Below are positions 1-64,000 of a stretch of 64,000 bases of DNA, piece after piece. A program made the translations under genes and the position numbers. The DNA is from Thermobifida halotolerans (GTDB lineage: Bacteria; Actinomycetota; Actinomycetes; Streptosporangiales; Streptosporangiaceae): assembly GCF_003574835.2 (NCBI RefSeq), contig NZ_CP063196.1, forward strand, positions 1,178,001 through 1,242,000, written 5' to 3'. The notes below the pieces were generated by a model. That model saw nothing but the letters and a program-made list of their open reading frames with translations, had not been told where the DNA came from and made no database searches. Position 1 is the stretch's first letter, and every line of letters begins with the position of its first letter.

Positions 1-339
1 GCCGACGCCTCCCCCGAGCAACTCAAGGCCGAGCACGCGGGCGACCGCATCACCCTGTCCTTCGACCGCGCCGAGGAAGCGGCGGCGGCCCTGCCCCGCC
101 TGCTGGGACTCGCGGCAGGAGCGCGCGGCGAACGCATTGGCGAGTGCGTCGTCCTGGAAGCCGACGGCGGCTCCCGGAGCGCCGCGAAACTGCTGCGCGT
201 CCTCGACGAGGAGGGGGTCCAGCCCGTCGGCGTCGAGATCGCCCGCCCCACCCTCGACGACGTCTTCCTCAACCTGACCGGCCGCAGCCTCCGCGACGCC
301 GCGGCCGCCCCGACCGCAGAACAGGAGACCGTGGCATGA
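1..339 (+). CDS. ABC transporter ATP-binding protein, C-terminal part (partial)
   Basis: This is the 3' end of an ATP-binding cassette protein whose start lies left of the window; about 112 residues are visible, after the nucleotide-binding core. The segment ends in a regulatory tail containing the motif RPTLDDVFLNLTGR, which is typical of the C-terminus of DrrA/CcmA-type drug-exporter ATPases. Its TGA stop overlaps the ATG of the next gene (ATGA), so the two are translationally coupled and should form one exporter. No Walker motifs can be checked because they are outside the window. The substrate is unknown. Confidence 0.8.
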   Translation, partial: ADASPEQLKAEHAGDRITLSFDRAEEAAAALPRLLGLAAGARGERIGECVVLEADGGSRSAAKLLRVLDEEGVQPVGVEIARPTLDDVFLNLTGRSLRDAAAAPTAEQETVA

Positions 340-1088
340 CCACCACGTTCCTCACCGACACCACCACCGTCTTCGTCCGGGAACTGCGGCCGGTGCTGCG
401 CGACCCGTTCTCGGTGATCTTCACGATGGTGCAGCCGCTGTTCTTCCTGGCGCTGTTCGCGCCGCTGCTGCCCCAGACCACGGGCGGGCAGTCGGCGCTG
501 CAGTGGTTCGTCCCCGGCATCGTCGTCATGTCGTGCCTGTTCGCCACGTCCACCACCGGATCGAACCTGCTGTTCGAGATGCAGACCGGGGCGCACGAGC
601 GCATGCTGGTCTCGCCGCTGCGCCGCTCCGCGCTGATCGTGGGCCGGGCGCTGAAGGAGATCGTGCCGGTGCTCGCGCAGACCGCGCTCATCGTCGCCGC
701 GACCGTGCCGTTCGGTTTCCGCCCGCATCCGCTGGGGACGGTCGGCGGGCTGCTGATCCTCGGCGTGTTCAGCATCGGGTTGGGCGCGCTGTCCTACACG
801 CTGGCGCTGGCCGCGAAGAACACGGAGTGGCTGTTCTGGGCGGTCCAGCAGACCCTGCTGTTCCCGCTGATGCTGCTCGCCGGGATGCTGCTGCCGGTGG
901 AGAACGGTCCCGGCTGGCTGCGGGCGCTGTCCCGGCTCAACCCGCTGACCTACGTCGTCGACGCGCAGCGCGCCCTGTTCAACGGCGACCTCATCACCCC
1001 GGCCGTCGCCTGGGGCGCGCTGGCGGCCGCGGCGACGGCCGCGGTGGGCCTGTGGGTGGGCATCACCGCGATGCGCCGCGCGAACTGA
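336..1088 (+). CDS. ABC-2 type (DrrB-like) transporter permease
   Basis: A 250-residue integral membrane protein, the partner of the preceding ATPase with a 4-bp ATGA overlap. It starts with a short cytoplasmic N-terminus (ELRPVLRDPF) followed by about six hydrophobic segments, the normal layout and length of ABC-2 permeases. The segment PLTYVVDAQRALFNG near residue 210 is characteristic of the DrrB/ABC2_membrane family. Together they probably export a drug or lipid-like compound. The family is certain; the substrate is not predictable. Confidence 0.85.
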   Translation: MTTTFLTDTTTVFVRELRPVLRDPFSVIFTMVQPLFFLALFAPLLPQTTGGQSALQWFVPGIVVMSCLFATSTTGSNLLFEMQTGAHERMLVSPLRRSALIVGRALKEIVPVLAQTALIVAATVPFGFRPHPLGTVGGLLILGVFSIGLGALSYTLALAAKNTEWLFWAVQQTLLFPLMLLAGMLLPVENGPGWLRALSRLNPLTYVVDAQRALFNGDLITPAVAWGALAAAATAAVGLWVGITAMRRAN

Positions 1089-1193
1089 CTCACCCGGAAC
1101 GGTGCCGCCGCGCTGGAGGGGCGGCCCCGCCTTCGTTTCAGACCAGAGAGCGACCGTCGGGACCTCGACCAGCCAGAGCAGTGAAAGGTGACA

Positions 1194-1760
1194 ATGATGA
1201 GCGAGAAGAACGGGAACGCGGCCGCCAGCGAACCGGCCGACGCGCTGACCGCCGCGGACGAGCGCGCCGACCTGCTGGAGGCACTGGCCACGCAGCGGCA
1301 CTTCCTTCGGTTCACCACCCGGGGGCTCACCGACGAGCAGGCCGGGCTGCGGACCACCACCAGCGAACTGTGCCTGGGCGGGCTGGTCAAGCACGTCACC
1401 GCGATTGAGCGGACCTGGGTGGACTTCATCCTGGACGGTCCGTCGGCGATGGGCGACTTCACCGCCATGACCGAGGCCGACCGGGCCCGGAGGGCCGACG
1501 AGTTCCGGTTGCTGCCCGGCGAGACACTGGCCGGTGTGCTGGCCGACTACGCCGAGACGGCCCGCCGCACCGACGAGACGGTCGCCGCCCTGCCCGACCT
1601 GGACGCGGCCCGCCCGCTGCCGAGGGCCCCGTGGTTCGAGCCCGGCGCGCGGTGGTCCGCCCGCCGGGTGCTGGTGCACATCATCGCCGAGACCGCCCAG
1701 CACGCCGGCCACGCCGACATCATCCGCGAGTCCCTGGACGGCGCCAAGAGCATGGGGTGA
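1194..1760 (+). CDS. DinB-family (DUF664) four-helix protein
   Basis: A protein of about 188 residues of the DinB/YfiT-like superfamily, small four-helix bundles that bind a divalent metal through three histidines and often act as thiol transferases or detoxification proteins. Candidate metal ligands are the His in GGLVKHVTAIERTW and those in HIIAETAQHAGHADI near the C-terminus. An in-frame ATG at 1197 and a GTG at 1188 are alternative starts; the AAAGG at 1184-1188 favours 1194 or 1197. It follows the exporter by about 105 bp and is probably a separate unit, closed by the hairpin at 1779-1818. Substrate unknown. Confidence 0.8.
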   Translation: MMSEKNGNAAASEPADALTAADERADLLEALATQRHFLRFTTRGLTDEQAGLRTTTSELCLGGLVKHVTAIERTWVDFILDGPSAMGDFTAMTEADRARRADEFRLLPGETLAGVLADYAETARRTDETVAALPDLDAARPLPRAPWFEPGARWSARRVLVHIIAETAQHAGHADIIRESLDGAKSMG

Positions 1761-1778
1761 CCTGCCGCTGCCGACGCA

Positions 1779-1818
1779 GGGCGCCGCGGCCCCGCCGCGA
1801 AGCGGGGCCGCGGCGCCC
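1779..1818 (+). terminator. Perfect 17-bp hairpin after the DinB gene
   Basis: Two 17-nt arms (1779-1795 and 1802-1818) are exact reverse complements around a 6-nt loop, 18 bp past the DinB stop. A ggggtttt tract follows about 15 nt later. The rest of 1819-2035 shows no convincing gene. Confidence 0.8.
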
Positions 1819-2035
1819 GCGCGGGCCGCGGGGTTTTGCGCTCGTCGAAGGCGACGTCGCGGGCATCGCCGTGGTGCCGGGCGGGGCTGGGCGGAGTCTG
1901 CGAGGGGTTCTCCGCGGGCCGGGGTCCGTAGGCGTGGAAGGCCCGGCGCCGCTCGGGGACGGTCGCGGGCGGGTCAGCGGCGGGACCACCGCGTTCGGGG
2001 CGCCGGTGCCGGGCACGCGACGGCCTGTGCTCCGG

Positions 2036-2458
2036 TCACCGCTGGGACCGCGCCAGTTCGGCCAGGTCCGCGTAGCGGACGACCGATCCGCCCGCGCCCC
2101 AGGTGCCGTCGGGCTGCTCGTGGACCAGCACCCACACCCGAAGCGCCTCGGATGCCTCCAGTCCGGCGGCCTTGAGCACGACCGAGGCCACGTCGGCGAC
2201 CAGGCCCTCCCGGCGGCGCTGCGACAGCGCCCCCTCCGGCACGGTGACGTCGACCCGGAAGCGCGGCTCGCCGTCCTCGGCGGTGGTCTGGGCGCCCTCG
2301 GGGAGTTCGTGCAGGTAGCTCCACGACTGCGCGCGGAAGAAGGGCGTGTCGGGGGCGCCCTCCCAGCGCAGCAGGGTCCGGGCGAGTTCCTGCTGCACGT
2401 CCGCGCGGCCCTGCGGGGTGAGGCTTCCGGCGGGGGCGGTGAGCTGGATGATCGGCAT
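2036..2458 (-). CDS. Tautomerase/MIF-superfamily protein
   Basis: A 140-residue protein starting Met-Pro-Ile-Ile; after Met removal Pro-1 would be the catalytic base of the tautomerase superfamily. GAGGAG lies 7 nt upstream of the ATG at 2458, which decides this start over upstream in-frame codons. The length is about twice that of single-domain 4-oxalocrotonate tautomerases (about 62 residues), as in fused or MIF-like members. It is transcribed divergently from a TetR regulator across a 105-bp region with repeated operator-like sequences, so it is the obvious regulatory target. Substrate unknown. Confidence 0.75.
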   Translation of the reverse strand: MPIIQLTAPAGSLTPQGRADVQQELARTLLRWEGAPDTPFFRAQSWSYLHELPEGAQTTAEDGEPRFRVDVTVPEGALSQRRREGLVADVASVVLKAAGLEASEALRVWVLVHEQPDGTWGAGGSVVRYADLAELARSQR

Positions 2459-2493
2459 GGGCGTGCTCCTCACGGGCGGGACCGTCACCAGAT

Positions 2494-2544
2494 TATGACA
2501 GTCGTTATACCGTGGGACCACGGTAGCCTATGACAGTCGTTATA
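2494..2544. promoter_or_regulatory. Duplicated TetR-type operator between tautomerase and TetR genes
   Basis: The 16-mer TATGACAGTCGTTATA occurs identically at 2494-2509 and 2529-2544, in direct orientation 35 bp apart. Each copy is an imperfect inverted repeat (TATGAC/GTTATA). Between them lies the perfect palindrome TACCGTGGGACCACGGTA (8-bp arms, 2508-2525). These sequences fill the divergent promoter region and are much more AT-rich than the surroundings, as expected for operators of the adjacent TetR protein. Confidence 0.7.
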
Positions 2545-2562
2545 GTCAGAGGGAGTGGACAG

Positions 2563-3135
2563 ATGGCCGAGGAGAGCCAGGGGTCCCGCCAGCGCATCGT
2601 CGCGGGCGCGGCCGACATGATCCGCCGCCGCGGCCTGGCCGCCACCTCGGTGCGGGAACTCGCCGCGCACGCCGGGACGCCGCTCGGCTCCACCTACCAC
2701 TACTTCCCCGGCGGCAAGCAGCAGTTGGCCGCCGAGGCGGTGCGGTTCGCGGCCGACGCGGTGACCGCGGTACTGGAGAAGGAGTTGCGGGCCGGACCGG
2801 TCGCCGGACTGCGCGCGTTCCTGGCCTGGTGGCGGCGGACCCTGGTCGACAGCGACTACCGCGCGGGCTGCCCGGTCCTCGCCGTGGCCGTCGAGGAGCC
2901 CCCCGCCGACGGGACCCCGCAGGCGCTCGCCGCGGCCGCGGAGGCGTTCGCCGTCTGGGAGGACGTGCTCGCCCGAGCCCTGCGCGCGCACGGAACCGAC
3001 GCCGCCGAGGCCGCGCAGTCGGCGACCCTGGTCGTCGCCGCGGTCGAGGGCGCCGTCGCCCTGTGCCGGGCCCGACGCGACACCGCCCCCCTCGACGCGG
3101 TGGCCGCGCGCCTGGAGGCGCTGCTCGCCCGCTGA
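2563..3135 (+). CDS. TetR/AcrR-family regulator (LmrA/YxaF-like)
   Basis: A 190-residue transcription factor. The N-terminal helix-turn-helix is clear (residues about 8-55, ending in TPLGSTYHYFPGGKQQL), and the C-terminal ligand domain contains the CPVLAVAVE segment typical of the LmrA/YxaF subgroup. The ATG at 2563 has GGGAG about 7 nt upstream; an ATG at 2530 would begin inside the operator repeat and is less likely. It is divergent from the tautomerase gene and should repress that gene and itself through the repeated 16-mers. The inducer is unknown. Confidence 0.88.
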   Translation: MAEESQGSRQRIVAGAADMIRRRGLAATSVRELAAHAGTPLGSTYHYFPGGKQQLAAEAVRFAADAVTAVLEKELRAGPVAGLRAFLAWWRRTLVDSDYRAGCPVLAVAVEEPPADGTPQALAAAAEAFAVWEDVLARALRAHGTDAAEAAQSATLVVAAVEGAVALCRARRDTAPLDAVAARLEALLAR

Positions 3136-3163
3136 CCGCCGCGACGCGCGGCCGCGGGAGGCG

Positions 3164-3757
3164 TCAGGTGCGGACGCGGCGCGCCAGGTACAGGACCAGC
3201 GCGTAGGCGGCGGTGGCCGTCAGGGCGAAGACCAGGCCGGGCAGCAGTCCCGGCATGAGGAGGGCCTGTCCGGGCTGGGAGGGAGCCGGGAGGTCATCGA
3301 CGGAGACCCACGCCAATTCCCTCCGGTGGGAGGAGCCGAGTCCCCACTCCCACCGGAGGGCCAGTTCACTGCCCAGGAAGGTGGCGGAGGCGAACAGCAC
3401 CAGCCCCACGGCCAGGGCGAGCAGGCCGGACGCCGTGCGCGCCGCCGCCGTCGCCTGGGGCTCGCCGCGTGCGCGCCACAGCAGGACGGCGTAGCAGCCG
3501 CCGACGGCCAGGGCGGGCACGGAACCGCTGGACAGGACGGTGCCGACAAACGTCGTGCCTCTGCACAGGTCCTCGTACCAGGGGGTGAGGTCCCCGTAGG
3601 GACCGGCGCAGACGGGGAACCGGGCGGTGAAGAAGACGTAGCCCGTCAGGCCGCCCAGGAGGAAGGCGCCGCAGCACAGGACCAGGCCGACGAGTCCGGC
3701 GATCACGACGTCGCCCGGACGCGAGGCGAATCCGGTGGCGGGAGGGTCGGTGCTCAC
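3164..3757 (-). CDS. Four-helix integral membrane protein of unknown function
   Basis: A 197-residue hydrophobic protein with four likely membrane segments (about residues 18-44, 70-95, 105-130 and 165-192). An external loop after the first segment holds two cysteines (FPVCAGPYGDLTPWYEDLC). It starts at a GTG with GGAG 7 nt upstream. I do not recognise a family. It lies downstream of the azole-peptide operon but is separated from it by a strong hairpin (3848-3883), so I treat it as an independent gene; a role in immunity cannot be excluded. It converges on the TetR gene. Confidence 0.7.
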   Translation of the reverse strand: MSTDPPATGFASRPGDVVIAGLVGLVLCCGAFLLGGLTGYVFFTARFPVCAGPYGDLTPWYEDLCRGTTFVGTVLSSGSVPALAVGGCYAVLLWRARGEPQATAAARTASGLLALAVGLVLFASATFLGSELALRWEWGLGSSHRRELAWVSVDDLPAPSQPGQALLMPGLLPGLVFALTATAAYALVLYLARRVRT

Positions 3758-3847
3758 ACGTGCTCCAGGAGGCTGCCGAGGTGCTCTGGGGGGCGGGTCC
3801 CGAAGCTATCGGAGCGGCCCCGGCCGTTTCCAGGGGATGGCCGGTGT

Positions 3848-3883
3848 GGGCCACCGGGGCGGGGCGTCCGGCCCCGGTGGCCC
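3848..3883 (-). terminator. Perfect 13-bp hairpin ending the azole-peptide operon
   Basis: GGGCCACCGGGGC (3848-3860) pairs exactly with GCCCCGGTGGCCC (3871-3883) around a 10-nt loop, in the 145-bp gap downstream of the last operon gene. It marks the likely 3' end of the leftward transcript that begins near 17.7 kb. Confidence 0.75.
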
Positions 3884-3902
3884 GCGGCCCCGCGCTCCCG
3901 AG

Positions 3903-4175
3903 TCACTCCTCGCGGCGTTCCGGCGCCGCCTGCGGGGCCTCGTCCGGGTCCGGCAGCGGGCCGGTGTGGCGCTCCACCGCGTCCAGGTAGATGCGGTCGG
4001 CGCGCTCCTGGGCGCGCTCCTGCGCCTCCAGTCGCAGGCGCAGCCGTTCGGTCTTCTCCCGTTCGCGCAGCAGGGCGCGCTGGTGGGACCGGTGGATCGC
4101 CTGACCGACGGCGGTGACGATCCACACGCCGAACATCATCAGGAACACGGAGAGCACGGTGAGGAGCGTCTCCAC
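3903..4175 (-). CDS. Small membrane-anchored coiled-coil protein
   Basis: A 90-residue protein starting at GTG, 7 bp after the metalloprotease gene. The N-terminus is one hydrophobic segment (about residues 3-24, LLTVLSVFLMMFGVWIVTAV). It is followed by a highly charged Arg/Glu-rich helix (about residues 30-70) that looks like a coiled coil, and a Pro-rich tail. It is the last gene before the operon terminator. No family is recognised. Its tight spacing suggests a role linked to the peptide pathway, such as anchoring the protease or exporter; this is inference only. Confidence 0.65.
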   Translation of the reverse strand: METLLTVLSVFLMMFGVWIVTAVGQAIHRSHQRALLREREKTERLRLRLEAQERAQERADRIYLDAVERHTGPLPDPDEAPQAAPERREE

Positions 4176-4182
4176 GTCTTTC

Positions 4183-5418
4183 TCACGACTCCTTTCCGCG
4201 GCCGCGCCGCAGGAACCAGCGGATGAGGAGAGCCAGCAGCACGCCCTCGGCGGTCAGTGCCAGCACGGCCCACAGCGGCCCCCACAGTTCGGCGAGGGTC
4301 AGGTACCAGACGGCGATGACGCCCACGGCCGCCGGGCCCAGGACCGCCGTGGCCAGCAGGGCGTAGCCGGAGTGGACGATCCGGGCCCGCACCGGGTAGT
4401 CGCCCGCGCGGCCCCGCAGCAGGTGCCCGACGAACCGCAGCGTGTGCCGCTGCAGGTGCAGCGTGGACAGTGCGTGGGCCAGCATGTGGTAGCCGTCCAG
4501 CCCCAGCACGGGCACCAGGTTGACCAGCGTGGCGACCGTGCCGAAGAACAGCACCGCCCCGGCCAGCCCGTGCCACCAGCCCGACTGCGGCCCCCACAGC
4601 CACAGCGCCGCCACGGGCAGCAGCGCCACGAGGTTGACGTAGACCCCCGCGAAGGAGGTCGCCACCCGCTGCCACGTCTTCGGAAACAGCACCTGGTCGT
4701 CGGTCTTGCAGTACAGCGCCACCAGGGGCAGCCGCCACATCAGCCCGATCTCGCCGGGCCGCCCCCCGTAGCGGTGGCAGGCCACCCCGTGCCCGTACTC
4801 GTGCGCGCCCATCATCGCCCACACGACCAGCAGCGACACCACGGCGACACTCCACGGGGCGGGCGCGCCCGTGAACGCCGCGTACAGCTCCCGCCACGAC
4901 AGCAGCGCGTAGCCGCAGGCCAGCGTCCCGAGCAGGGTGAGCGGGGCCGCCACGGGAAGCGCGAACAGCCAGCCGACCGCCCGCGCCACGGCGGGCACCG
5001 CCTCGGCCGCGCCGCGCAGCGGCAGCCGCCACCGCAGCGGCGACCTGCCCTCCGCGCGGCGGGCCGCCTCGGCCGAGGCCCGCACCCGGTCCAGCAGTTC
5101 GGGCGCGGCCCCCTCCAGCAGGCCGCGCGCCTCCAGCATCCCCAGCAGGGAGCGCCAGTGCTCGGCGGCCAGGCGGCGGCCGAAGCGGGCCGCGTACTCG
5201 GCGCCGATCGCGGACAGCGGCGCGCTTCCGTCCAGCCGCGCGACCAGGAACGCCTCGCGTTCGCCCACCCGCAGGAACGCCCCGGTGTCGCGGTCGCCGA
5301 CGACGTGGATCCGCCGCGGCCCCTCCCACAGGGGCGGGCCCACCCGCACGCTCGGACGCAGCCGGGGACGGGTCCGGTCGAGCCACCCGTCCTCGACCGC
5401 GGCCTCGGCGGCGGTCAC
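4183..5418 (-). CDS. PqqD-like/M50-type membrane zinc metalloprotease
   Basis: A 411-residue protein. The N-terminal 130 residues look like a PqqD/RiPP-recognition winged helix (segment FLVARLDGSAPLSAI then WRSLLGMLEARGLLEG). A multi-pass membrane domain follows, carrying the zinc motif HEYGH (in AMMGAHEYGHGVACHRYGG) and the second site-2-protease motif NLVPVLGLDGYH, so both metal-ligand motifs of peptidase family M50 are present. The GTG start overlaps the upstream stop as GTGA. In this operon it is the only protease, so it is the best candidate for removing the leader peptide or processing the peptide at the membrane. That assignment is inferred from context. Confidence 0.82.
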   Translation of the reverse strand: MTAAEAAVEDGWLDRTRPRLRPSVRVGPPLWEGPRRIHVVGDRDTGAFLRVGEREAFLVARLDGSAPLSAIGAEYAARFGRRLAAEHWRSLLGMLEARGLLEGAAPELLDRVRASAEAARRAEGRSPLRWRLPLRGAAEAVPAVARAVGWLFALPVAAPLTLLGTLACGYALLSWRELYAAFTGAPAPWSVAVVSLLVVWAMMGAHEYGHGVACHRYGGRPGEIGLMWRLPLVALYCKTDDQVLFPKTWQRVATSFAGVYVNLVALLPVAALWLWGPQSGWWHGLAGAVLFFGTVATLVNLVPVLGLDGYHMLAHALSTLHLQRHTLRFVGHLLRGRAGDYPVRARIVHSGYALLATAVLGPAAVGVIAVWYLTLAELWGPLWAVLALTAEGVLLALLIRWFLRRGRGKES

Positions 5419-6440
5419 GCCGCCTCCGCCGGGACGCGTTCGGCGAGCGCCCGCTCGACCAGGTAGGACAGGTACACCTCGTCCAGGATGGCCGCGCCCA
5501 GCCGGTTGTTGGTCATGTGGATGTAGGAGCTGAGCAGCACGGCGGCCAGGTCCTCGGGCGCGTCGACGGGCGCGGCGGCCGAGCCGCGCCGGCTGAACTC
5601 CAGCTCCCCGCGGGCCGCGGCCCCGGTCACCTTCTGGTGCAGCTCGGCGCAGTGGTCCAGCCACCGCCGCTCGATCCGGGAGCGCGTCGCCTCACCGCCC
5701 GGCGCGGTGACGGCGCGGATGCGGTCGACGCGGGCCAGCAGCGAGTCGCGGGTGCGCGCGAAGCTCTTGTCGAAGGACGCCAGGTGCTCGTCGGAGGGCC
5801 GCTCGTAGGAGGACTCCCAGAAGGCGCGGTAGCGCCGGAAGAACCGCAGCACCGCCGCGTCGTCGCGCAGGAAGGAGTAGGCGCTCATCAGCGACAACTG
5901 GGTCGCCAGGCCCAGCAGCACCGGCCGCACGTGGGTGTTGGAGAACGCCAGCAGCTCGGCCACCACGTCGCTGGAGTGCTCGAAGTGCCACTCGGCGATG
6001 TCCATGCCCACCGGACCGCCGTAACGCCCCAGCTCCTGCTCGTAGGGCCGCTGCTCGACGGTGTTGTTGGGACGAAGCGGGATGGCCCCGGCCGCCCCGT
6101 ACTCGGCCTGCCACCGCTCCTCGCCGTACTCGGCGACGAACATCTGCCGGTACAGCTCGTCCAGGCCCTCGGAGTCGGTGTCGTACAGGGCGGGGCGCCT
6201 GCGCAGGAAGTCCTCCAGGGCGCGCCGGGCGCGCTCGGCGACCTCCTCGCGCAGCGACGCCTCGCGCGGCTTGAACCGGACCCGCAGGTGCGGTCCCTCC
6301 AGCCAGTACTTGATGAAGAACCAGCCGCTGATCCTGCCCTCGGCGCGCAGTTCGGCGACCAGGGGGCGGACGGCCTCGACCACGATCGGGTTGGCGTCGC
6401 TGGCGTAGAAGACGTGGAATGCCACCCACTCATCGGACAT
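5415..6440 (-). CDS. LanB-type elimination domain protein (SpaB_C, thiopeptide-type)
   Basis: A 341-residue stand-alone SpaB_C/TIGR03891-type protein. Characteristic segments are the N-terminal WVAFHVFYASDANPIVV, the basic FIKYWLEGPHLRVRFKP and the C-terminal HMTNNRLGA. In split LanB systems (TbtC in thiomuracin, GodG in goadsporin) such proteins remove glutamate from glutamylated Ser/Thr to leave dehydroalanine or dehydrobutyrine; close relatives (TbtD, TclM) instead form the pyridine ring. The ATG at 6440 has GGAAGGGA upstream and overlaps the LanB gene by 11 bp. Only one such protein is present, so I assign elimination rather than cycloaddition. Confidence 0.85.
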   Translation of the reverse strand: MSDEWVAFHVFYASDANPIVVEAVRPLVAELRAEGRISGWFFIKYWLEGPHLRVRFKPREASLREEVAERARRALEDFLRRRPALYDTDSEGLDELYRQMFVAEYGEERWQAEYGAAGAIPLRPNNTVEQRPYEQELGRYGGPVGMDIAEWHFEHSSDVVAELLAFSNTHVRPVLLGLATQLSLMSAYSFLRDDAAVLRFFRRYRAFWESSYERPSDEHLASFDKSFARTRDSLLARVDRIRAVTAPGGEATRSRIERRWLDHCAELHQKVTGAAARGELEFSRRGSAAAPVDAPEDLAAVLLSSYIHMTNNRLGAAILDEVYLSYLVERALAERVPAEAA

Positions 6441-9204
6441 GGCGGTCCCTTCCGGTGTCATAGAGCTCGATCAGCAGTTCGCTGACGTGGGGACGGTCGT
6501 GCTCGTCGCGCAGCCACAGCCCGTCGGTGTCGGGGAACGCCTCGGTGAGCACGATCCGGGAGGAGGCGGCCAGCACCATCTGCTCCAGCAGTTGGATCGA
6601 GTGCCAGCTGGCGAAGTCCACCGGCAGCGGCTTGCGGCCCGCCGAACGCCGGGTGCCGCCCTCCTCCTGGACCGGCTCCTCCGACTCGGCGGCGCCCCCG
6701 CCCGCCGCGGCGTTGTCGATCTGGGCGAAGACCCGCTCGGGCAGGCCCAGGTCGCGCCGCCAGCGGCGCACCCGCAGGAAGAAGTCGGCGTCGCCGCGTC
6801 CGGGATCGCGCCGGGGGAAGTCCGCGGCGTGCATCTTCCACATCCGGCGCTGCAGCACCAGGTCGCCCAGGACCAGGCGCGGGTAGGCGGTCACCCCGCG
6901 TTCGGGCACGGGGATCCCGGTCCCGGCCCACAGGTCCGGCCGCGCCATGCCGCTGGGGGAGAAGCACAGCAGCGCCTGCTGGACCTCCGGCAGCGCCATC
7001 GGCATGAGATAGCCCAGGTAGACGGGGACGACCTCGCGGCCCAGCCGACGCGAGACGAGCCGCACCCGGTCGGCGTCGGCATCGTGGACCAGGAAGAGGT
7101 CGCTGAGCGGGATCTGCTCGTCGGCGGGGCGGTCGCTGTGGTCGCCGGGGCAGACGATCTCGTAGTCGGTGACCGCAGGGTGGATGTTCAGGTTGGTCGT
7201 CTCGTAGCCGCCGTGCAGCTCGGCCAGCACCGCCCCGTCGGGGGCGTAGCCGCGCAGGACGCGCCGCACCAGGTCGGGCGCGCCCTGGTCGGCGAGGCTG
7301 TGGGCGAACCGGGAGAACATCAGCGTCAGCCCGGCGTAGGCCTGGTTGACCACGGCCCGCCCGGGCTCCCCGTCGGCCCCGGCGCTCACCTGCACCAGGA
7401 ACGACCAGGGCTGCGCGGTGCTCGTCGACGGCGGCAGCAGGGCACGCACCAGGTCGGTGAAGTCGTCGCCCAGCCGGATCTCCTCGGTGCCGGGCCGCGC
7501 CCTGGCCAGCAGTTCGCCCACGTGGGTGCCGATGGCCTGGCGGGCCCGGTCCAGCGCCGCGATCTCCGCCGACCTGAACCAGTTCTCCTGGGGCACGTGG
7601 TTGTTGCCCTCGTCGAAGGCGCGGCGGCGCATCGACCGCTGCAGGTAGGGGTCGAAGAAGTCGCGCTGGAACTCGTGGCAGAACCGGGTCACGTCGTCGC
7701 AGCGGCCGCCCCGGCCGTAGCGGGCGACGAAGAACCCCTTGGCGGTCAGCCGCCGCGGCAGGTTCAGGTCGAACGCCGCGAGCAGGTCGGCCAGGGAGGC
7801 CAGGTCGCCCAGCAGGGCGCGTTCGAAGGCGGCGCGGTCGGCGTCGGCTCCCCGGAAGACGGTGTCCTCGTAGAGGAGGGTGCGCGGCGTCAGCGCCGGG
7901 TCGGCGTCCACCGCCGCGAAGCACTCCGCCACGTGTGCGCGGACGCGCGCCAGCACCCGCGCGCGCTCGCGGGCGGGGGTGCGGGAGTAGGCCGCCACCT
8001 GCTCGCGCGCCCGCTCCAGGGCCCGGGCGGCCTCGCGCAGCGGCTCCGGTTCCTGGGCGGCCAGCGCGGCGGCGAAGGACGCGGCGGGATCGTCGGAGCG
8101 CAGGTCCACCTGCAGGTCGGGCACGATCAGAAAACCCAGCCGCAGCAGGTGGCCCAGCAGCCGGTCGGTTCCGGCCGTGTCGGGCTCGCCGTGGGCGGCG
8201 GCCAGAGCGGTGCTGAGTTCGCGCAGCGTGGGGGAGACGTCGCGCGTCAGCCCGGCCACGTCGCGCAGCACCGGACCGCCGGGCAGGAAGAACAGGTCCT
8301 CGTGGACGGTGTCGAGCGCCACGACCGCGTCGGGGTCGGCGCCGGCCGTGGTGCGGCGGCGCACGTAGCGCATCCGCTCCCCGTCGGTGTCGGCGCCCGG
8401 GGCCAGGGTCACGCGGAAGTCCGACCGCAGCCGCGGGTCGGCCTGGACGACCGCGGCCAGACGGGCGAGGACGGCGACGTTGAGCCGGACGGTGGCGCGC
8501 TTGCGCAGGTCCGCCGGGCGCGGCAGCGCGCCGGGGGCGCCGTCGCGGAAGCGGCCCAGGCCCACGGAGGTCAGGGTGCTGAACGGGCTGGTCTTCAGCG
8601 ACGCCCGGTACAGCAGCTCCAGCAGTGTGCGCTCCAGGTGGCGCGCGGACTTGTCGAACCTGCGGTCGGGGTCCAGGTAGCGGTCCATGGTGCGCTCCAG
8701 GACCTGCGACTGCAGCAGGACGGCGCTGCGCAGCTCGTCGTCGGCCAGCTCCGCGCGGGCGTGCTCGCGGGCCCGGGCGGTGTCCTCGGCCAGCGCCCGG
8801 GGGCCGCGGTCGAGGGCCGACTCCAGCGTGTCGAGGGCCGCCAGCCAGGCGTCCAGCAGCTCACGGACCGCGGCGTCCAGGCCCGGTTCGGCGCGGCCCA
8901 GCGTCGCCGGGCGGGGCCGCCGCGCGTTGAACACGTCCCGGCGCAGGTTGATCAGCGCGACCCGGTGGTCGCCGGGGGCCCGGGCGATCGCCTCCTCCAG
9001 CGCCCCGCGCAGCCGCTCGCCCTGTCGGTCGCGGTGCTCCTCCGCCGCCATGACCTCCGCCGCCCACGCGCAGGCCAGGGGGGAGCGCAGCGCCGCCACC
9101 GTGTCGGCGGGCCGTCCCGCCGCACGGATCAGGAAGCCCTCGCCCAGCCGCCAGCGGGCGAGCGCGCCGGGAGGCGTCTCGGGCGGGTGGAGCAGGTCGG
9201 TCAT
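6430..9204 (-). CDS. LanB-type tRNA-dependent glutamylation protein (lantibiotic dehydratase N-terminal)
   Basis: A 924-residue protein matching the large subunit of split class I lanthipeptide dehydratases. It begins near FLIRAAGRPADTVAALRSPL and carries the family segment LYRASLKTSPFSTLTSVGLGRF at about residue 200. It lacks the C-terminal elimination domain, which the next gene supplies. Members use glutamyl-tRNA to glutamylate Ser and Thr side chains of the precursor. Its ATG overlaps the dehydrogenase stop as ATGA. The gene predicts that the mature product has dehydroamino acids besides azoles, as in goadsporin or thiopeptides. Confidence 0.9.
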   Translation of the reverse strand: MTDLLHPPETPPGALARWRLGEGFLIRAAGRPADTVAALRSPLACAWAAEVMAAEEHRDRQGERLRGALEEAIARAPGDHRVALINLRRDVFNARRPRPATLGRAEPGLDAAVRELLDAWLAALDTLESALDRGPRALAEDTARAREHARAELADDELRSAVLLQSQVLERTMDRYLDPDRRFDKSARHLERTLLELLYRASLKTSPFSTLTSVGLGRFRDGAPGALPRPADLRKRATVRLNVAVLARLAAVVQADPRLRSDFRVTLAPGADTDGERMRYVRRRTTAGADPDAVVALDTVHEDLFFLPGGPVLRDVAGLTRDVSPTLRELSTALAAAHGEPDTAGTDRLLGHLLRLGFLIVPDLQVDLRSDDPAASFAAALAAQEPEPLREAARALERAREQVAAYSRTPARERARVLARVRAHVAECFAAVDADPALTPRTLLYEDTVFRGADADRAAFERALLGDLASLADLLAAFDLNLPRRLTAKGFFVARYGRGGRCDDVTRFCHEFQRDFFDPYLQRSMRRRAFDEGNNHVPQENWFRSAEIAALDRARQAIGTHVGELLARARPGTEEIRLGDDFTDLVRALLPPSTSTAQPWSFLVQVSAGADGEPGRAVVNQAYAGLTLMFSRFAHSLADQGAPDLVRRVLRGYAPDGAVLAELHGGYETTNLNIHPAVTDYEIVCPGDHSDRPADEQIPLSDLFLVHDADADRVRLVSRRLGREVVPVYLGYLMPMALPEVQQALLCFSPSGMARPDLWAGTGIPVPERGVTAYPRLVLGDLVLQRRMWKMHAADFPRRDPGRGDADFFLRVRRWRRDLGLPERVFAQIDNAAAGGGAAESEEPVQEEGGTRRSAGRKPLPVDFASWHSIQLLEQMVLAASSRIVLTEAFPDTDGLWLRDEHDRPHVSELLIELYDTGRDRHVR

Positions 9205-10871
9205 CGCTGTGCCCCTTCCGAGGTCGGGCGCGGACGGTACAGGTCGTGGTCGTAGCCGGTGCGGGGGGCGCGCCTGCGGCCCAGCAGCAGAAAGAGCATG
9301 CTGCGCTCGTCGGTTCCGGAGATCCCCAGCATCGCGTCGAGGGCGGGGTTGTCGAGGCCGAGGACCGCGCCGATGCCCAGGTCGGCTTCTGCGGCGGCGA
9401 GGTAGGCGCTCTGGGCGGCCTGGCCCACCTCGATGCCCAGCATCCGGTAGCCGCGCGCGCCGTAGGCGCCCACCAGGGGCTCCAGGCGGCCGCACACGGC
9501 GACCACGGCGGCGCACTGGCGCAGGTCGTAGTTGGTGAGCGCGTAGTGGCGCTGCAGGTCGGAGAAGTCCACGGCGGGGCCGGGCAGCAGCCGGTGGGAG
9601 TCGCCGTCGTAGCAGTAGGCGCGCCGTTCCAGCCCGTCCACGGCGTTGGCGAGCAGCCGCAGCCGCACCCACGGCCGCCGGTCCGGCCCGGGGGCCACGT
9701 CGGTGGGGCAGCGGCCGATCCGCTCGGCGGCCCGCAGGATCCGGCCCAGCTCGGCCGGGTGCAGCGCGGGGCGCGCCGACAGCACGCCGAAACCCGAGCG
9801 GCGGGTCCGCAGCGCCCGCTCCAGGCCGCCGCCGTCCGCGGCGTCCTCGGCCGGGGGCAGCGGCACGGAGGGGCCGTCGCCGGTCGGCGGCCCGGCGACG
9901 CAGTCGGCCCCCGCCTCCGGAGCGGGCCGGGGCGCGTCGCCGACCAGGGCGGCCAGGTGCACCTGCTCGACCAGTTCGAAGGAGCGCACCCGTCTGGACC
10001 GCTCCCACACCCGCGGCAGCGGGGCGGCGGGTCCGGGCAGCAGGCGGGGGGAGGGGCCGCCGGTCCGCTCTCCGAGGGGAAGCACCAGGAACGGGGCCTC
10101 GGTGCGGCCGTCAACGCCCACCGCGGCGCTCACCGGGGCCTCGTCGAACCACAGGACGGGCCGCGGCGTGTGCCCGAAGGCGGCGAGCACCGTCCGCCAC
10201 GACCCCAGCAGGGCGCCGGTGTCCTGGGTGACCACGTGGTAGGCGAACGAGTGGTACTTGAAGGAGTTCTTCCAGAAGCGCAGTGTCGCCACCAGGTACA
10301 GGGGCGCGCGCACGCCGCTGGCCTCCTCCAGCGCCGCCGTCCGGTCCTGGACCGACAGCCGGTCGAGCGCGTGGTGGGCGGTGTCGTGGTGGTAGACGCC
10401 GCACGGCAGCACCGTGTCGGGACCGGCGACCAGGTAGCTCTCCACCGGGTACATGCCGCCGCCCGACGCGGTGGGCCGCGACCACACGGCCTGGCCGACG
10501 TGCAGCCGCCGCGTGCTGTCGTCGTTCCAGTCCGGGGAGGCGCGGCGACCGGTGACCGCGTAGCAGGCCAGGGCGGCGGCCAGCTCCTCCGGCGTCGGCG
10601 TCGCGGCGGGGTTCCGCGCGGCGCGCGCCCGTTCCACGGAGGCGAGCACGCCGCCGGGGACGGGGGCGGAGAAGGGGGCGGGCAACGGCAGCTTGGGGGC
10701 GTCCCGGTAGAAGGTGTGGCGGAAGGGCTGGTCGTCCCAGTCGACCCGGAAACCCGGGGGAGGCAGGGGGACGCGCTGGCGTTCGAACGCCCGGCGGGCG
10801 TAGTCGAGCGCCACGGCCCCGTCGTCCGGGATCCGGCCGGGACCGTCGTGGGTGCTGGCGGGTGTGCTCAA
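9201..10871 (-). CDS. SagB-type FMN azoline dehydrogenase, double-domain
   Basis: A 556-residue protein with two nitroreductase-like halves. The first contains the SagB signature RPTASGGGMYPVESYL at about residue 140; the second resumes near RTRRSGFGVLSARPALHPAELGRIL (about residue 345). SagB/McbC-type enzymes oxidise azolines to aromatic thiazoles and oxazoles with FMN. I chose the TTG at 10871 because GAGGAG lies 6 nt upstream; a TTG at 10877 touches the Shine-Dalgarno sequence. The gene follows the YcaO gene by 49 bp. Its presence predicts aromatic azoles in the product. Confidence 0.88.
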   Translation of the reverse strand: MSTPASTHDGPGRIPDDGAVALDYARRAFERQRVPLPPPGFRVDWDDQPFRHTFYRDAPKLPLPAPFSAPVPGGVLASVERARAARNPAATPTPEELAAALACYAVTGRRASPDWNDDSTRRLHVGQAVWSRPTASGGGMYPVESYLVAGPDTVLPCGVYHHDTAHHALDRLSVQDRTAALEEASGVRAPLYLVATLRFWKNSFKYHSFAYHVVTQDTGALLGSWRTVLAAFGHTPRPVLWFDEAPVSAAVGVDGRTEAPFLVLPLGERTGGPSPRLLPGPAAPLPRVWERSRRVRSFELVEQVHLAALVGDAPRPAPEAGADCVAGPPTGDGPSVPLPPAEDAADGGGLERALRTRRSGFGVLSARPALHPAELGRILRAAERIGRCPTDVAPGPDRRPWVRLRLLANAVDGLERRAYCYDGDSHRLLPGPAVDFSDLQRHYALTNYDLRQCAAVVAVCGRLEPLVGAYGARGYRMLGIEVGQAAQSAYLAAAEADLGIGAVLGLDNPALDAMLGISGTDERSMLFLLLGRRRAPRTGYDHDLYRPRPTSEGAQR

Positions 10872-10920
10872 ACTCAACTCCTCGGTGAGGGACGTCTGCC
10901 GGGGCCGCGGCCTGGACCGG

Positions 10921-12834
10921 TCACGGGAAGGGGTGGGGGACGCGGTGCAGTTCGTCGGCGCGCAGCGGTCGGGGCATCAGCCCGGCGCGGTGGGGGGCCC
11001 AGCGGGTGCGGGGCAGGTGCAGCGCGCGCTGCCGCTCCCAGCCGAAGTCGATGGGGACCAGGCCGGGCACGATCACCGCGACCGTGTGCAGACCGAGAAG
11101 GCGCTGCTCGGGGGTGGTCTGGTCGACGACGACGGTGTCCATGCCCCGGTCGGCGAGCATGGCGACGATCTCCCGCACGGGCTCGCGCAGGTCGCGGTGG
11201 GCCCCGCGGCCCGCCGTCCAGTCGGCGAACACCTCGTCCAGGGGGCGCCGCTCGTCCTGGCGCAGCCAGTGGTCGGCCAGCGGAGCCATCCGGGGCAGGC
11301 CGAACAGCAGCGCGTGGTGGGACAGCTCGGTCACCAGCCGGTAGTCGTCGGCCATGCGCTCGACGCGCTCCAGGGCGGCCTCCACCCGCTCGGGGAAGCC
11401 GGAGATGTAGGACGCGGTCTCGCACACGGCCGCGCGTACCGCGTCGGCCGGGTCCAGCGACGCGCCGCCCGCGAAGCACAGCGTGCCCAGCCCGTCGTCG
11501 CGGCGCACCGCCACCGCCGCGACCGCCGGGACCGGAAGGTCGGTGCGGATGTCGAAGCAGCGCAGGTCGTAGCCGAAGAGGTCCACGTGCGCGCGCATCT
11601 GCCGCACCAGGGCGGAGTCGACGGTGTCCAGGTCGATCTCGGTGGGGGTCAGGCCGCCGTACCAGCTGACGAGGAAGGCGTCGCGCTCCAGCAGTTCGAG
11701 CAGGCCGTGCAGAACCGCCTCGGTCACCGAGCCGCCGGAGGCGCACCCGTTGGAGCACTCCTGGACGGTGTTGCGGTGGTCGGTACGGTGGTCCAGGTAG
11801 TAGGCGATCTGCTCGGGCACGAGCAGCGGGCGCTCGTCCCGCAGCGAGTAGCCCCACACCCACGGCACCTCGGGCTGCTCCGACCAGGGCACGTAGTGCC
11901 CGGTGTGGCCCCGGTAGAACTCCTCGGAGTACAGGCCGCACTCGGTCAGGTCCAGGTGGGGCGCGTCCAGGTCGGCGGCCCGGGCGCGCCGGGCCACGCG
12001 GACGCGCCGCGGCCGTTGCCCGGCGTCGCGCTCCAGCCCCTCCAGGGCGGCCAGCAGTTCGCTGCGGGCGTAGCTCTCGGCGTGCCCGCTCCACCACATC
12101 TCGTGCAGCGCGTACTTGCTGCGGACGTGCAGCCGTCCGCTGACCGGCGCGGTCGCCGTCGCCTGGTAGGCGCGCACCGCCGGGCCGCCGAGCATGCCGC
12201 AGACCGGGTTGGCCAGCGCCTCCACCGGCAGGTCCAGGTCCTCGGGGCGGCGCGTGCGGGTGGCGCCGGGCGCCACGGGGGCCGGGGCCAGGGTGATGCG
12301 CGCGCCCTCGGCGGTGTCGTCGACCGGCCGGGCGCACCGCTCGCAGGCCGAGTCGCGGATCAGGCCGAAGCGGTTGACGGCCGAGGTGAGCGTGTCGATC
12401 TCCCACACCGGCGCGGTGCGCGGGTCGCCGCCGCGCAGCGCCGTCTCGACCAGGGACGCGGCGATCGCCGCCGCGTGGCTGCCCGGAACGGCCTGGACGG
12501 GGGCCAGGACGCCGCGCGGCTCCTCCAGCGCGGCGCGCTCCGCGGTGGGACGGCACACGGTCCACCTGCGGTCCAGGCAGCGGGGGCAGGGCCCCGGAGC
12601 GCCGGGGGTGGCGGCGACGATGACGCTCGACCCGTACAGGCGGACGCTCACCCCGACCCGCTCGTCCCCGCCGCCCAGAGGGACCACCTCGCCGCCGTCC
12701 GCGCCGGGGACTCCCAGAACTGCCACGTCGATCGCCCCGGGGACGCCGCGCAGGCGGTCGGCGATCATCCGGCCGAACCGCGCCGCGGGACTCGTCGGCC
12801 CGGCTCCGGAGGCCGGGGCCACCATCGTCGTCAT
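10921..12834 (-). CDS. YcaO-domain azoline-forming cyclodehydratase
   Basis: A 637-residue TOMM cyclodehydratase. The N-terminal region has two CxxC pairs (CPRCLDRR and CERCARPVD) that probably bind zinc. The YcaO catalytic part covers about residues 220-637, with typical segments RSKYALHEMWWSGHAESYARSE and ECSNGCASGGSVTEAVLHGLLELLERD. The C-terminus ends PHPFP, close to the PxPxP tail that YcaO cyclodehydratases need for activity. The reaction is ATP-dependent cyclisation of Cys, Ser or Thr to azolines. The ATG at 12834 has GAGAGGTG upstream. It works with the ocin-ThiF-like protein of the same operon. Confidence 0.92.
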   Translation of the reverse strand: MTTMVAPASGAGPTSPAARFGRMIADRLRGVPGAIDVAVLGVPGADGGEVVPLGGGDERVGVSVRLYGSSVIVAATPGAPGPCPRCLDRRWTVCRPTAERAALEEPRGVLAPVQAVPGSHAAAIAASLVETALRGGDPRTAPVWEIDTLTSAVNRFGLIRDSACERCARPVDDTAEGARITLAPAPVAPGATRTRRPEDLDLPVEALANPVCGMLGGPAVRAYQATATAPVSGRLHVRSKYALHEMWWSGHAESYARSELLAALEGLERDAGQRPRRVRVARRARAADLDAPHLDLTECGLYSEEFYRGHTGHYVPWSEQPEVPWVWGYSLRDERPLLVPEQIAYYLDHRTDHRNTVQECSNGCASGGSVTEAVLHGLLELLERDAFLVSWYGGLTPTEIDLDTVDSALVRQMRAHVDLFGYDLRCFDIRTDLPVPAVAAVAVRRDDGLGTLCFAGGASLDPADAVRAAVCETASYISGFPERVEAALERVERMADDYRLVTELSHHALLFGLPRMAPLADHWLRQDERRPLDEVFADWTAGRGAHRDLREPVREIVAMLADRGMDTVVVDQTTPEQRLLGLHTVAVIVPGLVPIDFGWERQRALHLPRTRWAPHRAGLMPRPLRADELHRVPHPFP

Positions 12835-12912
12835 CTGACACCTCTCGTCTCGTCGTGCGGGGGAGGGGCGGCGCCGCGGACCGCGGCCCGCGGCGCCGCC
12901 TTGCTGCGGGGG

Positions 12913-13098
12913 TCAGCCGCAGCTGGAGGTGCTGGTGCTGGTGGAGCAGCAGCTGGAGGTGCTGCAGGAGCAGCAGCTGGAGCAGGAGCAGCTGGAGCTG
13001 CAGGCGGCCAACTGGTCGGACAGGTCGGCGATCTCGTCGACCTCGAAGGTGACGGCCTCGAGCTCCATGAGCTCCATGCCGAGGGACTGGGTGGACAT
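12913..13098 (-). CDS. Azole-peptide precursor A (Cys/Ser/Thr core)
   Basis: A 61-residue precursor. The acidic leader (residues 1-32) includes MELMELEAVTFEVDEIADL, the usual hydrophobic/acidic recognition stretch of thiopeptide and goadsporin-type precursors. The last 29 residues contain 9 Cys, 15 Ser, 4 Thr and a final Gly, so 28 of 29 can be cyclised or dehydrated. AAGGAGGA lies upstream of the ATG. It is one of three paralogues in tandem and the closest to the YcaO gene. The leader/core cleavage site is not certain; the change to pure Cys/Ser follows LAA. Confidence 0.92.
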   Translation of the reverse strand: MSTQSLGMELMELEAVTFEVDEIADLSDQLAACSSSCSCSSCCSCSTSSCCSTSTSTSSCG

Positions 13099-13705
13099 GG
13101 GTCCTCCTTGTTCGGTTCGGAAAACGGGTGGGATCGGGACGCGGCCGCCGGGTGCGGACGCGCCCCCACGGGTGCGCGGGCCGCCGCCCCGAAGGACCGG
13201 AGCGGCGCCGCCCGGCGTCCCGTGGTCATGGGGCCGTTCAGCCGCAGCTGGAGGTGCTGGTGCTGGTGGAGCAGCAGCTGGAGGTGCTGCAGGAGCAGCA
13301 GCTGGAGCAGGAGCAGCTGGAGCTGCACCAGGCGGCCGCCTCCTGGCCGAGGTCGGCGATGTCCTCGACCTCGAAGGTGACGGCCTCCAGCTCCATGAGC
13401 TCCAGTCCCAGAGACGGGCTGGACATGCGGCTCTTCCTTTCGTGACGATGGAGCGGACCGGCTCCGTGACGCGACCGCGCCACGGAGCCGGAAACCCCGG
13501 CCGGGAGCGTCAGGGACCTCGGCGCCAGGGACCGCCCTGACGTCCGAAGACTCCCGGCCGGGCCTCCGCCGCGGGGGTCACTCCCCGCGGCGGAGGGCGT
13601 TCGGCGGGTCAGCCGCCGCCGCAGCCGGTGCTGGTGCTGGTGGAGCAGCAGCTGGAGGTGCTGCAGGAGCAGCAGCTGGAGCAGGAGCAGCTGGAGCTGC
13701 ACCAG
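12916..13705. repeat. Three near-identical precursor-core DNA repeats
   Basis: An 87-bp stretch at 12916-13002 is repeated exactly at 13241-13327; about 79 bp of it (13627-13705) recurs in the third precursor gene. The copies are in direct orientation and lie within coding sequence. The spacers between them (13099-13237 and 13427-13608) hold only ribosome binding sites and no other gene that I can support. Confidence 0.9.
13238..13426 (-). CDS. Azole-peptide precursor B (Cys/Ser/Thr core)
   Basis: A 62-residue paralogue of precursor A. The leader MSSPSLGLELMELEAVTFEVEDIADLG differs at several positions, while the 29-residue C-terminal core is identical to A apart from a preceding Trp (AAW before the first Cys). 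GGAAGAG precedes the ATG at 13426. The last 87 nt before the stop match precursor A exactly at DNA level, so the duplication is recent or maintained by gene conversion. Two different leaders carrying the same core imply the same mature product from both. Confidence 0.92.
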   Translation of the reverse strand: MSSPSLGLELMELEAVTFEVEDIADLGQEAAAWCSSSCSCSSCCSCSTSSCCSTSTSTSSCG

Positions 13706-13791
13706 CCGGCCAGGTCACCGCCGAGGTCGGAGATGTCCTCGATCTCGAAGGTGGTCGTCTCCAGGGCCAGGAGTTCCTCTTGGAGGTTCAC
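13609..13791 (-). CDS. Azole-peptide precursor C (Cys/Ser/Thr core, Gly-rich end)
   Basis: A 60-residue paralogue and the first precursor translated. Its leader is the most divergent (MNLQEELLALETTTFEIEDISDLGG). The first 25 core residues match A and B, but the end is GCGGG instead of SSCG. A very strong ribosome binding site (GAGGAGGTGAAA) precedes the ATG at 13791. The upstream Trp (AGW) is shared with B. The changed tail would give a different C-terminus in the mature peptide, so the operon probably makes at least two related products. Confidence 0.92.
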   Translation of the reverse strand: MNLQEELLALETTTFEIEDISDLGGDLAGWCSSSCSCSSCCSCSTSSCCSTSTSTGCGGG

Positions 13792-13868
13792 GGGATTTCA
13801 CCTCCTCTCATGGGGGGATGCGTCGCCGCGGCGCGGACCGCGACGCGAGCAGGTGACCCGCCCTCGGC

Positions 13869-15869
13869 TCAGGAGCCGGCGGTCCGGTAGAGCAGGACGC
13901 GGGCCACATGCGTCACCCCGGCCAGGTCGGGCGGGGTGAGATCGAGGAGCGCGGCGCGGCGGCCGTCCGCGGCCAGGCGGGCCAGCACCTGCTCGGTGCC
14001 GCCCGCGGTCCGCAGTGGGGACGGGTCGTCCAGCGTCGCGGCGGGAACGCCGGTGAGGTCGGAGGCGCCGCCTGGGGCCTCGCCGGGCTCGGCCGCCACC
14101 TGGCGGTGGCCCGCCAGTTCCCGCAGCGCGGTCTCGGCGGCCTCGGCCCAGGTCGCGCCGTGCCGGGCCAGAGTCCGGCGCGCGGTGCGCACCACGGCGA
14201 CCGGGACCGCTCCGGGGACCGCCAGCAGTTCGGGGGCGCCGCCGGGGCCGTCCAGTTCCGCGGCGAACATGGCCAGGCGGGCGCGTTCGGCGCCGTCGAG
14301 GACCTTGTCGAGCAGGTCGGGCCCGACGGCCAGCAGCGGGGCCCGCCCGCGCGCCGCCAGGGCCAGCACCCGGGCCGCGGCGGCGTCGCGCAGCGCCCGC
14401 TCCGCCGCCTCGCGGGCCGTCGGCGCGGCGGCGAGCCCGGTCAGCGCGGGCTCGAAGCAGGCGGCGTCGCGGTCCCAGGGACCGGCGAGCACGGCGGCAC
14501 CCTCCACGGCCAGCGCCGTCCCGTCGGCCATGTCGCGCGCCGCGACCGGTCGGCTCTCGGGGAGCGCCGTCCCCAGCCAGGTCTCCAGCAGGCGCGCCTC
14601 GACGGACCGCGCGTCCCCGGCGGCCCCCGGCAGCAGGGCGCAGCGTCGATGTACGCCCAGCGCGTACTCGGCGGACGCCGCCTCCAGCGCCGTCAGACGC
14701 GCCCGCATCACCGTGTCGGAGGCGAAGGCCGCGATCGGCTCCGGTCGCACGGCCGGGGCGTGCAGCACCGACACCTTCACCGGGATCTGCGGCAGGGCGT
14801 CGTCGTCGAAGCGGCCCATGATGCCGGTGGTCTCGGCGACCACGCCCTCGAAGCGGGTGTAGGCGTCCTCCACGTCGGTCGGGTCCTCCACCGCCGTGGC
14901 GTCGCGCGGCGTCGGCGCAGCGTCTCCCGCGGGGTGGGCCACCACCGGTTCGCCGCGCGCGGTCAGGAACCGGGAGTCGACGACGACCGCGCGATCGGCG
15001 ACGTCGGAGGCGAGCACGCCGCTCAGGGACTTGAAGACCTCGAAGCCCATGATCGCCACGGCCATCGACGCCGCGGCCCCGGGCAGCGGGGGCAGGGCGG
15101 GGGCGGCGACGCCCGCGCCGACGGCCTGCCACATCCCCAGGACCTCGGGGACCGCGTTGTCGCTCAGGCGCAGCAGCAGCGAGCACACGTCCACGCCCCC
15201 GTCGGGCCCCTGCCACGGCCCGACGACCAGTCGGTGGCCCACGCGCAGCAGCGGCAGGACCGCCGCCCCCGCGGTCCGGGCCGCCCGGGCGTGTTCGAGC
15301 AGGCGGGGCTGCGGCCCGTCGACGGCCAGCAGGCACACCAGGTCCGCTCCGGACGCGTCGACGCCGTCGGCGAAGGAGCGCACCGCGACCTCGCCCGCCG
15401 CGCCCACGCCGTTGGCCGCCAGGGCGTCGGCGAGTTCGGAGCCGCCCCGCGCGGTGTCGGAGACGACGACCACACGCGCCTCGGCCAGCCGCAGGAAGCC
15501 GCGCCCGTCGTCGCCGTGGTGCTCCAGCAGTGAGACCTGGGCCTCGAAGCGTTCCCGCAGCTCCTCGCCGACCACGCCCCCCGGCTCGGGCGCGTCGAAG
15601 ACCACGCCGCGCGCGGCGAGCCGCGACAGCAGGGAGCGGACCGCGTCGACGTGCGCCTCGGGCAGACCGGCGGTGATCTCCTCGAGCGTCGTCGATCCGT
15701 TCAGGTGGGGGGACAGGGCCGACAGGTAGCGGTAGGCGCCCGCGCCGCGGACGAGGAAACTGTCTCCGGCGCCGCGCACGAAGACCCCTTCGGGGGTCTC
15801 CAGGACCACGGTGTCCTGGCGGAGGCGGGGACGGTGGGGCAGCGGTGTGGACAACGGTCCTCCAGACAT
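13869..15869 (-). CDS. Ocin-ThiF/E1-like cyclodehydratase partner (TOMM)
   Basis: A 666-residue protein. Residues about 1-90 look like a PqqD/RRE winged helix (FLVRGAGAYRYLSALSPHLNGSTTLEEI), which in such proteins binds the leader peptide. A Rossmann-like E1/ThiF segment follows (ARVVVVSDTARGGSELADALAANGVG, about residue 130). The rest matches the bacteriocin-cyclodehydratase type seen beside YcaO genes. Its role is to recognise the leader and present it to the YcaO enzyme. The ATG at 15869 has no clear Shine-Dalgarno sequence. It is the last gene before the precursors. Confidence 0.82.
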   Translation of the reverse strand: MSGGPLSTPLPHRPRLRQDTVVLETPEGVFVRGAGDSFLVRGAGAYRYLSALSPHLNGSTTLEEITAGLPEAHVDAVRSLLSRLAARGVVFDAPEPGGVVGEELRERFEAQVSLLEHHGDDGRGFLRLAEARVVVVSDTARGGSELADALAANGVGAAGEVAVRSFADGVDASGADLVCLLAVDGPQPRLLEHARAARTAGAAVLPLLRVGHRLVVGPWQGPDGGVDVCSLLLRLSDNAVPEVLGMWQAVGAGVAAPALPPLPGAAASMAVAIMGFEVFKSLSGVLASDVADRAVVVDSRFLTARGEPVVAHPAGDAAPTPRDATAVEDPTDVEDAYTRFEGVVAETTGIMGRFDDDALPQIPVKVSVLHAPAVRPEPIAAFASDTVMRARLTALEAASAEYALGVHRRCALLPGAAGDARSVEARLLETWLGTALPESRPVAARDMADGTALAVEGAAVLAGPWDRDAACFEPALTGLAAAPTAREAAERALRDAAAARVLALAARGRAPLLAVGPDLLDKVLDGAERARLAMFAAELDGPGGAPELLAVPGAVPVAVVRTARRTLARHGATWAEAAETALRELAGHRQVAAEPGEAPGGASDLTGVPAATLDDPSPLRTAGGTEQVLARLAADGRRAALLDLTPPDLAGVTHVARVLLYRTAGS

Positions 15870-15895
15870 GACGACGGGGTGCGGGACGGGAGGGC

Positions 15896-16726
15896 TCAGG
15901 AGATGTCCCTGCGGCGGATCAGCCAGGCGGCCACGGCGACCGAGAGCGCGGTATAGGCGAGCAGCACGGCGACCGCGGCGGGCGCGTCCAGGTGGTCCAC
16001 CACACCGGGGGTGCCGCCCTCCTCCAGGGTGGGCGCGCCCAGGGCCGCCACCAGCGAGCCGCTGGCCGTGCCCAGCAGCACCGAGCGCACCGGCTCCAGC
16101 GGGCCGAACATCGACGCCAGGCCGGAGACGGCGCTCTCCAGACCGAGGGTCCACAGCAGGCCGACCGCCAGGGCGACGCTGGTGCCGCGGAAGGCCACCG
16201 CCAGGGCGGCTCCCACGCTCATCCACGCCACCGAGATCAGGGCCGCGCCGCCCAGGGACGCCAGCAGGTCGACCGCGCCCGGCCACCGCACGGGCCGGTC
16301 GGTGACGAGGGCGACGGCGACCGAGGCCGCGACCGCGGCGAGCAGCGCGGCCGCGGCGACGAGGGCGGCGGCGATCACGCCCGCGGTGAACTTGGCCGCC
16401 ACCACCTGTATGCGGTCGGGCCCCTGGGACAGGCGCGCGGTCCAGGTGTTCCAGCGGTACTCCGACCCGGTCAGCAGCACGCCGAGGATGAGCATCATCG
16501 CGCCGCCGAAGAGCGGGTAGCTGCTCACCGACGTGCTCGCCACCGCCTCGGGCAGCAGCGCCAGGAGGATCTGGTCGCGGTCCTGCCCGGCGTCCAGGTT
16601 GGCGTAGACGATGTAGGGGACGAGGAAGGCGAAGGACACGACCATCGCGACCCAGGCCGCGCCCACCGCGTAGGGGGCTCCGCGGTGGCGGAGCAGCAGC
16701 AGTTCGGAGTTGAGCGCGGGGATCAC
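15896..16726 (-). CDS. ABC transporter permease of the azole-peptide operon
   Basis: A 276-residue membrane protein with about six hydrophobic segments, of the ABC-2/NatB-like type, starting IPALNSELLLLRHRGAPYAVG. The GTG start at 16726 has AGGAGG upstream and overlaps the ATPase stop as GTGA. It pairs with that ATPase. Being in the same operon as the precursors, the pair is likely to export the mature peptide or give self-protection; which of these is not shown by the sequence. Confidence 0.85.
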   Translation of the reverse strand: MIPALNSELLLLRHRGAPYAVGAAWVAMVVSFAFLVPYIVYANLDAGQDRDQILLALLPEAVASTSVSSYPLFGGAMMLILGVLLTGSEYRWNTWTARLSQGPDRIQVVAAKFTAGVIAAALVAAAALLAAVAASVAVALVTDRPVRWPGAVDLLASLGGAALISVAWMSVGAALAVAFRGTSVALAVGLLWTLGLESAVSGLASMFGPLEPVRSVLLGTASGSLVAALGAPTLEEGGTPGVVDHLDAPAAVAVLLAYTALSVAVAAWLIRRRDIS

Positions 16727-17679
16727 GAACGTTCCTCCTGGGTTTCGGTCAGTCTGAAGAAGGCGTCCTCCAGCGACTGGCGCTCCGCGCGGACCTCGTG
16801 GACGTCGGCTCCGGCCTCGACGAGGGCGCGGACGATGCCGGGGACCTCGTCGGGGTCGGCGCGCGTGAGCCAGCGGCCCGGCTCCTCGTGGACCGGTTCG
16901 CCCGTTCCCGCCGCCGCGGCGAGCACCCGGCCCACCGTCTCGTCCGGGGTGGCGTGCAGGTGGAGGGAGACGTCGGGGGTGCGGATGCGGTCCATGGAGT
17001 CCTCGGCGACGACCGTGCCGCGGTTGAGGACGACGACGCGGTCGCACACCTGCTCGACCTCGCCGAGCATGTGGGAGGAGAACAGCACGGTGCGCCCCGA
17101 GGAGCCCAGGTCGCGCACCAGTTGGCGCATCCACACCACGCCCTCCGGGTCGAGTCCGTTGGTGGGCTCGTCCAGGATGAGCAGGCGGGGGTCGCCCAGC
17201 ATCGCGGCGGCCACCCCCAGCCGCTGGCGCATGCCCAGTGAGTAGCCGCCGAAGCGGTCGCCCGCCCGGTCGGCCAGGTCCACCAGTCCCAGGACGCGGT
17301 CGACCTCGCTGTCGGGAAGGCCGCGGGCGCGGGCCAGCACGCGCAGGTTGACGCGGCCGCTCAGGCCGGGGACGAAGGCGGGGGCCTCGATGAGCGCGCC
17401 GATGTCGCGCAGGGCGCGCCGGTCCCCGGGGGCGTGCCCGAGGACGCGAACCGTTCCGCTGTCGGGGCGGACCAGGCCCAGCAGGATGCGCAGGAGCGTG
17501 GTCTTTCCGGCGCCGTTGGGGCCGAGCACCCCGTAGACCTGTCCGGGGGAGACGCTCAGGGCGACGCCGTCGAGCGCGCGCAGTCCGCCGAAGGACTTGC
17601 CGAGGCCGCTGATGTGCGCGGCGAGGGCGTCCGGCTGGGTGCCCGGCGGGGGCGGCGCCGTCTCGGTTTCGATGGTCAC
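16723..17679 (-). CDS. ABC transporter ATP-binding protein of the azole-peptide operon
   Basis: A 318-residue ABC ATPase with Walker A GPNGAGKTT (about residue 54), the signature YSLGMRQRLGVA, and Walker B LLILDEPTNGLDPEG. The C-terminal extension ends DAFFRLTETQEE, as in drug or peptide exporters of the CcmA/BcrA group. It is the first gene of the long leftward operon, with a GTG start and GAGGAA about 11 nt upstream. An upstream ATG at 17690 is out of frame and soon meets a stop. It couples to the permease through a GTGA overlap. Confidence 0.92.
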   Translation of the reverse strand: MTIETETAPPPPGTQPDALAAHISGLGKSFGGLRALDGVALSVSPGQVYGVLGPNGAGKTTLLRILLGLVRPDSGTVRVLGHAPGDRRALRDIGALIEAPAFVPGLSGRVNLRVLARARGLPDSEVDRVLGLVDLADRAGDRFGGYSLGMRQRLGVAAAMLGDPRLLILDEPTNGLDPEGVVWMRQLVRDLGSSGRTVLFSSHMLGEVEQVCDRVVVLNRGTVVAEDSMDRIRTPDVSLHLHATPDETVGRVLAAAAGTGEPVHEEPGRWLTRADPDEVPGIVRALVEAGADVHEVRAERQSLEDAFFRLTETQEERS

Positions 17680-18190
17680 ACGCTCACCATTTCCTCTTGT
17701 TCTCGGACCGGTTCCTCGTGAATGGAGGATGAGCCGCGCGTGTCAGCCGCTTCCTCTCTCGGTTTCCGGGGTGGTGGCCTTTCTGTTGGCCGCGGAGTTG
17801 CGGGGGACGTGTCCGCGCGAGGGTGAAAACATGTCTAGGGAGCATTCATTAATCGCGTGTGAGTGCATCAGTAAATCGCGGTGTCCCGGAGGGATACCTT
17901 TGGGAAAATGGCAGGCGGGATGGGGGGGTGTGCTTGTGGAAGACGTGTCCGATACCACTCGGCGTGGTACTTCTGGTGTTGTGTGTGCAATCTGTGGCGG
18001 GAGAAGATTTCCCAGTGTTTTGATGGGAAATGTTCGGATGGGGACGTGGTGGCCTGTGGTGACGCTTTTCCGGAATTCTGCGCTCCGTCCCGCGTTCCGC
18101 CGCGGGCGCGGTACGCGACGATGGGGAGGTGAGAAGGGGGCGTCGGCGGACGGACTCCCCGACGTTCCGGAGGAGAGGGGGCGGACGCCG
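17680..18190. promoter_or_regulatory. 510-bp promoter region between azole-peptide operon and RDD gene
   Basis: This gene-free stretch is clearly more AT-rich than its surroundings, especially 17825-18080, and must carry the promoter of the leftward operon. It contains an inverted repeat TACCAC-5 nt-GTGGTA at 17953-17969 that could be a regulator site. I cannot assign -35/-10 boxes with confidence and see no convincing coding sequence on either strand. Confidence 0.5.
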
Positions 18191-18736
18191 GTGGGAACCA
18201 CCCCCGATGTCGACCTGCCGGTCCGTCGCGCCCTGGCCACGGGGGTCGACTACGCCCTGCTGGCGTCCGCACCGGCCCTGGCGTGGCTGCTCGTCGGTCG
18301 CAGGCGCGCCGCCTCTGCCGCAGTCGCCGCCCCCGCCGCCGGGGCCCGGCTGGGCGTCGGGCTCGGACTGACCCTCCCCGCGGTCGCCGCCCTGGCCTGG
18401 GCCGAGGCGCGCGGTGCGACCCCGGGCAAACGGCTGCTGCGGCTGCGGGTCAGCGACCTTTCGGGCCGCCCGCCGGGATACCGCCGCGCCCTCACGCGGC
18501 TGCTCGCCAAGACCGCGCTGCCCTGGGAGTTGGGCCACCAGGCGGTGTGGGACTTCTTCGGTGGGGCCCAGGCCCGGGGAACGGCGCTGGCGGCTGCCGC
18601 CTACGCCGCGGTGGGGGCGCAGGCGGTCGCGGCGGTCCGCGGCTCCGGCCGCACCTACGCCGACCTGCTGGCCGGAACGCGGGTCGACAGGGCGGAGCGG
18701 CCGGAGCGGGAGGCGGGGGAGCACACCAGCCGCTGA
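18191..18736 (+). CDS. RDD-family membrane protein
   Basis: A protein of about 181 residues of the RDD family, named after conserved Arg/Asp residues. It has the N-terminal DLPVRRALATGVDYALL, the hallmark GATPGKRLLRLRV at about residue 78, and the later RTYADLLAGTRV. Three or four hydrophobic segments are present. The GTG at 18191 follows a GGAGGAGAGGGGG stretch; no in-frame ATG is nearby. RDD proteins are poorly understood and often have transport-related roles. Nothing ties it to the divergent peptide operon except position. Confidence 0.75.
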   Translation: MGTTPDVDLPVRRALATGVDYALLASAPALAWLLVGRRRAASAAVAAPAAGARLGVGLGLTLPAVAALAWAEARGATPGKRLLRLRVSDLSGRPPGYRRALTRLLAKTALPWELGHQAVWDFFGGAQARGTALAAAAYAAVGAQAVAAVRGSGRTYADLLAGTRVDRAERPEREAGEHTSR

Positions 18737-18891
18737 CCCGCTGTGCCGCGCTTTCCCGCAGGAGAGTCGGCGCTGCTGCGCGGGCGGCCCCGCCGCACAC
18801 CGCCCTGAACCCCGCGACGGTCGCCCCGGCCAGGCGCTCCCTCCCGCTCACCGAGGCCGCCGCGGTCGGGAGAGGACCCCTTTCTCTTGCG

Positions 18892-18910
18892 AACAAAAAA
18901 CTGATTTGTT
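18892..18910. promoter_or_regulatory. AT-rich inverted repeat upstream of TetR/monooxygenase pair
   Basis: AACAAA (18892-18897) and TTTGTT (18905-18910) form an inverted repeat in a strikingly A/T-rich patch 59 bp before the TetR start. It is a plausible autoregulatory operator. The remaining 18737-18968 gap shows nothing else. Confidence 0.5.
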
Positions 18911-18968
18911 TTTATGGACTCAGGAGTCCGGTGCGACACCGGACCGCCGTCCACGAGAGGAGCCCGCC

Positions 18969-19583
18969 GTGCCACCCGCGTTCTCGGCCGAGGAGAGGGC
19001 CCGCATCACCGAACTGCTCCTGGACAACGGCCGCGCCCTGTTCACCACCCGCGGCCTGCGCAAGACCTCCCTGGAGGAGCTGGTCGCCCCCGCCCGGATC
19101 GCCAAGAGCAGCTTCTACCAGTTCTTCGACTCCAAGGAGGCGCTCTACCTGGAGCTGATGATCCGCCAGACGGCCGAGGTCAAGCGCCGCGTCATCGACG
19201 AGGCGCTGTACGCCGAGGACGACACCCGGCAGGCGCTGCGCCGCTTCCTGCACGCCACCGTCACCGAGATCACCACCGATCCCCTCTACCGGCGGCTCAT
19301 GACCCACCCCGAGGAGATGCGGGCGGTCGCCCGCAGGATCGACCCCTCCCGTATGGCCGCCCTCGCCGACAACCCGGTCACCGCGCTGGACGACTACATC
19401 GCCCGCGAGCAGCGCGGGGGCCGCCTCGTCGACGCCGACCCCGCGGTGGTCGTCGGACTCCTGCAGATCGTGCTGCTCACCCCGGTCCACGCCGAGCACC
19501 TGCGCGACCCCGACCGCTACCCCGAGATCCTCGACCTGCTCATCGACATCGTCGCCACCGCCCTGACCACCCCCGAGGAGTGA
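18969..19583 (+). CDS. TetR/AcrR-family regulator
   Basis: A 204-residue regulator. The N-terminal HTH is clear (GLRKTSLEELVAPARIAKSSFYQFFDSKEALYLEL, about residues 25-60) and is followed by an all-helical ligand domain with a TetR_C-like end. The GTG start is preceded by GAGAGGAG. It sits 5 bp upstream of an FAD monooxygenase gene, so the two form an operon and the regulator probably senses the oxygenase substrate. The AT-rich inverted repeat upstream is its likely operator. Confidence 0.88.
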   Translation: MPPAFSAEERARITELLLDNGRALFTTRGLRKTSLEELVAPARIAKSSFYQFFDSKEALYLELMIRQTAEVKRRVIDEALYAEDDTRQALRRFLHATVTEITTDPLYRRLMTHPEEMRAVARRIDPSRMAALADNPVTALDDYIAREQRGGRLVDADPAVVVGLLQIVLLTPVHAEHLRDPDRYPEILDLLIDIVATALTTPEE

Positions 19584-19588
19584 GGACC

Positions 19589-20758
19589 GTGTCCCCACAG
19601 CGGAAGAAGGCCGTCATCGTCGGCGCGGGCATCGCGGGACTGGCCACCGCCCTGCGCCTGCACCGGGCGGGCTGGCGCACCGTGGTCGTGGAACGCGCCC
19701 CGGAGCGCAGGACCGGCGGATACGGGGTGACCTTCGCCGGACTCGGCTACGACGCCGCCGAGCGCATGGGCGTCCTCCCCGCGCTCACCGAGCGCCGCAT
19801 CATCCCCGACGCGCTGGTCTACGTCAAGCCCACCGGCGAGACCGCGTTCACGGTCCCGGGGCCGACCGTGCGGGCGATGACGGCAGAGCGCTCCCTCACC
19901 CTGCTGCGCGGCGACATCGAGGACGTCCTCCACGCGGCGGTCCGCGAGCACGCCGACATCCGCTTCGGCACCGTCGTCGAGGACATCGCCGCCAACGCCC
20001 TCCAGGTCCGCGCCACCCTCAGCGACGGCAGCACCGAGACCGCGGACCTGCTCGTGGGAGCCGACGGCCTGCACTCGGCGACCCGGGCCCGGGTCTTCGG
20101 CCCCGAGTCGGACTTCCGCCGCGACCTGGGCCACGTGGTCGGCGTCCTCATGCTGGACCGGCGACCCGACGCCGCGCCCGCGGGCGCGACCGCCTCGATG
20201 ACCGACCGCGGGCGCACCCTCGCCGTCATCGACCTGGGACACGGCCGCAGCGCCGCCTTCTTCGGCTACCGCGCCGCCGACCCGGCCGCCGACCTGGCCG
20301 AGGGGCCGCACCGGGCGCTCCGCCGCGTCTACGGCGACGCGGGCTGGGTCGCCCCCGAGATCCTCGCCCGCCTGGACGAGACCGACGCGGTCTACTTCGA
20401 CACCGTCAGCCAGATGGTCGTCGACCGCTGGAGCAGCGGCCGGGTGGTGCTGCTCGGCGACGCCGCCTGGTGCGTCACCCTGTTCGCCGGATACGGCTCC
20501 GCGCTCGCCGTCGGCGGCGCCGACCTGCTCGGGGCCGCCCTGGAACGGCACGGCGACGACATCGGCGCCGCGCTCGCCGAGTGGGAGGCCGGACTGCGTC
20601 CGGAGGTCGAGCGCAAACAGCGGCTCGGCCGTCGGGTCAAGGGCCTCTACGCGCCGCCCGACCGCTTCCGGCTGTGGCTGCGCGACCTGCCGCTGCGCAC
20701 GGCGTCGTGGCCGCCCGTCGGCCGAATGCTGCGACGGCGGCTGCAGATCCGGGGGTGA
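19589..20758 (+). CDS. FAD-dependent aromatic-type monooxygenase
   Basis: A 389-residue group A flavoprotein monooxygenase. It has the dinucleotide motif VGAGIAGLATALRLHRAGW at the N-terminus, the DG motif LLVGADGLHSATRARVFG (about residue 155) and the GD motif VLLGDAAWCVTLFAGYGSALAVGGADLL (about residue 290). Such enzymes hydroxylate aromatics or, as in TetX, inactivate antibiotics using NAD(P)H and O2. It is co-transcribed with the TetR gene (stop to GTG spacing 5 bp, GAGGAG present). This arrangement is typical of inducible detoxification; the substrate is unknown. Confidence 0.88.
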   Translation: MSPQRKKAVIVGAGIAGLATALRLHRAGWRTVVVERAPERRTGGYGVTFAGLGYDAAERMGVLPALTERRIIPDALVYVKPTGETAFTVPGPTVRAMTAERSLTLLRGDIEDVLHAAVREHADIRFGTVVEDIAANALQVRATLSDGSTETADLLVGADGLHSATRARVFGPESDFRRDLGHVVGVLMLDRRPDAAPAGATASMTDRGRTLAVIDLGHGRSAAFFGYRAADPAADLAEGPHRALRRVYGDAGWVAPEILARLDETDAVYFDTVSQMVVDRWSSGRVVLLGDAAWCVTLFAGYGSALAVGGADLLGAALERHGDDIGAALAEWEAGLRPEVERKQRLGRRVKGLYAPPDRFRLWLRDLPLRTASWPPVGRMLRRRLQIRG

Positions 20759-20779
20759 TCCGCGCCGCCGCGGATCACC
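20754..20779. terminator. Bidirectional hairpin containing both convergent stop codons
   Basis: GGTGATCCGCG (20754-20764) and CGCGGATCACC (20769-20779) are perfect 11-bp arms around a CCGC loop. The stop of the monooxygenase gene (20756-20758) lies in one arm and the stop of the leftward small gene (20775-20777) in the other. Confidence 0.75.
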
Positions 20780-20975
20780 GGTGGCGGCGGGAGAACAGAC
20801 GGCGCAGGGCGGAGGCGTCCCGCACGGCGCGGCGGGCGTCGAAGCACCGGACGGCGGCCCGCGCCGACGGGGCGCCGAGCCGTTCCATCTCCGCGACGAG
20901 GAGTTTGCGCGACTCCTCGGTCTGCCTCGGTTCGGCGACCAGGCGGCGGATCGCCAACCGTCTGCTGTCGTTCAA
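20775..20975 (-). CDS. Small basic hypothetical protein
   Basis: A possible protein of about 66 residues, rich in Arg and Ala (ending DASALRRLFSRRHR), starting at a TTG at 20975 with GAGGG close upstream. No family is recognised. Support comes from its stop lying in the shared terminator with the convergent monooxygenase gene and from the short 32-bp distance to the upstream membrane GAF-like gene on the same strand. The start is uncertain. Confidence 0.4.
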   Translation of the reverse strand: MNDSRRLAIRRLVAEPRQTEESRKLLVAEMERLGAPSARAAVRCFDARRAVRDASALRRLFSRRHR

Positions 20976-21007
20976 GGTCCCTCGTCTCTGCGGCGGTGGG
21001 CGCGGAA

Positions 21008-21826
21008 TCAGGAGGAGGCCACCAGGACGTTGCTGATCTCGTTCGCCGCGGCGCCGGCGGCGAACCGTACGGCCTCGCCGGACAGCAGCGAGTAGCTGTC
21101 GGGGTTGGGGTCGGGCGTCATGATGTCGACCGACACGCACCCCAGGACCTTCGATCCGGTCGAGGACCGCCCGAGCAGCGGGGTGGCCAGGACGACGCTG
21201 AACTTGCCCTTGGCCCGTTGCCACTCACGGTAGCTCATGCCCAGGGTGAGCGCCTGTCCTCCGGGGTCCGGCCGCTCCTTGGACCTCAGTTCCTCCCATT
21301 CGGCGGCGCTCGTCCCCTCCAGGCGCCGGTCCAGCGCGGCGACATCCATGACCAGAAGTTTGCCCAGTTCCACACAGCAGCCGATGACCCCCACCCCCGG
21401 CCGCCAGACGATGCCGGAGGCGCTGGTGGCCCGGAAGCGCACGCGCGCCACGGGCACCAGTCGCTCACGGCGGCGCGGCCACAGGCCGGTGCGGGTGCGC
21501 AGGTGGACGGTGGCTCCCAGGTCGCGCATGTCGATTCCGGTCTCGTCCTGGATCCGGAACAGCAGGGCGTTGAGGGCGTGGGTGGCGCCCTGCTGGACGT
21601 TTCTCAGGGTGACCTCCGCGTTGGCCGACCGCCACTGCTGGACCGCCGAGGCCACCGAGGCGAGAAAGACCAGTGTGATGCCGACCGCGGCGAGGTAGAA
21701 CTCCCCTCGGGGGGAGAACCTCCACAGTCCGGCCTCGTGCCCGGCGAGGGCGACGCCCGCGGTGAACGCCAGTACGGCGCTGACGAGCTTGGTGAATAAC
21801 CTGACCTGACTCCACTGAGAACCCAC
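21008..21826 (-). CDS. Membrane protein with a C-terminal GAF-like domain
   Basis: A protein of about 272 residues. Two hydrophobic segments near the N-terminus (about residues 11-29 and 42-62) are followed by a soluble domain of about 200 residues, whose end (VLGCVSVDIMTP, then SLLSGEAVRFAAGAAANEISNVL) resembles the last strands and helix of a GAF domain. The start at GTG 21826 has no obvious ribosome binding site and may be leaderless or further in. It may sense a small molecule at the membrane. The gap up to 21961 shows no gene. Confidence 0.6.
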   Translation of the reverse strand: MGSQWSQVRLFTKLVSAVLAFTAGVALAGHEAGLWRFSPRGEFYLAAVGITLVFLASVASAVQQWRSANAEVTLRNVQQGATHALNALLFRIQDETGIDMRDLGATVHLRTRTGLWPRRRERLVPVARVRFRATSASGIVWRPGVGVIGCCVELGKLLVMDVAALDRRLEGTSAAEWEELRSKERPDPGGQALTLGMSYREWQRAKGKFSVVLATPLLGRSSTGSKVLGCVSVDIMTPDPNPDSYSLLSGEAVRFAAGAAANEISNVLVASS

Positions 21827-21961
21827 AGTTACATAGCTACCACGCGGGGTAAAGATTTTTTGCCTGTTCGCAGACAGTGTTTGTGCAGGTCCGCTTCAGG
21901 GGCAGGGGGTGGCCGCCCCGGGTGTTCCGGACGGCCCCGGTCGCCCGGAACACCCGGGAGG

Positions 21962-22738
21962 TCAGTCCGCCGCGGCGAGGAAGTCGACGACCGCCGGGGT
22001 GAACTCCGGGGCGCGCAGGGCCCCGAGATGGTCCCCCGCCACGACACGCAGGCGTGCGCCGGGGAGGGCCGCGCCGAGCACCTCGGGACGGGCCGCGAGC
22101 GGGTCGTCGGCCCCGACCAGCAGCAGGGTGGGCGCGGTGATCGCGTCCAGGGGGATGGGGGAGGAGTGCATCGAGCGGGTCTGGGCCAGCAGTGCCGTGC
22201 GGTCGGCGCCCACCATGTCGGCGAAGGCGCGGAAGGCCGCCGCCTGCTCGTCGGCGACCGACGCGGGGTCCTCCGCGGTGAACGCCTCCGTGAGTGCACC
22301 GCTGTCGAGGACGCGGGTGTCGACCCCGCCGAGTTCCACCACGGCCGCGCCCACACCCCCGATGACCATGCGCCGCACCCGTGAGTCCGCCACCGCGAGC
22401 AGCAGGCACACGACCGCGCCCATCGAGTACCCGACGACGTCCGCGCGGGCGACGCCGAGGAGGTCGAGCAGTCGGGAGGCGTCCTCGGCCATGCGGGCCT
22501 CGCCGTAGTAGGACGGGTCGTGCGGCTTGCTCGAGGCGCCGTGGCCGCGGGCGTCGATGGCGACGACACGGCGCCCGGCCGCGCGCAGCGCGTCCACCAC
22601 ACCCGGCCCCACCCAGTTCAGCTCCCCGTCGGCGATGAACCCGTGGTACAGCAGGACCGGGGGGAGCGCGGACTCCCGCTCCCAGTCCCACAGGCGGTAG
22701 GCGATCTCCACGCCGTCGGAGGAGGTGAAGGTGTGCAT
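21962..22738 (-). CDS. Alpha/beta hydrolase
   Basis: A 258-residue alpha/beta hydrolase. It has an oxyanion segment LLYHGFIADGELNWVG, a GHGASSKP stretch (about residues 65-72), the nucleophile elbow VGYSMGAVV (Ser about 107), a late Asp in LLLVGADDP and the catalytic His in VVAGDHLGALRAPEF. The triad is complete. GGAGAA precedes the ATG at 22738. It is transcribed away from a secreted lipase across a 361-bp gap. The substrate class cannot be told from sequence. Confidence 0.88.
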   Translation of the reverse strand: MHTFTSSDGVEIAYRLWDWERESALPPVLLYHGFIADGELNWVGPGVVDALRAAGRRVVAIDARGHGASSKPHDPSYYGEARMAEDASRLLDLLGVARADVVGYSMGAVVCLLLAVADSRVRRMVIGGVGAAVVELGGVDTRVLDSGALTEAFTAEDPASVADEQAAAFRAFADMVGADRTALLAQTRSMHSSPIPLDAITAPTLLLVGADDPLAARPEVLGAALPGARLRVVAGDHLGALRAPEFTPAVVDFLAAAD

Positions 22739-23099
22739 GCCGGGTTCTCCGATTCTGGTCGGGGCGGCGGCGCGGACGCGTCCCGCGCGCGGAGTGCGCC
22801 CGGCCCGCCGTTCTCGCGGTTCGCCGCAGGCGGTTCCAGAGTCGCACCGGAGCCGGCGGCAGGTCATCGGTGAAACCACCAGACCTGCACGCCCGGCATT
22901 GACGCGATCCGTCACCGGATGTGAGCTTTCTGTCACCGGAGGGTCTGTTGGCCGCCCGTACGGTCCGCACCCCGGCGGGCGGAGCGGTTTTTCCGTTCCC
23001 GAGAGGCCGGGCGGAGGTCGCCCGCGCACCCGGCGGGACTCTCCGGTGAACGGTCGACGCAACCACGGCACGCGCCGTGCTCCGGAAAAGAGGAAGCGA
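22739..23099. promoter_or_regulatory. Divergent promoter region with GTCACCGGA direct repeats
   Basis: This 361-bp gene-free region lies between a hydrolase and the secreted lipase. It holds two copies of GTCACCGGA (22911-22919 and 22932-22940) spaced 21 bp, i.e. two helical turns. The first copy sits inside the inverted repeat ATCCG-TCAC-CGGAT (22907-22920). A TTGACG at 22899 may be a -35 box. I see no gene here. Confidence 0.45.
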
Positions 23100-23765
23100 A
23101 TGCGCAGGACAACGGCAGCGGTCCTGGGGCTGGCAGCCGCGCTCGCCGTCGCGGTGCCCGCCACCGCCCACGCCGACGGACGCGACCCGGTCGTCTTCGT
23201 CCACGGCTACGGCGGCAGCGGCTCCAACTGGGACTCGATGATCGAGGACTTCGTCGACGACGGGTGGGACCGCGACGAGCTGTACACCGTCACCTACGAC
23301 GCCTCGGTCTCCAACACGGTGATCGCCGAACAGGTCGCCGACAAGGTCGACCAGGCGCTCGCCGAGACCGGCGCGGACAGGGCGGACATCGTCGCCCACT
23401 CCATGGGCAGCCTCTCCTCCCGCTGGTACGTCAGGTTCCTCGGCGGCCAGGACCGCGTCGACAACTGGATCTCCCTCGGTGGCCCCAACCGGGGATCGGT
23501 CGTGGAGCTGCCGTGCGTGCGGACCAGCCCCGCCTGCGCGGAGGTCGTCGTCGGCTCGCGGTTCCTGCAGATCCTCAACGGCGGGGACCCCACCCCCGGG
23601 AACGTGACCTACACGACCCTCCGCTCCCCGTGCGACCTCGTCGTCCTGCCCCACAGCAGCGTGACGCTGGAGGGCGCGGACAACCGGCTGACCCTGTGCG
23701 TCAGCCACACCTCGATGGTGACGAGCCCGACCGTCTCGGCGAGTGTGCGCAACGTGCTGTCGTGA
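23100..23765 (+). CDS. Secreted class 2 lipase/esterase (LipA-like)
   Basis: A 221-residue secreted protein. Residues 1-26 form a Sec signal peptide (MRRTT, hydrophobic core, then ATAHA before the cleavage site). The mature enzyme starts near DGRDPVVFVHGYGGSGSNWD, a lipase oxyanion segment. The nucleophile is in AHSMGS, and candidate Asp and His are in LRSPCDLVV and CVSHTSM, spaced as in Bacillus subtilis LipA. Four cysteines could make two disulfides, as expected outside the cell. AGAGGAAG precedes the ATG. The gene ends at a perfect 18-bp hairpin. Confidence 0.88.
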   Translation: MRRTTAAVLGLAAALAVAVPATAHADGRDPVVFVHGYGGSGSNWDSMIEDFVDDGWDRDELYTVTYDASVSNTVIAEQVADKVDQALAETGADRADIVAHSMGSLSSRWYVRFLGGQDRVDNWISLGGPNRGSVVELPCVRTSPACAEVVVGSRFLQILNGGDPTPGNVTYTTLRSPCDLVVLPHSSVTLEGADNRLTLCVSHTSMVTSPTVSASVRNVLS

Positions 23766-23775
23766 CGCGCGCGGC

Positions 23776-23818
23776 GCGGCCGTGCGGTCTTCGACCGGAC
23801 CGAAGACCGCACGGCCGC
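23776..23818 (+). terminator. Perfect 18-bp hairpin after the lipase gene
   Basis: Arms 23776-23793 and 23801-23818 are exact reverse complements with a 7-nt loop, starting 10 bp after the lipase stop. Confidence 0.88.
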
Positions 23819-23852
23819 AACGGCGAAAGCCCGGATTGTCCGGCCGCTGGGC

Positions 23853-24644
23853 ATGGGCGAAGATGGCCGGGTGACCCAGACGAGCGAGACCCCCCAGCCC
23901 CGGTCCCCCGAATCCGCCCATCTCCCCTTCACCACCCTGATGAACTTCCGCGACGTGGGCGGAGCGCGCACCGCCGACGGCGGCAGAATCCGCACCGGGC
24001 GGCTCTACCGCAGCGCCACCCCCCAGTTCCTCGACGCGGCCGAGGCGCGCAGGCTCGTCCACGACATCGGCGTGCGCACCCGCATCGACCTGCGCGGCCG
24101 GACCGAGGCGAGCGAGGCGGACAGCCCCGCGCTCGCCGAGGCCGGAGTCGGGGTCGCCCACCTGCCGCTGTACGCGGGCGGACGCCGGATGGCCGACAGC
24201 CCGCCCAGGAGCAGCACCGCGATCGCCGCCCACTACCTGCGCTACCTGGAGCACGCCGCCGACTCGCTCACCCGGATGGTGCGCACCCTGGGCGAGCGTC
24301 CCCGCCTGCCCGCCCTGGTCCACTGCGCGGCCGGCAAGGACCGCACCGGAGCCGCGGTCGCGCTCGTGCTCGCGGCGGTCGGCGCCGACCGGGACGACAT
24401 CGTGGCCGACTACGCGCGCACCGGCGCCCACCTCGACGCCATCCACGCCCAGCTGAGCGGGGTCCCCGCCTACCAGCAGCGGCTCGCGGCCATGCCGGAG
24501 GAGACCTTCAGCGCCTTCCCCGACACCATGGAGGTCTTCCTCGACCGGCTCGACGCCGACCACGGGGGTGCCCGCGGCTACCTGGTGGACCGCGGCGTCA
24601 CGACGGAGGAGTTGCGGAGGCTGACGGACGCCCTGGTGGAGTAG
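23853..24644 (+). CDS. Tyrosine-protein phosphatase, MptpB-like
   Basis: A 263-residue phosphatase of the Y_phosphatase3 family. It has the N-terminal LMNFRDVGGARTADG, then GRLYRSA, and the catalytic P-loop VHCAAGKDRTG (Cys and Arg of Cx5R both present, about residue 162) with the extra Lys-Asp typical of MptpB/LipA-type enzymes, which can also act on phosphoinositides. The GTG at 23871 is an alternative start; neither has a good Shine-Dalgarno sequence. The last 47 bp overlap the 3' end of the convergent MFS gene. Confidence 0.85.
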   Translation: MGEDGRVTQTSETPQPRSPESAHLPFTTLMNFRDVGGARTADGGRIRTGRLYRSATPQFLDAAEARRLVHDIGVRTRIDLRGRTEASEADSPALAEAGVGVAHLPLYAGGRRMADSPPRSSTAIAAHYLRYLEHAADSLTRMVRTLGERPRLPALVHCAAGKDRTGAAVALVLAAVGADRDDIVADYARTGAHLDAIHAQLSGVPAYQQRLAAMPEETFSAFPDTMEVFLDRLDADHGGARGYLVDRGVTTEELRRLTDALVE

Positions 24645-26091
24645 CCGACCGCCGTGTCCGCTCGGCGCTCAGCGGGGCGGCGATGTCCTCCAGGGAACGG
24701 CGGGCCGCCTCGACACCGATGAGGATCTCCACGATCCCCGCGGCGATCATCAGTCCCGCGCCCAGGTAGTAGCCGAACGCCACCCGGCCCGCCTCGCCGC
24801 TGCCCACCAGGATCCCGAACAGGCCGGGGCCGAGGATGCCGCCCAGGGCGGTGCCCGTCGCGTAGAACAGGGCGATGGCCTGGGGGCGGGTCTCCATGGG
24901 GAAGATCTCGCTGACGGTCAGGTAGGCGGAGCTGGCGCCCGCGGAGGCGACGAAGAAGACCACGCACCAGCACACGGTCAGCGTGACGGCGGTCAGCAGC
25001 CCGTTCTGGAACAGAACTCCGGTGCCGACCAGCAGCAGTCCGGAGCCGATGTAGGTGCCCGCGATCATGGGTTTGCGGCCCACGGTGTCGAAGAGGGGCC
25101 CCAGCAGCACCGGACCGAGGAAGTTGCCCAGCGCCAGCGGAATGATGAACAGCGGCGCGAGTCCCGAGGGGACGCCGAAGAACACGGTCAGCACCAGCGC
25201 CTGGGTGAAGAACACCGCGTTGTACAGGAACGCCTGCCCCATGAACAGCGACAGGCCCAAAACGGTGCGCCGCGGGTAGGTGCGCACCATGGTGGCGGCG
25301 AGCTCCCGGAACGTGGTGGTGTCGCGCTGCCGCAGGGTCAGCACGCGGTTGGGGTCGATCGGGGGCAGCCGGTCGCGGTGGGTCTCGGCGGCGACCTCCT
25401 GCTCGATGCCGCGCACCACCTGTTCGGCCTCCTCCTCGCGGCCGTGGATGACCAGCCAGCGCGGGCTCTCCGGCACGACGCGCCGCACCACCAGGATGAT
25501 CAGGCCCAGCGCGCCGCCGATCGCGAACGTCGCCCGCCAGCCGATGTCCTCGGGCAGGATCTCGGGATTGAGGAGCGGGTAGGCCATCGCCGCCCCGGCC
25601 GCGGCCCCCAGCCAGTACGACCCGTTGATGATGAGCGCGATCCGGCCGCGCAGCCGCGCCGGAACCATCTCGTCGATCGCCGAGTTGATCGCCGCGTACT
25701 CCCCGCCGACACCGAAGCCGGTGAAGAACCGGCACGCGTAGAACCACCACACGTTGGGCGAGAACGCGGTCAGCGCCGTGGCCGCCAGGTAGACGCCCAG
25801 GGTGACCAGGAAGATCCTGCGGCGGCCGTACCTCTCGGTCAGGTGGCCGAAGAACAGCGCCCCGGAGCAGGCGCCGATGATGTAGACCGACGCGGCGAAA
25901 CCGACCTGCGCCTCGCTGATCTCCAGGCCGCTGCCCGGTTCGGTGATGCGCGAACCGATCGCGCCCACGATCGTGACCTCTAGACCGTCCAGAATCCACA
26001 CGCTGCCCAGCCCGACCAGGACCAGCCAGTGCCAACGGGCCCAGGGCAGGCGGTCGAGCCGGGCGGGGATGTCGGTTGTGACGCTGCTCAT
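24598..26091 (-). CDS. MFS transporter, sugar/metabolite porter family
   Basis: A 497-residue permease with about 12 membrane segments. Major facilitator motifs are visible: GHLTERYGRRR in the first cytoplasmic loop (GxxxD/ERxGRR), PESPRWL after helix 6, and DTVGRKP in the matching loop of the second half. This pattern is that of the sugar/aromatic acid:H+ symporter group. The ATG at 26091 has AGGGGG upstream. The 3' end overlaps the convergent phosphatase gene by 47 bp. Substrate unknown. Confidence 0.88.
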   Translation of the reverse strand: MSSVTTDIPARLDRLPWARWHWLVLVGLGSVWILDGLEVTIVGAIGSRITEPGSGLEISEAQVGFAASVYIIGACSGALFFGHLTERYGRRRIFLVTLGVYLAATALTAFSPNVWWFYACRFFTGFGVGGEYAAINSAIDEMVPARLRGRIALIINGSYWLGAAAGAAMAYPLLNPEILPEDIGWRATFAIGGALGLIILVVRRVVPESPRWLVIHGREEEAEQVVRGIEQEVAAETHRDRLPPIDPNRVLTLRQRDTTTFRELAATMVRTYPRRTVLGLSLFMGQAFLYNAVFFTQALVLTVFFGVPSGLAPLFIIPLALGNFLGPVLLGPLFDTVGRKPMIAGTYIGSGLLLVGTGVLFQNGLLTAVTLTVCWCVVFFVASAGASSAYLTVSEIFPMETRPQAIALFYATGTALGGILGPGLFGILVGSGEAGRVAFGYYLGAGLMIAAGIVEILIGVEAARRSLEDIAAPLSAERTRRSATPPGRPSASATPPS

Positions 26092-26321
26092 GGCGCATCC
26101 CCCTGACCGGAACGCGCGAGGAGCAATCCCGGATTGACCGAGGAATTGTCCGACAGGGGGCTCCTCTTGGAGCGGTGCTCCGACCGCGGACGCGCCGGTG
26201 TGAGACGGTCCCGAAGAAACCGTAAAACTCAGGGCAAACGGGGTGGGTCCCACGGGGTGGGGGTAGTCGGCGACCCGTGCGAGTCCGTCCGACTCGTCCG
26301 ACCACGCGACAAGGAGAGACA

Positions 26322-26816
26322 ATGAGGCTGGAGAACCCGAGGGACCTGTTCGTCTACAACCTTTCGTCGATCTACACCGGCGAGAAGAAGATCGTCGAGA
26401 TGCTGGACGAGGTGTCCGGCAAGGTCAACGACTCGACCCTGTCGCAGATGCTGCGCCACCACAGGGAGGAGACGCAGCAGCAGATCCAGAACCTGGACCA
26501 GTGCTTCCAGGCGATCGGTGAGTCGCCGCAGCAGGTCCCCTGCCCCGTGGTCGACGCGATCCACCAGGAGTTCCGCCAGTTCGCCGACATGAACCCGTCT
26601 CCCCAGGTGCTGACGATGTTCGCGCTGGCCGGGGCGGACAAGACCGAGCACTTCGAGATCGCCGCCTACCGGGGCCTGGTCAACAAGGCGATGCTCATGG
26701 GTGAGACCACGTGCATCCAGTTGCTGGAGACCAACCTCCTGCAGGAGGAGGAGACGGCGGGCAAGCTGGAGCGGTTCGCCAACGAACTGGGCCGCAAGGC
26801 GCTCGCGGCGACCTGA
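26322..26816 (+). CDS. DUF892 (YciF-like) ferritin-fold stress protein
   Basis: A 164-residue all-helical protein of the DUF892/YciE-YciF family. It begins with the typical NPRDLFVYNLSSIYTGEKKIVEML and contains likely di-metal ligands in the HHREET and DKTEHFE stretches. These ferritin-like proteins are induced by osmotic or general stress in other bacteria. AAGGAGAG precedes the ATG. A GGGTAG at 26261 could be part of a sigma-B-like promoter, but the match is weak. A 13-of-14-bp hairpin follows. The upstream gap 26092-26321 holds nothing else. Confidence 0.82.
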   Translation: MRLENPRDLFVYNLSSIYTGEKKIVEMLDEVSGKVNDSTLSQMLRHHREETQQQIQNLDQCFQAIGESPQQVPCPVVDAIHQEFRQFADMNPSPQVLTMFALAGADKTEHFEIAAYRGLVNKAMLMGETTCIQLLETNLLQEEETAGKLERFANELGRKALAAT

Positions 26817-26829
26817 CCCGGACGACCGC

Positions 26830-26862
26830 GGGGGCGGCGACCGCTCGGCGGTCACCGCCCCC
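26830..26862. terminator. GC-rich hairpin between DUF892 and DUF2795 genes
   Basis: Arms of 14 nt (26830-26843 and 26849-26862) pair with a single mismatch around a 5-nt loop, between two convergent genes. Confidence 0.7.
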
Positions 26863-26890
26863 GTGCTGTGCTGCCGTGCTCCGCGACCGG

Positions 26891-27229
26891 TCAGCTTCCC
26901 CGGTTCTCCCCGAGCTCCTCCTCGATGGGGGTGGGCGACGCCTCTCGCATGTGCTCGGCCAGTCCCGGCTTGCTCTGCCGGGCCTGCCTGCTCTGCTGGT
27001 CCTGCTCGGCCGGGGTCCGCTGCCGCGGCGCGGCGGGGTCGACGGGAATCGACCGCAGGATCTCGTCCTCGTTGGCGTAGTCGCCCAGCGGCAGCGCCCG
27101 CACCGCCTTCAGCGCCTCGGTCGAGGCAGCGTTGCGTTCGGCGCACGCCACGACCGCCTCCTTGCCGGCCGGGTAGTCGAGATCCGACAGGGCCCTGCGG
27201 ACCTCGTCGGTGTCGTGCAGCAGCGCCAT
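26891..27229 (-). CDS. DUF2795 family protein
   Basis: A 112-residue protein. The first 70 residues (DEVRRALSDLDYPAGKEAVVACAERN then ALPLGDYANEDEILRSI) match the DUF2795 fold, a small helical domain common in actinobacteria. The Pro/Gln-rich tail is low in complexity. GAGGAGG precedes the ATG. It is the most downstream of three leftward genes (DUF2267, DUF2267-PCD, DUF2795) that often appear together in actinobacterial stress regulons. No biochemical role is known. Confidence 0.75.
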   Translation of the reverse strand: MALLHDTDEVRRALSDLDYPAGKEAVVACAERNAASTEALKAVRALPLGDYANEDEILRSIPVDPAAPRQRTPAEQDQQSRQARQSKPGLAEHMREASPTPIEEELGENRGS

Positions 27230-27269
27230 GGTGCCTCCTCGAATCTGTTCTCGCCGGTCGCGGTCTGGC

Positions 27270-27980
27270 TCAGCCGCCCGACCCCACCTCCGCGACCGCC
27301 CGGTCCACCCGTTCGGCCAGTTCGATGTCCTGGGTGGTCACCGCGCCCACCGACGCGGTCTGCACCGTGAACACGATGCCGTCGTCGGTGGTCTCGTGGT
27401 GGGGCGAGCTGTTCAGGTCCCGGCAGAGCCGGTCGACGCGGGCCAGCAGCGGCGGGATCCGGTCCTTGGGCAGCCGCACCGACCGGGTGAGGCGACGGGT
27501 GTCGCCCTCCCAGTCGGGTAGCCGCTCCCGGGCGGCGCTCAGGGTGGCCTCGTCGAGACGGGACGGTGCCCCGGTCGCTCCCGTGTCGGAGCGCCCCTGG
27601 GCCCCGACCGGGTCGCGGACCCACTCCGCGAGGTCCTCCGGCAGCGAGACGGCCAGGTCCTCGCCCAGGCCGGGCGAGGCCAGGGCGATCTCGGACAGCA
27701 CCGTCCGGGTCAGCTGCAGTCCGTGTTCGGGCGGGCAGTGCAGGTCCTCTCCCACCCGTCGGGCCAGCGCACCGGAGTCGGTCGCAAAGGCGGCGCCGGT
27801 ACCGCCGACGTTGTTCCGTAGCGATCTCGGCAGTTCCTGGCGCAGCTCCTCCCTGGCGCGCGGGACGAGGTGCGGGGACAGGGCGGCCACCACGGCGTGG
27901 ACCGCGCGGCGCGCCTCCTCGGAGTCGGCGACCTCGTCGTGTGCGGCGACACGGTCGATGAGTTCCTGGTGTGCGATCAA
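27270..27980 (-). CDS. DUF2267 domain fused to a pterin-carbinolamine-dehydratase-like domain
   Basis: A 236-residue two-domain protein starting at TTG with GAGAGGAG upstream. Residues about 1-135 are a DUF2267 domain, like the next gene (pattern LPRSLR and LPEDLAEWV). Residues about 150-236 resemble pterin-4a-carbinolamine dehydratase: LPDWEGDTRRLTRSVRL, then SPHHETTDDGIVFTVQTASVGAVTTQDIELAERVDR, which parallels the PCD motif HHP...V.L.TH..GG.T..D..LA..ID. The His-His pair is kept, but the Pro after it is Glu and the later catalytic His is Ser, so activity is doubtful and a binding or regulatory role is possible. Confidence 0.7.
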   Translation of the reverse strand: MIAHQELIDRVAAHDEVADSEEARRAVHAVVAALSPHLVPRAREELRQELPRSLRNNVGGTGAAFATDSGALARRVGEDLHCPPEHGLQLTRTVLSEIALASPGLGEDLAVSLPEDLAEWVRDPVGAQGRSDTGATGAPSRLDEATLSAARERLPDWEGDTRRLTRSVRLPKDRIPPLLARVDRLCRDLNSSPHHETTDDGIVFTVQTASVGAVTTQDIELAERVDRAVAEVGSGG

Positions 27981-28110
27981 CGGTCGTCTCCTCTCCACGG
28001 CGGGTGGCGGACGTGTCCGGCCGAGCGTGTCCGGACCGGGACGACCGCGACGCCGGACGGACGGCTCCGCGGTCGTCGGCCGGTCCCGCCGCCGTCCGTC
28101 GGAGCGGTGC

Positions 28111-28512
28111 TCAGCCCGTGCTGCCGGCCAGGGTGAGCTGGCGCAGGTCGTCCGGCAGGCTGTGGCGGACCTTGTCCATGGTGCTGCCGGTGGTCGCCTC
28201 GTCGAGGATCTCGAAGACCACCCGCGCCATGTGCGCGGCCTTCGGGTCGTCGGTGTGCGCCCGGTCCCTGACGCGGGAGATGAACTCGTCCTGGCCGAAC
28301 CGGCTCCCGTGTTCGGCCCCGGCCTGGGTGGTGATGCGTCGTACGTGCTCGCTGATCTCCCTGGGGAGCTGTGCGGCGAGGTCGTTGGCGAGGTCGGCGG
28401 GAATCCGCTCGGCGAGGGTCTCCAGTGTCGCCCTGGTCGCCGCCTCGGCCGCCCCCCTGCTGTCCAGCCGGGCCCGTGCCTGCACCTGTCCGATGAACGT
28501 GTCGTGCTGCAT
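28111..28512 (-). CDS. DUF2267 family protein
   Basis: A 133-residue DUF2267 protein (MQHDTFIGQVQARARL, then LAERIPADLANDLAAQLPREI and the C-terminal LPDDLRQLTLAG). The fold appears to be two related helical repeats. GGAGGAAG precedes the ATG. It is first in a run of leftward genes with the DUF2267-PCD fusion 130 bp downstream. Function unknown; the family is typical of actinobacterial stress regions. Confidence 0.78.
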   Translation of the reverse strand: MQHDTFIGQVQARARLDSRGAAEAATRATLETLAERIPADLANDLAAQLPREISEHVRRITTQAGAEHGSRFGQDEFISRVRDRAHTDDPKAAHMARVVFEILDEATTGSTMDKVRHSLPDDLRQLTLAGSTG

Positions 28513-28844
28513 TGCTCTTCCTCCGTGTGCGCGTCGGAAGCGATGAGCCGTCCGCGCCGCGAACCCCCGTCCCACGGCGCGGACCGCCTGCCCTCCTTGG
28601 AGGCCCCTACCAAAAGCGCAGGTGAGTATGCGGCTCCGTGCGGCTTTTGGGGCGGGGCGGGCGGTGTGGTGGGGAGTGGGGCGATCGGCCGGTTCCGGTC
28701 GCGCGGGGCCGGAGTTGCCGTGCGGGCGCCGGAAGACGGAAGAATGGCCCGAATGCGGGGCGTTACGCGGCGGAGCCGCTGAGTGGCCCTTCCCGTCGCT
28801 CCCGTCCCGCGGTACCGACGTCGAGAACAAGAGAAGAAGCAGCG
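28513..28844. other. Gene-free divergent region
   Basis: This 332-bp stretch separates the leftward DUF2267 gene from the rightward lipoprotein gene and must contain both promoters. I see no convincing gene, strong repeat or recognisable operator in it. Confidence 0.4.
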
Positions 28845-29474
28845 ATGACGATTCCCCCCACCAGGAAGCGGCTGCGGCGGGCGGTCGCCGCGGCCGCCGC
28901 CGCGGCGACCGCGACCGCGCTGGGCGCGTGCGGCGGTCCCGACCTCAGCCAGTACCGGGCCGCAGCCGTGCCGGAGGAGGCCCCGGCGCTCGACGAGGGC
29001 ATGCTGCCTCCGGAGCCCGCGGAGGGGGCACCGGTCGTCGAGCGGCTGGAGTGGAAGATCCTCCGGGCGACCGCCGAGTACGCCAGGGAGTTGCCCCTCG
29101 GCACCACCGCCGAGTGTCCCGAGATCGGCGACTCCCAGGACAGGGTGGAGGTCACCTGCACCGTCACCTACCGGGGCCTGGAGGTGCCGTGGAACGCGGA
29201 GGTCTCCAACGGCGGCTCCGTCACCACCTACAGCGCCGAGGCCGCGGAGGGGCGCGCGGTCGCCCGCGACGTCGTCGAGGACTGCGCCCGCCACAGGTCC
29301 GGTGCCGAGCACGTCCGTTGCGACATGGACGAGGTGGAGCTGATCGGCCCCGACTACGAGGACGGGGACATCCTCTGCGGCTGGGCCTCCGAGGACGGCC
29401 AGGGCAGCCTGAAGTTCGTGCCCTCCTCCGCTCCCGGCATGCGGGACGACTTCTGGCTGGCTCCGGTCGACTGA
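28845..29474 (+). CDS. Putative lipoprotein
   Basis: A 209-residue protein with a lipoprotein signal: basic start (TRKRLRRAV), an Ala-rich hydrophobic core and the lipobox ALGAC at about residue 27, after which the mature protein begins with a lipidated Cys. Four further cysteines lie in the secreted part (AECPE, VTCTV, EDCARH, VRCDM) plus one in ILCGWA. The small mid-domain (TAECPE, RVEVTCTV) is reminiscent of DUF4333-like extracytoplasmic domains, but I would not assert it. AGAAGAAG precedes the ATG. Confidence 0.72.
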   Translation: MTIPPTRKRLRRAVAAAAAAATATALGACGGPDLSQYRAAAVPEEAPALDEGMLPPEPAEGAPVVERLEWKILRATAEYARELPLGTTAECPEIGDSQDRVEVTCTVTYRGLEVPWNAEVSNGGSVTTYSAEAAEGRAVARDVVEDCARHRSGAEHVRCDMDEVELIGPDYEDGDILCGWASEDGQGSLKFVPSSAPGMRDDFWLAPVD

Positions 29475-29531
29475 CGGCGGGCGGGCGCGGCCCCGGTCCC
29501 CCGGAGCGGCACGGGTCGGCGGGCGTCCGGA

Positions 29532-29545
29532 TGGGAGCGCTCCCA
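29532..29545. promoter_or_regulatory. Perfect CelR/CebR-type LacI-family operator
   Basis: The 14-bp palindrome TGGGAGCGCTCCCA is identical to the published CelR binding site that controls cellulase genes in Thermobifida fusca. It lies 74 bp before the Old Yellow Enzyme start and 58 bp after the lipoprotein stop. No glycoside hydrolase gene is adjacent. Confidence 0.72.
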
Positions 29546-29618
29546 CATTCGGCTGTTGTGGCGCATCTCACAGCGAGGAGGGGAATGCGGGAGCGCACCG
29601 CGTCGATTCGTGCTCTGT

Positions 29619-30686
29619 GTGAGCTTCCTCTTCGAACCGATCAAACTGCGCGACACCGTCATCCGCAACCGGGTGTGGGTCTCCCCGATGTGTCAGTACT
29701 CGGCCGTGGACGGAGTGCCCGACGACTGGCACCTGGTCCACCTCGGACAGTTCGCCACCGGCGGGGCCGGACTGGTGATGGCCGAGGCCACCGCCGTGGT
29801 CCCCGAGGGCCGGATCAGCCCCGCCGACACCGGGCTGTGGAACGACGAGCAGGTCGCCGCCTGGCGGCGGATCACCGACTTCCTGCGCGGCCACGGCGCG
29901 GTGCCCGCGATCCAGTTGGCGCACGCGGGCCGCAAGGCGTCCACGGCTCCCCCCTGGGAGGAGGAGCGCACGGTCCCCGAGTCGGAGGGCGGCTGGACCA
30001 CGGTCAGTGCCACCGGCAGGCCGTTCGGTGGCCTCGCCGCACCGCGCGCGCTGACCACCGCGGAGATCGCCGAACTGCCCGGGCGCTTCGCCGCGGCCGC
30101 CCGCCGCGCCGAGGCCGCCGGATTCGACGTGGTGGAACTGCACTTCGCGCACGGCTACCTGGCCCACCAGTTCTACTCCCCCCTCGTCAACGACCGCACC
30201 GACGCCTACGGCGGCGGCTTCGACAACCGGGTGCGACTGCTGCTGGAGATCACCGAGGCGGTACGGGAGGTCTGGCCGCGGCAGCGCCCCCTGTTCGTGC
30301 GGCTCTCCGCCACCGACTGGGTCGACGGCGGCTGGACCTGCGACGACTCGGTGCGCCTGGCCCGACTGCTCGCCGAACGCGGCGTCGACCTCGTCGACAC
30401 CTCCAGCGGCGGCGCGGTGCCGCGCGCCCCCATCCGGATCCGCCCCGGATACCAGGTGCCCTTCGCCCGGCGGATCAGAACCGAGGCCGACGTGCCGACC
30501 GGCGCGGTCGGCCTGATCACCGCGCCCGAGCAGGCCGAGGAGATCGTCGCCTCCGGCTCCGCCGACGCGGTGCTGCTGGGCCGCGCGCTGCTGCGCGACC
30601 CGCACTGGCCGCTGCGCGCCGCCGAGGCGCTGCGCGCGGGCGACGGCCTGTGGCCCCGACCGTACGAACGCGCCCGCCTCACCTAG
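29619..30686 (+). CDS. Old Yellow Enzyme family NADH:flavin oxidoreductase (YqjM-like)
   Basis: A protein of about 355 residues with a TIM-barrel ene-reductase pattern: FEPIKLRDTVIRNRVWVSPMCQYSA (N-terminal FMN contact with Cys, YqjM class), PAIQLAHAGRKAST, ELHFAHGYLAHQFYSPLVNDRTDAYGG (substrate His and Tyr) and AVLLGRALLRDPHWP. These enzymes reduce activated C=C bonds with FMN and NAD(P)H. The start is uncertain: GTG 29619 fits the family length but lacks a Shine-Dalgarno sequence. A CelR-type palindrome lies just upstream, suggesting control by a LacI-type regulator. Confidence 0.88.
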   Translation: MSFLFEPIKLRDTVIRNRVWVSPMCQYSAVDGVPDDWHLVHLGQFATGGAGLVMAEATAVVPEGRISPADTGLWNDEQVAAWRRITDFLRGHGAVPAIQLAHAGRKASTAPPWEEERTVPESEGGWTTVSATGRPFGGLAAPRALTTAEIAELPGRFAAAARRAEAAGFDVVELHFAHGYLAHQFYSPLVNDRTDAYGGGFDNRVRLLLEITEAVREVWPRQRPLFVRLSATDWVDGGWTCDDSVRLARLLAERGVDLVDTSSGGAVPRAPIRIRPGYQVPFARRIRTEADVPTGAVGLITAPEQAEEIVASGSADAVLLGRALLRDPHWPLRAAEALRAGDGLWPRPYERARLT

Positions 30687-30693
30687 AACGGGC

Positions 30694-30752
30694 GGTCCCG
30701 ACGCGAGGGGCCCGAGTCCGCCCCGAGCGGACGGCCCTTTCGCGTCGGGACC
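30694..30752. terminator. Cruciform terminator between convergent OYE and HEAT genes
   Basis: GGTCCCGACGCGA (30694-30706) pairs perfectly with TCGCGTCGGGACC (30740-30752). The internal loop itself folds as GTCCGC/GCGGAC (30716-30732). The structure fills the gap between two convergent stops and should end transcription from both sides. Confidence 0.82.
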
Positions 30753-30753
30753 C

Positions 30754-31980
30754 TCAAGGGGAGGCGAGTCTGCGGCAGGCGTCGCGGTCCTCGGGCAGCC
30801 CCACCCGGCGCAGCGCCAGGGCCGTGTTGCCGATCCGGCCGTCCCACAGCCGCTCGTTGGCGACGAGCGCGCGCAGGTAGGTCCGCTGCGCCTCGGTGAG
30901 GTCGTCCGGCGCCGCCGGAGCGGGCGGCGCAGCGGGGAAGGCGGCGCGCAGCAGCGGCCCCCAGTCGAAGGCGACGGTGAAGGGGTGGGCCACGGCGGCG
31001 ACCGCGCACGCGGCGGGCAGCAGCCGGTCGAAGTCCGCGACCCGCGCCAGTGCCGCCTCGACCAGCACGAAACGGGGACCGTACCGCAGTCGCGGCGGCC
31101 GGTGGGTGAACCACGCGTCGGCGGCGGTCGGGTCGGTCAGCGCTGTCAGGATCTCCTCGGTGGCGTCGCAATCCCCGGCCAACGCCGGGGCGAGCGCGGC
31201 GCAGGCGCGCACCGCCGGGTCGGGATCGGACAGGAACTCCCCGGGAGCCTGACCCAGGTCGCCCAGCGCCAGCACGAGACAGGCCCGCTCGTCGCGGTCC
31301 CGGGCACGCCGCGCCGCGTCGGCGATCCGGGAGGCGAGGCGCTCGTCCGTGCTCCCGTCCCCGAGGAGCGCGGCCGTCGCGACCGCCGCGTGCGCGGCAC
31401 TGGTACGCACCCGAGGGGCCGCGTCGTCCAGACACGCGAGGGCCGGTTCCAGGAGCGCTGGCGCGGCGGAGCGGATGTCGACGAGGGCACGGCTCATCAG
31501 CGCGCCGACGCACTCCGCCTCCTCCCTCCACACGCCCGCGTCCCGGGTGAGGACCGCCTCCAGCGCCGCGTCGAGCCGCGCCTGCTCCAGGCCGGGCGGG
31601 AAGGCCGCCGCCGCCAGTTCGTCGTCGGGGATGTCGGGCCGCCCGGCCTCGGCGACGGCGGCGAGGAAGTCCAGCAGCGCCGCCCGCAGCGGCCTGCGCG
31701 TCCCCGGAGCGACGGTGGCCGGGCCGCCCGCGAGGCGGGACAGGGACTCCTCGGCGAGCACACCGGCGACGACCCGGGCCGCCGGAGCCGTCGCCGGCCA
31801 GGGGGCGCCCTGGTGGATCACCGCGCTCCACAGGTGGTCCAGGGCCTGTCCGGTGGCGCCACCGTCGCCGTGGACCAGCGCGCGCAGGTGTGCGGGGGTG
31901 TCGTGGGCCGCGCCGTGGGCGTGGAAGAGCCGTGGCCAGTCGGCGTCGGCGACCGCGTCCCACCCGATCTCGTGGTTCAT
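30754..31980 (-). CDS. HEAT-repeat-like protein
   Basis: A 408-residue, Ala- and Leu-rich all-helical protein. Repeated segments such as CLDDAAPRVRTSAAHAAVATAALLGDG, RACLVLALGDLGQAPGEFLSDPDPAVRACAALAPALAGD and the helical pairs after them look like HEAT repeats. The ATG at 31980 lacks an evident Shine-Dalgarno sequence. It is divergent from the SWIM zinc-finger gene (179 bp between starts). Such HEAT scaffolds bind proteins or nucleic acids; the partner is unknown, but the position beside the MoxR/VWA locus makes a shared function conceivable. Confidence 0.65.
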   Translation of the reverse strand: MNHEIGWDAVADADWPRLFHAHGAAHDTPAHLRALVHGDGGATGQALDHLWSAVIHQGAPWPATAPAARVVAGVLAEESLSRLAGGPATVAPGTRRPLRAALLDFLAAVAEAGRPDIPDDELAAAAFPPGLEQARLDAALEAVLTRDAGVWREEAECVGALMSRALVDIRSAAPALLEPALACLDDAAPRVRTSAAHAAVATAALLGDGSTDERLASRIADAARRARDRDERACLVLALGDLGQAPGEFLSDPDPAVRACAALAPALAGDCDATEEILTALTDPTAADAWFTHRPPRLRYGPRFVLVEAALARVADFDRLLPAACAVAAVAHPFTVAFDWGPLLRAAFPAAPPAPAAPDDLTEAQRTYLRALVANERLWDGRIGNTALALRRVGLPEDRDACRRLASP

Positions 31981-32159
31981 GGCCGCATTGTCCACGGCGC
32001 CACCGACAGACTCCGCACCGCCGCGGAAGCGGCCCCGCCGTTGCCCCGCCGCCTCCGCGGAGCCGGGAGACGGACGCCCGGCAGGGCGCTTCCGGAGGTT
32101 CCTCCCAGGTCGCCGCGGTGATCGCTGTTTTGTCACACCCCGCCCCTACTGTCCTTTCC

Positions 32160-33494
32160 GTGAGCGAACGATGGAGCACCAACGACGTCTGGGCCCTCGC
32201 CCCCGACGCCTCCTCCCGCAAGGCCGCGCAGAAGGTCGCCAAACCCGCCTCGTGGCCGAACCGGGGCTGGCGGGCGGCCGACCCGGGAACCGACGCTCCC
32301 GGAGGAGCCGAGGTGGTGTGGGGCGAGTGCAGGGGCAGCGGGTCCAAGCCCTACCAGGCCGCCGCGCACCTGACCGGTTCCGGTGCGCCCGCCTACCGGT
32401 GCAGCTGCCCCAGCCGCAAGACCCCCTGCAAGCACGTGCTCGCCCTGCTGTACCTGTGGGCCGAGGGCGAGGTCGCCGAGGACACGGGCCCCGCCTGGGT
32501 GGGGGAGTGGCTGACCAGGCGCGCCAGCGCGGCCGGACCCAGGACCGCCGGGGCCGCCAGGAAGACCCCGGCCGACCCCGAGGCCGCGGCCCGCCGCGCC
32601 CGCCTCCGCGAGGAGCGGGTGGCCGACGGCCTCGCCGAGCTGGAGACGTGGCTGCGCGACCAGGTCGGCGCCGGACTGGTCGACAGCCGCCAGAAGGGCT
32701 ACGGGCAGTGGGACGCCGTGGCGGCGCGGCTCGTCGACGCCCAGGCCGGTCGGCTCGCCGAACAGGTGCGCGCCCTGGCCGGGGCCGCGGCCGGACCGGA
32801 CTGGACCGACCGCCTCCTCACCGAGTACGCGCTGCTGCACCTGCTGTGCACCGGCTACCGCCGCCGTGACGAACTGCCCGAACCCGTGCGCGCCACGGTC
32901 CGCGCCCGGATCGGCTTCCCGCCGCCCGAGCCCGACCCCGCCGCGGCGGTCCGCGACCACTGGCACGTCCTGTGCCGCCACGACTTCGACGCCGACCGGG
33001 TGAGCGGCCGCCGGATCTGGCTGCGCGGCCGCGACTCCGGACGCACCGCCATGCTGCTGTCCTTCGCCGGGCCGGGACGCGGCCACGACGCCTCGATCCG
33101 GGTCGGCACCGTCCTCGACGCCGAGCTGGCCTTCCACACCGCCGAGAACCGCGCCGTGGTCACCGCCCGCCACGCCGAACACCGCGCGGCCCCTCCGCCC
33201 GGCGGCTCCGTCGCCGACGCCCTCGCCGACCACGCCCGCGCCCTGGCCGCCGACCCGTGGCTGGAGGCGTGGCCGGTGGTCCTCGCCGACGTCGTCTGCG
33301 CCCGCGACGGCGGCTGGTGGCTCACCGATCCGGCGGGTGAGTCCCTGCCGCTGCGGTCCACCACCGAGTCCGGCTGGCGGCTGTTCGGCGTCAGCGCGGG
33401 CCGCCCCGTCACCGTGGCGGGCGAGTGGACCCCCGACGGCCTGCGCCCGCTCACCGCGTGGGACGGACAGGGACGGATGGTCCCGGTGTCCTGA
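32160..33494 (+). CDS. SWIM zinc-finger protein
   Basis: A 444-residue protein with an N-terminal SWIM finger (YRCSCPSRKTPCKHVLALL, CxCx6CxH, about residues 80-98), which binds zinc and usually nucleic acid or protein. The rest is a large domain without a known name. The GTG at 32160 has no ribosome binding site; TACTGT lies 7 nt upstream, so the transcript may be leaderless. It begins a rightward set: SWIM, DUF5691, MoxR, DUF5682, VWA. E. coli yehQ (SWIM) occurs with yehL (MoxR), yehM and yehP (VWA) in a comparable locus. Confidence 0.85.
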   Translation: MSERWSTNDVWALAPDASSRKAAQKVAKPASWPNRGWRAADPGTDAPGGAEVVWGECRGSGSKPYQAAAHLTGSGAPAYRCSCPSRKTPCKHVLALLYLWAEGEVAEDTGPAWVGEWLTRRASAAGPRTAGAARKTPADPEAAARRARLREERVADGLAELETWLRDQVGAGLVDSRQKGYGQWDAVAARLVDAQAGRLAEQVRALAGAAAGPDWTDRLLTEYALLHLLCTGYRRRDELPEPVRATVRARIGFPPPEPDPAAAVRDHWHVLCRHDFDADRVSGRRIWLRGRDSGRTAMLLSFAGPGRGHDASIRVGTVLDAELAFHTAENRAVVTARHAEHRAAPPPGGSVADALADHARALAADPWLEAWPVVLADVVCARDGGWWLTDPAGESLPLRSTTESGWRLFGVSAGRPVTVAGEWTPDGLRPLTAWDGQGRMVPVS

Positions 33495-33632
33495 CCGCCC
33501 CGCGCGGACGGCAACCACCGGCCCGCCGGTCCCGCCCGACACGTCCACGACGACGGTCCCGTGACGACCGACGGGACACCCGACACACGTGCGGTCACTC
33601 TGTGTGACTGTATGGATACGAAAGGAAAGCGC

Positions 33633-35117
33633 GTGACAGACACCGGTCCCTGGCACGACCTCGTGTCGACGGCGCTGGTGGGTACCGCCCGGCGCGCCGT
33701 GCCGCACACGCCCGGACTGCCCGAGGCGGCCGGCGACGACCCCGCGGCGGTCCTGCTCGACCGCGCGGCCCTGGCCGCCGTGCAGCGCCGCGCGGGCCAC
33801 GTCCCCCGCCGGGTCGCCCCGCCGCCCGCGGCCCCGGCCGAGACCGCGCCCCACCTCCGCGCCGCGGCCGTCACCCGACTGAACTCCATCCTCACCGGCC
33901 CCCACCGCGACCTGCTCGCCGAATGGCTGGACCTCGCCGTCGCCACCGGCCGCCGCCTGCCGCCGGAACTGCTGCCCGCCCTGCTCGACCGCGGCCGCCA
34001 CGAGACCGCGCTGCGCCCGGCCCTCGCCCGCCTCGGCGGCGAACGGGCCCGGTGGCTGGCCCGCCACAACCCCGCCTGGGCCTACCTCGACGACGCCGTC
34101 GAGACCGCCTTCGACCCCGAGGAGTGGAAGACCGGCACGGCCGGGCAGCGCCGCGCCCAACTGGCCGCGCTGCGCCGCACCGACCCCGCCGCGGCCCGCG
34201 ACCTGCTCGCCGAGACGTGGCCGAACGAGCGGGCCGAGCAGCGGCTGCGACTCCTGGAGACCTTCCGGACCGGTCTGTCGCGCGAGGACGAGCCGTTCCT
34301 CGACACGGCGCTGGACGACCGCGCCTCCAGGGTGCGCGCCCTGGCCGCGACCCTGCTGGCGCAACTGCCCGACAGCGCCCACAGCCGCCGCCTCGCCGCG
34401 CACGCCGTCCGCCTGCTCCGCCGTCCCCGCCCCCGCCGGCCGGTCGAGATCACCCTGCCCGACCTCGCCGACACCGACCTCGCCGCGGCGCTCGGCGTCA
34501 GCCCCACCGACACCGCCGACCCCAAGGGTGACAAGCGCCGCGAACGCCTGTGGGCCCTGGTCTCCCACACGCCCCTGGAGACCTGGATCGGCCACCTCGG
34601 CGACACCCCGGTCGACGTCGTGGCCGCGACCGGGGACTGGGACCTGTGCTGCGCCCTGGCCAACGCCGCCGTGCTGCAACGCGACCGCGCATGGGCCCGG
34701 GCGCTCCTCACCCCCATGATGACCCGGCTCGTCAACCACCAGAACCCGCGGGCCAGCCGGGCGTCCGCGCTGCTGGCCCTGCTGGACGCCGAGGAGCAGT
34801 GCGCCTGGGTGCTGCGCTGGAGCGGCTCCCGGCCGACCGCGCAGCGGCTCCTCCCGCTCCTCGAACAGCTCGACTGCCGGTGGAGCGCGGATCTCGCCGC
34901 GACGGTGACCGAGGTGATCCTCGACCCGGAACGGACCACCATGTCGCTGCTGACGCGACTGTGCCACCACGCCGCCACCAGACTCGACCCCGCCCTGCAC
35001 CGGCGCTTCGCCGAAGCCGCCGACCACCACCGCGACGACGACAACAACCAGGCCACCGTGGCCGACCTCGCGGGAACCCTGAAATTCCGCGACGACATGC
35101 GCAAGGAGCTGATGTGA
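33633..35117 (+). CDS. DUF5691 family protein of the MoxR/VWA locus
   Basis: A 494-residue protein, helix-rich with Arg/Leu-rich repeats (for example ARLGGERARWLARHNPAWAYL and FLDTALDDRASRVRALAATLLAQLPDS), consistent with HEAT-like structure. The family name DUF5691 is my assignment from position and pattern. I chose the GTG at 33633 because AAAGGAAAG lies just upstream; an ATG at 33612 is possible. The stop overlaps the MoxR start (GTGA), so they are co-translated. A GTCAC-5 nt-GTGAC inverted repeat lies at 33594-33608 in front of the gene. Confidence 0.7.
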   Translation: MTDTGPWHDLVSTALVGTARRAVPHTPGLPEAAGDDPAAVLLDRAALAAVQRRAGHVPRRVAPPPAAPAETAPHLRAAAVTRLNSILTGPHRDLLAEWLDLAVATGRRLPPELLPALLDRGRHETALRPALARLGGERARWLARHNPAWAYLDDAVETAFDPEEWKTGTAGQRRAQLAALRRTDPAAARDLLAETWPNERAEQRLRLLETFRTGLSREDEPFLDTALDDRASRVRALAATLLAQLPDSAHSRRLAAHAVRLLRRPRPRRPVEITLPDLADTDLAAALGVSPTDTADPKGDKRRERLWALVSHTPLETWIGHLGDTPVDVVAATGDWDLCCALANAAVLQRDRAWARALLTPMMTRLVNHQNPRASRASALLALLDAEEQCAWVLRWSGSRPTAQRLLPLLEQLDCRWSADLAATVTEVILDPERTTMSLLTRLCHHAATRLDPALHRRFAEAADHHRDDDNNQATVADLAGTLKFRDDMRKELM

Positions 35118-36208
35118 GCACCCAGACCCCCGCCGTGCTGCGCCCGCACGCCGAGCAGGCCTACGCCGACGAACTCGCCGCCCTCGCCAAGGCCGACGAC
35201 CGCCCCCGCCCGCCCGGCTGGAAACTGTCGCCCTGGGCCGTCACCCAGTACGTCCTCGGCACCACCCTCGACGACGGCACCGAGATCACCCCCAAGTACG
35301 TCGGCGCGCGCCGCGTGGTCGAGGTCGCCGTCGCCACCCTGGCCACCGACCGCGCCCTGCTGCTGCTCGGCGTGCCCGGCACCGCCAAGACCTGGCTGTC
35401 CGAACACCTCGCCGCCGCCGTCGCCGGAGACTCCACACTGCTGGTCCAGGGCACGGCGGGCACCGCCGAGGAGGCCGTGCGCTACGGCTGGAACTACGCC
35501 CGGCTGCTCGCCGAGGGCCCCTCGGAGCAGGCGCTGGTGCCCAGCCCGGTCATGACCGCCATGTCCGAGGGGCGCCTGGCCCGCGTCGAGGAGCTCACCC
35601 GCATCCCCTCCGACGTGCAGGACGCGCTGATCACCATCCTGTCGGAGAAGACCCTGCCGGTGCCCGAGCTCGGCATCGAGGTGCAGGCCCGGCGCGGCTT
35701 CAACATCATCGCCACCGCCAACGACCGCGACCGCGGCGTCAACGACCTGTCCAGCGCGCTGCGCCGCCGCTTCAACACCGTCGTGCTGCCGGTCCCGCAG
35801 ACCGCCGACGACGAGGTCGAGATCGTCACCCGCCGCGTCGCCCAACTGGGCCGCAACCTCGACCTGCCCGAGGTGCCCGCCGGACTCACCGAGATCCGCC
35901 GGGTCGTCACCGTCTTCCGGGAACTGCGCAACGGCGTCACCGAGGACGGCCGCACCAAGGTCAAGTCCCCCAGCGGCACCCTCAGCACCGCCGAGGCGAT
36001 CTCCGTCATCACCAACGGCATCGCCCTGGCCGCGCACTTCGGCGACGGCGTGCTGCGCCCCGGCGACGTCGCCGCCGGGATCAGCGGCGCGGTCGTGCAG
36101 GACCCGGTCTCCGACGGCGTGGTGTGGCGCGAGTACCTGGAGACCGTGGTGCGCGAACGCGACGACTGGGACGACTTCTACCGCGCCTGCCGGGAGGCGA
36201 GCCGCTGA
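35114..36208 (+). CDS. MoxR-family AAA+ ATPase
   Basis: A 364-residue AAA+ ATPase with Walker A GVPGTAKT (residues 86-93), an acidic Walker B-like LARVEELTRIP, and a sensor segment FNIIATANDRDRGVNDLSSALRRRFN with the arginine finger region. The family is MoxR/RavA-like, chaperones that remodel protein complexes and nearly always pair with VWA proteins. It is coupled at both ends, GTGA from the DUF5691 gene and TGATG into the DUF5682 gene. It corresponds to YehL in the E. coli set. Confidence 0.9.
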   Translation: MSTQTPAVLRPHAEQAYADELAALAKADDRPRPPGWKLSPWAVTQYVLGTTLDDGTEITPKYVGARRVVEVAVATLATDRALLLLGVPGTAKTWLSEHLAAAVAGDSTLLVQGTAGTAEEAVRYGWNYARLLAEGPSEQALVPSPVMTAMSEGRLARVEELTRIPSDVQDALITILSEKTLPVPELGIEVQARRGFNIIATANDRDRGVNDLSSALRRRFNTVVLPVPQTADDEVEIVTRRVAQLGRNLDLPEVPAGLTEIRRVVTVFRELRNGVTEDGRTKVKSPSGTLSTAEAISVITNGIALAAHFGDGVLRPGDVAAGISGAVVQDPVSDGVVWREYLETVVRERDDWDDFYRACREASR

Positions 36209-38448
36209 TGCCCAAGGTCGACACCGAACGCGTCCACGTCCTGGGCGTCCGCCACCACGGCCCCGGGTCGGCGCGCGCGGTCCGCGCGGAACTGGAGCGG
36301 CTGCGCCCCGACGCCGTGCTGATCGAGGGTCCCCCCGAGGCCGACGCGCTCACCGGGCTCGTCAACGGCCTGGAACCGCCGGTCGCGCTGCTCGCCTACG
36401 ACCAGTCCGACCCGGCCCGCGCCGCGTTCTGGCCGTTCGCCGCCTTCTCCCCGGAGTGGCAGGCGCTGCGCCACGCCGCCGACCACGGCGCCGAGGTGCG
36501 TTTCTGCGACCTTCCGGCCGCCCACACCCTGGCCGGGGAGCAGGAGGCCCCCGAAGGGGAGCAGACGCGCGCCCGCGTCGACCCGCTCGGCGTGCTCGCC
36601 GAGGCCGCGGGCTACGACGACCCCGAACGCTGGTGGGACGACGTCGTGGAGCAGCGCGACGCCGACGGCCCGTCCCCGTTCCCCGCCATCGCCGAGGCGA
36701 TGGCGGCGGTGCGCGCCGAACTCGCCCCCGAACCCGAGACCGAGCGCGAGGCCCGCCGCGAGGCGCACATGCGCCAGGTGCTGCGCGCCACCCTGCGCGC
36801 CGGACACCGGAAGGTGGCCGTGGTGTGCGGCGCCTGGCACGTGCCCGCCCTGCTGGACCTGCCCAGCGCCGCCTCCGACTCCCGCCTGCTGCGCGGCCTG
36901 CCCAAGACGAAGGTCGCCGCCACCTGGATTCCGTGGACGCACGGACGGCTCGCGGCCTCGGGCGGCTACCGCGCCGGGGTGCGCTCACCCGGCTGGTACC
37001 ACCACCTGTTCACCGTGCCCGACCGGCCCGTGGAGCGGTGGCTGACCGAGGCGGCGCGGCGGCTGCGGGACAAGGACCAGCCGGTGTCGTCCTCCCACGT
37101 CATCGAGGCGGTGCGGCTGTGCGGGGGACTGGCCGCCCTGCGCGGCCGCCCCCTGGCGGGACTGGAGGAGATCGCCGAGGCCACCTCGGCGGTGCTGTGC
37201 GAGGGGTCGCAGGCGCGCGCCCGGCTCGTGCACGACGCCATGGCCCTGGGCGAGCGGCTCGGCGCGGTCCCGCCCACCACGCCCACGGTCCCGCTGCAAC
37301 GCGACCTCGCCGCCCGGCAGAAGCGACTGCGCCTCAAACCCGAGGCGCTCGACCGGGACCTCACCCTCGACCTGCGCAGGGAACTCGACCGGGAACGCAG
37401 CGCCCTGCTGCACCGGCTGCGGCTGCTCGGCGTGCAATGGGGGCGGCCCCGCCACGACACCGTCCGCTCGCGCGGCACGTTCCGCGAGACCTGGACCCTG
37501 CGCTGGGAGCCCGAGGCCGACCTCGCGGTCATCGAGGCCAGCCGGTGGGGCACCACCGTCGCCGCGGCGACCGCGGCGCGCGTGCACGCCGACGCCGCCG
37601 ACGCCGACCTGCCCACACTGACCCGGCTCATCGAGGACTGCCTGCTCGCCGACCTGCCCGACGCCGTCTCCGCCGTGGTGGCGCGGGTGTCGGAGCGGGC
37701 CGCCGAGGACGCCGACATCCAGCACCTGATGAAGGCGCTGCCCCCGCTGGCGCGCTCCTCCCGCTACGGCAGCGTCCGCCGCTTCGACGCCGACGCGCTG
37801 CGCGGCATCGCCGTGGAACTGCTGCGCCGCGTCTGCGTGGGGCTGGCCGCGGCGCTGGGCGGACTGGGCGAGGACGCCGCCGCCCCGATGGCCGCCGCCG
37901 TCGACGCCACCCACGGAGCGGCCGTCCTGCTCGGCGGCGACGCCGAGGACGAGTGGCTCGACGCCCTGGTCTCCCTGGCGCCCCGCGGCGCCGTCCCCGG
38001 CCGCGTCGCCGGACGGGTGCACCGCATCCTCCGCGACAGCGACCGCCTGGACGCCGACACCCTGCACATCCGGCTGAGCCAGATCGCCTCACCCGGCACC
38101 GCGCCCGAGCGCACCGCCGCCTGGATCGAGGGGTTTCTGTCGGGGAGCGGACTGCTGCTGGTGCACGACCCCGCGCTGCTCGATCTCGTCGACCGGTGGC
38201 TCACCGGCCTCGGCGAGCGCGCGTTCGTCGACGTGCTGCCGCTGCTGCGCCGCACCTTCGGCGGCTTCGCCGCACCCGAGCGCCGCGCCGTAGCCGACCG
38301 GGTGGCCCGGGCCGACGACGCCCCCGGCCGGTACGGCGACGGCGAGCAGCCGACCGACGCCGAACGGGCCGCTCCCGCCGTGGCCGCGGTCGCTGTGATC
38401 CTCGGCCTGCCCGCCCCGACCCCACCGCACGAAAGGCAACCGGTATGA
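36208..38448 (+). CDS. DUF5682 family protein (YehM-like)
   Basis: A 746-residue protein. The N-terminal half has the segment HVLGVRHHGPGSARAVRAELERLRPDAVLIEGPPEAD, then VAVVCGAWHVPALLDL at about residue 205. GxRHHGPGS and GxWH are reminiscent of the TraB/EreA-like fold with metal-ligand histidines, so an enzyme is possible. The C-terminal half is helical. It overlaps the MoxR stop (TGATG) and the VWA start (ATGA). Its length matches YehM of E. coli, which lies between the MoxR and VWA genes there as well. No activity is established. Confidence 0.78.
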   Translation: MPKVDTERVHVLGVRHHGPGSARAVRAELERLRPDAVLIEGPPEADALTGLVNGLEPPVALLAYDQSDPARAAFWPFAAFSPEWQALRHAADHGAEVRFCDLPAAHTLAGEQEAPEGEQTRARVDPLGVLAEAAGYDDPERWWDDVVEQRDADGPSPFPAIAEAMAAVRAELAPEPETEREARREAHMRQVLRATLRAGHRKVAVVCGAWHVPALLDLPSAASDSRLLRGLPKTKVAATWIPWTHGRLAASGGYRAGVRSPGWYHHLFTVPDRPVERWLTEAARRLRDKDQPVSSSHVIEAVRLCGGLAALRGRPLAGLEEIAEATSAVLCEGSQARARLVHDAMALGERLGAVPPTTPTVPLQRDLAARQKRLRLKPEALDRDLTLDLRRELDRERSALLHRLRLLGVQWGRPRHDTVRSRGTFRETWTLRWEPEADLAVIEASRWGTTVAAATAARVHADAADADLPTLTRLIEDCLLADLPDAVSAVVARVSERAAEDADIQHLMKALPPLARSSRYGSVRRFDADALRGIAVELLRRVCVGLAAALGGLGEDAAAPMAAAVDATHGAAVLLGGDAEDEWLDALVSLAPRGAVPGRVAGRVHRILRDSDRLDADTLHIRLSQIASPGTAPERTAAWIEGFLSGSGLLLVHDPALLDLVDRWLTGLGERAFVDVLPLLRRTFGGFAAPERRAVADRVARADDAPGRYGDGEQPTDAERAAPAVAAVAVILGLPAPTPPHERQPV

Positions 38449-39626
38449 ACAACGACCTCGACGCGGCCGCGGCGAGCACGTCGGAGCGGACGCGGCGCTG
38501 GCGGCTGGTGCTCGGCGCCGAGGCCGACGCGGCCTGCGGCGGGCCGGGCGGCGACGACGCCCGCATGGACGCCGCACTGGCCGCCCTCTACGACAGCGGC
38601 GGGGAGGAGGGCGCACAGCGGTCGGCCGGACTCGGCTCCTCCGCGCCGAAGGTGGCGCGCTGGCTCGGCGACATCCGCCGCTACTTCCCGTCCACCGTCG
38701 TGCGGGTGATGCAGCACGACGCCATGCGGCGGCTGGGGCTGCGGCAGTTGCTGCTGGAACCGGAGATGATGGAGGCGGTCGAGCCCGACGTCCACCTCGT
38801 GGGCACTCTGCTGTCCCTGAAGGACGTCATGCCGCAGACCGCCCGCGAGTCGGCGCGCGTGGTGGTCCGCTCCGTGGTCGGGGAACTGGAGCGCAAGCTG
38901 GCCCAGCACACCCGCTCGGTGGTCCAGGGCGCGCTCGACCGCTCGGCGCGCACCACCCGTCCCCGGCGGGTCGCCGACATCGACTGGGACCGCACCATCC
39001 GCCGCAACCTCCAGCACTACCTGCCCGAACAGCGCACCGTCGTGCCGCAGACCCTGATCGGCTACGGGCGGCGCAGCCGGGGAGTGCAGCGCGACGTCGT
39101 CCTCGCCATCGACCAGAGCGGATCGATGGCCTCGTCGGTGGTGTACGCCAGCGTGTTCGGCGCGGTGCTGGGGTCGATGCGGACCCTGCGCACCTCCCTG
39201 GTGGTGTTCGACACCTCCGTCGTCGACCTCACCGAGCGGTTGAGCGACCCGGTCGAGGTGCTGTTCGGCACGCAACTCGGCGGCGGCACCGACATCAACC
39301 GGGCCGTCGCCTACTGCCAGGGGCTCCTCACCCGCCCCGCCGACTCGGTCTTCGTGCTGATCAGCGACCTGTACGAGGGCGGCATCCGCGAGGAGATGGT
39401 GCGCCGCGTGGCCGAGATGACCGCGGCCGGGGTGCAGGTGGTGGTGCTGCTCGCGCTCTCCGACGAGGGCGCGCCCGCCTACGACCGCGGCAACGCCGCG
39501 GCCCTGGCCGCGCTGGGGGTGCCCGCGTTCGCCTGCACGCCCGACATGTTCCCGGACCTGATGGCCGCGGCCATCCAGGGGCGGCCGCTCACCGCCTGGG
39601 CGGAGCGGTACGGGGACCTCTCGTAG
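38445..39626 (+). CDS. VWA-domain protein, MoxR partner
   Basis: A 393-residue protein. Residues about 1-210 are a helical region with an RRNLQHYLPEQRTVVPQTLIGYGRR stretch common in MoxR-linked VWA proteins. The VWA domain follows with an intact MIDAS: DQSGS at 223-227, a TQLGGGTDI segment, and VLISDLYEG. It binds metal and probably client protein, with the MoxR ATPase supplying energy. The ATG overlaps the DUF5682 stop (ATGA). It closes the five-gene set and corresponds to YehP. Confidence 0.88.
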   Translation: MNNDLDAAAASTSERTRRWRLVLGAEADAACGGPGGDDARMDAALAALYDSGGEEGAQRSAGLGSSAPKVARWLGDIRRYFPSTVVRVMQHDAMRRLGLRQLLLEPEMMEAVEPDVHLVGTLLSLKDVMPQTARESARVVVRSVVGELERKLAQHTRSVVQGALDRSARTTRPRRVADIDWDRTIRRNLQHYLPEQRTVVPQTLIGYGRRSRGVQRDVVLAIDQSGSMASSVVYASVFGAVLGSMRTLRTSLVVFDTSVVDLTERLSDPVEVLFGTQLGGGTDINRAVAYCQGLLTRPADSVFVLISDLYEGGIREEMVRRVAEMTAAGVQVVVLLALSDEGAPAYDRGNAAALAALGVPAFACTPDMFPDLMAAAIQGRPLTAWAERYGDLS

Positions 39627-39676
39627 GAGGCTTCCGGCGGGTCGTCTCCGGGGACGGGGGTCCGTGGTGCGGGACA

Positions 39677-39695
39677 CCTCCCCAGCGCGGGGAGG
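39677..39695 (+). terminator. Hairpin after the VWA gene
   Basis: CCTCCCC (39677-39683) pairs perfectly with GGGGAGG (39689-39695) around AGCGC, 50 bp after the VWA stop. The rest of 39627-39857 holds no gene that I can support. Confidence 0.5.
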
Positions 39696-39857
39696 CGCGG
39701 GCGGACGTGGCACCGGGAGCGCCGTGACCGCCCACCGCCCCACCCGTGCTCACCCGCCCCGGGCGCCCGCCTGGAACGCCGCGCCCCCTCCCCGACTCTC
39801 CGGCACCGGTTGCGAGGCCCCGGGGCCGGGCGGTTCGCGGCGCGGACCGCCGGCGCC

Positions 39858-40580
39858 TCAGGCGGCCGTGTTCCGCGCGAGGTAGACCGTGTTGGCGGAC
39901 TCGCGGTCCTGGAGGGGGTTGGGGAAGACGACGGTGTGCGCCCGCACGTCGGTGAAGACCTCCTCCAGCACCGCGGTGAAGTCCGCGTCGGGCGGGTCGT
40001 TGGACCACAGGGCGAAGACTCCGCCCGGGTGGAGGTGGTCGGCGAGCCGCCGCAACCCGGCGGCCTCGTAGAAGGCCGCGTGGCCGGGGGAGAGCAGGTG
40101 CCGCGGCGAGTGGTCGATGTCGACGACGGCGGCGTGGAAGCGCCGGTGCGGGACGTCGGGGTCGAAGCCCTCGGGAGAGGCGGCCAGCGCGAAGAAGTCA
40201 CCGCGGACCAGGCGGCAGCGGGGATCGGCCGCCAGCGCGGCGCCCTCCGGCACCAGGCCGCGTTCGGTCCACTCGATCACCTCGCCGAGCGCCTCCACCA
40301 CGACCAGCGACTCCACCCTCGACTCCGTCAACACCGTGCGCGCGGTGTAGCCGAGCCCGAGCCCGCCCACGACCACGTCGAGGCGCGGCTGTGGCAGCTC
40401 GGCCAAGGCCAGCCGCGCGACCTCCACCTCCGCCTTCGTGAACAGGCTGGACATCAGGAACTCGTCGTCGAGTTTGACCTCGTAGGCGTACTCGCCGAAG
40501 ACCGGGTCCCAGCGGCGGCGCAGACTGATCTCCCCCATCGGGGTCGGCCGCCAGTCGAGTTCCTGGAAACGAGCACTCAT
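39858..40580 (-). CDS. Spermidine synthase-like methyltransferase-fold protein
   Basis: A 240-residue protein of the spermidine synthase superfamily. The glycine-rich cofactor loop VVVGGLGLGYTARTVL is at about residue 70, an acidic strand end follows (VVVEALGEVIEW), and a VVDIDHSPRHLLSPGHAAFY segment lies at about residue 150. True spermidine synthases have a GGGDG loop, and the polyamine-binding Asp pattern is not obvious here, so I would not call it a spermidine synthase. GGAGGAT precedes the ATG. Substrate unknown. Confidence 0.75.
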   Translation of the reverse strand: MSARFQELDWRPTPMGEISLRRRWDPVFGEYAYEVKLDDEFLMSSLFTKAEVEVARLALAELPQPRLDVVVGGLGLGYTARTVLTESRVESLVVVEALGEVIEWTERGLVPEGAALAADPRCRLVRGDFFALAASPEGFDPDVPHRRFHAAVVDIDHSPRHLLSPGHAAFYEAAGLRRLADHLHPGGVFALWSNDPPDADFTAVLEEVFTDVRAHTVVFPNPLQDRESANTVYLARNTAA

Positions 40581-40710
40581 GTGCGATCCTCCGTTGCGTG
40601 GGCGACGCAGTCGAGCATTCCACGTTCCGGGCGGCAGACACCCGGAACCGGGACACGGCCCGCCGGGAGCGCGCCGGGGACCTCGCCCGGACGCCGGTCG
40701 GGACGGGTCC

Positions 40711-41916
40711 TCAGCGCGCGGGGACGCCGAGCGCCAGCACCGCGGTGTCGTCGTCCAGGCCGTCGCCGAAGTCCGCCAGCAGGTCCCGCACCGCGGCGAC
40801 GGTCGAGGACGCGGTGGCGGGGGCCGTCGCGGCGGCGAAGTCGCGCAGGGCCTCCTCGCCGTAGCGGTTCCGGTCGGAGTCCACGCGTGCCTCGGTGAGC
40901 CCGTCGGTGTAGAGCAGCAGGGTGTCCCCCGGAGCCAGGTGCGCGGTGGCGGTGCCGAAGTGGGCGTCGGGCAGGATGCCGACGACCAGTCCGCCGGGGG
41001 TGTGCCGGTACTCGGCGGTCCCGTCGGCGCGCAGCAGCAGGGCGGGCGGGTGGCCGCCGCTGGCGAGGACGAGGTCCCAGCCGTCGCCGGTGAGGGTGAG
41101 CAGACCGAACACGACGGTGCAGTAGCGCGGGTCGCCGTCGCGGTACTGCTGTTCGAGGACGGTGTTGAGGTTGCCCAGCACGGCGGTGGGCGTCGGGTCG
41201 GAGACGGTCGCGGAGCGCAGGGCGTAGCGGGCCAGGGAGGTCACGGCCGCGGCCTCGACGCCCTTGCCGACCACGTCGCCGAGGAAGAAGCCCCACCGGC
41301 CGTCGGAGACGGGGAACAGGTCGTAGAAGTCGCCGCCCACCTGGTCGGGGGAGGCGATGTGGTAGTGCGCGGCGGTCTGCAGGCCCGGCACCGTCGGCAG
41401 CGCCGGGGGGAGCAGGGTCTGCTGCAGGGTGGCGGCCAGGCGCTGCAGGCGTTCGCGTTCCCGCTCGGCCTCCCTGCGGGCGCGCAGCAGTTCCCTTTCG
41501 TAGGCGCGGCGGTCGCGGGCGTCGAAGACGGTGGTGCGGACCAGCAGGGGACTGCCGTCGGCGTCGGCGCGGACCGTGGAGGTGACCAGTACCGGCAGTC
41601 GGTCCCCGGCCGCGGTCCGCAGGTCGAGGGCGATGCCGCCCACCTCGCCCTGCATGCGCAGCAGCGGGGCGAAATGGGTCTCGTGGTAGATCCTGCCGCC
41701 GACGGTGAGCAGGTCGGTGAAGGAGTGGCGGCCGACCAGTTCCTCCCGGGTACGGCCGAGCCAGGTCAGCAGGGTCGTGTTGATCTTGACGATCGTGCCG
41801 TCCGGGGTCGTGGACAGGTAGCCGCACGGGGCGTTCTCGTACAGGTCCTCGGCACTGTCCTCCAGCAGCGCGGACAGGTCCAGCCGTCCCGTGCCGTGCG
41901 TGACGTGCGCCGTCAC
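40711..41916 (-). CDS. rsbP: RsbP-like PAS-PP2C phosphatase
   Basis: A 401-residue protein with an N-terminal PAS domain (about residues 18-130, YENAPCGYLSTTPDGTIVKIN), a linker coiled coil (ERELLRARREAERERERLQRL) and a C-terminal SpoIIE/PP2C phosphatase (GGDFYDLFPVSDGRWGFFLGDVVGKGVEAA, then LLLYTDGLTEAR and DDDTAVLALG, with the metal-binding Asp residues present). Bacillus RsbP has this order and reactivates sigma-B by dephosphorylating the anti-anti-sigma factor under energy stress. The GTG start overlaps the stop of the RsbQ-like gene (GTGA), the same pairing as in Bacillus. Confidence 0.85.
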   Translation of the reverse strand: MTAHVTHGTGRLDLSALLEDSAEDLYENAPCGYLSTTPDGTIVKINTTLLTWLGRTREELVGRHSFTDLLTVGGRIYHETHFAPLLRMQGEVGGIALDLRTAAGDRLPVLVTSTVRADADGSPLLVRTTVFDARDRRAYERELLRARREAERERERLQRLAATLQQTLLPPALPTVPGLQTAAHYHIASPDQVGGDFYDLFPVSDGRWGFFLGDVVGKGVEAAAVTSLARYALRSATVSDPTPTAVLGNLNTVLEQQYRDGDPRYCTVVFGLLTLTGDGWDLVLASGGHPPALLLRADGTAEYRHTPGGLVVGILPDAHFGTATAHLAPGDTLLLYTDGLTEARVDSDRNRYGEEALRDFAAATAPATASSTVAAVRDLLADFGDGLDDDTAVLALGVPAR

Positions 41917-42716
41917 AGGACTTCGGCCACGAAGGAGGCGATCGCCCGGGCGGTGGGCTCCGGGGCGCTCAACTGCGGGCAGTGCCCGGTGGCGTCCAGG
42001 GTCACCAGTCGGCTGCCGGGGATGCTGGCGTGGACGAACGCGCCCACCTCCGGCGGGGCGAGCACGTCCTGGGCGCACTCGACCACCAGGGTCGGCGCGG
42101 TGACCCCCGGCAGGTCCTCCCGGTTGTCGGAGCGGAAGGTGGCGTGCGCGAAGACCCGCGCGATCTCCGGGTCGGTGCGGCAGAAGCTGCTGGTCAGCTC
42201 CTCCTCCAGTTCGGGGCGGTCCGGAGTGCCCATGATCATCGGAGCCGTGGCCGCCGACCAGCCGAGGTAGTTGCTGTCCAGCGACTCCAGCAGTTCGTCG
42301 ATGTCGGCCTCGCTGAACCCGCCCCGGTAGCCGTCGTCGTCGGTGTAGCGCGGCGACGGGGTGAGCAGGACCAGTCCGGCGAAGCGCTCCGGTTCCCGCA
42401 GCGCCGCCAGGACCCCGACCATGGCGCTCACCGAGTGGCCCACGAGGACCACCCGGCGCAGGTCGAGCTCCCGGCAGATCTCCAGGACGTCGTCGGCGTA
42501 GCCGTCCAGCGACGAGTACCGCTGCCTGCTCCACGCCGACAGGTCGGAGTCGCCCGCGCCCACGTAGTCGAACAGCACCACGCGGGCGTTCTCGGCGAGC
42601 GCCGGCGCCACCAGGCGCCACATGTTCTGGTCGCAGCCGAACCCGTGCGCGAGCATCACCACCGGCCCGTCCTCGCGTCCGGTGATCGTCACGTTGTTTC
42701 TTGTGCGTACGTCCAA
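41913..42716 (-). CDS. rsbQ: RsbQ-like alpha/beta hydrolase, energy-stress sensor
   Basis: A 267-residue alpha/beta hydrolase strongly resembling B. subtilis RsbQ (269 residues). Matching stretches include AHGFGCDQNMWRLVAPALAE, VVLFDYVGAGDSDL, RYSSLDGYADDVLEICRELDL, VVLVGHSVSAMVG, SNYLGWS and SFCRTDPEIARVFAHATFRSDNREDL. The triad is Ser in GHSVS, Asp in ECAQDVLA and His in TGHCPQLS. I chose the TTG at 42716 because GGAGGG lies 10 nt upstream and it gives the RsbQ length; an ATG at 42737 would start before that Shine-Dalgarno sequence. RsbQ makes or delivers a signal to RsbP. Confidence 0.88.
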   Translation of the reverse strand: MDVRTRNNVTITGREDGPVVMLAHGFGCDQNMWRLVAPALAENARVVLFDYVGAGDSDLSAWSRQRYSSLDGYADDVLEICRELDLRRVVLVGHSVSAMVGVLAALREPERFAGLVLLTPSPRYTDDDGYRGGFSEADIDELLESLDSNYLGWSAATAPMIMGTPDRPELEEELTSSFCRTDPEIARVFAHATFRSDNREDLPGVTAPTLVVECAQDVLAPPEVGAFVHASIPGSRLVTLDATGHCPQLSAPEPTARAIASFVAEVL

Positions 42717-42979
42717 GTCGCGCAGCCCTCCGCGCATCGGGGCCGCGCCGCGCCCGTGGGCCCGGCGCGGTGCAAAACGATGTGGTGGGGCGCTCTTCCC
42801 CACGGGGCGGGGCCATGCCGTGCGGTGCGTGCGTCCCCACCCGCTCGCCGTGAACGGCGGCTCTGCTTCGCCCAACACCCGGACCGGTCCGCGTGTTCCC
42901 GTGGGACGATATTCGATGGCTCCCCGCGGAGCGCCTCCCGTACAGTGCTGGGCCGTGCCGTCATCGGGAGCGTTCGACC

Positions 42980-44767
42980 ATGCGCCTGTCCTATCCACGT
43001 ACCCCGCACCTGCCCTGGTCGCCGGGGGCCACACCGGACGACGCGCGGGCCGCCGGGGTGTCGGGGCTGGTGGGCCGGGAGGTCGTGGTCACCGAGAAGC
43101 TCGACGGGGAGAACACCACCCTGTACCGTGACGGGCTGCACGCCCGCTCCGTGGACTCGGCGCACCATCCGTCCCGCGCGTGGACCAGGGCCCTGCACGG
43201 CAGGATCGCCCACGCCCTCCCGCCCGGCCGGCGGGTCTGCGGCGAGAACCTGTACGCGCGCCACTCGATCGCCTACACCGACCTGGACAGCTGGTTCTAC
43301 GCCTTCTCCGTGTGGGACGGCGAGCACTGCCTGGACTGGGACGCCACCGTGCGTTTCGCGCGGCGGCTGGGCGTGCCGGTCCCGCCGGTGCTGTGGCGCG
43401 GCGTCTTCGACGAGCGGGCGCTGCGCGCGCTGCGCCTGGACACCGCCCGCCAGGAGGGGTACGTGGTGCGGACCGTCGAGGGCTTCCGCCGCGACGAGTT
43501 CGCCCACCGCGTCGCCAAGTGGGTGCGGCCCGGACACGTCCGGACCGGCGAGCACTGGATGTCCGCGCCCGTCGTCGCCAACGGGCTCGGGCGTGGCGCC
43601 GCGCTGTGGGAGGTGCGCTCCGGAGCCGAACCGGACGCCGCGGCGCTGCTCGCCGCACTGGACCTCGCGGCGGCGGACCTGTGCGGACCCGCCACGGCGA
43701 CGCCCGGGGACGTCGCGCGCGCCGAGGCCGCGGCGGCCGACGCCGCCGCCCGCCTCGACCTGCTGGGCCGCACCGGCGACGCCCGGCTCGCCGGGGTGCT
43801 GGCCGCCCTGTTCCACCGCGCCCGCCGCGCCTGGCTGGCGCCCCGCCTGGCGGACCGGCTCGGCCCGCGCCTGGCCCGCCGGACCGCCGACCTGGTCGGA
43901 CTGCACGGCCTGCTGCACCGCGACCTCCCCGACGAGAAACGCCGCACCGGGTTGGCGCGCATGAGCGAGGCCGCCGACCTCGGTGTGCTGCACGCGCTCG
44001 CCGCCGCGGCCCTGACCGGACGCGACGACGCGGAGGCGCGGGAGGCACGTGACCGGGTCGCCTGGTCCGAACTGCACGCCGAGGACGCCGGACTGCTCGG
44101 CGAGACGCCGCTGGAGGGGGTGCGCGCGCGGCTGCGCGAGGAGTTCGTCCACGGCGACCCCGACGTGGCGGACCGGTGCTGGGCCGAGGCGCGGCGGGCC
44201 CTCGCCGAGGGGCGGATCACCACCGCCGAGGAGGCGGTCGCGCTGACCTGGCGGTGGCGTGGCGCCGCCTTCTGCCACCTCGTCGTCACGGTCGGCCCGT
44301 CCGGCAGCGGCAAGAGCACCTTCGCCCGCTCCCTTCCCGGCGTCTGCGTCACCGTGTCGCTCGACGAGTTGCGCCGGGGCCGGGGCTCCCGCGCCGACCA
44401 GAGCGCCAACCGCACGGTCCTCGGCGAGGGGCTGCGCCGCCTCGACACCGCCCTGAGCGACACGTCACACGACGGCTGCACCGTCGTGTGGGACGCCACC
44501 GCCCTCAACCGGCACCAGCGCTTTCTGGTGCACGCCGTGGCACGCCGCCGCGACGCGCTGGTCACGCACGCGGTGTGGCTGCTCGACGAGGACACGCTGG
44601 CGCGGCGCAACGTGGAACGCCGGCACCCGGTTCCCCCGGAGGTGCTGGCCGACCAGGTGCGCCGCTACGAGCCGCCCTACCCGGGGGAGGCGCACCGCAC
44701 CTGGTATGTCGGAGCCGACGGCGGCGTCCGCGACACCGCCGGTGTCCTGGACGGCGAGGAGGACTGA
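42980..44767 (+). CDS. RNA ligase-polynucleotide kinase fusion
   Basis: A 595-residue repair enzyme. The N-terminal domain is an Rnl2-type RNA ligase: nucleotidyl Lys40 in VTEKLDGENTT, later VCGENLYARHSIAY (motif III region), EGYVVRT and RVAKWVRPGH (motifs IV and V). After a helical middle region comes a P-loop kinase with Walker A GPSGSGKST at 439-447 and a second acidic motif VVWDATALNRHQR. It should phosphorylate 5'-OH ends and seal RNA. It is followed 3 bp downstream by a multidomain RNA-end-processing gene, so both act as one repair unit. Confidence 0.88.
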   Translation: MRLSYPRTPHLPWSPGATPDDARAAGVSGLVGREVVVTEKLDGENTTLYRDGLHARSVDSAHHPSRAWTRALHGRIAHALPPGRRVCGENLYARHSIAYTDLDSWFYAFSVWDGEHCLDWDATVRFARRLGVPVPPVLWRGVFDERALRALRLDTARQEGYVVRTVEGFRRDEFAHRVAKWVRPGHVRTGEHWMSAPVVANGLGRGAALWEVRSGAEPDAAALLAALDLAAADLCGPATATPGDVARAEAAAADAAARLDLLGRTGDARLAGVLAALFHRARRAWLAPRLADRLGPRLARRTADLVGLHGLLHRDLPDEKRRTGLARMSEAADLGVLHALAAAALTGRDDAEAREARDRVAWSELHAEDAGLLGETPLEGVRARLREEFVHGDPDVADRCWAEARRALAEGRITTAEEAVALTWRWRGAAFCHLVVTVGPSGSGKSTFARSLPGVCVTVSLDELRRGRGSRADQSANRTVLGEGLRRLDTALSDTSHDGCTVVWDATALNRHQRFLVHAVARRRDALVTHAVWLLDEDTLARRNVERRHPVPPEVLADQVRRYEPPYPGEAHRTWYVGADGGVRDTAGVLDGEED

Positions 44768-44770
44768 GCC

Positions 44771-47626
44771 ATGCGCACCAGCGAGGAGATCTACCACCGG
44801 GTCCGCTGGGATCCGCGGTTCGACCCGGCACGGTTCGTCCTGGGGGTCAACGACCGCGGCCGCCCACCCAAGCGCCTGCCGCTGCCCGACTTCGTCCCCG
44901 GAGGCGACATCCCCTGGCACCGGATCGTGTTCATCGAGGCCGACGGCGAGGTGGTCTGGGACCGCGTCCGCGGCGTGGACCGGATCGGCTCCTCCCAGGC
45001 GGGGCGGGTGCGGCGTCCGCGCCGGCTCGGCGCGCCGTTCTTCACCGCCCGCACCCCGCACGCGTGGCTGCCGGGCGCCGGGTGGCGGCCCGCCCCGGCC
45101 GCCGGGGGAACGCCGCCGTCCGTGGCGCGCCTGCGCGTGCTGACCTGGAACACGCTGTGGGACCGCCACGAACGTGACCGGATCGACACCGCGCGGCGCA
45201 GACCGCTGCTGCTGGAGGCGTTGCGGCGGGCCGACGCCGACGTCGTCGCGCTGCAGGAGGTCGAACCCGACCTCCTCGACCTGCTGTGCCGTGAACCGTG
45301 GGTACGTGACGGCTACACCCTGGCCCTCGACCCCGCGGGCGGCGGCGTCGCCGAGCACGGACTGCTGCTGCTCAGCCGCCTGCCCGTGGCCGAGGCGGGC
45401 CACTGCGCGCTGGGACCGCACAAGGCCGTCTCCGCGCTGGTCGTGGAGACCGCCACCCGGCCGGTCGTGGTGGCCGTCACCCACCTGACCAGCGACCACA
45501 CCGAGAACGCGGCGGAGCGCCGCCGGGCCGAACTCGCGCGCGTCAGTGAGGCGCTGGCCGCCGTGGACGGGGACGCGGTCCTCGTGGGCGACTTCAACGA
45601 CGGCGGCGACACGCCCGTCCGGCGGCTGGGACTGCGCGACGCCTGGACGGAGGCGCGCGGGGCCGACGACGACACCCCCACCTTCGACCCGCGGGCCAAC
45701 CCGCTGGCGGCGGTCTCCTCGCGGTCCGGCCGCGCCGCCCGCCTCGACCGCGTGCTGCTGCGCGGCCCCGGCCTGCGCGCCGTTGCCGCGCGCCTGCTGG
45801 GCGACGCCCCGGCCGCCCCGGACGGCCTGTTCGTCTCCGACCACTACGGCGTCGTCGCCGACGTCACGGTCGGCGGCAGCGGCGACGTGCCCTCCGACGT
45901 CTGCGACGCGCCGCCGAACACACGGACGGCACTGGTGTGGCTGCCGCCCGAGGAGCTGCGGCCGCCGATCCAGCGGATCCGGGAGCGCTGCGACCCCGGG
46001 GCCCACCGGTGGCCGCCGCACGTCACGGTGCTGTTCGGCTTCGTTTCGGAAGCCTCCTTCGAGGACGCCGCGCCGCTGCTGGCCGAGGCCGCCGCCGCGC
46101 GGGACCCGTTCGACACCCGCCTGCGCGGCGTGGGCGTCTTCGCCCACCGCGGCCGCTCCACGGTCTGGCTCGACCCGGCCGCCTCCGGGGACGGGCCGTG
46201 GCAGGAGCTGCGCGCGGCCCTGGAGCGCCGCTTCCCCCGCTGCGGGGGAAGCGGCGGGGGATACGTTCCGCACCTCACCCTGGGCCGGGTCGCCGACCCC
46301 GAGCGGTTCGCCACCGAACACGCCGAGCTCCTGCCCGACGCGGTCGCGCGGGTGGCGGAACTCGTCCTGCTGTCCCGCCGGGGGGACGAGCCCATGCGGC
46401 CCCGGGCGGTCGTGGAGCTGGGGACGGGACGGGTGCGCCGGCTCGACGGCGCCCGCGGGGCCGACGCCGCCCCCGTTGCGGAGCGGGATGACGGGGAGTG
46501 GAACGCGCGGGTCACGGCGCGGCTGGCGCGGGCGCTGCCCGGGGGAGTGGTGCACGTCGTCGGGTCGCGGAGCATGGGCTGCGCCCTGGCGGGAGCCGAC
46601 CTGGACCTGGTGGCGGCGCTGCCCGGCGAGGTCGACCTCGACAACGTCGCGGCGCGGGTCGCGGCGGCGCTGCCGGAGGCGGAGGGGCTGCGGCGGGTCG
46701 CCGGCGCGCGGACACCGGGGCTGCGGCTGCGCGTCGGCGGCACGGCCGTGGACCTGGTGGCCGTCGCCACCGGGGACGTCCCGCCCGCCGAGGCGGTGGC
46801 CCGCCGCACCGAGCTGGGCGCGGACGCCGCGGTGGCGCTGAGCGCGGTCGGCGACGCCGCGGCGGTGCGCACCGCGGTCGGCGACCGGCAGGCCGCCTTC
46901 GCCGCCCTGGTCCGCGACGTCAGGACGTGGGCGCGGGCGCGCGGACTGGACCGCGCCCCGTTCGGCGGACTGCCCGGCCTGGCCTGGACCGTCATGGCGG
47001 CGCGCACCGTCCTCGAACACGGCGCGGACGGCGGTCCCGACGCGCTGCTCGGTCGCTTCTTCGCGGAGTGGGCCGCCTGGGACTGGCGGCATCCGGTCGC
47101 CCTGCGTCCGGATGCCGCCGCACCGGGCGCCCCGGCCGCGCCCGTGCGGATCCTCACCCCCTCCGCGCCGGTCCGCTCCTGCGCCGACCAGGTGAGCGCG
47201 GGCGGGCGGGACCTGCTGGAGCAGGAGCTGTACCGGGCCTGGGAGATCGCGGAGGAGGCGGCGCGCACCGGCGCCGACCCCCGGCCCGCGCTGGGGGCGC
47301 CGCCGCCGATGCACCGCAGGCACGCCGCGTGGGCGGTGGTGGCCGTGCGCGCGGTGCCCGGCGAGCGCTTCGACACCACGCTGGGCCGGGTGTGGGGCCG
47401 TATGCGCGCCCTGCTCACCGCCCTGGAGCGGGCGGGCGTGTCGGACGCGCACGCCTGGCCCCGTCCGTTCGCGACCGCCCCGGACGAGGTCCGCTTCGCC
47501 GTGGGCCTGGGCCGCACTCCACCGGGCGCCGCCGCCCTCGCCGAGACCACCGGCCCGTGGCGGGCGCGGCTGCGCGGCGCCGACGTCAGGTGGGCCGACG
47601 GCGGCGAGGTGCCGACGCTGCGCTGA
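44771..47626 (+). CDS. Four-domain RNA repair protein: MJ1316 - EEP - 2H phosphoesterase - nucleotidyltransferase
   Basis: A 951-residue protein. Residues about 1-80 match the MJ1316/DUF504 RNA-end recognition domain (IYHRVRWDPRFD, then DIPWHRIVFIEADGEVVWDR). Residues 121-360 are an endonuclease/exonuclease/phosphatase fold (VLTWNTLWDRH, ALQEVEPD, VLVGDFND, SDHYGVV). Residues about 385-550 are a LigT-like 2H domain with both motifs (HVT in PPHVTVLFGF, HLT in VPHLTLGRV). Residues about 590-951 are a polymerase-beta nucleotidyltransferase (GSRSMG, then ADLDLV) plus a PAP/OAS-type helical region. GAGGAGGA precedes the ATG. It should clean cyclic-phosphate ends and add nucleotides. Confidence 0.85.
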   Translation: MRTSEEIYHRVRWDPRFDPARFVLGVNDRGRPPKRLPLPDFVPGGDIPWHRIVFIEADGEVVWDRVRGVDRIGSSQAGRVRRPRRLGAPFFTARTPHAWLPGAGWRPAPAAGGTPPSVARLRVLTWNTLWDRHERDRIDTARRRPLLLEALRRADADVVALQEVEPDLLDLLCREPWVRDGYTLALDPAGGGVAEHGLLLLSRLPVAEAGHCALGPHKAVSALVVETATRPVVVAVTHLTSDHTENAAERRRAELARVSEALAAVDGDAVLVGDFNDGGDTPVRRLGLRDAWTEARGADDDTPTFDPRANPLAAVSSRSGRAARLDRVLLRGPGLRAVAARLLGDAPAAPDGLFVSDHYGVVADVTVGGSGDVPSDVCDAPPNTRTALVWLPPEELRPPIQRIRERCDPGAHRWPPHVTVLFGFVSEASFEDAAPLLAEAAAARDPFDTRLRGVGVFAHRGRSTVWLDPAASGDGPWQELRAALERRFPRCGGSGGGYVPHLTLGRVADPERFATEHAELLPDAVARVAELVLLSRRGDEPMRPRAVVELGTGRVRRLDGARGADAAPVAERDDGEWNARVTARLARALPGGVVHVVGSRSMGCALAGADLDLVAALPGEVDLDNVAARVAAALPEAEGLRRVAGARTPGLRLRVGGTAVDLVAVATGDVPPAEAVARRTELGADAAVALSAVGDAAAVRTAVGDRQAAFAALVRDVRTWARARGLDRAPFGGLPGLAWTVMAARTVLEHGADGGPDALLGRFFAEWAAWDWRHPVALRPDAAAPGAPAAPVRILTPSAPVRSCADQVSAGGRDLLEQELYRAWEIAEEAARTGADPRPALGAPPPMHRRHAAWAVVAVRAVPGERFDTTLGRVWGRMRALLTALERAGVSDAHAWPRPFATAPDEVRFAVGLGRTPPGAAALAETTGPWRARLRGADVRWADGGEVPTLR

Positions 47627-47644
47627 GGCGCGCCTCCGCGCTCC

Positions 47645-47932
47645 TCAGCGGGCGCCGCCCCGCAGGTAGGCCAGGACCGCGAGCACACGGCGGTTGACCT
47701 CCTGCGACGGGGGCAGGTCGAGCTTGGCGAGGATGTTGCCGACGTGCTTGCCGACCGCCGCCTCGGTGACGACGAGCCCGCGGGCGATGGCGGCGTTGGA
47801 GTGTCCCTCGGCGATGAGCGCCAGGACGTCGAGTTCCCGCGGGGTGAGGCTGACCAGCCGCTGCCGGGGCCCCTCGTCCTGGTCGCGGCGGTCCTGCTCG
47901 GCGCCGCCTTCACGGTGGCGGAGGTCCGGCAC
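47645..47932 (-). pseudogene. Orphan LuxR/NarL HTH domain, probable response-regulator remnant
   Basis: About 95 residues from a GTG at 47932. The last 68 are a textbook GerE/LuxR-type HTH (LTPRELDVLALIAEGHSNAAIARGLVVTEAAVGKHVGNILAKLDL) with the short tail found in NarL-family regulators. The receiver domain and its phosphorylated Asp are missing: upstream comes only a low-complexity charged stretch and then the neighbouring F420-type gene. It looks like a truncated two-component regulator. A functional stand-alone HTH protein is also possible. Confidence 0.6.
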
Positions 47933-47969
47933 GTCCGGCGCTGGGGCGGGCCTCCGCCCGTGGCGCGGC

Positions 47970-48950
47970 TCAGACCGCCGCCTCCATCGGAGTCAGTGCG
48001 CGCAGCCGGTCGGCCAGTTCGCTGCGGTAGAAGTCGAGGAACCCGTCGGGGTCGGGGCCGGCGTTCTGCATCACCAGGTGGTCGAACCCGACGTCGGCGT
48101 AGCGCTGGGCGGCGGCGACGTAGCGGTCCGGGTCGGGGCCGCAGGCGAAGGCGTCGAGCACGTCCTCGGCGCGGACGGTGGCGCTGGCCGCGTCGAAGTT
48201 GACCGGGTTGGGCAGCTCGCTCATGACCTTCCACCCGGTCAGCGCCCACCGGGCGGTCGCCAGGACCGCCTGCACCGCGGCCTCCTCATCGGGCGCCCAG
48301 GCCACGGGCACCTCGGCGTAGCGGGGCCCGGAGCCGCCCGCGGCCTGGTAGTACCGGACGATCTCCGGTTTCGCCTCGGTGGCGAACAGCCCGTCACCGG
48401 CCTCGGCGGCCAGCTCCGCCGACGGCTGGCCGCTGGCGGCCACCGCGATCAGCGGGGGCTCGGCGGGCAGGTCGAAGATCCGCGCGTCCTCGAGGCGCAG
48501 GTGCCTGCCCTCGTAGCTGCGGTAGCCGCCGCGCCACAGCAGGTGGATGATCTCCACCGCCTCGCGGAGCATCTCGTGGCGCACCCGGACGGTGTCGGGG
48601 AAGCCGCGGCCCACGACGTGCTCGTTGAGGCGCTCCCCCGAGCCGACCCCCAGGGTGAAGCGGCCGCCGGAGAGCAGGGCCGTCGTCGCCGCGGCCTGCG
48701 CGATGATCGCCGGATGGTAGCGGACGGTCGGGCAGGTCACTCCGGTCACCAGGCCCACGCGGTCGGTGCGGACCGCGATCGCGCCGAGGAGCGTCCAGGT
48801 GAACGGCGAGTGCCCCTGGTCGTCCAGCCACGGGTGGAAGTGGTCGCTGATCTCCACGAAGTCGAACCCCGCCGCCTCGGCCAGGATCGCCTGGCGGACG
48901 ATCTCCTCGGGACCGAACGCCTCGGTCGCCAGTTTGTACCCGATCTTCAT
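47970..48950 (-). CDS. F420-dependent LLM-class oxidoreductase
   Basis: A 326-residue luciferase-like TIM-barrel protein close to the F420-dependent glucose-6-phosphate dehydrogenase family: MKIGYKLATEAFGPEEIVRQAILAE, EISDHFHPWLDDQGHSPFTW, RVGLVTGVTCPTVRYHPAIIAQAAATTALLSGGRFTLGVGSGE. Such enzymes use coenzyme F420, so the host should make F420. The ATG at 48950 has GGAGGGCAGG upstream and gives the family N-terminus; an in-frame ATG at 48977 is less likely. The substrate is uncertain because several enzymes share this pattern. Confidence 0.88.
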   Translation of the reverse strand: MKIGYKLATEAFGPEEIVRQAILAEAAGFDFVEISDHFHPWLDDQGHSPFTWTLLGAIAVRTDRVGLVTGVTCPTVRYHPAIIAQAAATTALLSGGRFTLGVGSGERLNEHVVGRGFPDTVRVRHEMLREAVEIIHLLWRGGYRSYEGRHLRLEDARIFDLPAEPPLIAVAASGQPSAELAAEAGDGLFATEAKPEIVRYYQAAGGSGPRYAEVPVAWAPDEEAAVQAVLATARWALTGWKVMSELPNPVNFDAASATVRAEDVLDAFACGPDPDRYVAAAQRYADVGFDHLVMQNAGPDPDGFLDFYRSELADRLRALTPMEAAV

Positions 48951-49025
48951 GTCGCCTGCCCTCCGGAGGTCGCTCACCCGACGGGGCCGCCCACTATCCC
49001 TCCGGGAATCGGCTAAACGCGGTGG

Positions 49026-49946
49026 TCACCGGTTCTCCAGGTCGGCCCGGAAGAGGTCGCCGTCCATCCACAGCGCGGCGCGCACGCCGTCCGCGGCGCC
49101 GAGGACCACCAGGGTGGTGGCCTCGGGGACGGCGGGCAGTTTGGCGGTGTCCCCGGCCGCGGCCACCCCCGGCACGGTGGTCCGCTGCCGCTCGTCCACC
49201 CGGACCGTCCCGTCCGGCAGGATCTCGCATCCCAGTTCCTCGGCGAGCCGGGAGTGCTGGCGGGTCGGCGCCCGGTGGAAGACGGCCTGCCGGGACAGGA
49301 CGCGGCCGTCGGCGAGGTGGAGGGCCACGTCGTCGGGGCCGCCGCCGACCCCGACCACGGGGGAGTCCTCGACGCGCACGTTCCCCGCGGCGAGCGCGGC
49401 GGCGGCCTCCCGGGGCGGCTTCGCGGCGCCGTGGGCGCACAGCACCACGTCCGAGCTGAAGCGGTCGGCCAGGTAGAGCGCCATCATCGCGTCCTCGGGG
49501 CGGGACGCGAGGACCGCCAGGGTCTTGTCGGCGGCCTCCCAGCCGTGGCAGTAGGGGCAGTGGAACACGCTCCTGCCGAACCGCTCGGCCAGGCCGGGGA
49601 TGTCGGAGGGCATGTCGACCTGGCCGGTCGCCAGTACCAGGCGGCGTGCCCGTTCCCGGGTGCCGTCGGACAGGGCGACCGTGAAGTCGTCGATCGTCCC
49701 GGTGGCCGAGACGACCGTTCCCGACCGCAGTTGGACCGACGGATAGGCGGCCAGTTCGCCGCGTCCGGCCGCCAGGAACTCGGCCGGGGCGGTTCCGTCC
49801 CGGCTCAGCAGCATGTGCATCCGCGAGGCGGGGGCGTTGCGGGGGCGGCCGCCGTCGACCACCAGGACGCTGCGGCGCTGCCGGCCGAAGACGAGGGCCG
49901 CGCTCAGACCGGCCGGGCCGCCGCCGACCACGATCACGTCGAACAA
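49026..49946 (-). CDS. Thioredoxin-reductase-like FAD oxidoreductase
   Basis: A 306-residue flavoprotein: FAD motif VIVVGGGPAGLSAALVFGRQRRSVLVVDGG, the redox pair in FHCPYCHGWE (residues about 130-139), and the C-terminal AAGDTAKLPAVPEATTLVVLGAADGVRAA. Homologues with CPYCHGWE in actinobacteria act on thiols other than thioredoxin, and some oxidise dithiols in natural-product pathways. I favour the TTG at 49946 (GAGGTG upstream). It is divergent from the metallophore genes, and two Fur/Zur-like boxes lie between them, so it may belong to the same regulon. Confidence 0.8.
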   Translation of the reverse strand: MFDVIVVGGGPAGLSAALVFGRQRRSVLVVDGGRPRNAPASRMHMLLSRDGTAPAEFLAAGRGELAAYPSVQLRSGTVVSATGTIDDFTVALSDGTRERARRLVLATGQVDMPSDIPGLAERFGRSVFHCPYCHGWEAADKTLAVLASRPEDAMMALYLADRFSSDVVLCAHGAAKPPREAAAALAAGNVRVEDSPVVGVGGGPDDVALHLADGRVLSRQAVFHRAPTRQHSRLAEELGCEILPDGTVRVDERQRTTVPGVAAAGDTAKLPAVPEATTLVVLGAADGVRAALWMDGDLFRADLENR

Positions 49947-49973
49947 GGGGGAACACCTCAATCCTCATGAAAA

Positions 49974-49988
49974 AGATAATCACTTCCA
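49974..49988. promoter_or_regulatory. Degenerate Fur/Zur-like box
   Basis: AGATAATCACTTCCA matches the stronger box at 50067-50081 at 12 of 15 positions and lies 28 bp upstream of the start of the thioredoxin-reductase-like gene. It is a weaker candidate site for the same metal-responsive repressor. Confidence 0.4.
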
Positions 49989-50066
49989 TACTGGCACACG
50001 AGGTGTCCGCGGCGCTCCGTCCGGTGGCCTCCGCTCCGGGGTGGGGTGGACAGACAGGATTGAGAG

Positions 50067-50081
50067 TGATAATCATTTTCA
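50067..50081. promoter_or_regulatory. Fur/Zur-type operator before the isochorismate synthase unit
   Basis: TGATAATCATTTTCA fits the Fur-family 7-1-7 palindrome: 14 of 15 match TGATAATCATTATCA (Fur-type) and 14 of 15 match TGAAAATCATTTTCA (Zur-type). A possible -10 box GATAAT (50068-50073) lies inside it, so binding would block transcription. It stands out as AT-rich in a GC-rich promoter region. Confidence 0.7.
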
Positions 50082-50141
50082 CACCGGGTGGGGGTGTCCC
50101 CCGCCCGGACCGGTGCGACAGGACGAAGGGACGGCGACGCC

Positions 50142-50309
50142 GTGGCGGACCACCGCAGTGTCTGGGCCGAGTACGTCGGCATGGTGATCCGCCCCCGGCG
50201 GGGGGAGGCGGAGCCGCCGACCGTCGCCCCCGCCGGGGGCGCGGGAACCGGGAGGGGACGGGGCCCACGGGCCCTTCCCGCCGCAACGGGATCGGCGGGC
50301 GCCCCGTGA
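50142..50309 (+). CDS. Small 55-residue ORF coupled to isochorismate synthase
   Basis: A possible 55-residue protein starting MADHRSVWAEYVGMVIRPRRG (GTG at 50142), with a Gly/Pro/Arg-rich tail. Its TGA overlaps the GTG of the isochorismate synthase as GTGA, the arrangement used for coupling elsewhere in this window. I do not recognise it; it is not MbtH-like. An in-frame GTG at 50088 is an alternative start. It may be a real small protein or a leader that serves translation of the next gene. Confidence 0.4.
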   Translation: MADHRSVWAEYVGMVIRPRRGEAEPPTVAPAGGAGTGRGRGPRALPAATGSAGAP

Positions 50310-51493
50310 CCTCCGTCCCCGCGCGCGGTCCCGCTCCCGCGCCGCTGCGCGGCCACCGCCCGGGGGACTTCGTCCTCGCCGCGCCCGGCCGCACGCTGCT
50401 GGCCCGCGACCCGGTCGGCGAGGTGGTCCTGCGGCCGGGGGAGCCGGAGGGCGACCTGCGCGAGCGGCTGGCGGAGGGGACCGCGGCCGGGGCGCCGCGC
50501 CCTGCGGTCGCGGTCGGGGCGCTGCCCTTCGACCCCGGCGCCCCGGCGCGCCTGGTGGTGCCGCGCACCGTGGTGTCGATGCCGCGCTCCGCGGACCCTC
50601 CTCCGCCGCCCGGTCCACCGTTCGAGGTCCGGTGCCGACACGAGGAGCCCTCCGCGCGGGAGTACGCGCGCGGCGTCGCACGCGCCGTCGACCGGATCTC
50701 CCGGACCGGGCTGCGCAAGGTCGTCCTGGCCCGGGCCCTGGACCTGTCGCTCGACCGCCCCGTCGATCCGGGATGGCTGCTGCGGCGGCTCGCCGGGCAG
50801 AACCCGCGCGGCTACGCCTTCGCCGTCGAGGTGCCGGGGGCGGACCGGCGCACCACCCTGGTCGGCGCCAGCCCCGAACTGCTCGTCGCCCGGCGGGGGC
50901 GCGCCGTGCGCTGCCACCCGCTCGCCGGGTCGGCCGCCCGCGACGCCGACCCCGACGTCGACCGGAGGCGGGCCCGCTCCCTGGCGGGCTCAGAGAAGGA
51001 CCGGCGGGAGCACGCGTTCGTCGTGGCCGCCATCGCCGACGCGCTGCGCCCGCTGTGCACGGCGCTCGACGTACCCGCGCGGCCCTCCCTCACCGCCACC
51101 GCGACCATGTGGCACCTGGGCACCCGCATCACCGGGGAACTGGCGGACCCGGAGGTGTCCTCGCTGGCGCTCGCCCGCGCCGTCCACCCGACGCCGGCGG
51201 TGTGCGGGACGCCGACGGAAGCGGCGCGGCAGGCCGTCGCCGAACTCGAACCGTTCGACCGCGGTCACTACGCGGGAGCGGTCGGCTGGTGCGACGCCGA
51301 AGGCGACGGGGAGTGGGCGGTCGCCCTGCGCTGCGCCGAGGTGTCGGACCGCGAGGTGCGGCTGTTCGCGGGCGCGGGGATCGTCGCCGACTCCGACCCG
51401 CGGGCCGAACTCGCCGAGACCGCGGCCAAGTTCCGCACCGTGCTCGCCGCGCTGGGCGTCGAGCCCCACCCGACCGAGCCCCCGACGGAATGA
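50306..51493 (+). CDS. dhbC: Isochorismate synthase (DhbC/EntC type)
   Basis: A 395-residue chorismate-binding enzyme. Diagnostic stretches are CHPLAGSAARDADPDVDRRRA, SLAGSEKDRREHAFVV, TATMWHLGTRITGEL, AVHPTPAVCGTPTEAA and EPFDRGHYAGAVGWCDAEGDGEWAVALRCA ... LFAGAGIVADSDP, which are close to EntC/DhbC. It converts chorismate to isochorismate, the first step to 2,3-dihydroxybenzoate. The isochorismatase gene 7 bp downstream supports that route over direct salicylate formation. The Fur/Zur-type box upstream predicts induction by metal limitation. Confidence 0.9.
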   Translation: MTSVPARGPAPAPLRGHRPGDFVLAAPGRTLLARDPVGEVVLRPGEPEGDLRERLAEGTAAGAPRPAVAVGALPFDPGAPARLVVPRTVVSMPRSADPPPPPGPPFEVRCRHEEPSAREYARGVARAVDRISRTGLRKVVLARALDLSLDRPVDPGWLLRRLAGQNPRGYAFAVEVPGADRRTTLVGASPELLVARRGRAVRCHPLAGSAARDADPDVDRRRARSLAGSEKDRREHAFVVAAIADALRPLCTALDVPARPSLTATATMWHLGTRITGELADPEVSSLALARAVHPTPAVCGTPTEAARQAVAELEPFDRGHYAGAVGWCDAEGDGEWAVALRCAEVSDREVRLFAGAGIVADSDPRAELAETAAKFRTVLAALGVEPHPTEPPTE

Positions 51494-51500
51494 GGACACC

Positions 51501-52178
51501 GTGGCCCTGCCCCGCGTCGACGCCTACCCGATGCCCCGGAAGACGCCGCCGAACCGGGTGGACTGGCGCCCGGAGCGCCACCGCTGCGCGCTGCTGGTCC
51601 ACGACATGCAGCGGTACTTCCTCGCCGCCTTCCGGCGGGACGCCGAGCCGGTGCCCGCACTGCTGCGCAACGTCCGCGCGCTCCGCGACCGGTGCGCGGC
51701 CCTGGACATCCCTCGAATCTACACTGTACAGCCGGGGGATCAGAAACCCCGGCAGCGCGGACTGCTGCGGGAGTTCTGGGGAGAGGGCCTCCGCGACGAC
51801 GAGGCCCACACCGTGGTCGTTCCCGAGGTCGCCCCCCACGCCGGGGACGGGGACATCACGGTGACCAAGTGGCGCTACAGCGCGTTCGCGCGCACCGGCC
51901 TGGAGGAACTCCTGCGCGGACTCGGGCGCGACCAACTGGTCGTCTGCGGGGTCTACGCGCACATCGGCGTCCTCATGACCGCCTGCGACGCGTTCATGCG
52001 CGACGTCGAGCCGTTCGTCGTGGCCGACGCGGTCGCCGACTTCTCGGCCGAGGAGCACGCCATGGCACTGGACTACGCGGCGCGCCGCTGCGCCGCGGTC
52101 ACGACCACGCGGACCGTCCTCGGTGCCCTGGACGGCGTGGCCGCCGAGGACGGTCCCGCCCCGGCGGGTGGCCGCTGA
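51501..52178 (+). CDS. dhbB: Isochorismatase (DhbB/EntB-like, without carrier domain)
   Basis: A 225-residue single-domain isochorismatase. Visible motifs are ALLVHDMQRYFL (catalytic Asp), GDITVTKWRYSAFART (catalytic Lys) and LVVCGVYAHIGVLMTACDAFMRDVEPFVVADAVADFS. It hydrolyses isochorismate to 2,3-dihydro-2,3-dihydroxybenzoate. Unlike EntB it has no C-terminal aryl carrier domain; that domain is instead at the start of the NRPS (53967). TGAGGA precedes the GTG start. The dehydrogenase that should follow (DhbA/EntA) is not in the window. Confidence 0.9.
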   Translation: MALPRVDAYPMPRKTPPNRVDWRPERHRCALLVHDMQRYFLAAFRRDAEPVPALLRNVRALRDRCAALDIPRIYTVQPGDQKPRQRGLLREFWGEGLRDDEAHTVVVPEVAPHAGDGDITVTKWRYSAFARTGLEELLRGLGRDQLVVCGVYAHIGVLMTACDAFMRDVEPFVVADAVADFSAEEHAMALDYAARRCAAVTTTRTVLGALDGVAAEDGPAPAGGR

Positions 52179-52187
52179 GCGGTCCGG

Positions 52188-53809
<1,622 letters not shown>

Positions 53810-53899
53810 GTGATCCTCCGAACAATCCGGGTTTCTGCTCGTGATTGCCGCATCACGGTCTCGACGGGACCAATGCGGCGATGCTATACATAGTGCCGC

Positions 53900-53920
53900 A
53901 AATGAAAACTATTTTCATTT
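53900..53920. promoter_or_regulatory. Fur/Zur-type palindrome in the ligase/NRPS divergent promoter
   Basis: AAATGAAAA (53900-53908) and TTTTCATTT (53912-53920) are perfect 9-bp arms around CTA. The centre (TGAAAA-3 nt-TTTTCA) matches the actinobacterial Zur consensus better than the classical DtxR/IdeR iron box. It lies 47 bp before the NRPS start and 91 bp before the ligase start, well placed to control both. Confidence 0.72.
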
Positions 53921-53966
53921 TCGATCGCTGTGGGCGATCCCATCCCTGACAGAAGGGCGGTAGGAC

Positions 53967-56900
53967 GTGCGGACACCGGTCGAGACGGTCCGGCGGCGGG
54001 TCGCGGAGATCCTCGGAACCACCGACTTCACCGACAGCGACGACCTCTTCGACCACGGCCTGGACTCCCTGGGACTGATCCGCCTGGTGGGCACCTGGCG
54101 GGAGCGGGGAGCCGAGGTGACCTTCGAGGAACTGGCCGCCGAGCCCACCGTCGCGCACTGGGCGCGACTGCTGGAACACGCCGCCCCGGCCCCGCCCCGG
54201 ACCGCGGAGACGGTCGTGCCGGACGCCGACGCGCCGTTCCCGCTCGCCACGATGCAGCACGCCTACTGGATCGGCCGCCAGGACGGACAGCCGCTCGGCG
54301 GGGTCGCCGCGCACTTCTACACCGAGTTCGACGGCCGGGAAACGGACCCCGAACGGCTCGACGCGGCCGTCGCGGCCGTCACCGAACGCCACCCCATGCT
54401 GCGCGCCCGCTTCCTCGACGACGGCCGCCAACGCGTCGAACCGCCCGGCCGCCACCGCCCGGTCACCGTGCACGACCTGCGCGGCCTGCCCCCCGCCGAC
54501 GTCGAACGCCGCCTGGCCGAACTGCGCGACCAGGCCACCCACCGGCGCATGGACGTCGCCTCCGGCCACGTTCTGGACGTGGCGCTGTCCCTGCTGCCCG
54601 GCGGGGCCACCCGGCTGCACGTCGACCTGGACATGATCGTCGCCGACGCGCTCAGCCTGCGGGTGCTGTTGGAGGACCTGACCGCCGCCTACGACGGCCG
54701 CGCCCTGCCCCCGCTGGAGTACGGCTTCGCCCGCTACCTCGCCGAGCGGGCCCGGCGCGACACCCCGGCCCGGGACCGCGCGCGCAGGTGGTGGCGCCGA
54801 CGGCTCGCCGACCTGCCCCCGCCGCCGGAGCTGCCCACCGTCATCGACGCGACCCGCCCCACCCCGGCCGGATCCCCCCACGCGCGCTCCACGCGGCTGC
54901 ACCACTGGATCGACCCCGAGCGCTCCCGGAGGCTCGCGGAACGGGCCCGCGCCCACGGCCTGACCCCCGCGGCCGCGCTGGCGACCGCGTTCGCCGAGGT
55001 CCTGGGCGCGTGGAGCGCCTCTCCCCGGTTCCTGCTCAACCTCCCCCTGTTCGACCGCGCCCCGCTGCATCCCGATGTCGACCGGGTCCTCGGCGACTTC
55101 AGCGGCTCCGTCCTGGTCGCCGCCGACGTCACCGAGCGCCTGCCCTTCGCGCAGCGGGCCCGCCGCACCCAGGACGAGCTGCGCCGGGCCATCGACCACG
55201 GGGCCTACAGCGGCGTCGAGGTACTGCGCGACCTCGCCCGCGCGGCGGGCGGCGCCGTGCTCGCCCCGGTCGTCTACACCAGCGCGATCGGACTGGGCCC
55301 CCTGTTCACCGACACCGTCCAGCGGCGCTTCGGCCGCCCGTCGTGGATCATCTCCCAGGGGCCGCAGGTGTGGCTGGACGCGCAGGTGACCGAGCTCGAC
55401 GGTGGACTGCTGCTCAACTGGGACGCGCGCGAGCGGGTGTTCGCCCCCGGCTTCCTCGGCGCCGCATTCGCCGCCTACCGAGACCTGGTCGACGCGCTGG
55501 TCGACGACCCCGACGCCTGGCAGACCCCCTACCGTCCCGACCTGCCCGAGGTGCGGCGGCGCGCGGCGGCCCCGGACGCCGACCTCCCCGAGGCGCGCAC
55601 CCTGCACCGCGCGTTCTTCGAGCGGGCGGGCAGCGCTCCCGGGCGCACCGCCCTGGTCGCCCCCGACGGGACCGGGACCGGCTACGGCGAGCTGGCCGAG
55701 CGCGCGCTGCGCGTCGCCGGAGCGCTCGCTCCGCTCACCACCCCCGGCGACACCGTCGCGGTGACGCTGCCGCGAGGCCCCGAGCAGGTCGCGGCGGTGC
55801 TCGGCGTGCTCGCCGCGGGCTGCGCCTACCTGCCGGTGGGCGCCGACCAGCCGCCCGCCCGGCGCGCCCGCGTCCTCTCCCGGGGCTCGGCCGCGCTCGT
55901 GGTGACCGACGCCGCGGGCGCGGCCGCGGCCGACCCGGACGTCCCCGTCCTCGACCTGGCCGAGGCGCTGGCCGCCGACCCCCTGCCGCGCCCGCGCGAC
56001 GTCCCCCCGGACGCGCCCGCCTACCTGCTGTTCACCTCCGGCTCCACCGGCGAGCCCAAGGGGGTGCAGGTGCCGCACCGGGCGGCCGCCCACACCGTCG
56101 ACGTCCTCAACGCCCGGCTGGGCATGACCGACGCCGACCGCACGCTCGCCCTCGCCGAGGCCGACTTCGACATGTCGGTCTACGACCTGTTCGCGCCGCT
56201 GTCGGCGGGCGGCGCCGCGGTCCTCGTCGCCGACGACGCGCGCCGCGACGCCCCGCGCTGGGCGCGCGGCGCGGTCCGCGGCGGTGTGACCGTCCTCAAC
56301 TGCGTGCCCACCTTCCTCGACATGCTGCTCACCGCGGCGGAGTCGGGGACGGCGGAGCTGCCGCCGCTGCGGGCGGTCCTGCTCGGCGGCGAACGGATCG
56401 GCGCGGACCTGCCCGCCCGGCTGCGCGCGTTCGCCCCCGGCTGCCGGTTCCTCGCGCTGGGCGGCATGACCGAGGCCGCGATCCACTCCACGGTCCAGGA
56501 GGTCGACCGGGCCGACCCCGCCTGGCACTCGGTGCCGTGGGGCCGGCCCCTGCCCGGTGTGCGCTGCCGGGTCGTCGACTCCCAGGAACGCGACCGCCCC
56601 GACTGGGTGCCCGGCGAGCTGTGGGTGGGCGGCGCGGGACTGGCCGACGGCTACCGGGGGGACCCCGCCGCGACCGCCGACCGGTTCGTCGAGCGGGACG
56701 GTCAGCGCTGGTACCGCACCGGCGACCTGCTGCGCTATCTGCCCGACGGCACCCTGGACTTCCTGGGCCGCGTCGACCGCCAGGTGAAGGTGCGCGGCGT
56801 GCGCGTCGAACTCGGCGAGATCGAGGCCGCCCTGCGCGCCCACCCCGAGGTCGCGGCCGCGGTGGCCCTGGTCGAGGACACGCCCGCCCCCCGCCTGGCC

Positions 56901-59900
56901 GCGGCCGTGGTCGCCGACGACGACGGCACGCTGCCCGGGCGCCTGGCCGCCCACGCGGCGTCGCTGCTGCCCGCGGCCATGCTGCCCGAGCGGATCGCGG
57001 TGGTGGAGAGCCTGCCGCTGACCGCCAACGGCAAACCCGACCGGGCCGCCGTGGCCCGGCTGGTGCGGGAGCGCTCCCGCACCGGGGAGGGGACGGGCGA
57101 CGCCCCGCGCGGACCGGTCGAACACGAGGTCGCCCGCGTCTGGGCCGACCTGCTCGACCGCGACCGGGTCAGCCGCGACGACGACTTCTTCGCGCTGGGC
57201 GGCGACTCCCTGCTGGCCACCCGCGTGGTCGCGGCGCTGCGCGCGGCCGGACACGCCGACGCCGGGGTCGCCCGGCTGTTTTCCGCCCCCGTGCTGCGGG
57301 ACTTCGCCGCGTCCCTGACCGGGCGGGGGGAGGCCCGGCACGAGCCGGTCGTCCGCCCCGACCCCGAGCACCGGCACGACCCCTTCCCGCCCACCGAGGT
57401 GCAGCGCGCCTACCTGCTCGGCCGGTCCCCGGAGTTCACCCTCGGCGGCGTCGGCACCTACCACTACAGCGAGTTCGACGGGGCCGAGGTGGACCTCGAC
57501 CGGCTGGAGAAGGCGTGGAACCGGCTCGTGCGGCGCCACGAGATGCTGCGGGCGGTCTTCGACGACCACGGCGACCAGCGCGTCCTGCCCCGGGTGCCCG
57601 CCTACCGCATCGCGGTGACCGACGCCTGCGACGCCGACCCCGAGCCCGCCCTGGCCGAACTGCGCGAGCGGATGTCGCACCGCCTGTTCGACCCGACCCG
57701 GTGGCCGCTGTTCGAGGTGCGCGCCGTGCGGTACGTGCGCGACGGCGCGCGGCGCACCCGCGTCGGGATCGGACTGGACTACATCGTCCTGGACGCGCTC
57801 AGCATCATGACGCTCTACACCGAGCTGGACCGGCTCCACACCGACCCCGACGCCCCCCTGCCGCCGGTCGACGTGTCCTTCCGCGACTACGTCACCCAGG
57901 TCGAGGGGGAGCCCGAGCGGGTGGAGGCGGCGCGCGCCTACTGGCGCGAACGCGTCGCCGCCCTGCCGCCCGCCCCCGACCTCCCCCTGGCCGTCGACCC
58001 CGCCGACGTCAGGGAGCCCCGCTTCACCCGCCGCGCCGACCGGCTGGCCCCCGAGCAGTGGCGGGCGCTGACCGGACTGGCCCGCTCCGCCGGGATCACC
58101 CCCTCCACCCTGCTGCTGGCCTGCTACGCCGACGTGCTCGCCGCGTGGAGCGGGCAGACCGAGCTGAGCCTGACACTCACCCTGTTCAACCGCTCCGAGG
58201 TCCACCCGCACATCTCCCGGGTCCTGGGCGACTTCACGTCGCTGTCGCTGACCTCCTACCGGCGCGACCCCGGACAGGGACTGCTGGAGGCGGCCCGCGC
58301 GCTGCAGCGGCGGCTGGGCGCCGACCTGGACCACCGCGACGTCTCGGCCAGTTGGGTGCTGCGTGAGCTGGCGCGGCGCACCGGAACCGCCCAGCCGGGC
58401 GTGCCGGTCGTGTTCACCAGCTCCCTGGGCGTGGGCGGGGAGGTGTCCATGGACACCTCCCCGGACTTCCCCGAACGGATCTGGGGGCTGTCGCAGTCGC
58501 CCCAGGTCCACCTGGACAACCAGGTGCTGCAGGTGCGCGGCGGTCTCGACGTGTACTGGGACGCCGTCGAGGAGCTGTTCCGCCCCGGCGTGCTCGACGC
58601 CATGTTCGCCGCCTACCTGCGCCTGCTGCGCGACCTCGCCGCCACCGGACGGATCGCCTCGCCCGCCGACGTGCTGCCGCGCGAGCAGCGTGCCGAACGC
58701 GACCGGGTCAACGCCCCCGCCGCCCCGGTGACCCGCGCCACCCTGCACGGGGCCGTGTTCGCCGCGGCCGACCGCGCCCCCGAACGGCCCGCGGTCGTCA
58801 CCGACGGCGGCGTGCTCAGCCACGGCGCACTGGCCGAGCGCGCGCTGCGGATCGCGGCGGGCCTGCGGCGGCGCGGCGTCGCGCCCGACGACGCGGTCGC
58901 GGTGTGCCTGCCCAAGGGCCCCGACCAGGTCGCCGCCGTTCTGGGCGTGCTGGCCGCCGGAGCGGTCTACGTGCCGGTCGGCCCCGACCAGCCGCCGCGG
59001 CGCCGCGACCGCATCCACCGGGCGGCCCGGACCGTGTTCACGGTCGGGGAAGGGGGCGACCCCGGCCGCAGTGCCGCGCCGGAGGAGCTGTACGCCGAGC
59101 CGCCGCTGGCCGCGCCCGTGCCCCGAAGCCCCGACGACCTCGCCTACGTCATCTTCACCTCCGGCTCCACCGGCGAGCCCAAGGGCGTCGAGGTCACCCA
59201 CGCCGCCGCGGCCGCCACCGTCGCCGACGTCAACGAACGCCACGGAACCGGCCCCGACGACCGGGTCCTCGGCCTGTCCGCCCTCGACTTCGACCTGTCG
59301 GTCTACGACGTCTTCGGCCTGCTCGGCGCGGGCGGCGCGGTCGTCCTGCCCGCCGAGGAGGAGCGGCGCGACGCCGCGCGCTGGCGCGACCTCGCGGTCC
59401 GGCACCGGGTGACGGTGTGGAACACCGTGCCCGCGCTGCTGGACATGCTGCTGCTCGCCGCGGAGGGCGCCGCGTTCCCCCCGCACCTGCGCCTGGCCCT
59501 GGTCTCCGGCGACTGGGTGGGCACCGACCTGGCCGCCCGACTGCGCGACGCCACCGCGGGCCGCGCCCGCCTCGTCGCGCTCGGCGGCGCCACCGAGGCC
59601 GCGATCTGGTCGAACGCCTTCGACGGCGGACACGCCCCGCCCGGATGGCCCTCGGTGCCCTACGGGTATCCGCTGCGCAACCAGCGCTACCGGGTCGTCG
59701 ACGCCCACGGCCGCGACTGCCCCGACTGGGTGCCCGGAGAGCTGTGGATCGGCGGGGGCGGGGTGGCCCGCGGCTACCGGGGCGACCCCGAGCGGACCCG
59801 CGCGAAGTTCGTCACCGTCGGCGGGCAGCGCTGGTACCGCACCGGCGACCTGGGACGCTACCGGCCCGGCGGGGTGCTGGAGTTCCTCGGCCGCATGGAC

Positions 59901-62900
59901 CGGCAGGTCAAGGTCGCCGGACACCGCCTGGAGCCCGGCGAGGTCGAGGCGGCGCTGGAGGAGCACCCGGCCGTGCGCCGCGCGGCCGTGGTCGCGGTCG
60001 GGCCGCGCGAGAGGCGGCGGCTGTGCGCGTTCGTCCTCGCCCAGGATCCCGCCCCCGACCCCGGCGACCTCGCCGCGCACCTGGCCGAGCGGCTTCCCCG
60101 CCACGCCGTCCCCGCGGTGGTCGAGACGGTGGCGGAGTTCCCGCTCACCCCCAACGGCAAGGTGGACGCCGCCGCGCTCGCCGAACGCGCCGCGCCCGCC
60201 GCCCGGGAGGGATGCGCCGCCCCGGCCGACGACGTCGAACGTGGGATCGCCGAGGTCTGGAGCGGACTCCTCGACGCCCCCGTCACCGACCGCGAGGCCA
60301 ACTTCTTCGCGCTGGGCGGCACCAGCCTGCTGGCCATCCGCATGGTCGGCGAACTGCGCCGGGTCTTCGGAGTGGAGGTGTCCACCCGCGCCTTCCTGGC
60401 CGAACCGACCCTCGCCGCACTGGCCGGCCAGCTCCGTTACCGCGCCCCCGCCGGAACGCTCACCGAACAGCGCCGCGCGCTGCTGCGCGCCCACCGCGAC
60501 GAGGTCGTCGCCCTCCTGCGGGCCGAGGAGGCCCCGTCCCTGACCCCCGACCCCGCCCGGCGGCACGACGCCTTCCCCCTCACCGACGTCCAGGGCGCCT
60601 ACCTCGTCGGCCGGGGAAGCGCCTACGACTACGGCGGGGTGGCCTGCCACGCCTACGCCGAACTGGACCTGCCGCCCCTCGACCCCGACCGGCTGCGCGG
60701 CGCCTGGGACGCCCTGGTGCGGCGGCACGACATGCTGCGCGCGGTCGTGTCGGCGGAAGGCCACCAGCGGGTCCTGGCCGAGGCCCCCGGTTCCTCGCTG
60801 ACCGTCACCGACGCGCGCGGCGGCGACGTCGAGGCGCGCGTCCGCCACACCCGGGAGCGGCTGCGCGACCTGGTCCCCGCCCCCGGGACCTGGCCGCTGG
60901 TGCGCCTCCACCTCACCCGGGGCGCCGACCGCTCGGTCCTGCACCTGTCGGCGGACCTGCTCGTCGCCGACTACGCGAGCGTGCGACTGCTGCTGGACGA
61001 GCTCGCCGCGCTCTACGCCGACCCCGACCACGAACTCCCCGAGGTCAGGGCGACCTTCCGCGACTACGTGCTGGCCCAGCGCGCCCTCAGGGAGGGTGCG
61101 CGCCACCACCGCGACCGCGCCTACTGGATGGAGCGGATCGACGACCTGCCCCCCGCCCCGGAGCTTCCGCTGCTGGACCGCGCCGCCGACGCCCCGGCCC
61201 GCTTCACCCGGCGCTCGGCCGCCCTGTCCCCGGCCGAGTGGGAGGCGCTGCGCACCCGGACCGCGGCCCGGGGCGTCACCCCCTCCTCCGTCGCGCTGGT
61301 CGCCTACGCCGAGACGGTCGCCCGGTGGAGCCGCCGCCCCGACCTCACCCTCAACCTCCCCGCGGCGCGCAGGCTGCCCCTGCACCCCGACGTCGACCGC
61401 ATCGTCGGCGACTTCACCACCGTCACCCTGCTCGCCGTGCGCGCCGACGACGGCGCGACCTTCGCCGAGCGCGCCCGCACCCGGCAGGCGCGGCTGATCG
61501 AGGACCTGGACCACTCCCTGTACTCCGGCGTGGAACTGCTGGCCGAGCTGTCGCGCCGCCGCGACGAGGCGGCCGTGCTCATGCCGGTCGTCTTCACCGG
61601 CGCCCTCGGCGCGGACGCGGGCGCCACCGCGGGCGGCTCGTGGGCCGACCGCGAGGTCCACGGCGTCAGCCAGACCCCCCAGGTGTGGCTGGACTGCCAG
61701 GTCACCGAGACCGGAGGCGGACTCTCCGTCCGCTGGGACGTGCGCGACGGCGTCCTGTGCGACGGGGTGGCCGACGACGCCTTCGCCGCCTACGTCGCGC
61801 TCCTGCGCGACCTGGCCGCCTCCGACGAACCGTGGGACGCCGCCTCCCCCGTCCGCCTCCCCGAACACCAGCGGCGGCGGCGCGAGCAGGTCAACGCCAC
61901 TGCGGGCCCGCTGCCCGACGGGCTGCTGCACGAGGAGGCGCTGGCCGCCGCGCTGCGCACCCCCGACGCCCCCGCCGTCGTCACCTCCGAGGGCACGCTC
62001 GGCCACGCACAGCTGTGGGGCCGGGCCGCGGCGGTCGCCGCGGTGCTCGCCGAACGCGGCTGCCGTCCCGGCGACCGGATCGCCGTCGTCATGGACAAGG
62101 GCGTCGAGCAGATCGTCGCCGTCTGCGCGGTACTGCTGGCCGGGGCCGCCTACGTGCCCGTCGACGTCGCCCAGCCCGCGGCCCGCCGCACCGCCATCCT
62201 CGACGACGCCGGGGTGCGCTGCGTCCTCACCCAGTCGTGGCTGGCCGCCGCCGACTGGGGCGCGCACGCCGACCCCGTCGCCGTCGACCTCGTCCCCGCC
62301 GCCGAGCCGCCCGCCCAGCTCCCGCCGCGCACGGTCGGCCCCGACGACCTCGCCTACGTGATCTACACCTCCGGGTCGACCGGCACCCCCAAGGGGGTGA
62401 TGATCTCCCACCGCGCCGCCCGCAACACCGTCGACGACGTCAACCGGCGCTTCGCGGTCACGGCGGAGGACCGCGTCCTGGGCCTGGCTTCCCTCGGCTT
62501 CGACCTGTCGGTCTACGACGTCTTCGGCCCGCTCGCCGCGGGCGGCGCGATCGTGCTGCCCGACGCCGAGCGCAGGGGCGACCCCTCGCACTGGGCCGAG
62601 TCGATCGCCGAGCACGGGGTGACGCTGTGGAACTCCGTGCCCGCGCAGATGCAGATGCTGTGCGACTACCTGGACGCCGACCGCGCGGCCGAGCTGCCCG
62701 CGCTGCGCCTGGCCCTGCTGTCGGGGGACTGGATCCCGGTCGCCCTGCCCGACCGCGTCCGCGCCCGCGTGCCCGGCCTGTCCGTGGTCAGCCTCGGCGG
62801 CGCGACCGAGGCGGCCATCTGGTCCATTCATCACCCGGTCGAGCGGGTCGACCCCGAGTGGCCGAGCATCCCCTACGGCCGTCCGCTCACCAACCAGACC

Positions 62901-64000
62901 TTCCACGTCCTCGACGAGGCGATGCGCGACCGCCCCGACTGGGTGCCCGGCGAGCTGTACATCGGCGGCGCGGGGGTGGCGCTGGGCTACCTGGGCGACG
63001 AGGCCAGGACCGCCGAGCGGTTCGTGACGCATCCGACGACCGGGGAGCGCCTCTACCGCACCGGCGATGTGGGCCGCTACCGGCCGGGCGGTGACATCGA
63101 GTTCCTCGGCCGCGAGGACTCCCAGGTCAAGATCCGCGGCCACCGGGTCGAGCTGGCCGAGATCGAAACCGCGCTGCAGGCGCACCCGGCCGTCGCCGCC
63201 GCCGCGGTCGTCGCCGTGGGGGAGCGCGACTCCCGGCGGCTCGCGGCGTTCGTCGAGACCGCGCGCCGCGCCGGCGCCGGACCCGACGACCGCGCCACCG
63301 CGGAGGCGGCCGAGGCCGCCCGCGACACCGCGCGGCGCGCCACGGCCGGCCTGGACCGCGACGACCTGACCGCGCTGCTGGACGCCATGGACGAGGTGGC
63401 GCTGTCCGCCATCACCCGCGTCCTCACCGGCGCGGGACTGTTCCCCTCCCCCGAAGCCGCCTGCGACCGCGCCGCCGTCCTCGCCGCGCTGCGCGCCGAC
63501 CGGCGCCACCACCGCCTGGTCGGCCGCTGGCTGGACGCGCTCGTGCGCGCCGGACGGCTGCGCGAGGAGGCGGGCGCGCTGTCCGGGCTGCGCGCCGTCT
63601 CCGACGAGGAGTACCGGCGCGCCTGGGAGCGGGTGGCGGACCTGGAGCGCGGCGTCGACTACGGCACCGAGGTGCTGGAGTACATGCGCACCTGCGCCGA
63701 CCGGCTGTCCGAACTGGTCGCGGGGGACCTCGACGTGCGCACCCTGCTCTTCCCGGGAGCGGAGCTGGACACCGCGGGCGCCGCCTACCGCGACAACCTC
63801 GCCATCCGCCACCTCAACGCGGCGGCCGCGGCGGCGCTGCGCCGGATCGCCGAGGCCCACCGGGCGGAGGAGCCGCTGCGGGTCCTGGAGGTCGGCGCGG
63901 GCGTCGGCGGCACCACCGCCGCGGCGGTCCCGGCCCTGGCCGGACACCACGTCGACTACCGGTTCACCGACGTCTCCCCGTTCTTCCTCACCGAGGCGCG
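53967..64000 (+). CDS. Nonribosomal peptide synthetase, ArCP-Cy-A-PCP-Cy-A-PCP-Cy-A-MT (incomplete at window end)
   Basis: One open frame of more than 3,340 residues from GTG 53967, still open at the window edge. Residues 1-75 are an aryl carrier domain (Ser34 in FDHGLDSLGL). Three heterocyclisation domains (about 90-520, 1140-1570, 2203-2630) each carry the Cy motif DxxxxDxxS (DMIVADALS, DYIVLDALS, DLLVADYAS). Adenylation domains start near 545, 1592 and 2654; carrier serines are 1081 and 2120. The third A domain is interrupted after VELAEIETAL by a methyltransferase insert (LEVGAGVGG at 3307), as in PchF and HMWP2. A2 and A3 show the FDLSVYD and SGDW pattern of Cys activation; A1 differs (FDMSVYD, LLGGERI). 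The product should be a thiazoline-type metallophore. Confidence 0.93.
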   Translation, partial: MRTPVETVRRRVAEILGTTDFTDSDDLFDHGLDSLGLIRLVGTWRERGAEVTFEELAAEPTVAHWARLLEHAAPAPPRTAETVVPDADAPFPLATMQHAYWIGRQDGQPLGGVAAHFYTEFDGRETDPERLDAAVAAVTERHPMLRARFLDDGRQRVEPPGRHRPVTVHDLRGLPPADVERRLAELRDQATHRRMDVASGHVLDVALSLLPGGATRLHVDLDMIVADALSLRVLLEDLTAAYDGRALPPLEYGFARYLAERARRDTPARDRARRWWRRRLADLPPPPELPTVIDATRPTPAGSPHARSTRLHHWIDPERSRRLAERARAHGLTPAAALATAFAEVLGAWSASPRFLLNLPLFDRAPLHPDVDRVLGDFSGSVLVAADVTERLPFAQRARRTQDELRRAIDHGAYSGVEVLRDLARAAGGAVLAPVVYTSAIGLGPLFTDTVQRRFGRPSWIISQGPQVWLDAQVTELDGGLLLNWDARERVFAPGFLGAAFAAYRDLVDALVDDPDAWQTPYRPDLPEVRRRAAAPDADLPEARTLHRAFFERAGSAPGRTALVAPDGTGTGYGELAERALRVAGALAPLTTPGDTVAVTLPRGPEQVAAVLGVLAAGCAYLPVGADQPPARRARVLSRGSAALVVTDAAGAAAADPDVPVLDLAEALAADPLPRPRDVPPDAPAYLLFTSGSTGEPKGVQVPHRAAAHTVDVLNARLGMTDADRTLALAEADFDMSVYDLFAPLSAGGAAVLVADDARRDAPRWARGAVRGGVTVLNCVPTFLDMLLTAAESGTAELPPLRAVLLGGERIGADLPARLRAFAPGCRFLALGGMTEAAIHSTVQEVDRADPAWHSVPWGRPLPGVRCRVVDSQERDRPDWVPGELWVGGAGLADGYRGDPAATADRFVERDGQRWYRTGDLLRYLPDGTLDFLGRVDRQVKVRGVRVELGEIEAALRAHPEVAAAVALVEDTPAPRLAAAVVADDDGTLPGRLAAHAASLLPAAMLPERIAVVESLPLTANGKPDRAAVARLVRERSRTGEGTGDAPRGPVEHEVARVWADLLDRDRVSRDDDFFALGGDSLLATRVVAALRAAGHADAGVARLFSAPVLRDFAASLTGRGEARHEPVVRPDPEHRHDPFPPTEVQRAYLLGRSPEFTLGGVGTYHYSEFDGAEVDLDRLEKAWNRLVRRHEMLRAVFDDHGDQRVLPRVPAYRIAVTDACDADPEPALAELRERMSHRLFDPTRWPLFEVRAVRYVRDGARRTRVGIGLDYIVLDALSIMTLYTELDRLHTDPDAPLPPVDVSFRDYVTQVEGEPERVEAARAYWRERVAALPPAPDLPLAVDPADVREPRFTRRADRLAPEQWRALTGLARSAGITPSTLLLACYADVLAAWSGQTELSLTLTLFNRSEVHPHISRVLGDFTSLSLTSYRRDPGQGLLEAARALQRRLGADLDHRDVSASWVLRELARRTGTAQPGVPVVFTSSLGVGGEVSMDTSPDFPERIWGLSQSPQVHLDNQVLQVRGGLDVYWDAVEELFRPGVLDAMFAAYLRLLRDLAATGRIASPADVLPREQRAERDRVNAPAAPVTRATLHGAVFAAADRAPERPAVVTDGGVLSHGALAERALRIAAGLRRRGVAPDDAVAVCLPKGPDQVAAVLGVLAAGAVYVPVGPDQPPRRRDRIHRAARTVFTVGEGGDPGRSAAPEELYAEPPLAAPVPRSPDDLAYVIFTSGSTGEPKGVEVTHAAAAATVADVNERHGTGPDDRVLGLSALDFDLSVYDVFGLLGAGGAVVLPAEEERRDAARWRDLAVRHRVTVWNTVPALLDMLLLAAEGAAFPPHLRLALVSGDWVGTDLAARLRDATAGRARLVALGGATEAAIWSNAFDGGHAPPGWPSVPYGYPLRNQRYRVVDAHGRDCPDWVPGELWIGGGGVARGYRGDPERTRAKFVTVGGQRWYRTGDLGRYRPGGVLEFLGRMDRQVKVAGHRLEPGEVEAALEEHPAVRRAAVVAVGPRERRRLCAFVLAQDPAPDPGDLAAHLAERLPRHAVPAVVETVAEFPLTPNGKVDAAALAERAAPAAREGCAAPADDVERGIAEVWSGLLDAPVTDREANFFALGGTSLLAIRMVGELRRVFGVEVSTRAFLAEPTLAALAGQLRYRAPAGTLTEQRRALLRAHRDEVVALLRAEEAPSLTPDPARRHDAFPLTDVQGAYLVGRGSAYDYGGVACHAYAELDLPPLDPDRLRGAWDALVRRHDMLRAVVSAEGHQRVLAEAPGSSLTVTDARGGDVEARVRHTRERLRDLVPAPGTWPLVRLHLTRGADRSVLHLSADLLVADYASVRLLLDELAALYADPDHELPEVRATFRDYVLAQRALREGARHHRDRAYWMERIDDLPPAPELPLLDRAADAPARFTRRSAALSPAEWEALRTRTAARGVTPSSVALVAYAETVARWSRRPDLTLNLPAARRLPLHPDVDRIVGDFTTVTLLAVRADDGATFAERARTRQARLIEDLDHSLYSGVELLAELSRRRDEAAVLMPVVFTGALGADAGATAGGSWADREVHGVSQTPQVWLDCQVTETGGGLSVRWDVRDGVLCDGVADDAFAAYVALLRDLAASDEPWDAASPVRLPEHQRRRREQVNATAGPLPDGLLHEEALAAALRTPDAPAVVTSEGTLGHAQLWGRAAAVAAVLAERGCRPGDRIAVVMDKGVEQIVAVCAVLLAGAAYVPVDVAQPAARRTAILDDAGVRCVLTQSWLAAADWGAHADPVAVDLVPAAEPPAQLPPRTVGPDDLAYVIYTSGSTGTPKGVMISHRAARNTVDDVNRRFAVTAEDRVLGLASLGFDLSVYDVFGPLAAGGAIVLPDAERRGDPSHWAESIAEHGVTLWNSVPAQMQMLCDYLDADRAAELPALRLALLSGDWIPVALPDRVRARVPGLSVVSLGGATEAAIWSIHHPVERVDPEWPSIPYGRPLTNQTFHVLDEAMRDRPDWVPGELYIGGAGVALGYLGDEARTAERFVTHPTTGERLYRTGDVGRYRPGGDIEFLGREDSQVKIRGHRVELAEIETALQAHPAVAAAAVVAVGERDSRRLAAFVETARRAGAGPDDRATAEAAEAARDTARRATAGLDRDDLTALLDAMDEVALSAITRVLTGAGLFPSPEAACDRAAVLAALRADRRHHRLVGRWLDALVRAGRLREEAGALSGLRAVSDEEYRRAWERVADLERGVDYGTEVLEYMRTCADRLSELVAGDLDVRTLLFPGAELDTAGAAYRDNLAIRHLNAAAAAALRRIAEAHRAEEPLRVLEVGAGVGGTTAAAVPALAGHHVDYRFTDVSPFFLTEA

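Follow-up and report, generated by a model that had tools for sequence, protein, structure and literature searches.

Gene organization of the precursor locus

The window, by which we mean the whole 64-kb stretch of DNA analysed, carries a RiPP gene cluster whose genes all lie on the minus strand, in the listed order ABC transporter ATPase, permease, probable F protein, precursors C, B and A, YcaO, SagB, LanB N-terminal protein (LanB-N), LanB C-terminal protein (LanB-C) and M50 protease (Table 1). An earlier note on this DNA had described three RiPP precursors with cores nearly all Cys, Ser and Thr (C/S/T) beside YcaO and LanB genes, and this was borne out: three minus-strand reading frames end in the cores described, and the YcaO and LanB genes lie beside them. 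The locus is real and intact.

Table 1 Genes of the cluster and their best supporting matches
Feature	Position	Strand	Details
M50 metalloprotease, candidate leader peptidase	4183-5664	minus	motif HEYGH; PF02163 36.2 bits, cut-off 27.2
LanB C-terminal protein, read as glutamate-elimination type	5415-6461	minus	PF14028 160.2 bits
LanB N-terminal (tRNA-Glu glutamylation) protein	6430-9204	minus	PF04738 133.4 bits
SagB-type azoline dehydrogenase	9201-10877	minus	TIGR03605 124.1 bits, cut-off 78.4
Fused YcaO cyclodehydratase with N-terminal leader-binding part	10921-12834	minus	637 aa; C-terminus PHPFP; PF02624
Precursor A	12913-13098	minus	61 aa, ATG start; type III core, 29 residues; NF033400 12.7 bits, below cut-off 30
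Precursor B	13238-13426	minus	62 aa from ATG; type III core; NF033400 33.6 bits, above cut-off 30
Precursor C	13609-13791	minus	60 aa, GTG start; type II core, 30 residues, GCGGG end; NF033400 22.5 bits, below cut-off
Probable F protein (ocin-ThiF-like), candidate leader-binding partner	13869-15869	minus	start uncertain; TIGR03693 33.3 bits; syntenic homologues
ABC transporter permease	15896-16726	minus	PF12679 and PF12730, both below cut-off; syntenic
ABC transporter ATPase	16723-17679	minus	PF00005 98.5 bits

In each precursor, a leader of about 30 residues is followed by the core. The cores of A and B are identical and consist of 9 Cys, 15 Ser, 4 Thr and 1 Gly, and that of C has its first 25 residues in common with them before its different end. 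This composition supports the earlier suggestion that almost every core position could become an azole or a dehydroamino acid. The ORF list gives precursor B a longer frame, from a GTG upstream of the ATG used in Table 1, and each of the three genes is preceded by a purine-rich stretch, a possible ribosome-binding site. A six-frame ORF scan of the window for at least 15 C/S/T and at least 4 Cys in the last 25 residues returned A, B and C only, and the genome held three matches to precursor A at E ≤ 0.001, all at this locus. The core DNA of A and B was identical at 87 of 87 positions and that of C shared 84 of 90 positions with each, while the leader DNA of the three genes diverged more (59-79 identical per 99-100 aligned columns), which points to a recent event of duplication or gene conversion among the window cores.

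The cyclodehydratase exceeded the cut-offs of TIGR03604 (304.7 bits, cut-off 219.25) and TIGR03882 (58.9 bits, cut-off 36.9); it was the one YcaO protein among the ORFs scanned at the locus and the one match in the genome at E ≤ 1e-40. The ATG of LanB-N at 9204 overlaps the SagB stop, and in the PDB this protein matched 6ec7 (119.4 bits), which we take to be TbtB, and 9jhq, "Goadsporin biosynthetic protein" (44.9 bits). The M50 protein reached 129.4 bits with the subfamily model NF041824, below its cut-off of 300. For the probable F protein, the TIGR03693 score lies far from the cut-off of 561.9 and no Pfam match was found, and its position is syntenic in relatives. When 20 ORFs were scanned against Pfam, there was no LanC cyclase domain, no LanM-type (DUF4135) dehydratase, and neither of two goadsporin features, an N-acetyltransferase and a peptidase-containing ABC transporter; none of the scanned ORFs was recognisable as an immunity gene. 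As LanM was not seen among these ORFs, a dehydrazole reading of the cluster was rejected.

Two other frames were recorded on the way. A PF14028 match besides that of LanB-C lies elsewhere in this genome, outside the window (G000:C1:2189033-2189776), in a frame of 1097 aa that may encode a full-length LanB of a different RiPP cluster, and codon composition singled out an open frame of 3365 aa on the window's minus strand (53853-63950).

Distribution of the precursor family

A profile of A, B and C had matches in 17 of 345 genomes of the order, own genome included, and in 4 of 396 genomes drawn evenly from the phylum, again with the own genome included and the other three weak (E about 1e-5 to 7e-7). 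Within the genus, a related YcaO at E ≤ 1e-40 was present in one of four genomes, the window's own. When the YcaO alignment was compared with a one-per-species genome collection, 110 relatives were obtained, and the best 80 of the 110 were taken, giving 78 loci; at least two species appear twice among them, and 12 of the 15 regions of an earlier retrieved set overlap them. Their genera include Nocardiopsis, Kribbella, Jiangella, Sphaerisporangium, Actinomadura, Micromonospora, Saccharothrix, Modestobacter, Streptomyces and others.

A motif scan found precursors in 52 of these 78 loci, 144 in all, although some may be false (a third one in L087 and short ones in L060). The number of distinct cores was 80 with the window included, and the exact core TSSSCSCSSCCSCSTSSCCSTSTSTSSCG was found 16 times. 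Of the 144 cores, 80 were at least 90% C/S/T, with the core start set at the longest C/S/T/G(/A) run, a rule that raises C/S/T fractions by construction. By the same motif scan, 26 of the 78 loci had no such precursor, and some of the contigs end early; remoter clusters of this kind may use other precursors. The Acrocarpospora macrocephala locus (L060, 5605-9780) has eight precursors, or six by a stricter rule, with diversified cores that include hydrophobic residues. Three loci of the same family (L043, L047 and L049, corresponding to L096, L088 and L086 among the 78) have a second YcaO on the opposite strand and shorter, different cores.

Conservation of the cores

For each of the 52 loci, the best core was compared with that of the window with no identity filter. 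Where YcaO was 66-71% identical to the window's (10 loci), the core was 97-100% identical and the leader had a median of 73%. At 47-53% YcaO identity (23 loci), the core median was still 93% (range 63-100%, at least 90% in 15 of 23) against a leader median of 52%, and at 40-46% (19 loci) the core median was 50% and no core reached 90%. The near-frozen core is restricted to one branch and is not a property of the whole family. Core types I, II and III, taken at 80% identity, covered 33 of the 52 loci and 77 of the 144 precursors; all three occurred together in 19 loci, in the order III-I-II in 11 and I-II-III in 8 (two with one extra copy). The window has types II, III and III.

In 20 type-III rows at 47-53% YcaO identity, 1-3 of 26-29 residues differed and 3-8 codons differed silently. 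Same-type cores in other genera had 3-10 silent codon changes and 0-4 residue changes relative to the window, in a comparison restricted to rows with 80% identity or more to a single core type. These silent differences point to selection on the peptide and argue against recent transfer. The codon family of Ser (AGY or TCN) was nearly fixed across genera at some core positions and mixed at others (precursors of L050-L127): the two Ser before the Cys-Cys pair were TCN in 91/97 and AGY in 92/97, and the Ser that opens the anchor motif was mixed (46 TCN vs 51 AGY), the compared rows being related, so that conservation and codon counts are not independent.

Low-complexity DNA that is read as ORFs while no peptide is made could also be considered, since, Gly aside, every codon of the three window cores is TGC, AGC, TCC or ACC; in A and B the Gly codon is the last one. 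But same-type cores of relatives differ by the silent and residue changes given above, and the same kind of leader precedes them. A repeat or low-complexity artefact was rejected on the conservation of the cores across genera, and we consider it next to impossible.

LanB-C and the pyridine synthase

The best NCBIfam match of LanB-C was NF045556, the TbtD/PbtD pyridine synthase model, at about 105 bits vs a cut-off of 325. The match spans model positions 1-275 of 354 and is the sole one of its kind in the genome. In 394 genomes searched, ten genes in 8 genomes exceeded the cut-off, and every one of the ten adjoined a second, weaker match ending at model position 173-286. Judged by score and span, LanB-C matches the synthase model in the way these partner proteins beside the genes over the cut-off do. 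In the PDB, the profile of the LanB-C family had TbtD as best match (54 bits), then 5ehk (38 bits), presumably MibB, and NisB (27 bits).

We aligned 20 family rows with 14 synthases (10 over the model cut-off, 4 below it) and 14 elimination partners. R60, R62, E143, H315, N319 and E328, which from work on NisB and MibB we take to be glutamate-elimination residues, were kept in all 20 family rows and in 13 of the 14 elimination partners, and the fourteenth, with gaps at R60/R62, kept the others. In the synthase rows, E143, H315 and E328 were replaced in 14/14 and R62 in 13/14; R60 was retained by most and N319 by one. The 5ehk alignment shows the corresponding stretches GxHxRxR, YxPExxRYGG and HMTxNR. 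With profiles of the two classes, the window protein scored 212 bits for elimination partners and 107 bits for synthases. A tree of 47 rows (incomplete partner row omitted, two long rows flagged, midpoint root for drawing only) had three separate groups, with the synthases split off at 100/99; it places the LanB-C family outside the synthases, and by itself it does not join the family to the elimination partners.

Within the locus stretches scanned for the window and the 78 loci, 63 had one family-type protein, 1 had a family-type protein in two frames, 1 had an elimination-type protein and 14 had none, and a pyridine synthase was found in 0. Ten thiopeptide loci scanned alike gave both proteins, synthase and partner, in 10/10, which demonstrates that both can be detected but does not amount to an independent control, as these loci also supplied profile rows. 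A PF14028 search of 16 of the 17 precursor-positive genomes (G109 omitted) found one such protein near the precursors in 15, on their own contig though in some cases a few kilobases past the locus region; in G103 it was on a short contig of its own. A macrocyclase that is unlinked to the locus, or unrelated to these enzymes, may still exist.

These results bear on the chemistry of the product. A canonical thiopeptide, in which a [4+2] pyridine synthase joins two dehydroalanines to form a macrocycle, would agree with the NCBIfam name of the precursors ("thiazolylpeptide-type bacteriocin"), with the TbtD/PbtD match of LanB-C at 105 bits and the place of TbtD at the head of the PDB matches, and with the thiopeptide features of a probable F protein, a LanB-N near 6ec7 and a split LanB with both halves. 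However, the model match stops well before the end of the model, at 104 bits vs 325, as it does in the partners beside 10/10 genes over the cut-off, and the residues, the profile scores and the locus scan all point to the elimination type, with no second protein. With the pyridine synthase not found at the locus, we set the thiopeptide aside as very unlikely. A lanthipeptide-like product, with free Cys adding to dehydroalanines to give thioethers and few azoles, could be made with a split LanB from a core of 9 Cys among 15 Ser, but the operon includes YcaO and SagB, and LanC was found in 0 of 20 ORFs; such a product is quite improbable. The elimination residues are kept, the elimination score is double that for synthases and no synthase lies nearby, so a linear azole/dehydroalanine peptide is favoured over a thiopeptide.

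Residue order in the core and the predicted product

Residue-pair statistics were obtained from 33 thinned cores relative to shuffles within each core. Ser-Cys was enriched (z 7.1), more than Cys-Ser (z 2.5), and Ser-Thr (z 6.1) and Thr-Ser (z 8.3) were both enriched; Thr-Cys (z -5.7), Cys-Thr (z -3.9) and Ser-Ser (z -6.3) were depleted, and Cys-Cys-Cys was absent from the 69 cores examined. There was no Ser directly before 55 of 193 Cys and 54 of 165 Thr. Ser keeps Cys and Thr apart, and the bias to Ser in the preceding position is shown for Cys only; for Thr, the data give alternation with no direction, as Thr-Ser is enriched like Ser-Thr. The alternation pointed out in the earlier note is upheld in that Ser alternates non-randomly with Cys and Thr.

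The bias that stands out most clearly, Ser immediately ahead of Cys, would be expected if the azoles form before dehydration takes place. In goadsporin, azoles come first: dehydroalanine (Dha) at Ser4/Ser14 needs azoles at 5/15, and GodF left a peptide with no azoles unglutamylated (PMC5303826). TbtB of the thiomuracin pathway also acts only on azole-bearing peptide (PMC10676384). Past its first Cys, the A/B core can be resolved into S-C and S-T dyads that are separated by no more than two additional Ser or one additional Cys, and 23 of its 29 residues would be changed if all Cys and Thr became azoles and each preceding Ser became Dha. For a leader cut immediately ahead of the first Cys, the calculated [M+H]+ values are 2532.557 (9 thiazoles), 2424.494 (9 thiazoles and 6 Dha) and 2272.347 (13 azoles and 10 Dha) for A/B, and 2529.558 (9 thiazoles), 2439.505 (9 thiazoles and 5 Dha) and 2287.358 (13 azoles and 9 Dha) for C. 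The family is a test case for how LanB chooses among many equal-looking Ser residues.

In the proposed pathway, the F protein and YcaO would bind the leader at the motif around TFE[IV], and YcaO and SagB would convert Cys, perhaps also Thr, to thiazoles and methyloxazoles. The LanB halves would next glutamylate and eliminate Ser directly before an azole, the M50 protease would trim the leader, and the ABC transporter would export the product. Leader removal by the M50 protease is suggested by the position of its gene and by the M50 enzymes that serve other RiPPs, e.g. EpeP (PMC10885120). In this strain, A and B would give one product and C a second. Most likely, the products are linear azole peptides that contain dehydroalanine as well, made as goadsporin is, except that one LanB half is nearer to its counterpart in a thiopeptide pathway. 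The sequence basis of this reading is a set of intact precursors with a fused YcaO, SagB, a split LanB with an elimination-type C half, a probable F protein, the M50 protease and the ABC transporter, and no pyridine synthase nearby.

Possible role of the peptides

Azole RiPPs are often antibacterial. An antibacterial role for the linear azole peptide, rather than a role as signal or structural peptide, would fit this background, the presence of an ABC transporter, and the divergence of cores in remoter loci and in the Acrocarpospora locus. Against it, the ORF scans turned up no recognisable immunity gene, the cores nearer the window change little, and, according to a review, assays showed no antibacterial activity for spongiicolazolicins (PMC8838263). 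We regard this role as quite possible, though short of probable. Goadsporin at low dose promotes morphogenesis (PMC4603692).

In the window's branch, the cores change far less than the leaders and enzymes, and the conserved core types are encoded together; on these grounds a fixed target or a role in signalling would be somewhat likelier than an arms-race bacteriocin; this is the weakest step of our explanation, and it is countered by the cores that diverge in the 19 remoter loci and by the diversified L060 precursors with hydrophobic residues. Which role needs so exact a Cys/Ser/Thr sequence, when over a large branch the cores barely change while YcaO drops to about 50% identity? One answer, which we hold doubtful, would be that two or three azole/Dha ladders, modified at nearly every position (up to 23 of 29 residues), are produced side by side as a multi-peptide system and work in concert, with the exact sequence held by selection across a large actinobacterial branch, as an extracellular signal or structural peptide and not a weapon. 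Such ladders would possibly be among the most densely modified linear azole peptides.

Comparison with known systems

Precursors of this kind partly fall in named families. Precursor B passes NF033400, whereas A and C do not; among ten precursors of relatives (nine named loci), three pass TIGR03892 (cut-off 25), two of these three also pass NF033400, and two of the ten had no family match even at E ≤ 1. The family names suggest thiopeptide chemistry and a bacteriocin, yet the enzyme set, in which the pyridine synthase for such chemistry is absent, predicts a linear azole/dehydroalanine peptide with no thiopeptide macrocycle. Some thiopeptide cores, of the micrococcin type, are also almost all C/S/T. 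The claim of the earlier note that the core class is unprecedented is not supported: an NCBI model exists, a 2021 paper marks NF033400 precursors on a tree of actinobacterial YcaO proteins (PMC8442711), and C/S/T-dense coryneazolisin cores have been described (PMC4603692). In the open-access papers searched, we found no structurally characterised product with the cores studied here, which the earlier note had named as grounds for refutation. Because databases already name this kind, the novelty claimed in the earlier note is reduced; the branch with conserved cores and the residue order within the cores deserve further study.

Thiomuracin-type machinery, with gene roles taken partly from general background, resembles the present cluster in YcaO, SagB, the probable F protein, LanB-N and an elimination-type LanB-C, and differs in the pyridine synthase, which is missing here. 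The dehydrazoles (carnazolamide) resemble the predicted product in having azoles and Dha directly before azoles (PMC10676384), but they have a LanM-like dehydratase and nitrile-hydratase-like leaders, none of which was seen at the window locus. Coryneazolisins, which are predicted only, have C/S/T-dense cores (about 10 C/S/T, then Ile, then 5-7 C/S/T) beside lanthipeptide-like LanB dehydratases and are described with no cycloaddition enzyme (PMC4603692); they have a discrete YcaO protein in addition to a fused one, two in all against one here, and their core contains an Ile.

The enzyme set of goadsporin and the spongiicolazolicins includes a fused cyclodehydratase, an azoline dehydrogenase and a split LanB (PMC4603692, PMC10676384), all present here with no [4+2] enzyme nearby. 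Spongiicolazolicins have 29 and 28 residues (PMC8838263) vs cores of 29 and 30 here, a likeness by description and not by core sequence. Compared with both systems, the present cluster has no acetyltransferase among the ORFs scanned and a separate M50 protease in place of the peptidase-ABC protein, and it adds a probable F protein and several co-encoded precursors whose cores are free of hydrophobic residues.
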